Positions 1-64,000 of a DNA stretch of 64,000 nucleotides are shown here, in pieces. This stretch comes from Eunapius fragilis. Lineage: Eukaryota > Porifera > Demospongiae > Spongillida > Spongillidae. The DNA is taken from assembly GCA_963681505.1 (NCBI GenBank), contig OY811992.1:5152224-5216223 (forward strand), written 5' to 3'. The notes beneath the pieces were generated by a model. The model did not search any database. It was not told where the DNA came from and saw only the letters and a program-made list of their open reading frames with translations. A program made the position numbers and the translations under genes. Each line of letters opens with the position of its first letter. The first letter of the stretch is position 1.

Positions 1-60
1 TACAATTATACAATTAAATCAATCATTGAAACACATAATAAACAACAACAAAGTATCAGT

Positions 61-676
61 GATGTAGTGGAGAGGGGAAGACAGTGATGTAGTGGAGAGG
101 GGAAGACAGTGACGTAGTGGAGAGGGGAAGACAGTGATGTAGTGGAGAGGGGAAGACAGTGATGTAGTGGAGATGGGAAGACAGTGATGTAGTGGAGAGG
201 GGAAGGCAGTGATGTAGTGGAGAGGGGAAGACAGTGATGTAGTGGAGATGGGAAGACATTGATGTAGTGGAGAGCACAGGAAAAAGTTTCGTGTTCCCAT
301 CCTTGGATTTTGATCCACATTCCCAGGGTGGAATGGCTTATGTCAACATTGTACCTTAGATGTGGTTAGCAAAGAAAACTGCTAACCTGGGAAAACCCTG
401 GAAACATGGATCAAAATCCAAGGATGGGAACACAAAACTTTTCCCTGTGGAGAAGACAGTGATGTAGTGGAGATGGGAAGAGTGATGTAGTGGAGATGGG
501 AAGACAGTGATGTAGTGGAGAGGGGAAGACAGTGATGTAGTAGAAAGGAGAAGACAGTGATGTAGTGGAGATGGGAAGACAGTGATGTAGTGGAGATGGG
601 AAGACAGTGATGTAGTGGAGATGGGAAGACAGTGATGTAGTGGAGAGGGATGGCAGTGATGTAGTGGAGAGGAGGT
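61..676. repeat. 25-bp minisatellite in two blocks around an inverted repeat
   Basis: Two blocks (about 61-274 and 456-676) are built from a 25-bp unit beginning GATGTAGTGGAGAGGGGAAG, with few substitutions. Between them, about 279-328 and 396-445 are near-perfect reverse complements of each other around a spacer of roughly 65 bp. The array lies just upstream of the KHDC4-like start codon. Open frames across it on the minus strand are only repeat translations. Confidence 0.9.
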
Positions 677-845
677 CTTTTAGTACAAACGAAATTCATT
701 CTATCGCGAGCTATACGAAAATTAACAAGGAAGAAGAAGATGGAAGAGGGTACGAGGGTGAGTTTTATTTCGCGCGGAAATATCTGACAATTTAAAATCC
801 TGTGCACGTGCGTTGCCAAAATAAATAGTTAAGGTGAAAAATAAA

Positions 846-1692
846 ATGACAAGGTTGGTTTCAGGTGTACAAGCGGCTGATACGAATACGAACTGTTTAC
901 GTTATACTTTAAATAGTGTGGAAAGCGAAACAAGGAAGCGAAAGCGCTCCAAATGGGACCAGCTGACTCCTGACTCTCCGCCCCATGGTTCGCTTCCTTT
1001 GCCAACCCCTTCTACACCGCCTGCCACCCCTAGTGAGGCGGCAGCAGCTGCTGCTGCCAGGTTGAACGCCATGTTAGCCGCCCAAGGCAAGCTGAATAAA
1101 AACACCACCGCGACGTCGTCGACGGTGAGTTGCATTTAACGCCCACCAGACCACTAATAACTGACGCATGTAACGCATTTTCTGTCACTATATACACGCA
1201 GGTTGGTGCTACCACTACGTCGTCGTCGGGACAGACCACTGCTTCTGAGAGCTCAACAACTGCTGCTGCAGCCTTTCCTCATTTCACGGAGGTAGACATA
1301 AACGACCTTGCGCTGGATACCAGGTACCTTGCATAACGTTCCGAGCTTGCTGGTGCAGTTGTGCTTGCCAACCACTTTAATTAATGCCCATCCATGGCCA
1401 CTTTTGTTTTATGAACGCCGCGCATCCATTGTTACTTCTCACTGCGCAATGTAAGGATGAACTTAACCAAAGGCGCCACATTGAGTGAAATAAACAGATC
1501 CACTGGGGCTTATGTCTCTGTGAGGGGCAGGTTCATGACACCAGACGAGAGGACTAAGAACACCTTGTAGGGCACATAGAAACTGTTGCTAAGATACTGT
1601 TGTTACCTGTTTTTTGTTTCCACGACAGGGAGCGGGCTCTTCACCTCATTGTGCAGGCTTCATCACAGATGAGTGTGAATGGTAAGTGTCCT

Positions 1693-1741
<49 letters not shown>

Positions 1742-4700
1742 ATGTAAGAGTTTACTGGGATGGGCAGGAGTGTCATATCTGTGGGCAGTTTTTAGATAGA
1801 TGTGACTGTACTGCCTTGTGTGTTGACTCCTTCTCTTCTTCCTTGTGGTATTCTCTGCTGGCATTTTCCTTCTCTCCTGCTGTACCATCTCTCACAAACA
1901 TGTACATGCATGTGCACACACACGACATGCACACACATGGTGTGCAACCATACTTTCTGCACACACACACACACACACATACACTGTCCTCATGCCATGC
2001 TCAAACCCAAATGCAAACCAAAACACCTGCATGCTGTGTATGTGTGTGTGGTGTGTGTGTGTGGTGTGTGTTCAGCTGCAGTACGCAAGATAAATGAACT
2101 CATTCATCCATCCAGAGGAGCAGGAGCATTACCAGGGCTGGGGGGAGGAGGAGGAGGAGGAGGAGTGGGGGGGAAGGGCCAAGGAGGGACAAGGGTAAGT
2201 GAGGCAAGATGTGGTATGTTATGGACAGGGCAATGATTCATAGCGTTTGAGGCAGGAGCTGGTATGTGGTTGGACATTGTAACCTTGGTAACCTCTGTCT
2301 TGTAACCTCTGTATCATTACTTACTGTGATAGCAGTAGACATATTGCCTCTTCATAGAAATGTGATGTGTGTGTGTGTTGTAGCTCCACCCATTATACCA
2401 AATCTATCCTAGCCCCACCTTCACTATGTTCAAGACAAAGCATTTGTGGGTTTGGACCAAGCCTCAGAAAGCTTTGGAGTGACAGAGAAGCTGGCTGGCC
2501 CCGGGGGATCGTTTCTGGCCCATATTGCTAGCCAAACAGCCGCCAAGGTTCACTTGAGGGGGCGTGGCTCTGGCTTCATGGAGCCTACGTCTGGACGGGA
2601 AAGTTTTGAACCACTCTACATCTACATCAGGTAAGGAAGGGGGAGGAGGTTTTATGTGGGGCCCACACTTCCCACTATGTGGTGAGGGAACCACACTTCC
2701 TACCATGTGGGGGACCACACTGCTCGCCATGTGGGGTGAGGGTAGAATTTCAAATTTAGTTTAGTTTTTAAATCAAAATAGTGCAACATCCATTTTTTGG
2801 ATTCTGAGGTCTGAGGTTTAGTTGTAGTGATTGACCATACATTTTGTGTCTGAGGTTTAGTTGTAGTGATTGACCATACATTTTGTGTCTGAGGTTTAGT
2901 TGTAGTGATTGACCATACATTTTGTGTCTGAGGTTTAGTTGTAGTGATTGACCATACATTTTGTGTCTGAGGTTTAGTTGTAGTGATTGACCATACATTT
3001 TGTGTCTGCTTTGGGCACTTCATTGACCATTGCATTGTGTCAATTGCAATCACATTGGAGATTCAGTGTATAAATAGATGTGACCGCGCGAAGCACGGAA
3101 GCTTTCGGTGCAATAAATCACTAAATTAAAAGCTTATGTTTTCATACAGTTTCAAAGAAAAACGTGTGCTTCCAACAGCACTTATACCTGCGGTATTATT
3201 AGTTACGTAAACAATGTCTTGCATATAGTTACAGTATATGCTAATGAATATTGAATGAACAACCGATTTTTGATTGATCGTGTATATTAGTTACGGTATG
3301 CTAATGAATATCGAATGAACTGACCAATTTTACTTTTACAGTCATCATATGGATATATACATATACAGTACGAGTGCAGATTTTGTCACTCGTAGTTCGC
3401 TCGAGTGTTAGAGATTACAATAAGTGCCGGTAATCCTTTTCGGGACAATTGAAATTCATGATTACCATGATGCAATAAGCCTACCCACAGGTCGACAATA
3501 AATATGAAATCATTACATCTAAAAATCATTTTCCTCCACATTGGCATGCTCGCTGTCAGCGCACACTACCACCACCACCACCACTGCCACCACCACCGCT
3601 GCTACATACTTCCTCGCCCCTGACTTTACCACTAATTTGTGGTCACTGTGGTACTAATCCGTGCCCGCTCTTCCATGCAAGCGCTGCCCTTGTGCTATTT
3701 TGTCACATGCCCGCTTAGGCCTACCTCGGCCCCGACTCAGAAATCCAATCCGCAACTTCAAGTTTCGGTACCAAGTTTCTTTCACTTCGAACGTTGTAAA
3801 CCACTGATGAAGGAAGCGCTACCATACTTCATAATCTGTGCACCCGCGCTCTTTGATCCAACCGCAATAGAAACTGCAAGCATAGGTCACAATTGCCGGA
3901 CTGCCAAAGTGGCGGGCTGAATTTTGATTGGTTCGCTGCAATACATAATCACTATTGGAATGAAAATTAGTTATTACTACACCACGTGATTCAAGATTAC
4001 GGCTAAATTTTCATTGCGCGCAATTGTGACCTATGATATAATTGCTTGCGGAGTTATATTATGACCTGATCGGAGAGGAATAGATATGCAAATATTATTG
4101 CCTACCACCATGAGAAATGAAATGCATGCGTGCATGTATGCATGCACAAAACACTTTCGTAAGTCATAAGCAATCTATCCAACTTTAAATTGCGCAAAAT
4201 TTGATTACCAATCAGGAATTACAAATGAACGATTATACATGGTAAGTAGCTACTATGCAGTTAATGATCATTGCAAATGGACTATCTCCGCCACACCTTC
4301 TTCTCCAGATGTGTTCTATTAAATAGGTCGGAATCAAGTCTCTACTAGTGCTGTGCATTTTCTTGTATTTAGATTTCACATGCCCCCATGTTGGCTCTAT
4401 TGTTTGTGTGTGAGCTCCAGTGGTGGGATCCACGAAGTTTTCACTGTGGTTGAAGATATGATGGGTATAACCGTAGCGTGGCCCTGCGATATGCCTTCCA
4501 ATCGTCAGTGTGAATGATGGAACCTTGCTGTACGTTTGCTTGTATGATAGGAATAAGTGTTCTTGTGTCTCTCGAGTCTACGATTTGCAAAAACATATTA
4601 TCGCTTCCTCTCTCGATACCGCCAATCACCCGTCGACCATCCACATGATGCCCTCAATTGTACTGAAGCTTGCCAAACTTCGACTCATCTATTTCAACTA

Positions 4701-7700
4701 TCTTTCCTGGGCCACCGATAGGGGTGGAATGATTATGCAAGTATTCTGCACAGGTACCACGACAAATTAAACCACTCTATTACAGTCTTCTCAGTTACTC
4801 TGCTCCATTTCACAGCGGTTTTTAGTGGAAGCTCTTCAATCCAAAAAAACGTGAGCTCCAGAATCTGTTCTATGCTCAGATGGCTATGTGAAAACTATGA
4901 GCCTGACCTGATAGACGTACTCAATCTGCATAATCTTATGCAACATCTCCATCTGTAAACATTGAGGCATGTATAATTATGTAGTGTTTTTTTTTTTTTT
5001 AATGTTCAAATTCCTACCTCAAACCATCAATTCCATCTCGTGTTTCCAGCTCCATGCCATCTCCGCATATGGAGCATGTTCGATAACGTGACAAGAGGCC
5101 ATTCGCTTTACACCATTCTAAAGTACATGTAGCATCAAAATCGACAAGAACCTCTCTAAGAAGGCGTTTATACGTCCAGTACTCGAGAGGCAGGCTGAAA
5201 GGTCCAAAAGCCATAGATGAATCTTTAGAGTTTTGCAGCATGCAAAGCATGGCTTATATACTGAAACGAAACTATAATGCGCGCCTATTTTAGCCAATGA
5301 AAATTTAGCCCGCGCTCTCTGATCCAACCTCAATAGAAACTGCAATACAAACTGCAAAATTGGGCACGTGTTACTATCAATGAGTACAGTCGTGCGTTCG
5401 CTGAATTAGTTTTTTTTGTACATAACCTGATCTCAAAAGAAGCAAGGGTACATCCATCAGCACATGTAGTTGACAAATGCAAGGAGCTTTTTCGAAAACC
5501 CTACAAAGAACTCCCTATTCATCTCAATGTGGCTACTGCTTTAGGAGACTGTCATCGACAATGATAGCATGGCTCTCATACTTTTGCAGGACGGATCACT
5601 GCTCTCAACAGAAGGTATCTCTCGGCTCTGTGCCAAGGTGGATGTATGTTATGAAGATGAGGTCATCAAAAGGATTTAAAACTGAAACATTAGCTCCCAG
5701 AAGAATCTCTTCCAAAAGCATTTTACATCGTTCCAGTGCACAAAAATAAACAGTTCTAAATTGGTGTACATGGAGACCCACTCCACGAATAATATGTCAA
5801 ATGGGTTGCTGGTCATTCTTATGATATTTGGAAGATGGTGGGAAGATGTTTCACCACAAGAGGCCAGCGCCTTTAATCTGCATACTGAAGCAAAGACGTT
5901 GAAGTTGGCAGCTTCAACTTTAATAAGTGGCAATAGCTCAGAAATGGTTGCCGCTTTGCTTTCACCGTTTTCTGCTGGCATTAGATCAAGCACAGTCATC
6001 TACCTTCATGTGCTCCAAATAATGGCAAACAAGAACGTTTCCAGGGATAAGGAAGTTCGTTCCAGCCTGTTGACACATGTTTTACAATCAGACAGTCTTC
6101 ACTTAAGTATGGTACTTTCCATCAGCGAAGGGTTGCAGGTGAATTACCATCATGCTAAGGCCACAAAATATCTAAAGACGCTCGATGAATCTATTAAGAA
6201 CATGCTTGTAGTTGTGCATATTGGCTCTGGCATGCCAGCTACAGCTACCGAGTTACTCACATACAGAATAGTAGATGGGCCCAGCTGCAAGCGCAACATC
6301 TTTTATATGCATAACAACATTTGCTTGCATTGTGAGTACTCTAAAACTCGGAGTATTACATGTGCAAACAGGCCAATATTGAGGTTTCTTGATGAAGGAG
6401 CGTCTGCTCTTCTATTGAAAGAAATCCTTATTGTACGACCTTTTCTTTCTACACTAGCATCTTTTTTGGAGCTAAACGATGACAACATTTACTGTACAGA
6501 CTATTTTGTAAAAAAATGGTCGACAAATGACTGCAGAGAAAGTATGAAACACTTATGCCAGATTGTTTTTTCAGTACAGTGGCTCTGCCATTTCATTTAG
6601 TGACTATAAACATGTGGCAAAATACTGTGCCAACCACCTTCAATTGCCCATTTACGTCGAGCTTGAGTCACTACCTGTTGATGAACAATTTGGCCACAGC
6701 ACTGCAACATCAAATCAAGTGTATGGAAGGCATGACGGGAAAATTCGAAATACGAGGGAGCACATATTGTACAATTTCCTTTCCCTCTCATTGCAGTGGA
6801 AGGCATTCATCAGAGGTTGTGATGAAAAATGGGCTGCTGTACCTAAAAGCGCTGAACCAGTGCAGCCAGTGCAGGATATTCCAGTTCAAAACCCCATGGC
6901 CACGCAATCATTCATTACAGTTCTGCAATCCAAGGAATCGCTTGATAAACTTAGATGTCTCCTCAATGATCAAACTGTTGAATTTAGATCGCCAGAGCTG
7001 CGAGCAGCTGTGGACAGTGTTTTAAACTCCAATGGTGACTTATTAGCAATTCTGCCGACAGGATGTGGAAAGAGCCTCATTTTTCAGATGTATGCATATA
7101 AGCATACTATTTTAACATCTTTAGTGATTGTACCAACATTATCACTAACTAATGATCGTATGAGGAGAGCTCAATCTCTTGGCATAAAGTGCAGTGACAA
7201 TTCAGTTCAGGTTTCAAGCCAGCAGCTAATATTTGTCACCCCAGAAGCTGCTGCAGGTGGCCCAGTTAGGGATTTAATCATTGAATTGTACAGCCAAAAA
7301 CGGTTGGGTGCAATTTTTATCGACAAGGTGCACCTTTTTTCTCTGCAGAGCCAGTTTAGGCCAACATTTCGTCAGCTCCCTCAGCTGAAATTTGTCAATT
7401 TTCCACTGGTGCTATTAACAGCTACTGCACCTCAGTGGATAGTAGAAGACATAATTTTGGCCCAGGGAGGATGCCTATTGTGATGCGCCAGCCAACAAAC
7501 GGTGGAATATAGCCTACTCAATGTGTACTGATTATTCCATCGACTCACTTGCCGACCGTATTAATGATAAAGTCTTGTAGTACAGTGTGGAAGAACGAGT
7601 TATTGTGTATGTACCGGCTGAAGACCTTGTGTCATCATCAGTGAAGGGAGCATTGGCTGTAAAGGGCATTCAGTGTGCTGTCTACAGCGGTAAATACAGT

Positions 7701-10700
7701 AACGATGACAATATACACAATTTTGCTCATTGGAGGGAAGGGAAAGCGTGTGTAATGGTCGCCACGAGTGCATTTGGCATGGGAATTGACTACCCATCAG
7801 TCCGTGATGTTTATTTATATGGACTATCCTACACCATTGAAGAATACAGTCAACAATGCGGACAAGCCGTGATGAGAAGCCTCCTTCAGCATGTCTCATG
7901 CTCGACCCTAAACGTGAAGAATACAAAACTAAAGAACATTACAGTGGGTGTCAAAGAGGGTTTTGAAGGTTTGCTGAAGTATGCAACTATGAAGGAGGTG
8001 TGTCGACGATGTCAAATGTCACGGTACTTGGATGGAACAGAAGTGGAGTGGTGTAGCTACTTCCCTTGCCAGAGATGTGATGTATGTGAATGGGCTGCCA
8101 CTATCGATGATTTCGAACTTCCTAGTGATTTTTTTCATCGACGAACCATCTGTAGAAATCCCCATGTCACATGCTCATCACCTTGTAAGTGAAGAAAGAA
8201 ATGTTGGATTGCAGTTGTGGAAATACCTGGGTACCTATAAGGAGAGGTGCATTGTGTGCAATGTTGCTAAAGGTCACAGCTTGGTACATTCCCTGAAGAA
8301 ATGTCCGATTTTAGTAAACAATTGCTTAAGCTGCTTGGGCCGCCACAAAGTAGCTAATTGTCCAGAAGATATCAGGAAAATTCCAGGCACGTGTCCACAC
8401 TGCTTTTTGCCAATGACCATTGGTGACACAGTTCCATCGATACAGTTTAAGGTACTTAAACCTAGTTAACCGACCACCGCGGTGACCGTGCCTCATTACC
8501 AAGACAATCACGTGAGACGTGACACGCATGCGCAGTCAGTAGTGCGTCTCATTGCGAAACGGTGTTGCGGAATAATTTTCTTTTAACTGACTTCTCCATC
8601 ACCATCCGGGATGATGTGAGTCTGTGGGCAGGGATATGGCACGGTACGAGTGGGTGGTGCCATATCACCACACACCCCCAAACTTGCCGCGCCACGCGTA
8701 CCCTGGCCCAGACCCCTGCCAAGAGCATGTAGACCCAAATCAGTGCTGGCCATACAACAATATCGTGATAGAGAAGGTTAACATTGCCTTTACTGAAGAC
8801 CGTAAGGGGAAGGATATATTGAAGTTCTTTGCTGCTTCTGCCCTAATGAGAAAATTCCACTACACAAGCGAGAGTGGCTGTTCATAAGAAACCAGCAGGG
8901 GATGCTGAACCTCTGGCATGCATCTATTGACCATTGCCAAGCTACGGAATAGTTATGTAACACACACACCAGTCATGTCTCCACACACACACACACAGCA
9001 GTCATGTCTCCTTCACACACAACCACACTAGTAGTGTCCCTACACACACTCATACCCACACCAGTCATGTCTCCTCCACACACAGTCATATCTCCTCCCC
9101 CTCACACACACACACTAGTCATCTCCTCCACACACACCCAAGTCATGTCTCCACACACACACACACACACTAGTCGTGTATCCTCCACACAGTCATATCT
9201 CCTCCCCCTCACACAACACACACACACTAGTCGTGTCTCCTCCTCCCCCACCAGTCATATCTCCTCCACACATGCACACACACGCACCCACACCAGTCAT
9301 GTTTCCTCACTCACACCGCCCTAATTCCCTCATTATTACAAAATGTTACAGCTGGCAATAACTCAACGTACTTAAGGCATGGCACCATTCAATTATTGCA
9401 ATTATGCGGCGTGTGCGTGCATGATGTCATTTAAGTTTCACTAGAAACTTCCATATAAGACTTGACCCCGATTATGAAATCATTAAAACACCCGACCCAT
9501 TTATAACGAGACTATTGACGATCGGATCGTTTAGCTAGTTGTTGTAATTAAACGAGAAGACGAAGTGAGTAATTTCGTTGATTGTTTTATGTTGCAAAAC
9601 CGCGCGATTGTAGAGAACAAAAGGGTACTCCCTGTCCACGTACCCAGTCCTGGAGTTATTCTTGACCACGCATAACTCGGGATAGGAACACTTTTAAAGA
9701 ATGAAAATTTCACCAATAGCTTTAGAATTGGCTGGACGAGTGCCTACTGTGATCAAATAGTCTAAAAGCTATATATTGGTATGTGTGTGTGTGCATGCTT
9801 GTACGTGTGTGTGTGTGTGTGTGTGTGTGTGATTATGTGCGTGCATACGTGTACACCGACGTGGAAATTAGTCTGTCCATCATGGAGCTACAGTGGCCTG
9901 AATTTTTAATTATGCGTCCTTCCTGGAAATTTTTATATATCTTGTTAGGTCCCTTTTTGCTTCCTTGATCCCAAATATAGTCAAGTGACTGGGGTTAGGG
10001 GGTGGGACATGATGCTGGGATGGGGTGATATCCAGTTATCTGTGTGTTTTGCAGCCATTCAAATCAGGAAGGCCTCTCTGCTGCAAGGAAACTTTGTGAG
10101 AGCTTGATTGAAACAGTGAGTTGGCATAGGTGTGGTTATCACGTACCGAGTGTCAGTTCTAATTAAAAATAGTTGGATAGCATGTGAAATCTAGTTCTCT
10201 TTTTTGTTGTTGTAATAATCCTTGTTTAACCCTTTAATATGTTTTATCTGCAATGTTTACAAGTCTATCTATCGCTGCCCCTCTTATGGTGGTCCACTGT
10301 GCATGCTCCCTGCCCCTCTTATGGTGGTCCACTGTGCATGCTCCCTGCCCCTCTTATGGTGGTCCACTGTGCATGCTCCCTGCCCCTCTTATGGTGGTCC
10401 ACTGTGCATGCTCCCTGCCCCTCTTATGGTGGTCCACTGTGCATGCTCCCTGCCCCTCTTATGGTGGTCCACTGTGCATGCTCCCTGCCCCTCTTATGGT
10501 GGTCCACTGTGCATGCTCCCTGCCCCTCTTATGGTGGTCCACTATGCATGCTCCCTGCCCCTCTTATGGTGGTCCACTGTGCATGCTCCCTGCCCCTCTT
10601 ATGGTGGTCCACTATGCATGCTCCCTGCCCCTCATATGGTGGTCCACTGTGCATGCTTCCACCTTTTCTTTTACCAGGTTAGAAAAGAGTATGAAACATT

Positions 10701-12696
10701 CCGAAGAAGCCAACTTCCCTTAGGATATGGTTCTGCAGGTGGCTATAGTAAGTACCCTTGCTACATTGGCTACCCCCCAACGCTGCATTGGCTGCTAAAG
10801 TACTGGAATATATTGTGAAGCCATTGATATATTTAGCATGCAGATGATTTTGGAATGGATCCACTTGGTTTCTTATGAGGGGCCATCCCTCCCCCTCCCC
10901 CTCCCCCCTTGTACCTTTACTGAATTAGGAGGTTTTAAGAAAACAGCACTGAAGAGTGTAACAGCAGCTGTTGTTATTGACCTCCAACATCAGGCAACCC
11001 TCCACGTTGCCCTCTGCACACTGTGTATGTGTGTGTGTAGCTGGCTGGCTCTTTAACCATAGCCAGCTATGCTGATGTGCAGGTCCACACACTTATATTG
11101 TAGGTCCTCACCCTTACATAGCCATGTGTAGGTCCTCACCCTTACATAGCCATGTGTAGGTCCTCACCCTTACATAGCCATGTGTAGGTCCTCACCCTTA
11201 CATAGCCATGTGTAGGTCCTCACCCTTACATAGCCATGTGTAGGTCCTCACCCTTACATAGCCATGTGTCACCCTTACATAGCCATGCGTAGGTCCTCAC
11301 CCTTCCATGGGCTTCTACTATAGTCTGTGACAGCATCAAGGAAGTAAATGTTAGTTAACGACTTCATTATGAGTAATATTAAAAACATGTCGCAAATACC
11401 ACAATGTGTAAAAAATATCAGGGCTGTAAAAATGAACCTTGTTCAGCTTAGCAACTAGTCAAAAATTTCAAGTTAAGTGGGCGTACTTAAAAAAATATTT
11501 ATTCAATTTGACAATAATTTTGTACTGCGTCCAAAATAGAAAATCACACATTGATTGTATATGTGATTATACCCCTAAATCCACAAAGTCTCGTTTTCTG
11601 CTTGAATATTGTCTTTTTGGTTTTCAAAAATACAGTCTTAACGTTTTGCCTCATTACTGGTGTCATTCTTTCCTAACCCCAAAGACTCCTTTAACCTATT
11701 AAAAAAAAATAGTGGCTATTATTTTTACTTCCTTGATGCTGTCATGTGTGGGGTGATTTTTAAAGGTGGGGGTGATGGTGTGGAGATGTGATGATGTCAT
11801 TGTGATGTGTGGGTCATGTGATATTCCTCCTACAGGTTCTTCTGTACCTTACGGACCTCAGGTAAACAGCTGTTGACGCAGCTCCTGTGTTATATTGTGT
11901 TCTACTCTTCTGCCAGCTGCCCTACACTCCTACCTCCAATGACGTATATGGACCAACAGTTACATCGTACCAGGGACAGGGGAGTGTACCTCCAGCTTAC
12001 CAGGGACAGGGGAGTGTACCTCCAGCTTACCAGGGACAGGGGAGTGTACCTCCAGCTTACCAGGGACAGGGAAGTGTACCTCCAGCTTACCAGGGACAGG
12101 GAAGTGTACCTCCAGCTTACCAGGGACAGGGAAGTGTACCTGCAGCTTATCAGGTCTGTGGTAGTAGACCATTGGTAGGTGGGGAGTGGAGGTCACACAC
12201 TATGCAGACGTAATCAGTATTGAAAATAGGTAACTGTGGCAAAGTCAGCTGTTCCTTATACTGGATCTACGAGAAAAGATGGGATTTTTTAAAATTTAGG
12301 TTCCACTGGCCATAAAACAGCATGCTACTATAATCTAGCCTTGTACAACTTGGTCCTAACCTATATTGTTTAAAGTTGATGGTGTTAGATGGCTACTGAA
12401 AATATATGTATTTTACATGTCCAAAAATAGCCTAGATACTCTTCTTACCTGGATCGCACAAGCATTGATTATGTGCTTTTGATTCCTACACTTTAATGTA
12501 CTACCAGTCCTGTTAGAATGGCCTAAGGAAAATATGTGCTTGGGAGAAATTGCAAAACTTGCCACTTAGAAAGAACACAAGCTAGTGAAGGTTTTAGCTA
12601 CATGATACCAGTCATGGCGAGAGTTGGGCTATCTGAAAATGTATTGTTTGAAAAACCACTCTAATTCGTACACCAAAAAAGTTTTCTTATAGAGCA

Positions 12697-12737
<41 letters not shown>

Positions 12738-15533
12738 CCACATGTAGTCTAGTTTTACCATCCACCCCCCCCCCCCCCCCCTTCCAGCCTGCTATGCCAA
12801 GACCATTCCTGCCTCCGCTGCCATATGGCTTCTATCCTCCTCATCCTCACCCTCCTCCACCTGGCTTCTACGGGCCTCTCACCACACCCTATGCTGTTCC
12901 TCCTGCTGCTGCCTTTGTAGGCCCTGAAATGGTAAGCGGCAGGCTCATAGGGATAGGCAGTAATGATTGAGGTGGTCAGGGATAGTCAGTAATAATTTAG
13001 GTAGTTAGTAATGATTGAGATGGTCAGGGGTAGTCAGTAATGATTGAGATGGTCAGGGGTAGTCAGTACTGATTGAGGTGGTCAGGGGTAGTCAGTACTG
13101 ATTGAGGTGGTCAGGGGTAGTCAGTAATGATTGAGGTGGTCACACCTCTTAGGAAAAAGTTTGTTAAAGCAGTGGATTTGCTGATTTGTTATGATAAAGA
13201 AGGTCAAATAAATCTGTTCAGTCCATTTGGGGTCCTGTTTTCCACAGGTCCCACCTATTGGGCACACACCACTTTATCCACCCCTGCCTGCACCAAGCCA
13301 CACGCCCTCATTACCTCAAGAGCAGCCAGGGTGAGCTATTATTGACCTGAAATGGATGTTATCTCTTTGTATATGGGACAGGCTTTTTGATATATAAGTT
13401 ATAAAAGTATGCCTTATGGTACAATTGTATCTCTTCCAAATGCTTTGGGCTATCCATATATTAAGCTGTATAATTTCTATATTGACAGTTTCTACATAAA
13501 CAGCTTGTTGCATTATAGGACAGACTCAGTTCATGAGAGGAGGCATTCAGTGTGCATTATGGGACAGTTCATGAGAGGAGGCATTCAGTGTGCATATGAG
13601 GGACAGTTCATGAGAGGAGGCATTCAGTGTGCATATGTGGGACAGTTCATGAGAGGGGAGGCATTCAGTGTGCTTATGAGGCAGTTGGCGCAAATAAAGC
13701 CGAACACTATGCACACACTTTGCACAGCTATATTTCTCTATGGTTGGGGTTTCAGTGTGTCGGATAACAGTCGGACATCTGACATTTTCCGATCAATTTT
13801 GCTATTGTCCGGCCTCACAATCTTGACCTTGTAATTAATTGAATTTGAATAGTCGGGGGCGTATACGCTTAAAGTTTTTAGGCTGTTCAATGCTGAGTTA
13901 ACATGACTCCTAATACTGTGTTAACATGACTCCTAATACTGTTCAATGTTAAGTTAACATGATTCCTAATACTGTTCAATGCTGAGTTAACATGACTCCT
14001 AATACTGTTCAATGTGATTTCCAATGTTGAGTTAACATGTCTCAATACTATTGCAGACCACTTCCAAACAGTGTACAAGCAACAGTTACCTTGACAACTG
14101 ATTCACTTGCATCTCAGAAGCGGAAGTTCACAGAGCAAGTGAGTTAGGGTTTTATGCTAAGGGTATTAAAAAGACAACTGATTTAGGGTGTAGATGATTC
14201 CAGCTGCAAATTCCAAACAATATGAATAATATCACATCCTTTCCAATAGCTCTATTACACTATAGTAATGTTTTGCTATCGGACACTTTCCTATACATTC
14301 AAGACCTCCAGTCCACTTGAGCCTTCAGTTAGCCACTTGGGTGGGCCTTCAGTTAGCTACTTGGGTGGGCCTTCAGTTAGCTACTTGGGTGGGCCTTCAG
14401 TTAGCTACTTGGGTGGGCCTTCAGTTAGCTACTTGGGTGGGCCTTCAGTTAGCCACAGAATTTTTCAACATGTCAGGAAATAAAAAGGTACTCCTCATGA
14501 TTTAGAAAAAAAGGTACGTAGAGGTATTCATGGTTTAAACACAAGCCTTAATTTGTATGTGTGCTGGGGTATTGTGGGAGTGTGGTGCATAGCAGTGAAA
14601 TTGGCATCTGCTGCTGTCACTGACCATTTTGTACCCTGGTCTTTTCCACACCACACAAGTGTTCATTCTCTAATGGCCACACTACAGGAGCACCACCATC
14701 AGGAGCCACTGCAGCAGATGTTAAGCATGCCAGCCGTAAGTTTGCTGAGGGACCCTACCCACTGGCACTATTGGATGTTGAGGCCAGAGATATGATGGAC
14801 AGATCCACTGAACCTACAGAGACTTTGGCATCTGGGAGTAGAGATGATGCAGATGCTACCAGCACCACACCAGGATTGCCTGAAGATATCAACAAGCTAT
14901 TGATGCCTCCTCCAAGCTTTATTCCAAAGAAAATACGAACGTCTTCGACCGTCAGTGATGAAAGTTAGTATGATAAATCTTCTATTTGTGGGCAGTGATC
15001 ACCTCCCTAACGTCATAGGCAGCAATCACCTCCCTTATGTCATAGGCAGTGATCACCTCCCTTATGTCATAGGCAGCGATCACCTCCCTTATGTCATAGG
15101 CAGCGATCACCTCCCTTATGTCATAGGCAGCGATCACCTCCCTTATGTCATAGGCAGTGATCACCTCCCTTATGTCGTATCTCCTTATGTTACATGTTCT
15201 GGCAGTGATCACCTCCCTTATGTCGTATCTCCTTATGTTACATGTTCTGGCAGTGATCACCTCCCTTATGATAGACAGGCAGTAAACCCTTAATTACTAA
15301 CAGCCTTGGTTAAATATAACACAACTGCGGAAGTAGCAATATGCCATATTTCGAGATGTTGAAATTAAAAGTGATACGTTCTCTCTTCAGATGCAGCACA
15401 TCTGGGAGAATTTTCTCATGTGGCAGCTTCTAGTGTGACCACAGTACAATCTGCTGGGACCACAACTGATAAACCCAAAATTACTGCTCTTGTAGCATAT
15501 GACACGGATTCTGATACAGACACTGACTCGTGA
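846..15533 (+). CDS. KHDC4: KHDC4/BLOM7-like KH-domain RNA-binding protein, multi-exon
   Basis: Phase-consistent exons: 846-1124, 1202-1323, 1456-1566, 1629-1681, 2076-2194, 2413-2630, 10055-10115, 10678-10747, 11836-11861, 11917-12153, 12788-12931, 13248-13330, 14057-14138, about 14690-14963, 15391-15533 (TGA). The product is roughly 670 aa. Landmarks match the vertebrate KHDC4 protein as I remember it: an N-terminal KRSKWDQ motif, an Ala-rich helix ending [36 protein letters not shown], and a KH region with [20 protein letters not shown] and YIYI. These are followed by a Pro/Tyr-rich tail, [19 protein letters not shown] and a C-terminal [11 protein letters not shown]. The family is known to bind RNA and to act in pre-mRNA splicing in the nucleus. 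I chose ATG 846; a GTG at 834 in the same frame is not a plausible start. The junction between exons 13 and 14 is not resolved: phase does not match with the obvious acceptor. Confidence 0.9.
2808..3008. repeat. 39-bp minisatellite, about 5 copies, KHDC4 intron 6
   Basis: The unit contains TGAGGTTTAGTTGTAGTGAT and repeats every 39 bp. It starts about 180 bp after the exon 6 donor (2631). The following stretch, 3009-3840, shows no gene or clear element apart from a short CAC-rich run near 3565-3600 and a near-duplicate of about 20 bp containing ATGCTAATGAATAT at about 3239 and 3300. Confidence 0.85.
3881..4035. mobile_element. Small inverted-repeat element (MITE-like), about 155 bp
   Basis: Positions 3881-3895 (CATAGGTCACAATTG) are perfectly reverse-complementary to 4021-4035. 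The interior is non-coding. Size and perfect terminal inverted repeats fit a MITE. I could not identify a target-site duplication, so the family is unknown. It sits immediately beside the decayed Merlin element and may be related to it. Confidence 0.6.
4233..5250 (-). pseudogene. Decayed Merlin/IS1595-type (ISXO2-like) DDE transposase
   Basis: Read on the minus strand, fragments reconstitute the order of an ISXO2-like transposase. An N-terminal part (5250-5014) has a [10 protein letters not shown] zinc-ribbon-like motif. Around 4700 comes [16 protein letters not shown], with the first catalytic Asp. Next is [20 protein letters not shown] then [10 protein letters not shown] (second Asp, within 4644-4441), and finally [19 protein letters not shown] (catalytic Glu region, 4433-4233). 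An in-frame stop after the first Asp block and frame changes mark it as dead. The family catalyses cut-and-paste DNA transposition in animals. The element lies inside KHDC4 intron 6, antisense to the host gene. Recognition is by motif memory only. Confidence 0.85.
5477..8469 (+). pseudogene. Decayed RecQ-like helicase resembling fungal tlh1-type proteins
   Basis: Fragments in at least three frames (5761-6600, 6563-7483, 7587-8192, 8032-8469) follow one protein order. Upstream lies a domain with [19 protein letters not shown] and [10 protein letters not shown]. The helicase core follows: Walker [27 protein letters not shown], motif II IDKVH (expected DEVH/DEAH), [17 protein letters not shown], and [15 protein letters not shown] with a degraded motif [12 protein letters not shown] Cys-rich tail contains [28 protein letters not shown] and CPHC. 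This domain order recalls the telomere/transposon-associated RecQ-like helicases of basidiomycete fungi. The frameshifts and the altered motifs II and VI mean it is not functional. It lies within KHDC4 intron 6 in the sense orientation, and I infer that it was carried there by a mobile element. Confidence 0.75.
8624..8887 (+). other. Unassigned open frame downstream of the helicase remnant
   Basis: An 87-codon frame with [19 protein letters not shown] and a Cys/Asn-rich middle, in KHDC4 intron 6. I do not recognise it. It may be the 3' part of the same mobile element as the helicase remnant, or chance. Confidence 0.25.
8955..9330. repeat. CA-rich compound repeat (CACACA ... AGTCATGTCTCCTCC)
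   Basis: Irregular alternation of CA dinucleotide runs with AGTCATGTCTCCTCCACAC-like blocks. No coding signal. Confidence 0.8.
9361..10054. other. Remainder of KHDC4 intron 6; contains a dispersed repeat piece
   Basis: No gene is seen here. Positions 9872-9958 (CTGTCCATCATG ... CAGTGGCCTGAATTTTTAAT ... GGAAATTTTTATAT ... CCCTTTTTGC) resemble 62265-62385 in SCAMP-c intron 2 in the same orientation, suggesting a shared transposon fragment. A short GT repeat lies at about 9783-9832. Confidence 0.5.
10276..10659. repeat. 35-bp minisatellite, about 11 copies, abutting KHDC4 exon 8
   Basis: The unit is built around CTTATGGTGGTCCACTGTGC and is almost invariant. The array ends 18 bp before exon 8 (10678), so its last unit forms the polypyrimidine/acceptor region. 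All three plus frames stay open through it, which is repeat-driven rather than coding. Confidence 0.95.
11100..11305. repeat. 28-bp minisatellite, about 7 copies
   Basis: The unit is TAGGTCCTCACCCTTACATA plus GCCATGTG, in KHDC4 intron 8. The rest of that intron (11306-11835) shows nothing recognisable. Confidence 0.9.
11971..12150 (+). repeat. Coding 30-bp tandem repeat in KHDC4 exon 10 ([10 protein letters not shown])n
   Basis: Six 30-bp units inside exon 10 encode six [10 protein letters not shown] decapeptides; the last unit is altered to SVPAA. Because the unit length is a multiple of three, copy-number change preserves the frame. It lies in the low-complexity Pro/Tyr/Gln-rich region that follows the KH domain in this family. 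Confidence 0.9.
12155..12787. other. KHDC4 intron 10 with GT and poly-C tracts
   Basis: No gene. A (GT)n run of about 34 bp at 12701-12735 and a poly-C tract at about 12765-12781 serve as an unusual C-only polypyrimidine tract directly before the exon 11 acceptor (CCAG ending at 12787). Confidence 0.7.
12955..13143. repeat. 29-bp minisatellite, about 6 copies
   Basis: The unit is based on GTCAGTAATGATTGAGATGG and begins 23 bp after the KHDC4 exon 11 donor (12932). Confidence 0.85.
13511..13690. repeat. About 38-bp minisatellite, 4-5 copies
   Basis: The unit contains CAGTTCATGAGAGGAGGCAT and TCAGTGTGCAT, in KHDC4 intron 12. Some units create in-frame ATGs, but I see no splice signals supporting an exon. 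Confidence 0.85.
13885..14045. repeat. About 33-bp minisatellite, 5 copies
   Basis: The unit contains GAGTTAACATGACTCCTAAT and ACTGTTCAATGCT. It ends about 12 bp upstream of KHDC4 exon 13 (14057). Confidence 0.8.
14326..14455. repeat. 24-bp minisatellite, about 6 copies
   Basis: The unit is TTCAGTTAGCTACTTGGGTG plus GGCC, in KHDC4 intron 13, the intron whose flanking phases I could not reconcile. Confidence 0.85.
14989..15275. repeat. 27-bp minisatellite with a higher-order 47-bp variant
   Basis: The unit contains GATCACCTCCCTTATGTCAT plus AGGCAGC. Two longer units near 15155-15260 insert a CGTATCTCCTTATGTTACAT segment. It begins about 25 bp after the exon 14 donor (14964) of KHDC4. Confidence 0.9.
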
Positions 15534-15664
15534 TTAAATATACAACATTTGTAACTCCCCCTTTCAATTTTCGTGCATTTAGTTGCAAAATGAAAATATT
15601 TTATGGAACATTTTAAATGTTAATGGATATTCTATCCTAGGACAGTTATCAAGTTGATTGTATG

Positions 15665-15670
15665 AATAAA
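15665..15670 (+). terminator. Polyadenylation signal of the KHDC4-like gene
   Basis: AATAAA lies 132 bp after the TGA stop codon of the KHDC4 model. Downstream, 15671-15968 shows no gene. Confidence 0.6.
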
Positions 15671-15968
15671 GTGCCTAGCATAAGAGCACTCTAATATGAG
15701 TTTTCAGTACAGAACGAAGTTAATTCATATTTTGAACATTCATGCATGGAATTTCAGGGCTTTACCCACTGCTAATTCTGGTAATCAATTAGTGATACGC
15801 AAGCAAATTTTTAGGCTTTCATGCAGAGGCCATTAATGGTTATGCAAATAGTAGAGCATGGGAGTTTAATAAATGGATGTAGTGAAGTTTTGAAGTACAA
15901 AGGAAGGAGCTGCTAACTAAAATACATATAGCCATGTGAATATTGTCACGACTTTTTTTGTAAGTATC

Positions 15969-16117
15969 ACAGCAAAAAAAACGCGTCGAATCAATTCAAT
16001 TGATATGTCACTTACATTCTGGTACAGAATGTTTACATACCTGGTACAAACTTAACATTATGTACCAGAATGTAAGTGACAAATCAATTGAATTGATTCG
16101 ACGCGTTTTTTTGCTGT
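15969..16117. mobile_element. Long hairpin (arms about 57 bp, spacer about 35 bp)
   Basis: 15969-16025 and 16061-16117 are near-perfect reverse complements. The outer part contains GCAAAAAAAACGCGTCGAAT and the inner part CACTTACATTCTGGTACA. No coding capacity. It is most likely a foldback MITE, though transcription would give a long dsRNA hairpin. Confidence 0.8.
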
Positions 16118-16235
16118 GTATATATATTGGTATTCGGAAAAAAAATTATTGTTCAGGCCTAACTATTTTAAACGGCCTAGCCAAACGCTCAAGAAGCGAA
16201 CACAGACAGATAGACAGACTATCCGCGCATTTATA

Positions 16236-17500
16236 AATAGGTGCTGTGGCAAATCTTTTTAGCGTTAGAACTGGGACGTGATTTTGAGTTCCGTTTTGGT
16301 GACATTTCTTTTACACCACACGCCTTGGACTTGCTGCTTGATGTGTGGACAGCCCGTCGTGAGGCAAGGAGTGCGAAACACTCCTGGGCTTCCTTGCCCC
16401 AGGCACCGTATGACTCAACAGCAAGAGGTACACAAGACCATCCCAATTCGGTGCACTTCTGGTCATTGGTAGTATGCTTCCATGCCTCAGCAGCCTGAGC
16501 TGCTGCACCAGCTGTCGCATCCGCTTCTTTTAAAATGTTTGCATTGAGCGGTGAAACAACAGTCAGGTCCAGAGCCGCAGGCTTACCATGATCCCAGTAA
16601 AAAAACTAGGATGTCTGCAGGCCGAGAGTGAGAATGATCTGGCTGAGACCAGAACCAGCCTCAACTTGAATATGAATGTGGGCCCGATGGAATGACTCAA
16701 CCAGAATGTCCCTTAATTTGTTGTGCCTGAGGACAGCATCACCACCACGTTTGCAAGTCGCAGCATGCATGATGGCCAAGAGGGTCAAGGGCGCTATCAG
16801 GGCAGAGAGCACAATTGGAGCCATAATGAGTCTCTATGCCAAGCCACCACTTTACAGCCGTCTGACATTCATCAGGATCCAGGTGCAAACCCAAGCCAAC
16901 AGAAGGGATGACGGAAAGCCATGAGGCAGCATGAGGCGCTGATACTGAAAGCAAATGTGCTTCATGCAGTTATCAGCCAGTGAAGATTGATCAAAAGAAT
17001 TAAGCTGGAAATCAAAAAGTTCTAACTTATGGACAAAGATCTCTGACTTGGTGGAGAGGCAACCAGAGATGTCTCTGTAGTTGCATCACTTGGAGGGACC
17101 AGTCCATTAAAAAGAGCAACTGCTTGAATAAGGTGAGAATTGTCCAATGCCGCAAACCCAGAAGACAATGAATGCCGCACAAGAATGCTTCAAAAGAGAC
17201 CGAAGGTCAAGACCACCTCTGGATAAATTGATTTGTGCCTGATGCCATGCTGAATTTGCATGAAATGCCATTGGCTATGCATGGTGAGAGACAATGCTTA
17301 ACATCAGTGTCAAACTGCTGAAAGGCCTCGGAGACACGTGTTGACTTGCTAAGTGGACAAGCTTGGAAAAGCTGCCACACATGCGTAACAGCAGTAAGAC
17401 AACATGGGGGTCTTTGATAGCAGCATCCACCAGCTTTGAAAGGTGTTTCAGTGCCTCTGATCTCTTGGTATAGAGACAAAGCTTGCACAATTTCACAAGC
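16236..17500 (-). pseudogene. 5'-truncated, frameshifted non-LTR retrotransposon (RT C-terminus and endonuclease-like tail)
   Basis: Minus-strand fragments in several frames read in order. First come SFSKLVHLA and VSEAFQQFDTDVKHCLS from the RT C-terminal region (17500-17250). Then come CALCPDSALDPLGHHA, TCKRGGDAVLRHNKLRDIL, and GKPAALDLTVVSPLN. A final segment (16500-16231) has ELGWSCVPLAVESYGAWGKE. The Cys/His block followed by RHNKLRD is typical of the 3' domain of a class of invertebrate reverse-transcriptase proteins. Frames change several times, so it is dead. The 5' RT palm is absent. The 3' end abuts about 16236. Confidence 0.75.
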
Positions 17501-17514
17501 GAAATTTGTAGAAA

Positions 17515-17718
17515 CTGTTACAGTACCCGCTCGGTCATAGAGAAAATTCGCAGCTTGATCATAGAGAAAATAAAGCGTATACATTGGGACTAAGCTAACT
17601 ATTAGTTTTCGTAGCGGTTGCTATGAACACTGATGGTTTCTTTAGTTACCAATGTATACGCTTTATATTCTCTATGCTCGAGCTGCGAATTCTCTATGAC
17701 CGAGCGGGTACTGTAGCT
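17515..17718. mobile_element. Inverted-repeat element, arms about 70 bp
   Basis: 17515-17587 (GTACCCGCTCGGTCATAGAG ... AAAGCGTATACATTGG) and 17649-17718 are reverse complements with small gaps, around a spacer of about 60 bp. The left arm also carries an internal duplication of the CATAGAGAAAAT motif. It lies at the 5' edge of the retrotransposon remnant and may be its insertion site or a later MITE. Confidence 0.7.
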
Positions 17719-18274
17719 TTCTTTGCAAACGCTATCGACCTATCTAATCTACTTGCAGTGAAATCATTATATGACTTTGCTAAGAAAGCTAACAGCTTCT
17801 ACAAATTTCTTGTGAATGTAACCGTGAATGTACTTTTTAATATACCATGGTGGGGGCGGGGGGCTTTAAACACGCACCATTGATGGGGGGCGGAGGGGGC
17901 TTTGCAGCAGGCGGCTGAGTGAAGGTATTTGCGCTTTCTAGTTTTGGGGGGTAGTCTCGCGTGCCATGACGTAATAAATGACGTCTGGAAACATTTCCGT
18001 GTGCAGCAGGAATGTAATTATCAGCTAAGTCAAGTACCGCGGTGTGTCAGCTTAACCACATGTCTGCAAATCTTCGCTGGCGCTTGAAAATTCATGGCAA
18101 AGTACCTACAGCTGAAGCTGCATATGTGAGTGCGTACTATGTACCGTAAAACTGAAGTCATAGGCGTTCATTTCATAATGTAACCAACAGTGACGTGCTA
18201 CGGTATTTAGTTCAAATGGTTAATGAAACTCTCTGCACTGGTATGCCTACAGCTACGGTTATTTTTACCCCTAC

Positions 18275-18544
18275 GTGCCGGGTATGCAAGGCTTGCTCAG
18301 AAGAGTTAGAAAAGTATTAGACCTCAATTCAAAACTCTTCAAGCATAAAGAACTGATTCACCGTCAATTAGTGCAAGCGGAAAACGCAATCTCGAAAGAT
18401 GTCACTCGGTCGATTGCATGCACGTCAGCTACTACTCCCAGTCGTAAAGGGACTATATCTATAGACGAGCAGGATACCGCTCCTGTTCCTAAACGAAGAG
18501 CCAAAAACACTGACTCGCCTTCAGTAAGACGAGCTCTAGATTAA
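18275..18544 (+). pseudogene. Plus-strand ORF of the TIR element, unknown family
   Basis: An open frame containing YVPGMQGLLRRVRKVLDLNS, then a basic stretch (VPKRRAKN) and a terminal VRRALD. Upstream, ATG at 18061 opens MSANLRWRLKIHGK and reaches a GTGAGT donor at about 18127. The acceptor at about 18253 does not keep phase with that exon, so the model is incomplete. I do not recognise the family. Confidence 0.4.
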
Positions 18545-18820
18545 ATGCTTACAAGCACCATACTCTTCCCCTCTCAGGATGTCAAACGCATAGGAAAGAA
18601 GGTGATAGCATAGTGACTTCCCACTTCCAGTTGGAAGGCACACAAATACGTCTCTGCCCTTCAAAAAATTTCGCACAACTGTTCTCTGATTTGGGCGCAA
18701 TTCATTGTAACCCAACTGTTTAGAAACCGTTGCGATAGAGCTGTCAATAGCTTCGTTAGAATACATTACATGTACTGGCATACTCATCACAGATTCACAA
18801 GGTGGGAAATTCCACAGCAT
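18536..18820 (-). pseudogene. RecQ-type helicase N-terminal fragment inside the TIR element
   Basis: The minus-strand frame includes LGYNELRPNQRTVVRNFLKG, then RDVFVCLPTGSGKSLCYHLL (Walker A) and AFDILRGEE, then stops. LR.xQ...V followed by LPTGSGKSLCY is the RecQ/DEAD Q-motif plus motif I. Motifs Ia to VI are missing, so it cannot be active. It differs clearly in sequence from the tlh1-like remnant at 5.5-8.5 kb. Confidence 0.8.
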
Positions 18821-18942
18821 GTAATCCTAGAAAGTCATGTGACCACTCCAATCTGATTAATTGGTAGCGCACAAATTTTGGTGCTAGTACACGGAGTCTC
18901 CAGACGAAATAATTCATTTATTACGTCATGGCACGCGAGACT

Positions 18943-19515
18943 GGGGGGAGGGGAGTTAACTATGAAGTGTAATGAAGTGGGAGTGTCATTTCAATTTTCG
19001 TGAATGTAGCTACACTCGATAAATTAGATCTATTTTTCAGTCTGTTCTCTACAACCTTTACGAACCAGTATATTCTTTGCTTTTGTAAAGATTAATATCG
19101 GTCTATATGCAGTCATAATTTAATCATGCAGCTCAGTTGCTATGAAACTGATACAACCTGACCGCGCTTACAAAAATGAATATAGTTACCAATGTGTATA
19201 TCATCGAACCCTTCTAGCTTCAGTACAGTACCCTCTGCTTGATGTAAGTTTGCTAATCCATTATATCATTTGTACATGTGTTCTGTAAACCAGGCCGCGA
19301 ATGTGGTAATATGACGCGTATAGCCTTTCGAACATACCGCTAGCTAGACTACACACAATCACTGAATCTAGGGTGAATGATAGCTTTATAAAAGTAGTAA
19401 CAAAAATGAGTTTTGAATGGAAAGAAGTGATTTTATTACTATTAATATGGCTTTTGTTGTCGTGTGTACGAACGGATGGGGGTTGTTGCCTCGGGCTAAT
19501 TGAATAATAATTATA
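18943..19515. other. Duplicated non-coding spacer, copy A
   Basis: No gene seen. It is matched by about 32919-33465 in copy B and ends at the foldback insertion site. Confidence 0.6.
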
Positions 19516-21275
19516 TGGGACAGTCTCCGCGAAAATGGCCCTTCGCTATATAATTTTAAAGTTATAAAAATGACTCACGTTTGAATCGCTATAACTTCGT
19601 AACGGTACACGCCATTGACTTCCTATTATCAACACTTCATACTGCACCATTTTTATAAGGTAAAATAGATTTTGGAGTCTTGCATTAGCTTCGTGCCAGT
19701 GTTGCAACGTCCGATACCCCTTGGGGTTCAAACTGGCCATATCTTTCGGCAGGACGTCTCAATTAACTTCAAATTCGGTTTATACGCAGAGGGGTCCTGT
19801 ACCTATCGATGTGCCCTGTTCGTTAATTTTTACTTAATCCGTTACGGAGATACAGCTGTGCAAAGTAATTGCACATTTTTCGTTCATTCCGCGCCATTAA
19901 CCTACTACAACCTGGTTCCCGCTACTCCGAGCACATGAATATACAATAACCTCCCGTGCCCATGCCACTATATTATTAACTAAAGCAGAGATAATTTATC
20001 TCTGACTAAAGTACCACCGCTTCTTACAAACGTCAGTGGTTCTCTTCTATAATGGACAAAATTCGTTAAGCGATCGAAATGTGTGGAATTCAGCTACCGT
20101 CATCATACAAAAAACACGGTACGTATTACCAGTACCGATACGCGCGCACAACATTATGTAGAAATCGTGTCCCTGTCGATTCGATCATACTCTTTGGGTG
20201 CCACTCATTGCGTGGCCATTCATAGGCTTACAACCTATACGTCAGAGCCATGATATATAATGCACGGTGTATCAGCTAGGCTATGGGAGAGGCGTGGTCG
20301 AGTTAAAGACACATGCAGCGCAGCTAGGCTGGAACACATGTAACCTTTCCTTATTGTCGGGATTTGCGTTCTGCTGGCACATATATTTTAAAAGCCCACC
20401 GTTTTTCATTTCATCTGCATGGCTGGCACACACACACACCCATGAACCAACACATACACACGTCTCACGTCACACTTATACACACTCTTTCCACTATTCT
20501 TTCTCCCTTGCTGTACACCCCTGTAAATTGTTATGTGCTACATGGATTCATTCATATAAGCTTTGTCTAGTTGAACTTTTTTTCTATGTATTTCGGTTAC
20601 AGTGCTTTCACTGGCCTACTATACAACTCTCTTTCTCAACTATTTGTATTCTGACTGATGTGTTTTTCACGTGTGTACTGGATTGTGTGTTCTATAAACA
20701 GTGGTATAGGAGCATGGAGGCTATGGGGGCAAAGGCCCCAACAATTTTTTCAGAGGAAGGCCCCCCTCCCAACACCTACCCCATTGGTTGTATGTACTGG
20801 ATTAATGTGTTGTATGTACTGGACTATTTGTTCCTGTCTCACAGTACCTGCCACATCATGACATACCATGCCTCATGTCCCATATTCCATTACATGCATC
20901 CATTTACACACTCACACACTCATATATACACAGCACTCATAACTACATGTATCTCATGCCAATCACTATATATGCTGAAGCTCTGAGAGTGTACCATTGA
21001 GAGGTTAAAAATACTTAGGTCTTACTATTTATTACCATCCTTTGTTATACCAGGGCCCTGATATTTATCTTTTGGGATAAAGCAGGAATAATATTCCTGC
21101 CAGGCTTATATACAAAAGTAGGTCTACTAAAGTCCCTCTTACAGAGTGGTAGATCTACAAGTAACAAATGATAAATAGCACAGATTCCTAGAAGGGGCCC
21201 ATGTATAATGTTATACATACACATGCACACGCACACACACACATACACACACACATACACACACACACATACACA

Positions 21276-21316
<41 letters not shown>

Positions 21317-21835
21317 CAGTGCTACTTAGAAATAGTGGTTCTGGTGGGTATGACTGTCAGTTTATGCAAAGCCACCCATGGAAGTCACCGGCCCATGGAA
21401 TGTTGATTTACATGAGATGGTGGCAAATAGATAGGCTAATGCCTTTGTGTTTAGGACTCTGCAATTAATGAGACATACCGTCACAAACCCACCTGAGGAT
21501 CAGAGCACTTGGTGTCATATTTTATGTCTGTTTTTGGATCTGGGGCAGTGCTGCTCCGACTTACATAGGCTTTTGCATTTGGTCATATGTGTAGCAAACT
21601 TGACAGCCATCCTCATCAGGACCACTAATCCTAAGTAGCATTGAAATTTCCGTGTGTGAGTGTGTGTGTTTGTGTGTGTGTGTGTGTATTTGTGTATGTG
21701 AGTGTGTGTGTGTGTGTGTGTCTACGTAGCATTGGAATCTTTCTTTTGCAATTTATTTTTGTAATGTGTTGACAAGCTACTTCTAGATCTGCTCACCTAG
21801 AGATGGAAGCCTTGCATACAAGCAATAAAGACATT

Positions 21836-22035
21836 CTCTATGAGAAAATTGATGGCATATAGGATTGGAAGGCAAAAGGAAGAAAACAAGGGTCTACTAA
21901 GGGGAAATGTAATACGCACACAGTTGAACAACATAATGTCCTACAAATGTGCTAAATATAGGACTATTACATATTTCCTCTATTGCCTGTCAATCCTATA
22001 TACCAACTTTCTCACAAGTAATGTTTTTATTACTT
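21836..22035. mobile_element. MITE copy 1 (same family as 59869-60100)
   Basis: It begins TATGAGAAAATTGATGGCAT, contains GTGCTAAATATAGGACTATT, and ends near CCAACTTTCTCACAAG. The same terminal and internal words occur in the better-preserved inverted repeat at 59869-60100. It is nested in the centre of the foldback element. Confidence 0.6.
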
Positions 22036-22411
22036 GTTCCATCAGTTCTTTTTCTTCATGAACATAACAAATTTAGAGTATTTGAAATAAGACCATTAGT
22101 GGTGTTACACAGTTTAGCAGGGGTATACTGTGTGGAGGAGGGGGGGGGGGGGGGTGTCTCCTGGATGGAATGGTAAAAAGGGGGAAGGAGATCCCTACGT
22201 AGAAGTGTGACATCTATGGAAGAGGGGGCACCCTGATGTGGAGGAGCGAGGGGCACGTGCTGTGAAGTGGGTGGGGAATCCCATGTGAAAGAGGTGTCTA
22301 TTGGTGGAGATGGAAGCCCTGATGTGGTGGAGCAAGTAGCATGCATCCATTGGTGGCCTACCATTGGTGGAGGTCCAAACGCAGCTTGCTAAGCTTTTTC
22401 AAAGCTACCAT

Positions 22412-22419
<8 letters not shown>

Positions 22420-22499
<80 letters not shown>
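22420..22499. repeat. (GT)n microsatellite, plus C33 at 22767-22799
   Basis: A pure GT run of about 80 bp followed 270 bp later by an uninterrupted poly-C tract of about 33 bp, both in the foldback centre. Such tracts are prone to assembly length error. Confidence 0.9.
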
Positions 22500-22501
<2 letters not shown>

Positions 22502-22766
22502 TGTAGCATTGGTAGGAGGATTTATTTTTTGTGCAAGCTACTTGTGGACAGATGGGAAGCCTTGCATAAGTGGCAGTGAATATTATTGCTTAGCCTTAGC
22601 CTATCTCAAAGATTTGGAAAGACTGGGCCACTGTAGAGTTTATACAGAGAGCATTCACTGACATGGCTTCTATTTACCCATGGGTATACACGCAGTACTG
22701 AGTTGGTACACATGAAGCTTCAGGACCAGTATACAAGAGCACCTTGATGGGGACATGACATTTGAG

Positions 22767-22799
<33 letters not shown>

Positions 22800-25700
22800 T
22801 ATTATTCCAACTCTTTCATGACCACTATCAGCTGAAATAGTGGAGTCTTTAAAACCCTCCCAATTTGAGTACAGTGAATGGTATATGGGACATGTATAGT
22901 GGAGCCTCACGGGGGCCTCTGACAAACGTATTGTGGCATTTGCCCCCCACGACCCCCGTACTTCCTACCCACTGACACCAGTCCAATACATACAACACAC
23001 AGTCCAGTTGCATGTGTGAAACACATCCACATCAGTGACATGGAGGCCTTTGCACATGACCATGTAGAGGAGGCCATGGGATATGAGCATACAGTGGAGG
23101 GCATGAGTCTGACAAGACATACTACCATTTTGTGCTGATACAATTATGACCACTAAAGAAATAGAGGGTAATGTTACTTGCACATGTAGGACCAAACATA
23201 AAGAGAATGAATCTGAATATAAACATAACAAAAATAGTTGAGAAAGAGGTTGTATATTAGGCCAGTGAAAGCACTGTAACCCAAAAAAAAGTTCAAATCG
23301 ACAAAGCATATGAGTGAATCTATGTAGCACACAACATAACAATTTACAGGGTTTACAGCTAGGGGAAAAGAATAGTGTCTTATGGTGGAAAGAGTGTGAA
23401 TAGTCATGACATGAGACGTGTGTATTTTCATGGGTGTGGTTCATGGGTGTGTGTGCCAGCCGTGCAGATGAAATGAAAAATGGTGGGTGTTATATGTGCC
23501 AGCAGAACGCATATCCCAACAATAAGGAAGGGTTACATGTGTTCCAGCCTGCATGTGTCTTTAACTCGACCACGCCTCTCCCATAGCCTAGCTGATGCAC
23601 CGGGCACTATATCTCATGGCTCTGATGTATAGGTTGTGAACCTATAAATGGCCACGCAATGAGTGGCACCCAAAGAGTATGACCGAATCGACAGGGACAC
23701 GATTTCTACATGCTGTTGTGCGCGCGTATCGGTACTGGTAGTACGTACCGTCCAATCCTTGTCAACATATTACAAAAATAAATTGCACATTCTCCAAGAA
23801 AGAAAGGTTCCAATGCTACACACACACAAACACCCACACACACACACACACACACACTGAAATTCCAATGCTACGTACAAGAAGAATTAGTGGTTCTGGT
23901 GAGGATGACTGGCAAGTTTGTTGCTACACATATGACCAAATGCAAAAGCCTATGGAACTCACAGGTCTGTAACATGTTTGGAAGCAGCACTGCACCAGAT
24001 CCAAAAACAGACATAAAATATGACACCAAGTGCTGTGATCCTCAGAGGGTTTGTGACGGTATGTCTCATTAATTGCAGAGTCCTAAACACAACATCTCAT
24101 GTAAATCAACATTCCATGGGTGACTTCCATGGGTGGCTTTGCATCTGGTCATAGCAAACTGACAGTCATACCCACCAGAACCATTATTTCTAAGTAGCAC
24201 TGGTTTGTGTATGTGTGTGAGTGTGTGTGTGTATGTGTGTGTGTGTGTGCATGTGCGTGTGTATGAAAAGCATTATACATGGGCCCCTTCTAGGAATCTG
24301 TGTTTTTTATCTTTTGTGATATTACTTGTAGATCTACCACTCTGTAAGAGGGACTTTACTGGACCTACTTTTGTATATAAGCCCAGCAGGAACATTATTC
24401 CTGCTTTATTCCAAAAGATATAGATCAGGGCCCTGGTATAACAAAGGATGGTAATAAATAGTAAGACCATAGATAAAAGTATCTATGGTAAGACCTAAGT
24501 CTTTTTAAACCTCTCAATGATACACACTCAGAGCATCAGCATATATAGTGATTGGCATGAGATACATGTAGTTGTGAGTGCTGTGTATATATGAGTGTGT
24601 GAGTGTGTAAATGGATGCATGTAATGGAATATGGGACATGAGGCATGGTATGTCATGATGTGGCAGGTACTGTGAGACAGGAACAAATAGTCCAGTACAT
24701 ACAACACATTAATCCAGTACATACAACCAATGGGGTAGGTGTTGGGAGGGGGGCCTTCCTCTGAAAAATTTTTTGGGGCCTTTGCCCCCATAGCCTCCAT
24801 GCTCCTATACCACTGTGTATAGAACACACAATCCAGTTACACGTGAAAAACACATCAGTCAGAATACAAATAGTTGAGAAAGAGGGTTGTATAGTAGGCC
24901 AGTGAAAGCACTGTAACCGAAAGACATAGAAAAAAAGTTCAACTAGACAAAGCTTATGAGTGAATCCATGTAGCACATAACAATTTAAAGGGTGTACAGC
25001 AAGGGGGAAAGAATAGTGGAAAGAGTGTGTATAAGTGTGACGTGAGACGTGTGTATGTGTTGGTTCATGGGTGTGTGTGTGCCAGCCATGCAGATGAAAT
25101 GAAAAACGGTCCGGTGGGCGTTTAAAATATATGCGTTTAAAATATATGTGCCAGCAGAACGCAAATCCCGACAATAAGGAAGGGTTACATGTGTTCCAGC
25201 CTAGCTGCGCTGCATGTGTCTTTAACTCGACCACGCCTCTCCCATAGCCTAGCTGATACACCGTGCACTATTTATCATGGCTCTGACGTATAGGTTGTGA
25301 GCCTATGAATGGCCAGGCAATGAGTGGCATCCAAAGAGTATGACCGAATCGACAGGGACACATAATGTTGTGCGCGCGTATCGGTACTGGTAATACGTAC
25401 CGTATTTTTTGTATGGTGACGATAACTGAATCCCACACATTTCGATCGCTTAACGAATCTTGTCCATTACAAAAGAGAACCACTGACGTTTTTAAGAACG
25501 GTGGTACTTCAGTTGTACCATAGATACTATGGTTGTACAGGTTAATACAATGGCATGGGCACGGGAGGTTATTGTATATTCATGTGCTCGGAGTAGCGGG
25601 AACCAGGTTGTAGTAGGTTAATGGCGCGGAATGAACGAAAAATGTGCAATTACTTTGCACAGCTGTATCTCCGTAACGGATTAAGTAAAAATTAACGAAC

Positions 25701-26123
25701 AGGGCACATCGATAGGTACAGAACCCCTCTGCGTATAAACCGAATTTGAAGTTAATTGAGACGTCCTGCCGAAAGATATGGCCAGTTTGAACCCCAAGGG
25801 GTATCGGACGTTGCAACACTGGCACGAAGCTAATGCAAGACTCCAAAATCTATTTTACCTTATAGAAATGGTGTAGTATGAAGTGTTGAAAATAGGAAGT
25901 CAATGGCGTGTACCGTTACGAAGTTATAGCGATTCAAACGTGAGTCATTTTTATAACTTTAAAATTATATAGCGAAGGGCCATTTTCGCGGAGACTGTCC
26001 CATATATATATATATATCCAGTAGTTTTCAGATATATCATTTACACACATACGGCTTTCACATATAAAAAACACACATGGTAGAATGAAAATGGTTGCAG
26101 TGTATGCTAAGGGTGGAGTTGGC

Positions 26124-27245
26124 TTAGCAGACTCCGTTGATAGCAACAGTACAAACGCAGCGTATGCGTCTGATTACCGGTTGGCTCATGTATATTATTT
26201 TCGAGGAGCCGTCTTCTTTGCATTCGAATGATTTAGTGGGAGTTGTTGCGCGGTCGCTATCTGGTACACAGCAGAGTGTTAATCCATCTCTGTTGCATTC
26301 ACTTTCACAGTATGCCTGCTTCAGAGGCTCGGTTAATAAACAGCTGTAATTATGGCCATCGGCTTTGTAATTTCGCGGTTCAAAACTTAGAACTGTGGTC
26401 TTATTGCACGTGGCTACGATATAGCATTAAGAAGCTAAATAAAATAAACAATATATGTATGCGGACGGGTTTCTTACCATTTGTCGACACGTTAGGTAAT
26501 GCGTCTGGTGCTGGTGGCTATGTGTAGAAGGAGCATATGGTGTTGATGTAAACTATTTTCGTTAAAACTTACAGTAGCGAAAGGGGTCACAGGTGGACAC
26601 TGTTGGAATGTGATATTCCTGTTAACCAGTGACTCACGGTAGCGGAATACGATAGTGTACCTTTTGCGCAAATGGCGATACGTTAATAATATCTCCAGTG
26701 GGGCAAAATATGTTTCGCATACCTGAACATAATTGAGCCGAAATCTGGAGCTTTGTAATTGACTTGGATGGAATTTGCATTTAGAATGGACCTGGAAAGG
26801 AAAATTGATGTTAAATACGCATTTAATTCCTTCGTAGTGGTCTTTTCCATGCCTGTGTGAAATAGTGTTCTTATCGCACGGGCCCTGAGCTAGGTTTTGG
26901 CCAAGCAGAATCCCTTGGTTAGGTGCAGGCAGCGCTCCTACATTAGACTGTAGTAGAATTCCAGTGAAACACTTGCTTCCATTGACCACCACTGCACAAG
27001 AGAATCGAAGATGTCAAACGCGACATAGTATTTATACCAATGCAGATGAACTCACCTGTGTACGTCTGACCAGGCAGATAGCAGGTGACAGCCTGGTCTT
27101 CCTTCAGCAAGGATATCTTGACGGTACTGGTCGAAGGTATGGATTCGGGGTGGCCGGTATCGAATGACTCGCACATAGCGTACGGAGGGCCCGTACTAAA
27201 CCCTGCGCATGCTTGCACCATCAAGAACAGAATTGCAAAAAACAT
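26124..27245 (-). CDS. Secreted Reeler-domain protein, copy A
   Basis: Exon 1 (27245-27056) has a signal peptide (MFFAILFLMVQACAG) then STGPPYAMCESFDTGHPES, the typical start of a Reeler domain. Exon 2 (26991-26853) has VVNGSKCFTGILLQSNVG, like the family's FKGFLLQA core, and NTISH. Exon 3 (26791-26723) has NANSIQVNYKAPDFGSIMF, like the conserved W/Y-K-A-P...F end. Phase requires a GC donor after exon 2 (CACAG|GCATGG). A short exon 4 (26660-26638) may add YTIVFRY. A Cys-rich frame ending in a stop (26343-26124) is phase-compatible with exon 3 and contains YCESECNRDGLTLCCVPDSD. Reeler proteins are extracellular and some are defence-related. The 3' exon choice is uncertain. Confidence 0.7.
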
Positions 27246-27302
27246 TTTTCTAAGTTGGGCCCGAGTAAAACTTTACAGCTGTTACGGACTGCGCACGCTT
27301 AC

Positions 27303-27312
27303 CTTTTTATAC
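27303..27312 (-). promoter_or_regulatory. TATA box of Reeler gene copy A
   Basis: The minus strand reads GGGTATAAAAAGG about 60 bp upstream of the ATG at 27245. The same element is conserved in copy B at about 34747-34756. Confidence 0.55.
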
Positions 27313-29139
27313 CCGCCAGCAGCCCCTATAACGTGTTTATGAGGTCATTGCTCTAAAATTTCCATGCACCTGAAGACCGCAACGATTGTAAAGCTAATTT
27401 TCACGCATTACTCATTCACGATACACAAAAAAAGGTTTGATCGTGTCAGCGCATAAAACTACTGTACAATATTTTTTTTGTCGACCGCCATTATATGTCT
27501 ATGTAGCATACAGGCTAAGTGCAGCCGCTTTTGTTTCAAAATGTCGAATTTAACAATTTTACTGGCCACAAAAATGGTATACTGCACACACACACACAGA
27601 TAAACAATACACGTCATTCTCCATCATCTCTAGATGCTGTCTGCTGCTGTCGTTCAAGGACAGTCTCAAGATGTTTCTGCATCCTTCTGTGCCTCTCATT
27701 TCCTGACCCGGACTCAATACCAATACTCCTCTTTGCATAAGTGCTCCCAAGTCCTGTTCGTTCGTCATGTACCTCAGCCAGAACCTATTGACACAAAACC
27801 TAATAATAACTCATCTACCTTCAAAGTCCCTACAGACTTGCACTAAACCTACACAAACCACAGGGATGTAGAAGAGCCTCAGGGGTCAATGCTTAACTAG
27901 AGTGATCTCACCGCTCATCCCCTCTTGCTAAATACATCAGCCCCTTTTAAAGTTCATGGGACAGCAGCATTCTTGGAAGGCCACTACAGGGCAGGTGGGT
28001 TGTTGGTTGTTTAATATATTGTACTTCTCTCCTCCCCAGACCAGCTCTTTGCCTTATATAAACATGCCCTTCCCAGAACATCTCATTATTACGGTTCCTT
28101 GTGGGAGGAATAGAACAGAAAATTACTGAATATTACTGCGGGTGTGGTTGCCAGGGCAGCGGAAATGTGGAAGCATGAGGAAAATGATGCTAAATGCACT
28201 GAACTTGGCTGGATGTGTGTCTCCCTTTGCTTGGCTGGATGTGTGTCTCCCTTTGCTTGGGGTGTCGATGCTTTTTAATGCTTTCTTGTTTTTGGCAAGG
28301 CGTGAAGCCATCACCTACCCCATGGATGTTATGCTACAGACTACACATGTTACAATAATTATGACCATCTAGCTAGCTAACTGCACACACAAAAATGCGT
28401 TCATTTTGTTAATGCCCTTGCTTTGTGATCCACCTGGGTTGGATCACTATCCAATAAATAACATTCCTTGCAGCAAATTCTGCTGATGTGTGAGCAACAA
28501 CTCTCTCATGTTACTTGATCATGTCCATAAAAGGAGCTGCAAAGTCATACTTTAAATTCAGGTTTGCACAGTTGTGACACACGGACGACACACACAGGGC
28601 ACACACATGAACACACAGCCATAAACACCACACCGGCCCTAGTCACAAATTGTCATCACTGTTAGAATACACTGCCATGTAATGGGCACACACACACATG
28701 GAGTGAGTCATCAATGTGTGGAGGACAGCAAAGGGGCCTCTTTATGGACAACCCCCCACATATCCTCCCCCACACAAACTTCAAAAGAGATGAGTCATTA
28801 CTCCTCTGTGATCAATATTTAATTAATTTGCCAATTCCAAATATTCAATTACTAAATTCACTAATCACAGTGTTTAATCCGATAATAATAGCAAAGGTAT
28901 TTATTCCTTCAAGCAGCCTATAATCTCATCAGAACTATTAGTATGCCACATCAATGTAACAATGGTCACCATCCCACTCAGAGTCCTTAACAGTTAACTG
29001 AGTGCATGCAGCACTATGGATCACCCTGGGGCGATCAGTGTGTCTAGCAGAACAACATAACTCTTAGTACGGCTACCATTACGAACATAATCCCTTATGG
29101 TTGAATTACGTTTGTTAATATTTGAGAGGGGCTCTGTGA

Positions 29140-30405
29140 ACCTACCTATATAAACCCCCACCCTCACACTCCCCACCCTCACACTCCCCACTCCCTCCTC
29201 CCCATCCTCACACTCCCCACTCTCTCCTCCCCATCCTCACACTCCACCCTCCCCACCCTCACACTCCCACCCTCACACTCCCTCCTCACCCTCACTCCCA
29301 CCCTCACACTCCCTCCTTCCCACCCTCACACTCCCCACTCCTCCTCCCCACCCTCACACTCCCAACTCTTTCCTCCCCACCCTTACACTCCCTCCTCCTC
29401 CACCCTCACACTCCCTCTTCCCCACCCTCACACTCCCTCCTCCCCCACCCTCACACTCCCACCCTCACACTCCCTCCTCGCCACCCTCACATTCCCTCCT
29501 CTCCACCCTCCACTTCCTCCTCCCCACCCTCACACTCCCACCCTCACACTCCCTCCTTCCCACCCTCACACTCCACCACTCCCTCCTCCCCTACCCTCAC
29601 ACTCCCCCACTTCACACTCCCCCACTCCCTCCTCCCCTACCCTCACCTCCCCACTCCCTCCTCCCTCACCCTCACACTCCCCACTCCCTCCTTCCCCACC
29701 CTCACACTCTCCCACTACCTCCTCCCCACCCTCACACTCTCCCACTCCCTCCTTCCATTACCTCTGGAAAGCTCTATCAGTGTTCTGATCTGGCAGCTGC
29801 TGTGACTCTTCAAGTGTGTCCTTAAGCTGTAGAGGGTGAGGAAAGAGGGAACAGGGAGAGGGAAGGAGGAGGGAGAGGGAAGGAGGAGGAGGGAAGAAGG
29901 AGGGAGGGGGAAGGGAGGAGGGAGAGGGAAGGAGGAGGGAGGGGAAGGGAGGAGGGAGAGGGAAGGGAGGAGGGAGGGAAGGAGGAGGGAGAGGGAAGAA
30001 GGGAGAGGGAAGTAGGGGTGAGGGAAGGAGGAGGAAAGGGAAGGAGGAGAGATGAGGAAGGACAGTGAAGACCATACCACATAGCCAACATGAAGGAGGG
30101 ACCTTACATGGGGGCGGGGCAGAGCTGGGGCCTATCAAACTGCAAAACAACATTTTAACTCATACACATGTGCAACCTTTAGCTAAAGAGTATACGGACG
30201 TGTGGTTTACAGATCTCAAGCATACAATCACCACACACACCATCACCACACACACCATCACCACACACACCATCACCACACGCACCATCACCACACACAC
30301 CATCACCACACACACCATCACCACACACACCATCACCACACACACCATCACCACACACACACCATCACCACACACACCATCACCACACACACCATCACCA
30401 CACTG
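29140..30405. repeat. Compound simple repeats between the copy A AGGF1 exons
   Basis: 29140-29760 is a degenerate CCCACCCTCACACTCCCTCC repeat. 29830-30060 is GGAGGGAGAGGGAAGGA purine-rich. 30230-30405 is a 15-bp ACCATCACCACACAC array. All recur in copy B (about 38250-38390, 38460-38625, 38790-39008) with different lengths. The ORFs rich in HHT, VVM or SPSS here are repeat artefacts. Confidence 0.9.
29762..29826 (-). pseudogene. Duplicated AGGF1 65-nt exon in copy A
   Basis: It encodes [20 protein letters not shown] with intact CAG acceptor and GTAATG donor, matching the copy B exon 38394-38458 with an N for Y change. No G-patch exon follows in copy A, so this is part of a truncated AGGF1 duplicate. 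Confidence 0.7.
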
Positions 30406-30879
30406 TCCCAACATCACTAACACCCGAGAACATTCAAAACTTGGGTTAGCCTCAAGTACAGTAGCAGCTCATTTATAAGGTAAACTAGCACATCAGCTTT
30501 TCAGGAAAAAATAACTAACAAGTACATTTCACCTGCAACTGCAGGCGATGTGCCACGTGATCTACGGGCATGTAAGCATTGAATTTCTTTACACAGTTTG
30601 CTAAGTTCTGGTTATTTTTCCTGAAAAGTATGTGCTAATTACCTTATAAATGAGCCGCGCTAATCAAAAGCTTGTATCAACAATGCGGTTGCTAAGTCAA
30701 CAGACAAGTTTTCCTCCTTGTCACTATCCACACATCACAATACCTCCCTCACAGTAGTCAGTTACCACACCTATCTCACCTGCACTCCTAGCTACCACTC
30801 ACTCAATGTAGTCCATAGCTACCACACACTTCCCCCCCTCACCAGTAGTCATAACTACCACACCCCTCCCCTCCCTCAC

Positions 30880-31095
30880 CCTAAGTCCATACAGCTTCTT
30901 TATCCTGTTCAGCTCTTTCCTTCTCTGCACGTCCAGTGGTTCAGCACTATCGGCTGCACTGTTGGAGCTGGTTAGCTCGGGGTTACACCCATCACATGTC
31001 TCCCTTCCACTGTGGATGTGCACGCTGAAGGTGGTGTTACCTAGCCTCAACCTGTCCCCATGGTTGAGAGGGGTGGGGTCACTGTCATGTTTAGG
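30880..31095 (-). pseudogene. Duplicated AGGF1 FHA-end exon in copy A
   Basis: A 216-nt open exon with intact splice sites. It encodes [20 protein letters not shown], then [16 protein letters not shown] and [15 protein letters not shown]. It is nearly identical to copy B exon 39551-39766; here the C-D-G-C motif is kept, which in copy B reads C-D-E-C. It lies beyond the 3' end of AGGF1 and could only be used by read-through or alternative splicing. Confidence 0.75.
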
Positions 31096-31310
31096 CTACA
31101 CCAAAAGAAAAAGAGGTGTGGATAGGTAAATAAAATGGTGGCCACACCTCATCTCACATCTGTTCATTAGAGGCATAGCTTTGGCCAGGTATAATATTTC
31201 CACAAACAGTTGTATTATCTTAAGACAAGAACCTGGAACAGAGGTTAGAATTATTGGCAACCACTGACTTGTCCCATGATCACATAAGTGTTCTGACAAG
31301 TGACCACTAA

Positions 31311-31546
31311 ATCAAGCGATCGCGCTATTAGGAAATATATTTAGGGCTTAGGGTTTAAGGTGTTAAGGGGGGCCAAAGGCTCGCTTCGGGAATCAACTTT
31401 TCACCCCTGTTACGAATCCGACCTCCAATTTCACCTGTCCCTCCCTCCCGACACTCTTCATTGAAAATATTTAACCTAGCTCCCCCTTAATGGTTAGACT
31501 CACCGCCATCTTTGTGGACGAGGACGCCTGTGGCGCTGTACCCTAA
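31311..31546. mobile_element. About 236-bp insertion specific to copy A
   Basis: Copy B reads GTGACCACTAACTGTGGCAT without interruption (about 39970). Copy A has GTGACCACTAA, about 236 bp, then CCCTAACTGTGGCAT. CTAA on both sides looks like a 4-bp target-site duplication. No terminal inverted repeats or coding capacity are seen. It could be a SINE- or MITE-like piece. Confidence 0.65.
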
Positions 31547-32158
31547 CTGTGGCATGGTTGTTAAAAGGTTGCCATGGTTGTTAAAAGGTTGCCATGGTTG
31601 TTAAAAGGTTGCCTATGGAGGACTGCACACCAAGTCCATGGTACTAGGGAGGAGGGAGGTACTGTGGAAGAGTACTGGGGAGGAGGGAGGTACTGGGGAA
31701 GAGTACTAGGGAGGAAGAAGTGCTGTGGAAGAGTACTGAGGAGGAGGGAGGTACTGGCTCCAGAGGTAAGAGGCATACAATAGGAGAGGCGTACAAGGAA
31801 GAACCAGAATCATACGTGCTTTCTACATGGTGAAGCTGTAGCTAACAAACCAACTACCTCCCCTTCCTCCCCTCCTCCTCTCACAGGTCTCTTCCCTCAT
31901 ATCACCTTCTCATCTCTTGTGAATGTAACCACAAACGTTTTCTGCGTACCTTTTAATGTACCGCAGTACTGAGAGAGAAGTAACCATTTCATTTCCTGAA
32001 ATGTTGGAACAGATCGGTTTAAACACACACCATTGATGGGGGAGGGGGGGGGGGTGGAGAGCCAGGAGAGGGGCTTTAAACATGCACCATTGATGGGGGA
32101 TGGAGGGGGCTTTATGGCAGGCTGCTGAAGGTGTTTGTATTTTCTAGTTGGGGGGGTG

Positions 32159-32918
32159 AAGTCTCGCGTGCCATGACGTAATAAATGAGATATTTACGTC
32201 TGGAAATATTTCCGTGTGCAGCAGGAATGTAATTATCAGACAAGTCACATGCCAAGAATGTATTTAGTACCGGTGTGTCAGCTTAACCACGTGTCTGCAA
32301 ATCTTCGCTGGCGCTTGAAATTCACGGCAAAGTGAATGTGAGTGCGTACTATGTACCGTAAAACTGCAGTCATAGGCGTTCACTTCATAATGTAGCCAAC
32401 AGTGACGTGCTACGGTATTTAGTTCAAATGGTTAATGAAACTCTCTGCACTGGTATGCCTACAGCTACGGTTATTTTACCCCTACGTGCCGGGTATGCAA
32501 GGCTTGCTCAGAAGAGTTAGAAAAGTATTAGACTTCAGGTTCAAAACTCCTCAAGCATAAAGAACTGATTCACTATCAATTAGTGCAAGCGGGAAACGCA
32601 ATGGGCTATTCCATTACTTAACCGTACACCCCTACAGATGACAATAATTGCAAACGTACCCCCCCGGGACAATATATAAAAGCACCCTGGACAAGCTTAT
32701 ATTATATCTCCACCTCCCCGGGACATACTTGTATTGTAACCCAACTGTTTAGAAGCTGTTGCGATAGAGCTTTCAATAGCTTCGTTAGAATACATTACTG
32801 GCATACATTCACAAGGTGGGAAACTCCACAGCATGTAATCATAGATAGTCATGTGACCACTCCAATCTGATTGATTACACCCAGCATTTATTACGTCATG
32901 GCACGCGATTCGGTTAAG
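32159..32918. mobile_element. TIR element B, internally deleted sibling of 17953-18942
   Basis: The left end (GTCTCGCGTGCCATGACGTA ... ATTTACGTCTGG) and right end (ATTTATTACGTCATGGCACG) match element A. The interior keeps the start of the plus-strand ORF with frameshifts and only traces of the helicase region (for example the complement of QLGYN near 32742). Confidence 0.7.
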
Positions 32919-33573
32919 CTATGAAATGAATGAAGTGGGCGTGTCATTTCAATTTTCGTGCATGTAGATCTATTTTTCAGTCTGTTCTCTACAACCTTTA
33001 CGAACCAGTATATTCTTTGCTTTTGTAAAGTTTATTAATATCGGTCTATATACAGTCATAATTTAATCGTGCAGCTCAATTGCTATGAAAACTGATACAA
33101 CCTGACCGCGCTTACAAAAATGAATATAGTTACCAATGTGTACGCTCTATTTTCTCTATCATCGAACCCTTCTAGCTTCAGTACAGTACCCTCTGCTTGA
33201 TGTAAGTTGGTTTGCTAATCCATTATATCATTTGTACATGTGTTCTGTAAACCAGGCCGCGAATGTGGTAATATGACGCGTATAGCCTTTCGAACATACC
33301 GCTAGCTAGTCTACACACAATCACTGAATCTAGGGTGAATGGTAGCTTTATAAAAGTAGTAACAAAAATGAGTTTTAATGGAAAGTGGTTTTATTTCTAT
33401 GGCTTTTGTTGTCGTGTGTACGAACGGATGGGGGTTGTTGCCTCGGGCTAATTGAATAATAATATACCAGTAGTTTTCAGATATATCATTTACACACATA
33501 CGGCTTGCACATATAAAAAAACACACATGGTAGAATGAAAATGGTTGCAGTGTATGCTAAGGGTGGAGTTGGC

Positions 33574-34689
33574 TTAGCAGACTCCGTTGCTAGCAACAGT
33601 ACAAACGCAGCGCATGCGTCTGATTACCGGTTGGCTCATGTATATTATTTTCGAGGAACCGTCTTCTTTGCATTCGAATGATTTAGTGGGAGTTGTTGCG
33701 CGTTCGCTATCTGGTACACAGCAGAGTGTTGATCCATCTCTGTTGCATTCACTTTCACAGTATGCCTGCTTCAGAGGCTCGGTTAATAAACAGCTGTAAT
33801 TATGGCCATCGGCTTTGTAATTTCGCGGTTCAAAACTTAGAACTGTGGTCTTATTGCACGTGGCTACGATATAGCATTAAGAAGCTAAATAAATAAACAA
33901 TACATGTATGCGGACGGGTTTCTTACCATTTGTTGACACGTTAGGTAATGCGGCTGGTGCTGGTGGCTATGTGTAGAAGGAGCATATGGTGTTGATGTAA
34001 ACTATTTTCGTTAAAACTTACAGTAGCGAAAGGAGTCACAGGTGGACACTGTTGGAATGTGATATTCCTGTTAACCAGTGACTCGCGGTAGCGGAATACG
34101 ATAGTGTACCTTTTGCGCAAATGGCGATACGTTAATAATATCTCCAGTGGGGCATAATATGCTTCGCATACCTGAACATAATTGAGCCGAAATCTGGAGC
34201 TTTGTAACTGACTTGGATGGAATTTGCATTTAGAATGGACCTGGAAAGGAAAATTGATGTTAAATACGCATTTAATTCCTTCGTAGTGGTCTTTTCCATG
34301 CCTGTGTGAAATAGTGTTTTTATCGCACGGGCCCTGAGCTAGGTTTTGGCCAAGCAGAATCCTATGATTAGGTGCAGGCAGCGCTCCTACATTAGACTGT
34401 AGTAGAATTCCAGTGAAACACTTGCTTCCATTGACCACCACTGCACAAGAGAAGATGTCAAACGCGACATAGTATTTATACCAATGCAGATGAACTCACC
34501 TGTGTACGTCTGACCAGGCAGATAGCAGGTGACAGCCTGGTCTTCCTTCAGCAAGGATATCTTGACGGTACTGGTCGAAGGTATGGATTCGGGGTGGCCG
34601 GTATCGAATGACTCGCACATAGCGTACGGAGGGCCCGTACTAAACCCTGCGCATGCTTGCACCATCAAGAACAGAATTGCAAAAAACAT
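33574..34689 (-). CDS. Secreted Reeler-domain protein, copy B
   Basis: Paralogue of the copy A gene with the same signal peptide and Reeler motifs (exon 1 starts at 34689; STGPPYAMCESFDTGHPES; exon 2 VVNGSKCFTGILLQSNVG, with PNHR for PNQG). The terminal Cys-rich frame (33793-33574) is also open, with about four amino-acid changes from copy A (for example L to S and I to S), all cysteines kept. The possible exon 4 donor GTGAGT of copy A is GCGAGT here, so that exon may not be spliced in the same way. TATA is conserved at about 34747. Confidence 0.7.
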
Positions 34690-35449
34690 TTTTCTAAGTT
34701 GGGCCCGAGTAAAACTTTACAGCTATTACGGACTGCGCACGCTTACCTTTTTATACCCGCCAGCAGCCCCTATAACGTGTTTATGAGGTCATTGCGCGCT
34801 GAGGTTACCTTCTAAAATTTCCACCTGAAGACCGCAACGATTGTAAAGCTAATTTTCACGCATTACTCAATACACAAAAAAGGTTTGATCGTGTCAGCAC
34901 ATAAAACTACTGTACAATATTTTTTTGTCGACCGCCATTATATGTCTATGTAGCATACAGGCTAAGTGCAGCCGCTTTTGTTTCAAAATGTCGAATTTAA
35001 CAATTTTACTGGCCACTAAAAATGGTATACTGCACACGCACAGAGATAAACAATACACGTCATTCTCCATCATCTCTTGATGCTGTCTGCTGCTGTCGTT
35101 CAAGGACAGTCTCAAGATGTTTCTGCATCCTTCTGTGCCTCTCATTTCCTGACCCGGACTCAATACCAATACTCCTCTTTGCATAAGTGCTCCCAAGTCC
35201 TGTTCGTTCATCATGCAACTCAGCCAGAACCTATTGACACAAAACCTAATAATAACTCATCTACCTTCAAAGTCCCTACAAACTTGCACTAAACCTACTA
35301 ACATCACAGGGATGTAATATACTTAAAGAGAAGCCTCAGAGGGTCAATGCTTAACTAGAGTGATCTCACTGCTCATCCCCTCTTGCTAAATACATCAGCC
35401 TCCTCTGGTCATTTAAAGTTCATGGGACAGCAGCATTCTTGGAAGGCCA

Positions 35450-37085
35450 CTACAGGGTGGGTTGTTTAATATATTGTACTTCTCTCCTCCCCAGACCAGC
35501 TCTTTGCCTTATATAAACATGCCCTTCCCAGAACATCTCATTTATTACACTCCTTGTGGGAGGAATAGAACAGGGTAATAAAATTACTGAACATCAGTGA
35601 AAAGAATACCAAGAAAAGCCACAGAAGGGAAGAAAGGGGTTAAGTGATGTCGTGGAAAGGAAATGTGGGAGTGAATACACACAGCCCCATAGGACGTTTG
35701 ACCTTTATAACCTAACCCCATTTATAACCTAACCCCATAGACACATTACAGGTACGACTCTGAAGCCACTAGTATTGGATATTCACCTAATACCAAGGCA
35801 CAGGGAGGGAGGGGAGGGGGCCCAGAGGTGGTACAGGGAGGGAGGGGAGGGGGCCCAGAGGTGGTACAGGGAGGGAGGGGAGGGGGCCCAGAGGTGGTAC
35901 AGGGAGGGAGGGGAGGGGGCCCAGAGGTGGTACAGGGAGGGAGGGGAGGGGGCCCAGAGGTGGTACAGGGAGGGAGGGGAGGGGGCCCAGAGGTGGTACA
36001 GGGAGGGAGGGGAGGGGGCCCAGAGGTGGTACAGGGAGGGAGGGGAGGGGGCCCAGAGGTGGTACAGGGAGGGAGGGGAGGGGGCCCAGAGGTGGTACAG
36101 GGAGGGAGGGGAGGGGGCCCAGAGGTGGTACAGGGAGGGAGGGGAGGGGGCCCAGAGGTGGTACAGGGAGGGAGGGGAGGGGGCCCAGAGGTGGTACAGG
36201 GAGGGAGGGGAGGGGGCCCAGAGGTGGTACAGGGAGGGAGGGGAGGGGGCCCAGAGGTGGTACAGGGAGGGAGGGGAGGGGGCCCAGAGGTGGTACAGGG
36301 AGGGAGGGGAGGGGGCCCAGAGGTGGTACAGGGAGGGAGGGGAGGGGGCCCAGAGGTGGTACAGGGAGGGAGGGGAGGGGGCCCAGAGGTGGTACAGGGA
36401 GGGAGGGGAGGGGGCCCAGAGGTGGTACAGGGAGGGAGGGGAGGGGGTCCAGAGGTGGTACAGGGAGGGAGGGGAGGGGGCCCAGAGGTGGTACAGGGAG
36501 GGAGGGGAGGGGGCCCAGAGGTGGTACAGGGAGGGAGGGGAGGGGGCCCAGAGGTGGTACAGGGAGGGAGGGGGGGGGGGGCAGAGGTGGTACAGGGAGG
36601 GACGGGAGGGGGCCCAGAGGTGGTACAGGGAGGGACGGGAGGGGGCCCAGAGGTGGTACAGGGAGGGACGGGAGGGGGCCCAGAGGTGGTACAGGGAGGG
36701 AGGGGAGGGGGCCCAGAGGTGGTACAGAAGAGCATATAGACAAAGGAGTTTGTACATACTGGTTCAGTGATTCCAGCGCTGCTCTTCCCCAGACCTTCTC
36801 CCGTCTTCCATCCCATCTTCTCAAGCATGACCCTGCCCAAATTACCACCAGATATTGGTCTGGGGAGGGGTTTAGAGGTAACATGTCACTTACATGTGCC
36901 CAAGTTGAAAGGTCATGCCAAGTGGTACACCTCTCATCAAGATTCCGACACACCCCAGTTTGTTGCCATGCCAATCATCAGCGGTTTTGACACCCAATGC
37001 TGTTTAATTGTCCCGGTTAGTGGGCAGTCTTCCTTGTTAGCACGCACACACACACACACACCTGTGCCCAGAACTGGGTCACACA

Positions 37086-37139
<54 letters not shown>

Positions 37140-37220
37140 TACACACACATACACACACACCTGTGCACAGAACTCCTGCGCCCAGAACTGGGTCACACAC
37201 ACCTGTGCACAGAACTGGGT

Positions 37221-37251
<31 letters not shown>

Positions 37252-40200
37252 GTGCACAGAACTCCTGTGCCTAGAACTGGGTCACACACACACACACACA
37301 CACACATACACACCTGTGCACAGAACTGGGTAGATCATCTTGAATGTGAGAATCCGGTGGAACACTCCCCACAGTGACACGTCTGGAGAGGAGGAGGAAA
37401 ACATCAAAGGCTTATAAGTACCATGGATACCACCAGCCCATGGATGTTACGCATATTGCAATAATTATGACCATCTAGCTAACTGCACACACAAAAATGC
37501 GTTCATTTTGTTAATGCCCCTGCTTTGTGATCCACCTGGGTTGGATCACTATCCAATAAATAACATTCCTTGCAGCAAATTCTGCTGATGTGTGAGCAAC
37601 TCTCTCATGTTACTTGATCATGTCCATAAAAGGAGCTGCAAAGTCGTACTTTAAATTCAGGTTTGCACAGTTGTGACACACGGACACACACAGGGCACAC
37701 ACATGAACACACAGCCATAAACACCACACCGGCCCTAGTCACAAATTGTCATCACTGTTAGAATACACTGCCATGTAATGGGCACACACACACATGGAGT
37801 GAGTCATCAATGTGTGGAGGACAGCAAAGGGGCCTCTTTATGGACAACCCCCCACATATCCTCCCCCACACAAACTTCAAAAGAGATGAGTCATTACTCC
37901 TCTGTGATCAATATTTAATTAATTTGCCAATTCCAAATATTCAATTACTAAATTCACTAATCACAGTGTTTAATCCGATAATAATAGCAAAGGTATTTAT
38001 TCCTTCAAGCAGCCTATAATCTCATCAGAACTATTAGTATGCCACATCAATGTAACAATGGTCACCATCCCACTCAGAGTCCTTAACAGTTAACTGAGTG
38101 CACGCAGCACTATGGATCACCCTGGGGCGATCAGTGTGTCTAGCAGAACAACATACCTCTTAGTAGGACTACCATTACGAACATAACCCCTTATGGTTGA
38201 ATTAAGTTTGTTAATATTGGAGGGGCTCTGTGAACCTACCTATATAAACCCTCATACTCCCCCACCCTCACACTCCCTCCTCCTACTACACTCCCCCACT
38301 CCCTCCTCCCACCCTCACACTCCCTCCTCCCCACCCTCACACTCCCCCACTACCTCCTCCTCACCCTCACTCCCCCACTCCTCCTTCCATTACCTCTGGA
38401 AAGCTCTATCAGTGTACTGATCTGGCAGCTGCTGTGACTCCTCGAGTGTGTCCTTAAGCTGTGGAGGGTGAGGAAAGAGGGAACAGGGAGAGGGAAAGAG
38501 GAGGGAGAGGAAAGGAGGGGGAGGGAAGGAGGAGGGAGAGGAAAGGGGGACGTGAGGGAAGGAGGGAGAGGGAAGGAGGGAGAGGGAAGTAGGAGGAAAG
38601 GGAAGGAGGAGGGATGAGGAAGGACAGTGAAGACCATACCACATAGCCAACATGAAGGAGGGACCTTACATGGGGGCGGGGCAGAGCTGGGGCCTATCAA
38701 ACTGCAAAACAACATTTTAACTCATACACATGTGCAACCTTTAGCTAAAGAGTATACGGACGTGTGGTTTACAGATCTCAAGCATACAATCACCACACAC
38801 ACCATCACCACACACACCATCACCACACACACCATCACCACACGCACCATCACCACACACACCATCACCACACACACCATCACCACACACACCATCACCA
38901 CACACACCATCACCACACACACCATCACCACACACACCATCACCACACACGCCATCACCACACACACCATCACCACACACACCATCACCACACACACCAT
39001 CACCACACTGTCCCAACATCACTAACACCCGAGAACATTCAAAACTTGGGTTAGCCTCGAGTACAGTAGCAGCTCATTTATAAGGTAAACTAGCACATCA
39101 GCTTTTCAGGAAAAAATAACTAACAAGTACATTTCACCTGCAACTGTAAGCGATGTGTCACGTGATCAACGGCATTGAATTTCTTTACACAGTTTCCAGA
39201 TAAGTTCCTGAAAAGTACGTGCTAATTACCTTATAAATGAGCCACGCTAATTAAAAGCTTGTATCAACAATGCGGTTGCCTAAGTCAACAGATTTTGGGA
39301 ACATGTTTTCCTCCTTGTCACTCACTATCCACACATCCCTCACAGTAGTCATAGTTACCACACACCTCCCTCCCTCACCTGCAGTCGTAGCTACCACACC
39401 CCTCACCTCTAGTCCATAGCTACCACGCATCTACCCCCTCACCGGTAATCATCACTACCACACACCTCCCCCCTCACCTCTAGTCCATAGCTACCACACA
39501 CTTCCCCCCTCACCAGTAGTCATAACTACCACACCCCTCCCCTTCCTCACCCTAAGTCCATACAGCTTCTTTATCCTGTTCAGCTCTTTCCTTCTCTGCA
39601 CGTCCAGTGGTTCAGCACTATCGGCTGCACTGTTGGAGCTGGTTAGCTCGGGGTTACACTCATCACATGTCTCCCTTCCACTGTGGATGTGCACGCTGAA
39701 GGTGGTGTTACCTAGCTTCAACCTGTCCCCATGGTTGAGAGGGGTGGGGTCACTGTCATGTTTAGGCTACACCAAAAGAAAAAGAGGTGTGGATAGGTAA
39801 ATAAAATGGTGGCCACACCTCATCTCACATCTGTTCATTAGAGGCATAGCTTTGGCCAGGTATAATATTTCCACAAACAGTTGTATTATCTTAAAACAAG
39901 GAACCTGGAACAGTGGTTAGAACTATTGGCAACCACTGACTTGTCCCATGATCGCACAGGTGTTCTGACAAGTGACCACTAACTGTGGCATGGTTGTTAA
40001 AAGGTTGCCATGGTTGTTAAAAGGTTGCCATTGTTGTTAAAAGGTTGCCTATGGAGGACTGCACACCAAGTCCATGGTACTAGGGAGGAGGGAGGTACTG
40101 TGGAAGAGTACTGGGGAGGAGGGACGTACTGGGGAAGAGTACTGAGGAGGAGGTAGTGTGGAAGAGTACTGGGGAGGAGGGAGGTACTGGGGAAGAGTAC

Positions 40201-41027
40201 TGAGGAGGAGGAGGTAGTGTGGAAGAGTACTGGGGAGGAGGGAGGTACTGGGGAAGAGTACTGAGGAGGAGGAGGTACTGTGGAAGAGTACTGGGGAGGA
40301 GGGAGGTACTGGCTCCAGAGGTAAGAGGCATACAATAGGAGAGGGGTACAAGGAAGAACCAGAATCACACGTGTTTTCCACATGGTGAAGCTGTAACTAA
40401 CAAACCAACTACCTCCCCTTCCTCACCTCCTCCTCTCACAGGTCTCTTCCCTCGTATTACCTGGAGGCCTCATATCACCTCCTCCCTCAGAGGCCTCATC
40501 TCACCTCCTCCCTCAGAGGCCTCATATCACCTCCTTCCATCAGAGGCCTCATCTCACCTCCTCCCTCAGAGGCCTCATATCACCTCCTTCCATCAGAGGC
40601 CTCATATCACCTCCTCCCTCATATCACCTTCTTATATCACCCTCTTCTTACTGCCTCCCTCCCTTCAAGAGCTCACCTCACTGAGCCTGTTATCATTCAA
40701 AAAGGTGCCATTTCTGCTTCCTCTGTCAATCACCACGAAGCCACCTCTTCTTCTATCATATTTGATGTCCAAGTGTTCCTTACTAACTTGTATCTCAGGC
40801 AAGAGTATAGCCCTACCCCCAGAGACCTCCCTGAGGGGAGAGGTCTGTATCAAATGGGAGGGGCCAATGGGGGCAAGTACCAGTATGGAGCACAGATGAT
40901 CTGGGGGCACTCCCACATGGTACCTGCACATGTAGCTACACATATGTTGTGGTCAACACCACCACCTATGACTACAACCCAGTGCTTTCTCTCACTCACT
41001 CACTCGCTCACTCACTCACTCACTCAC

Positions 41028-41089
<62 letters not shown>

Positions 41090-44000
41090 CTTCCAATCTT
41101 TGCACCCTTTTGAGTCACAATGTGCAGTGTTCCAACGGTCATCTTCTCAGACTCCAGAACCACCAGCCTGATGCAGGGTGCCCAGTCCTCCTCTGGTGGG
41201 GGCCGACCCTTGGGAAGGCGTGGCCTCTTGGATGATGGTATCTCGCCCTCTTCAAGGGCATCTTTTTAAAAGTGAACAGAACAACACAACACCAGCTGTT
41301 ATTGGTGAAAGGTGTTCCAACCCTAACCAGGGGTCAGGAAGTGGGAGCTTAAGGTTTAAACCTGCAGCAGCTGTGGTGCAATAAATGAATTACAACACCA
41401 GCCAATAGTTCCCAGCTGCCTGGGGCTTCAGTTATGATAAGTTATTAATCAGTTATTTTACAACACTGGTGCCATTTGAAGAGAGTGGAAGAGGAGGGGA
41501 GAGGAAGGGGAGGGAAGGGAGGAGAGGGAGAAGAAGAGAAGGGAGGAGAGGGAGAGGAAGAGGAGGAAGGGAGGAGAGAGATAAAGAGAAGGAAGGAGAG
41601 GGAGAGGAAGAGGAGGAAGGAGAGAGAGATAAAGAGAAGGAAGGTTAGGGTTAGGGAGAGGAAGAGTGCACACGTGGTGTGAATTTTGATCTGGGTAACT
41701 TAAAAAACATTCACACACCAACACCTCATTAAACTGCTGACACATATGACAGGCTTCTGCTAAACTTCATTGTTGTTACAAACACCTATCTGAAGCCACA
41801 AACCAGGTAGCTCAAAACTTGTCAATAATTAACTAAATAGGATATTTCTAATGCTGGTATAAAGGTGCATAATCCCCCCCCTCCGCCCCCACGTTCCCCC
41901 CATGTCCCTACCCCTGTCCCCCCCATATCCCTACCCTTGTCCCCCCCATATCCCTACCCCTGTCCCTCTAATGTCCCTACCCCTGTCCCTCTAATGTCCC
42001 TACCCCTGTTCCCCCCACATCCCTACCCCTGTCCCCCCCACATCCTTACCCCTGTCCCTCTAACGTCCCTACCCCTGTCCCCCCATATCCTACCCCTGTT
42101 CCCCCCCCCCACATCCTTACCCCTGTCCCTCTAACGTCCCTACCCCTGTCCCCCCATATCCTACCCCTGTTCCCCCCATATCCCTACCCCTGTTCCCCCC
42201 ATATCCCTACCCCTGTCCCCCCATATCCCTACCCCTGTCCCCCCCATATCCCTACCCCTGTCCCCCCCATATCCCTACCCCTGTCCCCCCCATATCCCTA
42301 CCCCTGTCCCCCCCATATCCCTACCCCTGTTCCCCCCATATCCCTACCCCTGTCCCTCCAACGTCCCTACCCCTGTTCCCCCCATATCCCTACCCCTGTC
42401 CCCCCATATCCCTACCCCTGTCCCTCCCATATCCCTACCCCTGTCCCCCCCATATCCCTACCCCTGTTCCCCCATATCCCTACCCCTGTTCCCCCATATC
42501 CCTACCCCTGTTCCCCCATATCCCTACCCCTGTTCCCCCCACGTCCATGTCTCTAACCTTCTTTCTCCAACTCCTCCAACTCCTCCTCTGTGATGAGCTC
42601 AATAATGACCTCATCTTCCTTCTTCTTCTCAGGCAGCTTCACAATAGAGTGAAGAAGGTACTGCTGTGTCACGGGGTCCAGCACATAATATGTGCCAATC
42701 TCAGGGTTGTAATAAAGCGAAGAGTTCTGCAGATTGATTCAACACATGCACACCATCACATGTGTACACCATCACACGTGTACACCATCACACATGTACA
42801 CCATCACATGAGCACACCATCACACATGTACACCATCACACGTGTACACCATCACACATGTACACCATCACATGAGCACACCATCACACGTGTACACCAT
42901 CACACGTGTACACCATCACATGTGCACACCACACATGCACACCATCACACATACACCCATACTCATGCACACCATCACATGCACACTATCCCACATGCAC
43001 ACCATCACACATGCACACCATCACACATGTACACCATCCCACATGCACACCATCACACATGCACCCATACTCATGCACACCATCACACATGCACCCATAC
43101 TCATGCACACCATCACACACGCACACCATCACACCACCACGCTTCAAACCTGCACTTCAAACATAACTACCTCACCCTTATAGCCACACACCTCCAACAT
43201 CTCCACATCTTCACCCTCTACTTCAGTACACCCTTCACCCTCTACTTCAGTACACCCTTCACCCTCTACTTCAGTACACCCTTCACCCTCTACTTCAGTA
43301 CACCCTTCACCCTCTACTTCAGTACACCCTTCACCCTCTACTTCAGTACACCCTTCCCCCTCTACTACAGTACACCCTTCACCCTCTACTTCAGTACACC
43401 CTTCACCCTCTACTTCAGTACACCCTTCACCCTCTACTTCAGTACACCCTTCACCCTCTACTTCAGTACACCCTTCACCCTCTACTTCAGTACACCCTTC
43501 AACCCCCTCCCTCCCCTAATATTGTTTGTGACTAATATCCCGGACTTGCAATATTATTATTATTACGATGCACTGTAAGGGTATCCAAAGTAGGCAATAG
43601 GTGTTGTTACAAAATACTAATTTACATATACTGTCCTCTTCCTCTTTCTCCCCTCTACAGGATGTAGTTCCCCCTTCCTCTTGTCTGTCTTCCTCCTCTC
43701 GCTCCATCTCCTACTCCCTTCTCTCCCTCCTCTCCCTCCCTCCTCTCCCTCCCTCCTCTCCCTCCCTCTCTCCTCTCCCTTCTCCTCCCTCCCTCTCCTC
43801 CCTCCCTCTTACTTGATCATAGTACAGGTTTGAACTCCTGTCATAATACATCCCTGTCTTCTCATCAAATGTAAAGCCACAGCGCTCAGAGACCTTGTCA
43901 GATGCCTCAGCCAACATGGCAGCTATGTCTACCTTCTTTGACGGGCCAGAATCTGATTGTTGAGCTGGGTAAGGAGGGAGGGAGGGAGGGAGGGAGGGAG

Positions 44001-47000
44001 GGGGAGGGAGGAGGGAGGGGGGAGGGAGGGGTGTAAGTGAAAATGAGAGGTGATCAGTTGCAAAGTAAGGTAATGGTGCTGTGAGGTGGGTGCTTGGGGA
44101 GGTGAGTGCTGTGAGGAGGTGGCTGTGAGGAGGTGGGTGCTTGAGGTGAGTGCTGTGAGGAGGTGGGTGCTTGAGAGGTGAGTGTTGTGAGGAGGTGGGT
44201 GCTTGGGGAGGTGAGTGCTGTGAGGAGGTGGCTGTGAGGAGGTGGGTGCTTGAGGAGGTGAGTGCTGTGAGGAGGTGGCTGTGAGGAGGTGGGTGCTTGG
44301 GGAGGTGAGTGCTGTGAGGAGGTGGGTGCTTGGGGAGGTGAGTGCTGTGGGGAGGTGGCTGTGAGGTAATGATGCCCTTAACCCCTCCCACTTCCATCCT
44401 GGTACAGTACTCACCACTGTTGTGCTCTGGTTCCAAACGCTTCCCATCTGGACCAACAGGCATTAGGTAACACTGCTTCGCCTGACAAGATCACAAGACA
44501 AACGTGAACATGATCAAAGGATTGGTGCACATGTTCATAACATGACTGTACAGCGGGACAATGTATACCTACAGACCAAGAGGACAATGTATACCTACAG
44601 ACCAAGAGGACAGGACATACCTAAGGACAGTACATACCTACAGACCAAGAGGACAGGACATACCTACAGACCAAGAGGACAAGACATACCTACAGACCAA
44701 CAGGACTAAGTATACCTACAGACCAAGAGGACAGGACATACCTACAGACCAAGAGGACAAGACATACCTACAGACCAAGAGGACAGGACATACCTACAGA
44801 CCAAGAGGACAGGACATACCTACAGACCAAGAGGACAAGACATACCTACAGACCAAGAGGACAGGACATACCTACAGACCAAGAGGACAGGACATACCTA
44901 CAGACCAAGAGGACAAGACATACCTACAGACCAAGAGGACAGGACATACCTACAGACCAAGAGGACTAAGTATACCTATAGACCAAGAGGACAGGACATA
45001 CCTACAGACCAAGAGGACAAGACATACCTACAGACCAAGAGGACAAGACATACCTACAGACCAAGAGGACAAGACATACCTACAGACCAAGAGGACAGGA
45101 CATACCTACAGACCAAGAGGACAAGATATACCTACAGACCAAGAGGACAGGACATACCTACAGACCAAGAGGACAAAGTATAGGGTGCTGCCCCCTGGTA
45201 TCACGATGAGGGGGAGGTATATGCCAATGAATGATAATAGCAATTTAATATCAATGACCACATGTACTTCCAAATAATGTATACGAGTGGTTTCCAATCT
45301 TTATGGTCATCTGAACGATTAAGGCCAACCAAGTGGTATACTGAGCAGATGTGTACTGTCCTCCAACGCATCACAGCATGTGTTATTGGTGTTGTCTAAT
45401 CGGTAAATAATTTATTTTGGTTTAAAGGTTCAGAAATTCAAGACTGGCAGCAAGTTTGATTTTTATTTTCCAGGCAATATAATAACTGATAGCCTAAATG
45501 AACCCACCCACTCTAGAGTCATGTCTAACATACCTAACCTTTAATACATATTATGAACCTGGTTAATTAAGTGGCATTATTTAACCCCAGATCCATTAAG
45601 AAAAAAAAGGTCAAAATCCTTTTCTAAAAAATTAGTCAGAAAACAATTTTTTGATGTAAACATTTTCAGACAGTCCAACTCTCGCCACGATGATTCATGT
45701 CTTTTTTTTACATAGCTAAAAACCTTTGTTGGTCTGTATTTGTTCAAATTGGCGCAGTTTGCAATTTCTGTCATCACAGGTAGTAGCCAAATACACTTCC
45801 TTTCATTTCAAACAGATCAGATCTGGCAGTACATTTAAGTTACCACAGTATCATCATCTTATTTGTTCAATGGTCCCCAGACCCAACTGTCTACATTTTG
45901 GATCATGAATAATCTTCATCTCAAAATCTAATGAGTTCTCTTGGCTATACAGAAGCCAATTTGTTGTTCTAGTTAAATTGCCTAGCCTTTGCTGACCCAA
46001 AGAAAGCCTTTAAACCAAACAGATCGATGAATCCTTCCTCCCACATGCATCAAGACATATCAGTGTTATTTTTTACCTGTTAAAGTTTAGTTCAAAAGCA
46101 ATTGTGATCCCATATTAGTCTAGAATATTAAAATTGAAATTGTAACTTTATAATCCCCCCCCCTCACCTACACCCTCGTATAATCCCTCCCCCTACGCCC
46201 CCTTAATCCCCCCTCCACTCTCCCTATCAGAACACATGTGTACTTATTGCATAGAGATTCACTGTCTCTAGTTTCAGGCTCCACACCCCTCCCTTGATGC
46301 TTGGACCCCAAACCACACCCCCTCTTGAGGCTTGGGCCCAAGCCACACCCCCTCTGGAGGCTTATACCCCAAACCTGCATCTTGCATATTGGATTATTGG
46401 TCTATGGCCTGTAAGCTCAAAGTGCCTGTTTGAATGCTGGCATTAAATATTACAAGCCATGCTTATCTGATCCAGTAAAGAATATCTTAACTACTTGTGG
46501 ACATGTAAAAAGTGGTTACCATCTGACCCTGACAGAAGTAGGTAAGAGACTGGAAACATCATCATGTATAGAGTTGGATTACATCATATATAGTTGGATT
46601 ACATCATATACAGTTGGATTACATCATATAGTTGGATTACATCATATAGAGTTGGATTAGTTTTTATGGTCAGTTTGTATTATGTTTTAACAAACCCTTT
46701 TTAAAATGTTTTATCCTCTCATATATCCCATGTTAAATATACAAGTCAACTATGACTACAAGCTTTATTTATTAACACTGACTACTGCCTTTATTTATTA
46801 ATATGACTACTGCATTTATTTATTAACATTATGACTACTGCCTTTAATTATTAACATTATGACTACAGCCTTTACTACGACTACAGATGACTACAGCCTT
46901 TATTTATTAACATTATGACTATTTATTAAAATTATGAAGCAAGATGCTGAAATTAACGAATAAATAATTTAGGACATTGTTGACTATAATAATATTAACT

Positions 47001-49587
47001 TACCACCCTAATTTTCATTGAAATTGAAATTAATAATTTCAGAAGATTCTGCACTTGTATTCATATTCATATGGTGCATTAACACTTATGCATTAGTGAC
47101 AGTATTCAACACGTTCAAGCCTCCTTCAAATGCACAGTGTTTGGTCTCCATCGGGAAAATTGGATTGGCTCATTTGTGGAATGTGACTTATGGTTAACTA
47201 ACTAGTATTATTTTATAGCACAGGCTATTGCTCGTGATAATGAATACTAACTGCAAATGCTACAAGTTAATAACTATCAGTACATTTCTAGGTCTACATG
47301 CCCTGTACATTTGATGGGAGCCAATACGTGCCCTGTACATTTGATGGGGGGGCCAATACATGCTTAGTACATTTGATGGGGGCCAATACGTGCCCTGTAC
47401 ATTTGATGGGGGCCAATACGTGCTCTGTACATTTGATGGGGGCCAATACGTGCCCTGTACATTTGATGGGGGCCAATACGTGCCCTGTACATTTGATGGG
47501 GGCCAATACGTGCCCTGTACATTTGATGGGGGCCAATACATACTTAGTACATTTGATGGGGGCCAATACGTGCCCTGTACATTTGATGGGGGCCAATACA
47601 TGCCCTGTACATTTGATGGGGGCCAATATGTGCCCTGTACATTTGATGGGGGCCAATACGTGCTCTGTACATTTGATGGGGGCCAATACGTGCCCTGTAC
47701 ATTTGATGGGGGCCAATACATGCCCTGTACATTTGATGGGGGCCAATACGTGCCCTGTACATTTGATGGGGGCCAATACATGCCCTGTACATTTGATGGG
47801 GGCCAATATGTGCCCTGTACATTTGATGGGGGCCAATACGTGCTCTGTACATTTGATTTTGCTAGTGTTACATTTAACAGAGAGAAGTGAGAAAGGAGGA
47901 GGAGGTGGAGCAGATGGAGAGGAGGAGAATGGAAGAGGAAGAAGGAGCACATATTGGCATATGGTCACAAGCTATTGTATTGTGAAGCAATATGCACGCT
48001 GGTCCATCGAGGGGGGGGCAAATGCCCCCCCCCCCTTGCCATATTATTGCCCCCCCTTGGTAATCTTTTAAAATGCAAACACACACAACAGCTGTGTCTT
48101 TTCTATTCCATGTATTAATTCAAATAAAGCTTCGCTGTACAAAGCAAACATTAACCAACCTCTGTTACATGTACATGTATGGTCCTTACTCTATGTGTGC
48201 TGTTAAGAAAAAATGTATTCTTCAAACCACAATGGGAGACTTTAATTGTGTAGCTATATACTTATGTTGTGTTTTAATAGTTTCCTCCATTAAGGTGGAA
48301 AATAGCTTTTGAACAGCACCCTGGCAATGGGAATAGGGCGAGCGGCTCAACCGAGTAAAATTACTCGGAGCAATGGAGGGCCTGTGCTCTCCTACCAATT
48401 TTAGTTTAGCCATCTTGGTTTCTGCAGAGGGGCTTTGGGAGTTTGGCCTGGAGTAGGTGAGAGGCTTCTTGCCAGCTCCCCTTCTACCTCCTTCACTTTA
48501 CATGTGTTACTTTTTATAAAACTTTTACATTCCTTTCAAAAAGTTTCCACGCTTTGCGCGGGAGAGGATGTACATTCCCCCGTTCCAATGGGCCCTTCCC
48601 CTCCAATGGGCCCTTCCCCTCCAATGGACCCTTCCCCTCCAATGGACCCTTCCCCTCCAATGGGCCCTTCCCCTCCAATGGGCCCTTCCCCTCCAATGGA
48701 CCCTTCCCCTCCAATGAGCCCTTCCCCTCCAATGAGCCCTTCCCTCCTACCCATATATGTATAAGATCACAATATGTCAGCTGGGATGTGGCACAACACT
48801 GCAGGAACAAATTTTTATCGCCCCCTCTAAAAAGTATCAACTGAACTTTTGCCCCCCCCCCCCCCCCCCCCCTTGAGGTTTTTTCTTGATGAAACCCTGT
48901 GGTCCCCTGTTCAGCTATGCCACACGCATCAAGTGGAGTACTCACGGGATCATAGTAGTAACCAGTGGGCCTGTGGTAGTACAATACTGGGTTCACAACT
49001 TTCTGGTAGTCCTTGTCAAAGACTTCAACACAGTCCTGAGTGTGGTGAGGAGAAAGAGGAAAAACTTTGACAGACGTCCTATTCCTATTTTGGTCATACA
49101 TCGCGTGACGCGTCTTTTCCATCACGTTGCTGGTCAAGGCTTGAAGCATCTGCCAATGAAGGAAGAGAAGGGGTTACTTAGGACCATTTGCACTGCACTT
49201 CACCAGCAAACCAGGTTGCTGGGCTGACGTATTACGGTCAACCCCATCGTTCGCAACGGTATCCGCTTCTCGTGCATCGTCATGTCTTATGACAGAAAGG
49301 TCAGTTGAGGCACACGGCTGTTGCGGACATTCGGCGGCTCTGGAAGAATCCTTCGAATTTTCAGGCGTCCCCCCCGTGGTGGAGAGGGTCGCTATGTACT
49401 TCTTGTTGGCTTCAAGAACGTCGCGAAGACTACGCTTCTCCGCTTCCAGCGCTATAAGGGTTTTTTCAAACGCGTGCTTCAAAGATTTCCACTCCAAAGT
49501 TAACTGCATGGTAGATTCAAGGTTCTCCACTGCGTTTAGCCTTGCCAGGTGAGCCTCAAACCGCAACAACCCTTCGAATTTCTCCAT
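35450..49587 (-). CDS. AGGF1: AGGF1-like protein (OCRE, FHA and G-patch regions)
   Basis: Exons on the minus strand: 49587-49204, 49149-49066, 49035-48946, 44481-44415, 43964-43813, 42726-42558, 41261-41086 (donor uncertain), 40844-40677, 39766-39551, 38458-38394, 37382-37314, 36832-36760, and a weak last exon 35536-35450 ([13 protein letters not shown]). The product is about 600 aa (human about 714). Order of regions: an N-terminal helical region; OCRE-type tyrosine repeats ([46 protein letters not shown]); an acidic linker [11 protein letters not shown] ([49 protein letters not shown]); then [14 protein letters not shown]; and a G-patch ([15 protein letters not shown]). AGGF1 is known as an angiogenic/G-patch-FHA factor with splicing-protein domains. 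The last exon has a poor acceptor. Confidence 0.9.
35805..36725. repeat. 33-bp G-rich minisatellite, about 28 copies, AGGF1 intron
   Basis: The unit is GTACAGGGAGGGAGGGGAGG plus GGGCCCAGAGGTG, nearly perfect. Every unit has four or more G-runs on the plus strand. It ends about 34 bp from the G-patch exon donor (36759). Five overlapping long open frames cover it only because 33 is divisible by three. Confidence 0.97.
37040..37330. repeat. CA repeat interleaved with copies of an AGGF1 exon end
   Basis: (CA)n runs alternate with CCTGTGCACAGAACTGGGT, which is the 3' end and donor of the AGGF1 exon 37314-37382 (read on the minus strand). Several copies and CCCAGAACT variants are present, each recreating a potential CACAG|GTGTGT donor. 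Confidence 0.85.
38250..39008. repeat. Compound simple repeats around the AGGF1 65-nt exon (copy B)
   Basis: A CCTCACACTCCC repeat lies before, and a purine-rich GGAGGGAGAGG repeat after, exon 38394-38458. An ACCATCACCACACAC array of about 15 copies follows at 38790-39008. This mirrors copy A with different copy numbers. Confidence 0.9.
40078..40640. repeat. Two minisatellites in the AGGF1 intron between the FHA exons
   Basis: 40078-40315 repeats GTACTGGGGAGGAGGGAG and GAAGAGTACTGAGGAGGAGG; about half as long in copy A. 40450-40640 repeats AGGCCTCATATCACCTCCTC, ending about 35 bp from the FHA exon (40677) and lying just at the copy B boundary. Confidence 0.85.
40990..41089. repeat. (ACTC)n/(CT)n/(CA)n microsatellite overlapping an AGGF1 splice donor
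   Basis: ACTC and CT runs end in a short CA run directly touching the exon 41261 end. On the minus strand the exon runs into (GT)n(GA)n, so the donor lies inside the microsatellite. Confidence 0.85.
41870..42545. repeat. C-rich 21-bp minisatellite, about 30 copies
   Basis: The unit is TACCCCTGTCCCCCCATATCC with T/C variants, in an AGGF1 intron. It ends 12 bp from the donor of exon 42558-42726. The complementary strand is the transcribed-sense strand and is G-rich in every unit. Confidence 0.95.
42742..43500. repeat. ACACCATCACACATGT array and 24-bp CTTCAGTACACCCTTCACCC array
   Basis: 42742-43138 is a 15-16-bp array beginning about 16 bp from the exon 42726 acceptor. 43209-43500 is a 24-bp array (ACCCTCTACTTCAGTACACC plus CTTC) of about 12 copies. 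The 343-codon plus frame across them is repeat-driven. Confidence 0.95.
43970..44375. repeat. GGAGG-rich and 33-bp-type GAGGTGGGTGCTTGGGGAGG repeats
   Basis: These fill almost the whole AGGF1 intron between exons 44415-44481 and 43813-43964. Units alternate GTGAGTGCTGTGAGGAGGTG with GCTTGGGGAG, and many contain GGTGAGT-like words. Confidence 0.9.
44560..45182. repeat. 26-bp minisatellite, about 23 copies, AGGF1 intron 3
   Basis: The unit is ACATACCTACAGACCAAGAG plus GACAAG. A plus-strand 238-codon frame is repeat-driven. Confidence 0.95.
45183..47298. other. AGGF1 intron 3 interior without genes
   Basis: No coding signal on either strand. A 16-22-bp GTTGGATTACATCATATA repeat lies at 46555-46660 and a TTTATTTATTAACATTATGA-type repeat at about 46760-46940. 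Confidence 0.7.
47299..47857. repeat. 30-bp minisatellite, about 19 copies, AGGF1 intron 3
   Basis: The unit is ACATTTGATGGGGGCCAATA plus CGTGCCCTGT, with a TACTTAGT variant. 47858-48580 holds a purine-rich stretch, a CCCCCC-rich dispersed piece (about 47990-48060) and an unassigned minus frame (48222-48413); no gene is supported. Confidence 0.95.
48584..48748. repeat. 18-bp minisatellite, about 9 copies
   Basis: The unit is TCCAATGGGCCCTTCCCC with GGG/GAC/GAG variants, in AGGF1 intron 3, about 200 bp from exon 3. A poly-C tract follows at about 48851-48872. Confidence 0.9.
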
Positions 49588-49660
49588 GAGAGTTAAGGTG
49601 CGCTTCGATTAAAATATCATTATTTGCGCGCTTTATTTGTTAGCCGGCAGTCTGGGCACG
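49588..49660. promoter_or_regulatory. 73-bp bidirectional promoter/5' region of AGGF1 and PUS10
   Basis: The two start codons (49587 on minus, 49661 on plus) are separated by 73 bp containing ATTATTTGCGCGCTTTATTT. The genes are divergent, so a single compact bidirectional promoter, possibly with overlapping 5' UTRs, must serve both unless an upstream non-coding exon exists. Confidence 0.7.
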
Positions 49661-51238
49661 ATGAGCACTACAGCATATCTATGTCCACGGTGCCGGGAAA
49701 AGTTTGGTATTGATGACCTGCCTTCTGTTCCTGGAGCCACGTGCGTTGAAAATGGAACGGCGCTGGAGACAGAAGAACGCGAGGCTAAAAAGGCAAAGCT
49801 GTCGAACGACCTTGCCGCCAATGGCGCCAAATCTACCTACTGCTACACGTGTTTGGGGCTCCTGGAGGAAGCGTATATCGAGCGACTGGTTCAAGACATT
49901 GCAGTGAAGGTGGAGAAAGGGGAATACCGGGACCTTGATACATTCCACTGCTGCATAAGCGTTCCCATGAGCCTCCTAGTGAGGCGGGAGGCGATGATGC
50001 AGCTGCTCCGATATACGATGGATGAAACCAAGTTTCGCTCACCAGATGATAGCTTTGTGAAGGATGACCTCAAGACCGATCTGAACAGACTGCTCGAACG
50101 GAGATTGCACCCCTTGCGCTGCAGCGGGACGAGTCCTTTTGAAATCAACATCAAATTCGACCATGATGGCTGCGACAGTGAGTGCAGCCTTCTCTCGCAA
50201 CTGTCTCCAGAGCTGAAAACGCAGAAGAAGCAAAAGAGGAGGAGGAGGAGATGGGCCACCACCACCACCACCACCACCACCATTGCGTGCGATGTGTTTT
50301 GTAGTGACCCCGAGTTTAGTAGTCAGGTTCTCAAGGCTGTTTTGCCCAACCTCAGTGCAGATGGCTGCATCCGCACCGGTTTGTGGTTGCTACCGGCGAC
50401 CGCCAGCTGCACTCCCAGTGTGGGGTTCTCTCGCAGGCCCCTGTACCTTGGTGGTCGGTACTGCAAGTACTCCAGAAACTTGAGCCAGACGCCGTGGGTG
50501 ATAGAGGGCGTGAAGAAGTGTGAGACGTCAGTGGAGGAGCTCATTTGTGGCACCCTCACGGCAGCCGTGCTCAGCTCCAGCTACAAATTTAGCTCATCGG
50601 GTAGAGAGGATGTGGACGTAAGGATGCTGGGAGAGGGGAGGCCCTTTGTGATCGAGTTCTGCAACCCGAAACGTGTGCGCTTCACGTCCCAGGAGCTAGC
50701 CGGCTTGCAGGGCGACATCAACTCCTCCACTGACCTGGTGCAGGTCCTGCGTCTCTCAGTTATCCCTCCCGAGGCCCTCAAGCAACTGAAGGAAGGGGAG
50801 GAGGAGAAGGTGAAGACCTACGCTGCGCTCATCTGGACTCTCCTCCCCATCCCTCTGCCACAGTTGAAGAAGTTGGAAGACATAAAGGACCTTGTCATTG
50901 ATCAGAAGACTCCTCTCAGGGTGCTCCATAGGAGGACCCTGGCAACAAGGAGGCGTGTCATACACTCTCTGTGTGCCTCCCATATTGACGACCACCACTT
51001 CAAGCTCACCCTGAGGACGCAGGCTGGGACCTACATCAAAGAGTTTGTGCACGGGGACCTTGGAAGGACTGGGCCTAACCTAGGGTCCCTGTTGGGGTGT
51101 GAAGTGGACATAGTGGCTTTGGACGTGACCAGTGTGTCGTTGGATTGGCCCCCTTCTGCCGACCCCAAAGCGTGCTACCCTGGGACATACCCCGATGCAT
51201 CATTCTACCCCTCCCCTCCCTCCTCTCCCTCCCCATGA
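49661..51238 (+). CDS. PUS10: tRNA pseudouridine synthase Pus10, intronless
   Basis: A single-exon gene of 525 aa (human about 529). N-terminal CPRC (residues 8-11) and CYTC form the zinc-binding pairs. A THUMP-like middle includes NIKFDHDG, interrupted by a low-complexity KKQKRRRRR and an eight-threonine run. PLYLGGRYCKYSRNLSQTPW is followed by the catalytic motif REDVDVRMLGEGRPFVIE (about residues 313-330, with the nucleophilic Asp). The C-terminal catalytic part contains LRTQAGTYIKEFVHGDLGRT and GCEVDIVALDV. The known role is pseudouridylation of tRNA positions 54/55 in the archaeal and metazoan family. I chose ATG 49661; the frame extends 24 bp upstream without an ATG. The stop is 110 bp from the convergent SCAMP-a stop. 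Confidence 0.97.
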   Translation: MSTTAYLCPRCREKFGIDDLPSVPGATCVENGTALETEEREAKKAKLSNDLAANGAKSTYCYTCLGLLEEAYIERLVQDIAVKVEKGEYRDLDTFHCCISVPMSLLVRREAMMQLLRYTMDETKFRSPDDSFVKDDLKTDLNRLLERRLHPLRCSGTSPFEINIKFDHDGCDSECSLLSQLSPELKTQKKQKRRRRRWATTTTTTTTIACDVFCSDPEFSSQVLKAVLPNLSADGCIRTGLWLLPATASCTPSVGFSRRPLYLGGRYCKYSRNLSQTPWVIEGVKKCETSVEELICGTLTAAVLSSSYKFSSSGREDVDVRMLGEGRPFVIEFCNPKRVRFTSQELAGLQGDINSSTDLVQVLRLSVIPPEALKQLKEGEEEKVKTYAALIWTLLPIPLPQLKKLEDIKDLVIDQKTPLRVLHRRTLATRRRVIHSLCASHIDDHHFKLTLRTQAGTYIKEFVHGDLGRTGPNLGSLLGCEVDIVALDVTSVSLDWPPSADPKACYPGTYPDASFYPSPPSSPSP

Positions 51239-51348
51239 CCAAGGTGTTTGTCATATTAATTAATTATTAAAAATCCTCATACATGTAAGCTACATTAACA
51301 GCTGCTTTGGGATATAGCCACGCCTACTCTCCTAGACCCTAACTGGTG

Positions 51349-54823
<3,475 letters not shown>

Positions 54824-55041
54824 TTCCAGTAAAGGGTTCACGCGTACAAATAACGTCACGAATTTATTTATTTTTTAATTTTTACAACGCCCCTCCCACT
54901 TACTAGCAGCCCTAGCGCGGAGTGCTGTTATGACATCTTGACGGCGATAACAATCAACCATGTAGAGTAATGCGCATACGGACTATACGCACACACACAC
55001 ACACACACACGCACACACACACGCAATAACATCCATAATGT

Positions 55042-56914
55042 TCAGCTGACGGCACCAGCCATTCCCGCCTTCACGCCCTCCTTGGCCGCGCCCACTGCCG
55101 CTTGGCGGACATACTTGTTCTTGGCGGCACCTGTCATGGCCTCTTGTGTGGCTTCGTTGACGCTCTTACCGGAGCTGCGGTAGTAACGGTGAACCTGGGG
55201 AGGAGGGGGTGTGACCAAGCCTCAATCATCACACATGGCATCTGCTTACAAAGAAGACGAGAATAGCGCCAACTGGAGTAGGAAGCAGCCATAGGACGCC
55301 ACAGATAACAAACATGGCTCCTACAGCTTTATTTGTGTTGAAAAGTGCAGCTGAATTTATAAACCCCCTGTGAGGGAGACACCATGAGAAGGGTTAATAT
55401 GGTATTTGTATCACATCCCATTTCAACATCCACCCATCACTACCATCTTCACCCACCAAGATTGAGGAAGGGGGAGGGGATGGGAGGGAGAGAAGGTGAT
55501 GGGAGGGAGAGGGGATAATGGAAGGGAGAGGGAGGAGGTAATGGGAGGGAGAGGAGGTGATAGGAGGGAGAGGGGGTGATGGGAGGGAGATGGGATGATG
55601 GGAGGGAGATGGGATGATGGGAGGGAGTGGGGATGATGGGAGGGGGATGGGATGATGGGAGGAAGATGGTGGGGGGGAGGGGGGAAGTACCAAGACATGC
55701 ACACCACTTACGCTGCTCCAAGGTTGGGAAGACCAAGTGCATTAATTCCAAACGCAGCAGTTTGGACTGCCATCACCAGGAAGAACCACAGATAGCCTAG
55801 TGAGCTATTGTTCCTAAGAGGGAGGCAGTGGGAAAGAGGAGAGTAATGGGGTGGAGCCAATTTAAGGGGGTGGAGCCAATATAAGGGGGTGGAGCAAATT
55901 TAAGGGGGTGGAGCTTACTTGTAAGCATAATAAGCAGGGTACCACCAACAGAAGAGGGAGCACGGGACGAACAACAAAGTGTAGGCAATGGAGACACCAA
56001 AGGTGGTACCATAGCTAGTAGCATTAACGATGAGGCCAGCTATGGTGCATACAAAGTTATAGGCAAGGATGACCCAATAGTCTGGGGAGGTGGAGGGTGG
56101 GTGATGGAGGGAGATCGAGAGGGGAAGGTGGCAGAAAGAGGAGGTATGCGGGTAGGGAAGGTGGAGGGGTGTGGTAGGGGAGGAAGGGGTAGGATGAACA
56201 AATGAGGTTTGCCACACACTATTTTCCTCTACTCACAGATAAGTAGAGCTGTGAGTACTCTTATCTTCCACAGCTCTGATGGTGGGATCTGCTCAGTGAG
56301 GTTCACATAGCAGCAAGGTTGGATGGGACAACATTTAGGCAGGGGGGGGAAGTTGTTTGGACGAACTGAACAAAATGATAAGCCAAAGCCAGCCAGTGCA
56401 TGAGTAGCTCGCCTGCCCCACTACCAGCCGCTTACCTGCTTCCCCCTGAGCGCTAGCGAGGTTCTTCTCTCGCTCCTTCAATGCCGCTTCTCTCTGTGCC
56501 AACTCCTAAAAAGTAAAAAGGTTAAAGGTCAAACAAGCGCGCAAGCAGTCGAAAAGACTAACCGCTTCCTTGGTGACATTGTACGATCCCCGTGATACGG
56601 AAGAGTATTCCGGCGGCTGATCGTCCCAGCTACTAGGTGACGTCAGAGACACGGCCTTAGCCTTACCTTTTGTTGATTTCTGAGTGACAAACCTTACAAT
56701 AACGAAGCCATACATTGCCAAAGCGGGTCTCCCCCCTTCACATAAAAACTGCCCTATCCCTTAGCTCCTCGCTCTAACTCGCCTTAGAATCAAAAGGGTT
56801 TGTTTCCTTTCCGGAAGCAGCCGGTCCAGTCTCCTCCTATCCAACATATTTTGGGGTGATGAAAACGTTCGTTGCTAAGATCTCACTGCTTACGTCAAAC
56901 GGATTGCTTGCCAT
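55042..56914 (-). CDS. Secretory carrier-associated membrane protein, SCAMP-b
   Basis: Nine exons: 56914-56894, 56836-56783, 56679-56563, 56505-56436, 56365-56237, 56081-55919, 55813-55712, 55367-55250, 55194-55042; about 308 aa. NPF motifs (ASNPFD, ETNPFDSK), a short Ser/Pro linker (TSPSSWDDQPPEYSS), a helix [33 protein letters not shown], four membrane spans, E-peptide-like CWWYPAYYAYK, and tail VHRYYRSSGKSVNEATQEAM. The exon 2 donor is GC (AAG|GCGAGT); only this donor keeps phase with the acceptor ACTCAG at exon 3. It lies 218 bp upstream of SCAMP-a on the same strand. Confidence 0.93.
55455..55680. repeat. GGGAGGGAGATGGGATGAT purine-rich repeat
   Basis: A degenerate 15-20-bp purine repeat filling the SCAMP-b intron between exons 8 and 7, ending about 30 bp from the exon 7 donor. 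Confidence 0.85.
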
Positions 56915-57019
56915 CTTCAGTCGACGAGGGCGTTTTGGTGGTGGGCGGGCACTTCCGGTCAGCTTCGAATTGATTTATAAACATGTACATGTAGGTCAGA
57001 TTTAATCAATTAACGCTTA

Positions 57020-57100
57020 CTCGTACGCGCGCGTATACGACATACGTACGTATACGCGCGCGCGTATACGACATACTTACGTATACGCGCGCGCGCATAT
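57020..57100. repeat. Alternating purine-pyrimidine (CG/TA) palindromic tract
   Basis: Repeated GCGCGCGTATACGACATACG and GTATACGCGCGCG words form overlapping palindromes immediately upstream of SCAMP-b. It is Z-DNA- and cruciform-prone. Confidence 0.7.
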
Positions 57101-57138
57101 ACACAATATGTTGTACGTGTACTTAATTTGATCATTCC

Positions 57139-57238
57139 TGTGTGTCATCCCGGGAAGATCGGCGGCCATGTTTCTTGGTGTCCCCAAATCTGTTGCAAGA
57201 ATCCAAAAAATATGGCCGCCGATATTTCCGGGATGACA
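57139..57238. mobile_element. About 100-bp inverted-repeat MITE
   Basis: Ends CTGTGTCATCCCGGGAAGAT ... GGCGGCCAT and their near-complement (ATGGCCGCCGAT ... CCGGGATGACAG) surround a loop of about 42 bp. ATTC on both sides could be a target duplication. Confidence 0.6.
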
Positions 57239-57315
57239 GAATTCGTTTTAGTAATAGGATTAATTATTCAAGACAATATCTGTTAGCACAGTACGGTTCT
57301 ATACCCGTCGACACA

Positions 57316-57467
57316 GGAAAAAAAATCGTGTTCCGGACCTTGGGTTATAACCTATCGACCATGGGATCTGTTCCATCAAACGTATTCAAAGTCTTTGAAT
57401 ACGTTTGATGGAACAGATCCCATGGTCGATAGGTTAAAACCCAAGGTCCGGAACACGATTTTTTTTC
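57316..57467. mobile_element. Near-perfect palindrome, arms about 75 bp, 1-nt centre
   Basis: 57316-57391 and 57393-57467 are reverse complements with one mismatch, around a single T at 57392. Words include GTGTTCCGGACCTTGGGTTA and TGTTCCATCAAACGTATTCA. No coding role. Confidence 0.9.
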
Positions 57468-57479
57468 CCTGCGCGAATT

Positions 57480-58220
57480 ATAGCTCTGGCATTTGTTCTT
57501 ATTAAGCAGATGCTTATCATGCCTGCGACTTGGGCAGTGATTTGTACGGTGGCCCTGGAGGTCGCGCTCTCGACCTATGAGCTTCGAGAGATGTTTGCGT
57601 AGCGCTCAAGACACAAACCCTGTTTCGCCCAAAGCAATGACGCGTTTGGACTGCAGGCAATCACGTGAATTGCCTCAAGGTGATGACGCAATTAGCTCCA
57701 AGAGCGGTGACGTTATTTAGTCTCAAACCGGCCCAACCTTTTGTCTGTATAGTACAGCCTACATATATCAAAGGGAATGTACTTTGTGGTTCGTGTAGAG
57801 TGAGGTGACTGCTGTTGCATCTCTTTGCCATGTCATTGTGGCTGCTATCGTTGTATCACTAATCAACAGCTTGCGTGGGCTTGCTCTGGGAGCTGTTTAT
57901 CTTGTAAAGTGTTTGCATGTGATTGAATGGCTTCTGTATTTATTCCTTGACATGTAGTACTAATTTTAAAGTGACCCGACCTGTGCAAGTGAATGAGCTT
58001 CTCCCTTCACATGCCATACATGGTTATTGGTACCCTCCCTCTCCCCTAATGACCATCACTTAGGTGCCAGCATCTATTTGCACACCAAGTCGACAGCACA
58101 ACACCCAACATAGAATAACACACAAATTTTGATTGTCTGATCACCTTATTCCAACTCTTCTTCCACACAGCACTCTTCCACTTCTCCACTTTGCACTGCC
58201 TGGTGTTTCCAGTAGCCACA
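57480..58220. other. Intergenic stretch without a supported gene
   Basis: A short hydrophobic plus frame (about 57803-57900, with CHVIVAAIVVSLINS) ends at a GTAAAG donor-like word, but has no partner I could confirm. Nothing else is seen. Confidence 0.4.
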
Positions 58221-58238
58221 AAGTTCCCCACATACAAC

Positions 58239-58259
58239 ACACACAGACACACACACACA

Positions 58260-58319
<60 letters not shown>

Positions 58320-58398
58320 ACACATACCTGAGCAGTAGGCATAAATAAAACCTATCTAACTATATTCAGGGTAGGTGAGCCCACACCTAGCCCTCAGA

Positions 58399-58434
<36 letters not shown>
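58239..58434. repeat. (CA)n at 58239-58315 and C34 at 58401-58434
   Basis: A CA microsatellite followed by an uninterrupted poly-C tract of 34 bp. Confidence 0.95.
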
Positions 58435-58436
<2 letters not shown>

Positions 58437-58502
58437 GTGGAAAACCTTCTGAAGGGAAAACCACCTGCTGGGGCAAAAACCTTCTAACTATACTGCTCAC
58501 AC

Positions 58503-59182
58503 AACACAGCTTGTGGATTGTCCCCCATCAACACAGCTTGTGGATTGTCCCCCATCAACACAGCTTGGATTGTCCCCCATCAACACAGCTTGGATTGTCC
58601 CCCATCAACACAGCTTGGATTGTCCCCCATCAACACAGCTTGGATTGTCCCCCATCAACACAGCTTGGATTGTCCCCATCAACACAGCTTGGATTGTCCC
58701 CCATCAACACAGCTTGGATTGTCCCCCATCAACACAGCTTGGATTGTCCCCCATCAACACAGCTTGGATTGTCCCCCATCAGCACAGCTTGGATTGTCCC
58801 CCATCAACACAGCTTGGATTGTCCCCCATCAACACAGCTTGGATTGTCCCCATCAACACAGCTTGGATTGTCCCCCATCAACACAGCTTGGATTGTCCCC
58901 CATCAGCACAGCTTGGATTGTCCCCCATCAACACAGCTTGGATTGTCCCCCATCAGCACAGCTTGGATTGTCCCCCATCAACACAGCTTGGATTGTCCCC
59001 CATCAGCACAGCTTGGATTGTCCCCCATCAACACAGCTTGGATTGTCCCCCATCAACACAGCTTGGATTGTCCCCCATCAGCACAGCTTGGATTGTCCCC
59101 CATCAACACAGCTTGGATTGTCCCCCATCAACACAGCTTGGATTGTCCTCCATCAACACAGCTTGGATTGTCCCCCATCAGC
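58503..59182. repeat. 25-bp minisatellite, about 27 copies
   Basis: The unit is CACAGCTTGGATTGTCCCCC plus ATCAA, with A/G variants and occasional 24-bp units. All three plus frames are open (up to about 250 codons) only through the repeat. Confidence 0.97.
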
Positions 59183-59617
59183 TATCGTCAACTTGTTTGG
59201 ACTCAACAATGTCATGAAGGAAAATTGCAGGACACGCACCGTGCATTTAGAATGCTTAGAATGACTCAGTAACCCTTAACATCCCCTATAACTCTGCTTG
59301 CACGTGGCAACCCCTTTCCACCAATCACCATTTAATGTCCCATTTAGAAGGGAGCATATTTCCTGTCTAATTCAATTCTCTCAATGAAATATATATCTTT
59401 AGAGGCTCATCCATGGTTTATCTGTACTAGCAGCTGTTTAAAGTCAGTGAAGTGAGTACAGCTTCACTGCTTAATGAAAAGCAGCAGGTGAATGTTTATG
59501 TGATGCTCATGCTATTAGTAGCAGATAGTGATATTCTGTCAGTGTATAAAGTATCATACTGAGGATATTATTTTATAGCATCTTACCATGCTAGCACAAT
59601 ATGAATTTCTGTTTCAG

Positions 59618-59743
59618 AACCCTAACCATGGCGTCCTTGTGTTGGGATTGAGACGATCCATGTGTGAGGAGATTGCGGTGGTGGAGTACTTATCGGAGGA
59701 CAAGAATGTGAAAGAGACTGGGCAGTATTGTATATTACTCTGA
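59618..59743 (+). CDS. Candidate terminal exon of an unidentified gene, C-terminal CILL
   Basis: After a good acceptor (TTTCTGTTTCAG) a 126-nt frame encodes NPNHGVLVLGLRRSMCEEIA, then VVEYLSEDKNVKETGQYCIL and L, then TGA. The last four residues CILL fit a CaaX prenylation box (X = Leu predicts geranylgeranylation). I could not find upstream exons; the 58.5-59.2 kb minisatellite and the 57.5-58.2 kb spacer lie upstream. I do not recognise the family. It may be the last exon of a gene whose start is elsewhere, or a stranded exon copy. Confidence 0.4.
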   Translation, partial: NPNHGVLVLGLRRSMCEEIAVVEYLSEDKNVKETGQYCILL

Positions 59744-59868
59744 GACTATAAGTGCATGCAATTTAACAACAATGCTTGTGGTATAAGATCTGGAAACGAG
59801 ACTTCAATGGTATTGTACATCCTTTGCGTTACGATCATATGAAAAAATAATCCATCAATAACAACAAT

Positions 59869-60100
59869 CGCTATGAGAAGTTGGTGTCATATAGGATTTG
59901 AAGGCAGTAGTGGTGTAAAAGCAAGGAAACAAGTGTCTAACAATATAGTAAAATGTAATAGTCCTATATTTAGCAGACGGCCAACACGATATCCTACAAA
60001 TGTGCTAAATATAGGACTATTACATTTTAGACACTTGTTTCCTTGCTTTTTACACCACTACTGCCTTCAAATCTATATGCCACCAACTTTCTCATAGCGA
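59869..60100. mobile_element. Inverted-repeat MITE copy 2, arms about 100 bp
   Basis: The left arm (CGCTATGAGAAGTTGGTG ... GGCAGTAGTGGTGTAAAAGC ... AATGTAATAGTCCTATATTT) and right arm are near-perfect complements around a spacer of about 28 bp. It shares words with 21836-22035. Confidence 0.85.
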
Positions 60101-60438
60101 ATGTTTTTAGTGACTTGTTAAACATCCATTGTCAGTACATAATCCTACGGTATATTGCAATGTCAGTGCGTATTGCCTCACAATCCTGAGGTATATTGCA
60201 ATGCGAACTGGAGTTTATCATACTAGTCGTCACCAGCGAATAGAGATTACATCATCGCTACGCACGTTGTGGGTAACACGACAATAGCGAGCCTCCATAT
60301 GCGCATGCATTGCGTTTTACACTGCGTACCGCTTTTCAAAGCAGTGCAATCGCTGGGGTCAGTTCGCACGTCTCATGAAGTATTCATATCGGACCACTTT
60401 GTACGAGTAATTAAAGTTGTGATCACGTGATAACACCT

Positions 60439-62830
60439 CTACACACTCTCCTTCACTGCGTCCACTGCCGCTTGGCGGACATACTTGTTCTTGGCGGCAC
60501 CAGTCATGGCCTCCTGTGTGGCTTCACTTAGACTTCTACCAGAGTTGCGATAGTAACGGTGAACCTGGGGAGGAGAAATGCATCGAGGCTCCGCCCATAG
60601 CCCCGCCTATAGCTCCACCCACCAGGAAGAGAAGGACAGCCGCAACAGGTATGGCAAGCAACCAAAGGAAGCTGCATATCATGAACATGGCACCCACCCC
60701 AGGGCTTCCTCCCTGAAAGAAGGGTACTCCATTAATGAGGCCCCTGTTGGTCAAAGCCAAACAGGTATCAATATCAGGTTGCAGTAACGTTTTCAATAAG
60801 CACTCACGCCGCCCCTAGTGTCGGTATGCCCAAAAAGTTCAACACCAGTCCGAGTATTTGAAATCCCATTACAAAGAAGAACCATAGGAATGACAGTGAG
60901 CTATTGCTCCTGAAGGGGGTGGGGTGTGTGCATGGGGTGTGTGCAGTAAACATGAAGCCAGGGAACCAGTCATGCAAACATGCAGTTGGATAACCACACC
61001 CCTCTGCCGTCTGACAACCACGCCCCCTCCTATATATAACCAAGTGCTCACTTGTACCCCCGGTACACAGGGTACCACCAGCAGAAGAGGGCAGCTGGGG
61101 CACACAGGAGGAGGTAGGCTATGGCAATCCCCAGTGTGCTACCATAATTGTAGGAACTTTTGGAACTGCCTATCACACCAGCTATGGTGCAGATGAAGTT
61201 ATATACGAGCACACACCAGTAATCTAGATGGGGAGAAGGAAGAGATAGTGACATAGTTACAAAACTATCCAGAGCCACAGGTTTTCAATCCCCAACATAC
61301 TTCCATACCACCATCACCACATACTTCCATACCACCATCACCACATACTTCCATACCACCATCACCACATACTTCCATACCACCATCACCACATACTTCC
61401 ATACCACCATCACCACATACTTCCATACCACCATCACCACATACTTCCATACCACCATCACCACACAAGTCTTCCATACCACCATCACCACATACTTCCA
61501 TACCACCATCACCACATACTTCCATACCACCATCACCACATGCTTCCATACCACCATCACCACATGCTTCCATACCACCATCACCACATACAACACCTGA
61601 AGATACATCAGAGCACTCACAGATAAGCAGAGCTGTGAGTACTCTTATCTTCCACAGCTCTGATGGTGGGATCTGCTCAGTGAGGTTCACATAGCAGCAA
61701 GGTTGGATGGGACAACATGGAGGTAGGGGGGGAAAGTTGTTTGGACGAACTAATGAGAATGCATTTTAAAAGCTATCATTAATAACCAGGACCACACACC
61801 CTGGTTGACCACACCTCCTGGTTGTTGTGTTTCCCTTGCATGTAACTCTGCTTCACGTTTGGCTATAGCCTGTAGGAGGAAGTGGGAGGGGCATCACGTG
61901 AGCAACAGGGGAAGTGGGAGGGGCATCACGTGAGCAACAGATGGAAGTGGGAGGGCATCACGTGAGCAACAGGAGGAAGTGGGAGGGGCACCACACGAGC
62001 AACAGAAATGGGAGGGGCATCACGTGAGGAGCAGGGAAGAGGGAGGGGCGTGACATGAGTATCATATGGCTGCATACCTCCTCTTTCATTTGAAGCTCTT
62101 TCATCTTCAGCTTGAGGTGGAGAGGGAGGAGAGGAGGTGGAGTGCATGTGACAGGGGGTTTGTCGAATAAATGTGTAGGATCGTTGCCACAAAAAAGGAC
62201 CTAACTCATATGTTTGATGTTCTAAGAGTTACCTAGGTCCTCTTCTTATGCACTGGACATCAGACTGTCCATCATGAACTTACAATGGCCTGATTTTTTT
62301 ACACTTATGTGTACATATTTTGCACACATCAACTTTGATGTGTCTCCTTGGAAATTTTTATATCGCGTTACATCCCTTTTCGGGGACAACAGGTCTCCAT
62401 ACGTATGTATCTTTGTGGTGAGTAGGGTGTGACTCACTTCAGAGGGGTGTGACACTGTGGGTTCAGTTTCCTTAAGGGTAACAGACGCTGCGGTTGATGG
62501 CTTAGGCTTCTGCCTAACCACTGTCACAGGAATAATTGGGGCAGAGGACTGGGGATGAGGAGGTTCCTGTATCTGTGGACGTGGCAGACGGGAGAGGGAG
62601 TGTGTTACGCAAATGAAGAGAACCAATACATGTACTGAAACTGAATATTACCATTAAATAATGGATCGCGCGTTACATGTGGTACTCGTGAATACGTTCA
62701 ATATACGCTCGTGCTTGCGCGCGCCGCACTAATACTGGTATCTCTCACTTCGTATCGTATACGCGGTATTTCTTACCTCTATGCGGCTTGCCTGAGGGCC
62801 AGCAAATGGGTTTTCATTAAAGTCGGCCAT
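60439..62830 (-). CDS. Secretory carrier-associated membrane protein, SCAMP-c
   Basis: Nine exons: 62830-62777, 62572-62438, 62110-62078, 61869-61815, 61749-61621, 61223-61052, 60909-60808, 60743-60623, 60564-60439; about 308 aa. One NPF ([13 protein letters not shown]), a Pro-rich linker ([14 protein letters not shown]), helix [11 protein letters not shown] and [30 protein letters not shown], four membrane spans, E-peptide-like [11 protein letters not shown], and tail [20 protein letters not shown]. The tail ends early (KESV) compared with SCAMP-b. Exon 5 is about 96% identical to SCAMP-b exon 5 at the nucleotide level, and the last exon is also very close, while the membrane exons differ much more. 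Confidence 0.93.
61295..61595. repeat. 24-bp minisatellite, about 12 copies, SCAMP-c intron 5
   Basis: The unit is ACCATCACCACATACTTCCA plus TACC. It ends about 25 bp from the exon 5 donor (61620). The minus-strand VVMVVWK and GDGGMEVC frames are artefacts. Confidence 0.95.
61880..62060. repeat. About 28-bp GGGAGGGGCATCACGTGAGC repeat
   Basis: Degenerate repeat of 5-6 units in SCAMP-c intron 3. Each unit has an E-box-like CACGTG. Confidence 0.8.
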
Positions 62831-63501
62831 CCGTACTAGCTCGCGTCAGCCAAAACAGACTCTGAATAGTCACGTGCCGGCGTTTAAGTAATAAACCCAT
62901 TTTTCTACTGCTGACATGGTTTGCTGAGGGGCTCAAATTAGCTGGCAAATGCCGCACATTTTTAGAGTGTAATTGATTTGCTTACAAATTCTCAGGTATC
63001 AGTTCATCATTTTTGTGCATTTTCAATTCACTCTTTCGTCAATTAGTAAAAAAAAAAATTGCATGGGTGGAATGACGGGACGAAATTTGAACTTGACAGG
63101 ACAAATCTAGCTTATACTTGTACTAGTGAAAAGGCTTTCAGGAGCCCTGAATAGGAATTGGAAACGGTCACGTGCACGTCAATTAATGTCACAACGCTGA
63201 GCATTATCTGTACTAGGACCCGAGTCGATTATAGTACTGCCTGAGCGCACAGTCGAAACAGTATTCAATGCTGGTATCATCATGTTCTCTAGCAGATTCT
63301 TATAAACTATCCTTGTATTGGCGAGAGCGCTACACGCCACAGGTAAATTACCGAAAAAGTATATGAATTACTATATTTTAAGATCAGGTGTACACTTGCA
63401 TAACACGGTTTGCCGCTTGCTGTCAATGACGTATTACTAAAACAATTGCGCTCGTGACTTGCCATTGCCGGTAATAATTGGTAGCTAGGAGCATTACTAG
63501 T
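62831..63501. promoter_or_regulatory. Divergent promoter region of SCAMP-c and SCAMP-d
   Basis: 671 bp between the two divergent start codons. No gene is seen. CACGTG words occur near 62871 and 63169. Confidence 0.5.
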
Positions 63502-63945
63502 ATGGCTGACTTTCAAGAAAACCCGTTTGCGAATCCAAAGAACGTTAATCCATTCGAGGTGAGCCCCTCTGACCTTGTAGTAGTCGTTTGGCCTATGAAT
63601 GGTGAGCACCGCTACAGCATCCGTTGTATGATATAAATATGGCTGTTATAGGATACGGCAGTAAAGGAGGTAACAGCTAATAAGCCCACTTTAGATGACT
63701 ACAATCCCTTCGAAGAACAGACCAAGGTGTTTGAATTATATCGTGTGTTGTAGCCAGAAACGTATTGACAAACGTCATTTCAGGCAAAGCCAAAGGAGCC
63801 TAAGTTGCCCGCCCCACCCGCTGAACCCCCGAAGCTGAGCGGTAAGAAACAGAAAAAAAAAACCTCGGGACCATTCGCTGACCCAACCGAACTACCCGAG
63901 GCGGCCAGTTTACCACAAGAGAAGCCTCCGGCGTATGAACCAGCG
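63502..63945 (+). CDS. Secretory carrier-associated membrane protein, SCAMP-d, 5' part
   Basis: Three N-terminal exons: 63502-63558, 63652-63726, 63784-63945, each phase 0 with canonical sites; the gene continues past the window end. NPF motifs QENPFANPKNVNPFE and YNPFEEQTK, a basic stretch KKQKKKTSGPF, and PPAYEPA. It is most like SCAMP-a at the N-terminus. The membrane domain is not in the window. Confidence 0.9.
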
Positions 63946-64000
63946 GTAAGCTAGCTATGGTAACAGACGGGCTATTTTGACCTCCCGTCTCCCCATCCCA

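What the first reader, a model, noticed from the sequence alone, without database searches (positions are those of the whole stretch)
19516..26002. 6.5-kb giant inverted-repeat insertion with its empty site preserved in a tandem paralogue
The two arms (about 2.25 kb each, TGGGACAGTCTCCGCG at both outer ends) are mirror images, and the duplicated locus at about 33465 lacks the element. This gives direct evidence of insertion into an AT-rich TATA target after the segmental duplication. No known transposase is seen in it. This size of arm with a degraded third arm copy in the centre is unlike ordinary MITEs and fits a foldback element. The 239- and 202-codon arm frames need testing as possible coding sequence.
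Basis: partly seen in the sequence, partly recalled or inferred. Interest (0 to 1): 0.75.

Follow-up and report, generated by a model that had tools for sequence, protein, structure and literature searches.

The report
Giant-armed transposon and its transposase relatives
The 6.5-kb mirror-image block is one of many copies of a mobile DNA element that carries no enzyme of its own and is very probably moved by a transposase encoded by larger relatives in the same genome, whose key domain was listed only as 'unknown function'.

Summary
Window 19517-26001 (6,485 bp) has two inverted arms of about 2.2 kb (88% with gaps, 94.6% ungapped), a third arm piece (23224-23751), and an empty site in the tandem paralogue at 33462-33465. 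It is a family: 172 termini genome-wide, reversed-pattern control 0; of the 100 listed, 36 facing pairs, 36 with matching 4-mers, 22 of 5.9-6.7 kb. The arm frames are not coding. An apparent autonomous relative (C5, 8,356 bp) shares the outer 383 bp at 90% and encodes a 991-codon frame with Pfam DUF7869 and C2H2 fingers; sister elements of 16.4-16.5 kb encode a protein 88.5% identical to it, under purifying selection (dN/dS 0.19). AWWT duplications fit the Sola2 superfamily, but homology to a Sola2 transposase could not be tested. Long arms arose at least twice by inverted duplication of one element end. Ends sit head to head across AT-rich gaps at 98 places, control 0. Best reading: a non-autonomous, Sola2-like, giant-armed transposon moved in trans by a DUF7869 transposase.

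The parts
19517..26001 (+). non-autonomous giant-armed DNA transposon, GGGACAG...CTGTCCC, 6485 bp
19513..19516 (.). left target site duplication ATAT
26002..26005 (.). right target site duplication ATAT, followed by (AT)n
19517..21687 (+). left arm
   Evidence: self-alignment
23822..26001 (-). right arm (inverted)
   Evidence: self-alignment
19517..19898 (+). outer terminal segment shared with the DUF7869-encoding element on C5 (90%) and with the sister coding element (79-80%)
25620..26001 (-). same outer terminal segment, right end
23224..23751 (-). third, diverged arm piece, present also in the 10 other copies compared
22555..22643 (+). interior 89-bp stretch about 76% identical to the sister family's 3' non-coding region
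   Evidence: E 4e-11 to L038, 5e-10 to L039
20261..20983 (+). arm frame of 241 codons, not coding
24656..25267 (-). arm frame of 204 codons, not coding
33462..33465 (.). unoccupied ATAT target in the tandem paralogue

Best explanation
The block is a non-autonomous cut-and-paste-type DNA transposon that arose by inverted duplication of one terminal part of a larger transposon and then spread as a unit. It is moved in trans by a DUF7869 transposase (probably a DDD enzyme, Sola2-like) encoded by relatives in the same genome. The enzyme recognises the outer roughly 385 bp, or part of it, makes a 4-bp staggered cut at AWWT, prefers ATAT and (AT)n, and therefore often inserts next to the ATAT duplications of its own kin, giving head-to-head neighbours. 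Shown: repeated family, termini, 4-bp duplications, empty site, outer 383 bp shared with a coding element, purifying selection on the transposase gene, head-to-head junctions. Inferred: mobilisation in trans, the catalytic triad, and, for the window element, the way its arms were made.
For: 172 termini genome-wide at up to 2 mismatches, reversed control 0; of the 100 listed, 36 facing pairs under 30 kb, 36 of 36 with equal 4-mers, 7 of 7 non-ATAT ones, 22 of 36 sized 5.9-6.7 kb. The 15 two-ended elements examined by sequence (13 of this family, C5 element, L038) all have equal 4-mers, such as AAGT, ATTT, AAAT. C5 element: same termini, arms of about 874 bp inside the element (887 columns at 99.7% with the AT flank), outer 383 bp 90% identical to the window arms, 991-codon frame with DUF7869. 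Sister family: 127 termini, control 0, 32 of 34 listed facing pairs with equal 4-mers; its 891-codon frame is 88.5% identical to the C5 protein over 783 aa, dN 0.052 and dS 0.281 over 760 codons. Giant-armed sister element L038 is for most of its length an imperfect palindrome of the 3' part of the 16-kb element. AWWT duplications are reported for Sola2 (PMC3627910 passages). 98 head-to-head junctions, control 0.
Against: Beyond the outer 383 bp the window element shares with a fetched coding relative only an 89-bp stretch and two matches of 27-34 bp, so its direct parent was not found. The DUF7869 accession was my recollection, then supported by position; only one of its 90 matches lies in a listed terminus pair of exactly this family. 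Pairs that do not fit: L025, a rearranged copy whose two termini lie 1.7 kb apart, has ACAT and ATAT, and 2 of 34 sister pairs disagree. No movement was observed.
Confidence: 0.82

Rival explanations
1. A true Foldback-like element in its own right, with the long arms as recombination substrates (hairpins, cruciform repair) rather than transposase substrates, and no link to a DUF7869 enzyme.
For: Arm length, third arm piece and an imperfect palindromic plan; the two arms of L014 and of L019 group together in the arm tree, as if homogenised within the copy.
Against: 4-bp AWWT duplications and sharp GGGACAG termini in 36 of 36 listed facing pairs, and the same terminus on elements with a conserved transposase gene.
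Confidence: 0.08
2. The mirror arms are an assembly artefact or a local inverted segmental duplication rather than a mobile element.
For: Inverted repeats of this size can be misassembled; the window holds other segmental duplications.
Against: Same architecture at unlinked places on many contigs, with matching duplications at each examined place, and an empty paralogous site.
Confidence: 0.02
3. Same element, but another superfamily with 4-bp duplications supplies the transposase, and the DUF7869 gene on C5 is a passenger.
For: Only one DUF7869 gene was seen inside a listed terminus pair of exactly this family; other superfamilies with 4-bp duplications exist (recalled).
Against: The sister family carries a closely related gene in three elements of 16.4-16.5 kb with a related terminus, under purifying selection; two element types share gene and terminus.
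Confidence: 0.08

Closest known systems
Sola2 superfamily DNA transposons (as in Dictyostelium fasciculatum and Polysphondylium pallidum; PMC3627910, passages seen)
   Same: 4-bp AT-rich AWWT duplications (ATAT, AAAT, ATTT); elements that encode the transposase beside others that lost it
   Different: those TIRs are 12-21 bp; here about 385 bp shared and up to 2.2-kb arms; transposase homology untested
Galileo (P superfamily), Drosophila (PMC4168063, passages and section 10)
   Same: very long TIRs, recruitment of internal sequence and of part of the transposase ORF into the TIR, many defective copies
   Different: P-superfamily transposase; the paper calls ORF recruitment so far unique to Galileo, whereas here a DUF7869 element shows it
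Pineapple Ac-mMITEs (PMC8449440, abstract and outline seen)
   Same: insertion preference for (TA)n and frequent adjacent insertions (46.1% clustered)
   Different: MITEs related to Mutator, with 9/10-bp duplications outside microsatellites
MULEs with multiple long TIRs (PMC3310237, abstract and outline seen)
   Same: long TIRs and extra TIR copies that amplified
   Different: plant Mutator superfamily, extra TIRs mostly in tandem rather than inverted

Membership tests
Sola2 superfamily | 4-bp AWWT target duplication | tested here: met
   36 of 36 listed facing pairs, 7 of 7 non-ATAT; exceptions AGTT and AAGT keep the A and T; rearranged L025 disagrees; feature taken from PMC3627910
Sola2 superfamily | Sola2-type transposase in the autonomous partner | not testable with these tools
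   partner has DUF7869; no Sola2 reference sequence at hand; NCBIfam gave one weak hit far below cut-off (ISNCY, E 0.023) and the PDB only zinc fingers
Sola2 superfamily | DDD catalytic triad (recalled) | tested here: inconclusive
   D550, D629, D671 of the C5 protein recur in both 891-codon frames; D629 is kept in the distant L029 frame; the other two equivalences were judged by eye only
Foldback-like (long inverted arms) | kilobase-scale inverted arms making up most of the element | tested here: met
   two 2.2-kb arms of 6,485 bp
Foldback-like (long inverted arms) | arms built of short tandem subrepeats, as in Drosophila FB (recalled) | not tested
   microsatellite runs seen in the sequence; no subrepeat scan was run
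MITE | short (under about 800 bp) non-autonomous element (recalled) | tested here: not met
   6,485 bp
Elements mobilised by a DUF7869 transposase | terminus shared with a DUF7869-encoding element | tested here: met
   383 columns at 90% with the C5 element

The most novel reading that the evidence does not exclude
A self-reinforcing cycle: a DUF7869 transposase prefers ATAT, every insertion makes two new ATAT sites, so kin insert head to head; such inverted neighbours are natural precursors of composite elements whose outer ends are used and whose inner ends are lost, and this keeps producing giant-armed non-autonomous elements (window family, L038 family) and elements whose TIR overlaps their own transposase gene (C5).
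Probability: 0.25. Interest if true: 0.7.

Novelty: new variant of a known kind. Interest (0 to 1): 0.52.

Why it matters
It gives a domain of unknown function (DUF7869; no paper with that name in the one search of the held library) a likely role as the transposase of large transposons. It shows formation of long inverted arms outside the P and Mutator superfamilies, including a TIR that overlaps the transposase gene. One genome holds elements of about 250 bp, giant-armed 6-7-kb elements and 8-16-kb coding elements with the same or a related terminus, so the origin of foldback-like elements could be tested directly.

Tried and rejected
Arm frames as genes: rejected. Two long-spaced pairs as autonomous copies: the C8 13-kb pair holds a gypsy-type retrotransposon frame and the C18 22-kb pair holds unrelated sequence including kinase-like frames, both recognised by eye from translations; the withheld N stretches there were left alone, so coding content under them is unknown. 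Other long pairs (such as C2 9.8, 11.5 and 15.1 kb, C6 21.7 kb, C4 24.6 kb) were not fetched. Transposase remnants in the window element: none at E 0.01. Rfam at gathering scores: no match in the window. Viral contigs for close relatives of the transposase: none. PDB by sequence: three weak zinc-finger hits only. Paper searches 'Sola2' + 'sponge' and 'DUF7869' found nothing. Five neighbouring frames gave no Pfam match above cut-off. The organism was not identified. A structure prediction of the transposase was not attempted because its locus did not come from a tool that the predictor's rule names.
Full report
Where it lies. The window is G000:C22:5152224-5216223 of a 219-Mb genome in 24 contigs, held without a name. 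The organism was not identified; genome size and protein types point to a eukaryote, probably an animal (inference).

The observation. Self-alignment gives inverted arms 19512-21687 and 26006-23822 at 88.1%, 94.6% without gaps over 2,100 columns with 185 gap columns; 0 of 20 shuffles of the left arm matched. A third arm piece lies at 23224-23751 and is present in all 10 other copies that I compared, so it belongs to the family plan and is not decay of this copy. The locus is within a tandem segmental duplication: 26012-28133 matches 33462-35594 at 94.7% and 18704-19511 matches 32733-33463 at 82.8%. The joined flanks align with the paralogue along their length, with scattered substitutions, small gaps on the left and 17-18 extra bases of AT repeat at the insertion point. 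This supports insertion after the duplication; exact excision from the paralogue cannot be excluded.

Termini and target. In copies lying outside (AT)n the two flanks agree over four bases next to GGGACAG: AAGT (L010), ATTT (L018), AAAT (L024, L026), ATAT (L019, L021/L022). I checked 15 two-ended elements by sequence, all 15 with equal 4-mers: 13 of this family, the C5 element and L038. Left out of that count: the C18 pair L011/L013 (ATAT on both sides by the list); L016, L027 and L028, of which one end is missing or unread in the fetched stretch; and L025, a rearranged copy whose two termini are 1.7 kb apart with ACAT and ATAT, which disagree. Genome-wide the terminus pattern has 172 matches at up to 2 mismatches, control 0. 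The list showed 100 of the 172; among these, 36 facing pairs under 30 kb all agree in their 4-mer, including 7 of 7 that are not ATAT; 22 of 36 are 5.9-6.7 kb and 14 are shorter or longer.

Copies. In a tree of the outer 1.5 kb of both arms of 11 copies, arms do not separate by side (6 changes against 7.7 in shuffles, 78 of 500 as low). The two arms of L014 and of L019 group with each other at starred support, and those of L020 more weakly; window and L009 group arm by arm at starred support, L015, L017 and L018 more weakly. Identity between the arms of one copy is 96.3-99.8%; between copies it averages 97.8-98.0%. The simplest reading is that arms are homogenised within a copy from time to time and diverge later. 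The nearest of the compared copies to the window copy is L009 on C7, 98.6% identical without gaps over 6,351 columns.

Not coding. The two arm frames are the same phase of the two window arms and start with similar peptides, which is the best argument for coding. But they have no Pfam match at E 0.1, and all 27 and 29 other arm rows that cover at least 85% of them carry stops and frameshifting gaps.

The partner. I recalled PF25273 (DUF7869) as a candidate for Sola2-type transposases and searched it; it gave 90 matches in this genome and none in 14 control genomes. One match, with a 991-codon open frame, lies inside a terminus pair of this family, C5:193739-202094, 8,356 bp, ATAT on both sides. 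That element has arms of about 874 bp (887 columns at 99.7% with the AT flank), its outer 383 bp is 90% identical to the window arms, and its arm ends inside the transposase frame: the first ATG is at L035 870 and the arm reaches 1113, and the far arm repeats that N-terminal part inverted. The protein has DUF7869 at 574-752 and C2H2 fingers at the C-terminus.

The sister family. Its terminus has 127 matches, control 0. Of the 100 listed, 34 facing pairs under 35 kb; 32 of 34 have equal 4-mers, two do not (C4 ATGT/ATAT and C20 ATAT/AATT); 17 of 34 are 6.8-7.6 kb. Three pairs of 16.4-16.5 kb (on C3, C6 and C7) contain 891-codon DUF7869 frames. The C3 and C7 proteins differ at one residue; against the C5 protein dN is 0.052 and dS 0.281 over 760 codons, the acidic N-terminal 230 codons being left out, so the gene has been under purifying selection. 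The member L038 (7,454 bp, ATAT), in which one search reported no DUF7869 match, is for most of its length an imperfect palindrome: its right part matches the 3' part of the 16-kb element, and its left part is the same region inverted, with about 1 kb missing. Thus one end of a parent element was duplicated in inverted orientation. The right end of the C3 element was cut off in the fetched stretch, so its right terminus is known only from the pattern match.

Link of the window element to this clade. Outer 383 bp, terminus and duplication, an 89-bp interior stretch (22555-22643) about 76% identical to the 3' non-coding part of the sister element, and two matches of 27-34 bp. The direct parent of the 2.2-kb arms was not found among the fetched stretches, so for this element the arm-forming step is inferred from its relatives.

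Head-to-head insertions. CTGTCCCAWWT and AWWTGGGACAG face each other within 30 bp at 98 places, control 0. With 1,345 and 1,351 AWWTGGGACAGT sites (control 458 and 450), uniform placement would give about 0.3. For the exact terminus of the window family it is 18 of 135 ends. Among the 100 sites listed, 18 facing pairs are 208-255 bp apart, 11 of them 246, so small elements with the same terminus exist. The window copy has no such neighbour, but (AT)n follows its right side. A preference for ATAT explains this, since each insertion makes two new ATAT sites. A similar habit is reported for pineapple Ac-mMITEs (abstract).

Mechanism. Most likely a transposase made by an 8- or 16-kb relative binds the terminal region, cuts, and inserts with a 4-bp stagger at AWWT. 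Giant-armed forms arise when one end is copied inverted, by template switching during gap repair (as discussed for Galileo, section 10 of PMC4168063) or from two inverted neighbours that act as a composite. The transposase's role, the catalytic aspartates and the route of arm formation are inferred.

Known or new. AWWT duplications are those reported for Sola2 (passages); Sola2 is reported as a less represented superfamily in bivalves (PMC10294476 passages). Membership is not claimed because transposase homology could not be tested; I call it Sola2-like. The shape is Foldback-like. ORF recruitment into a TIR was called unique to Galileo in 2014; here it occurs in a DUF7869 element.

Noticed in passing
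L025:3809-8248 (C19) and L021:4638-7401 onward (C8): Gypsy-type retrotransposon frame with integrase before reverse transcriptase in the L025 copy (Pfam: Integrase_H2C2 627-684, rve 700-796, RVT_1 1098-1257), an order I recall as Gmr1-like; by eye a similar frame lies inside a copy of this family on C8.
   Followed up: partly
genome-wide, list (100 of 2,696 sites): 18 facing AWWTGGGACAGT pairs 208-255 bp apart, 11 of them exactly 246: a likely MITE family with the same terminus.
   Followed up: partly
L015 and L017 (C15 and C7): Two copies on different contigs have identical outer 1.5-kb arms, suggesting recent movement.
   Followed up: no
L016 and L015 on C15, about 16 kb apart: Two very similar copies in the same orientation; L016 is interrupted by a 200-base N run at 6556-6755.
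   Followed up: no
window 17860-31907 against 32070-40462: Tandem segmental duplication in several blocks at about 83-95% identity.
   Followed up: partly
window 35797-36727: Minisatellite with 66-bp period, open in several frames.
   Followed up: no
L029: A more distant DUF7869 gene in several pieces, as if with introns, perhaps another transposon family or a host gene.
   Followed up: no
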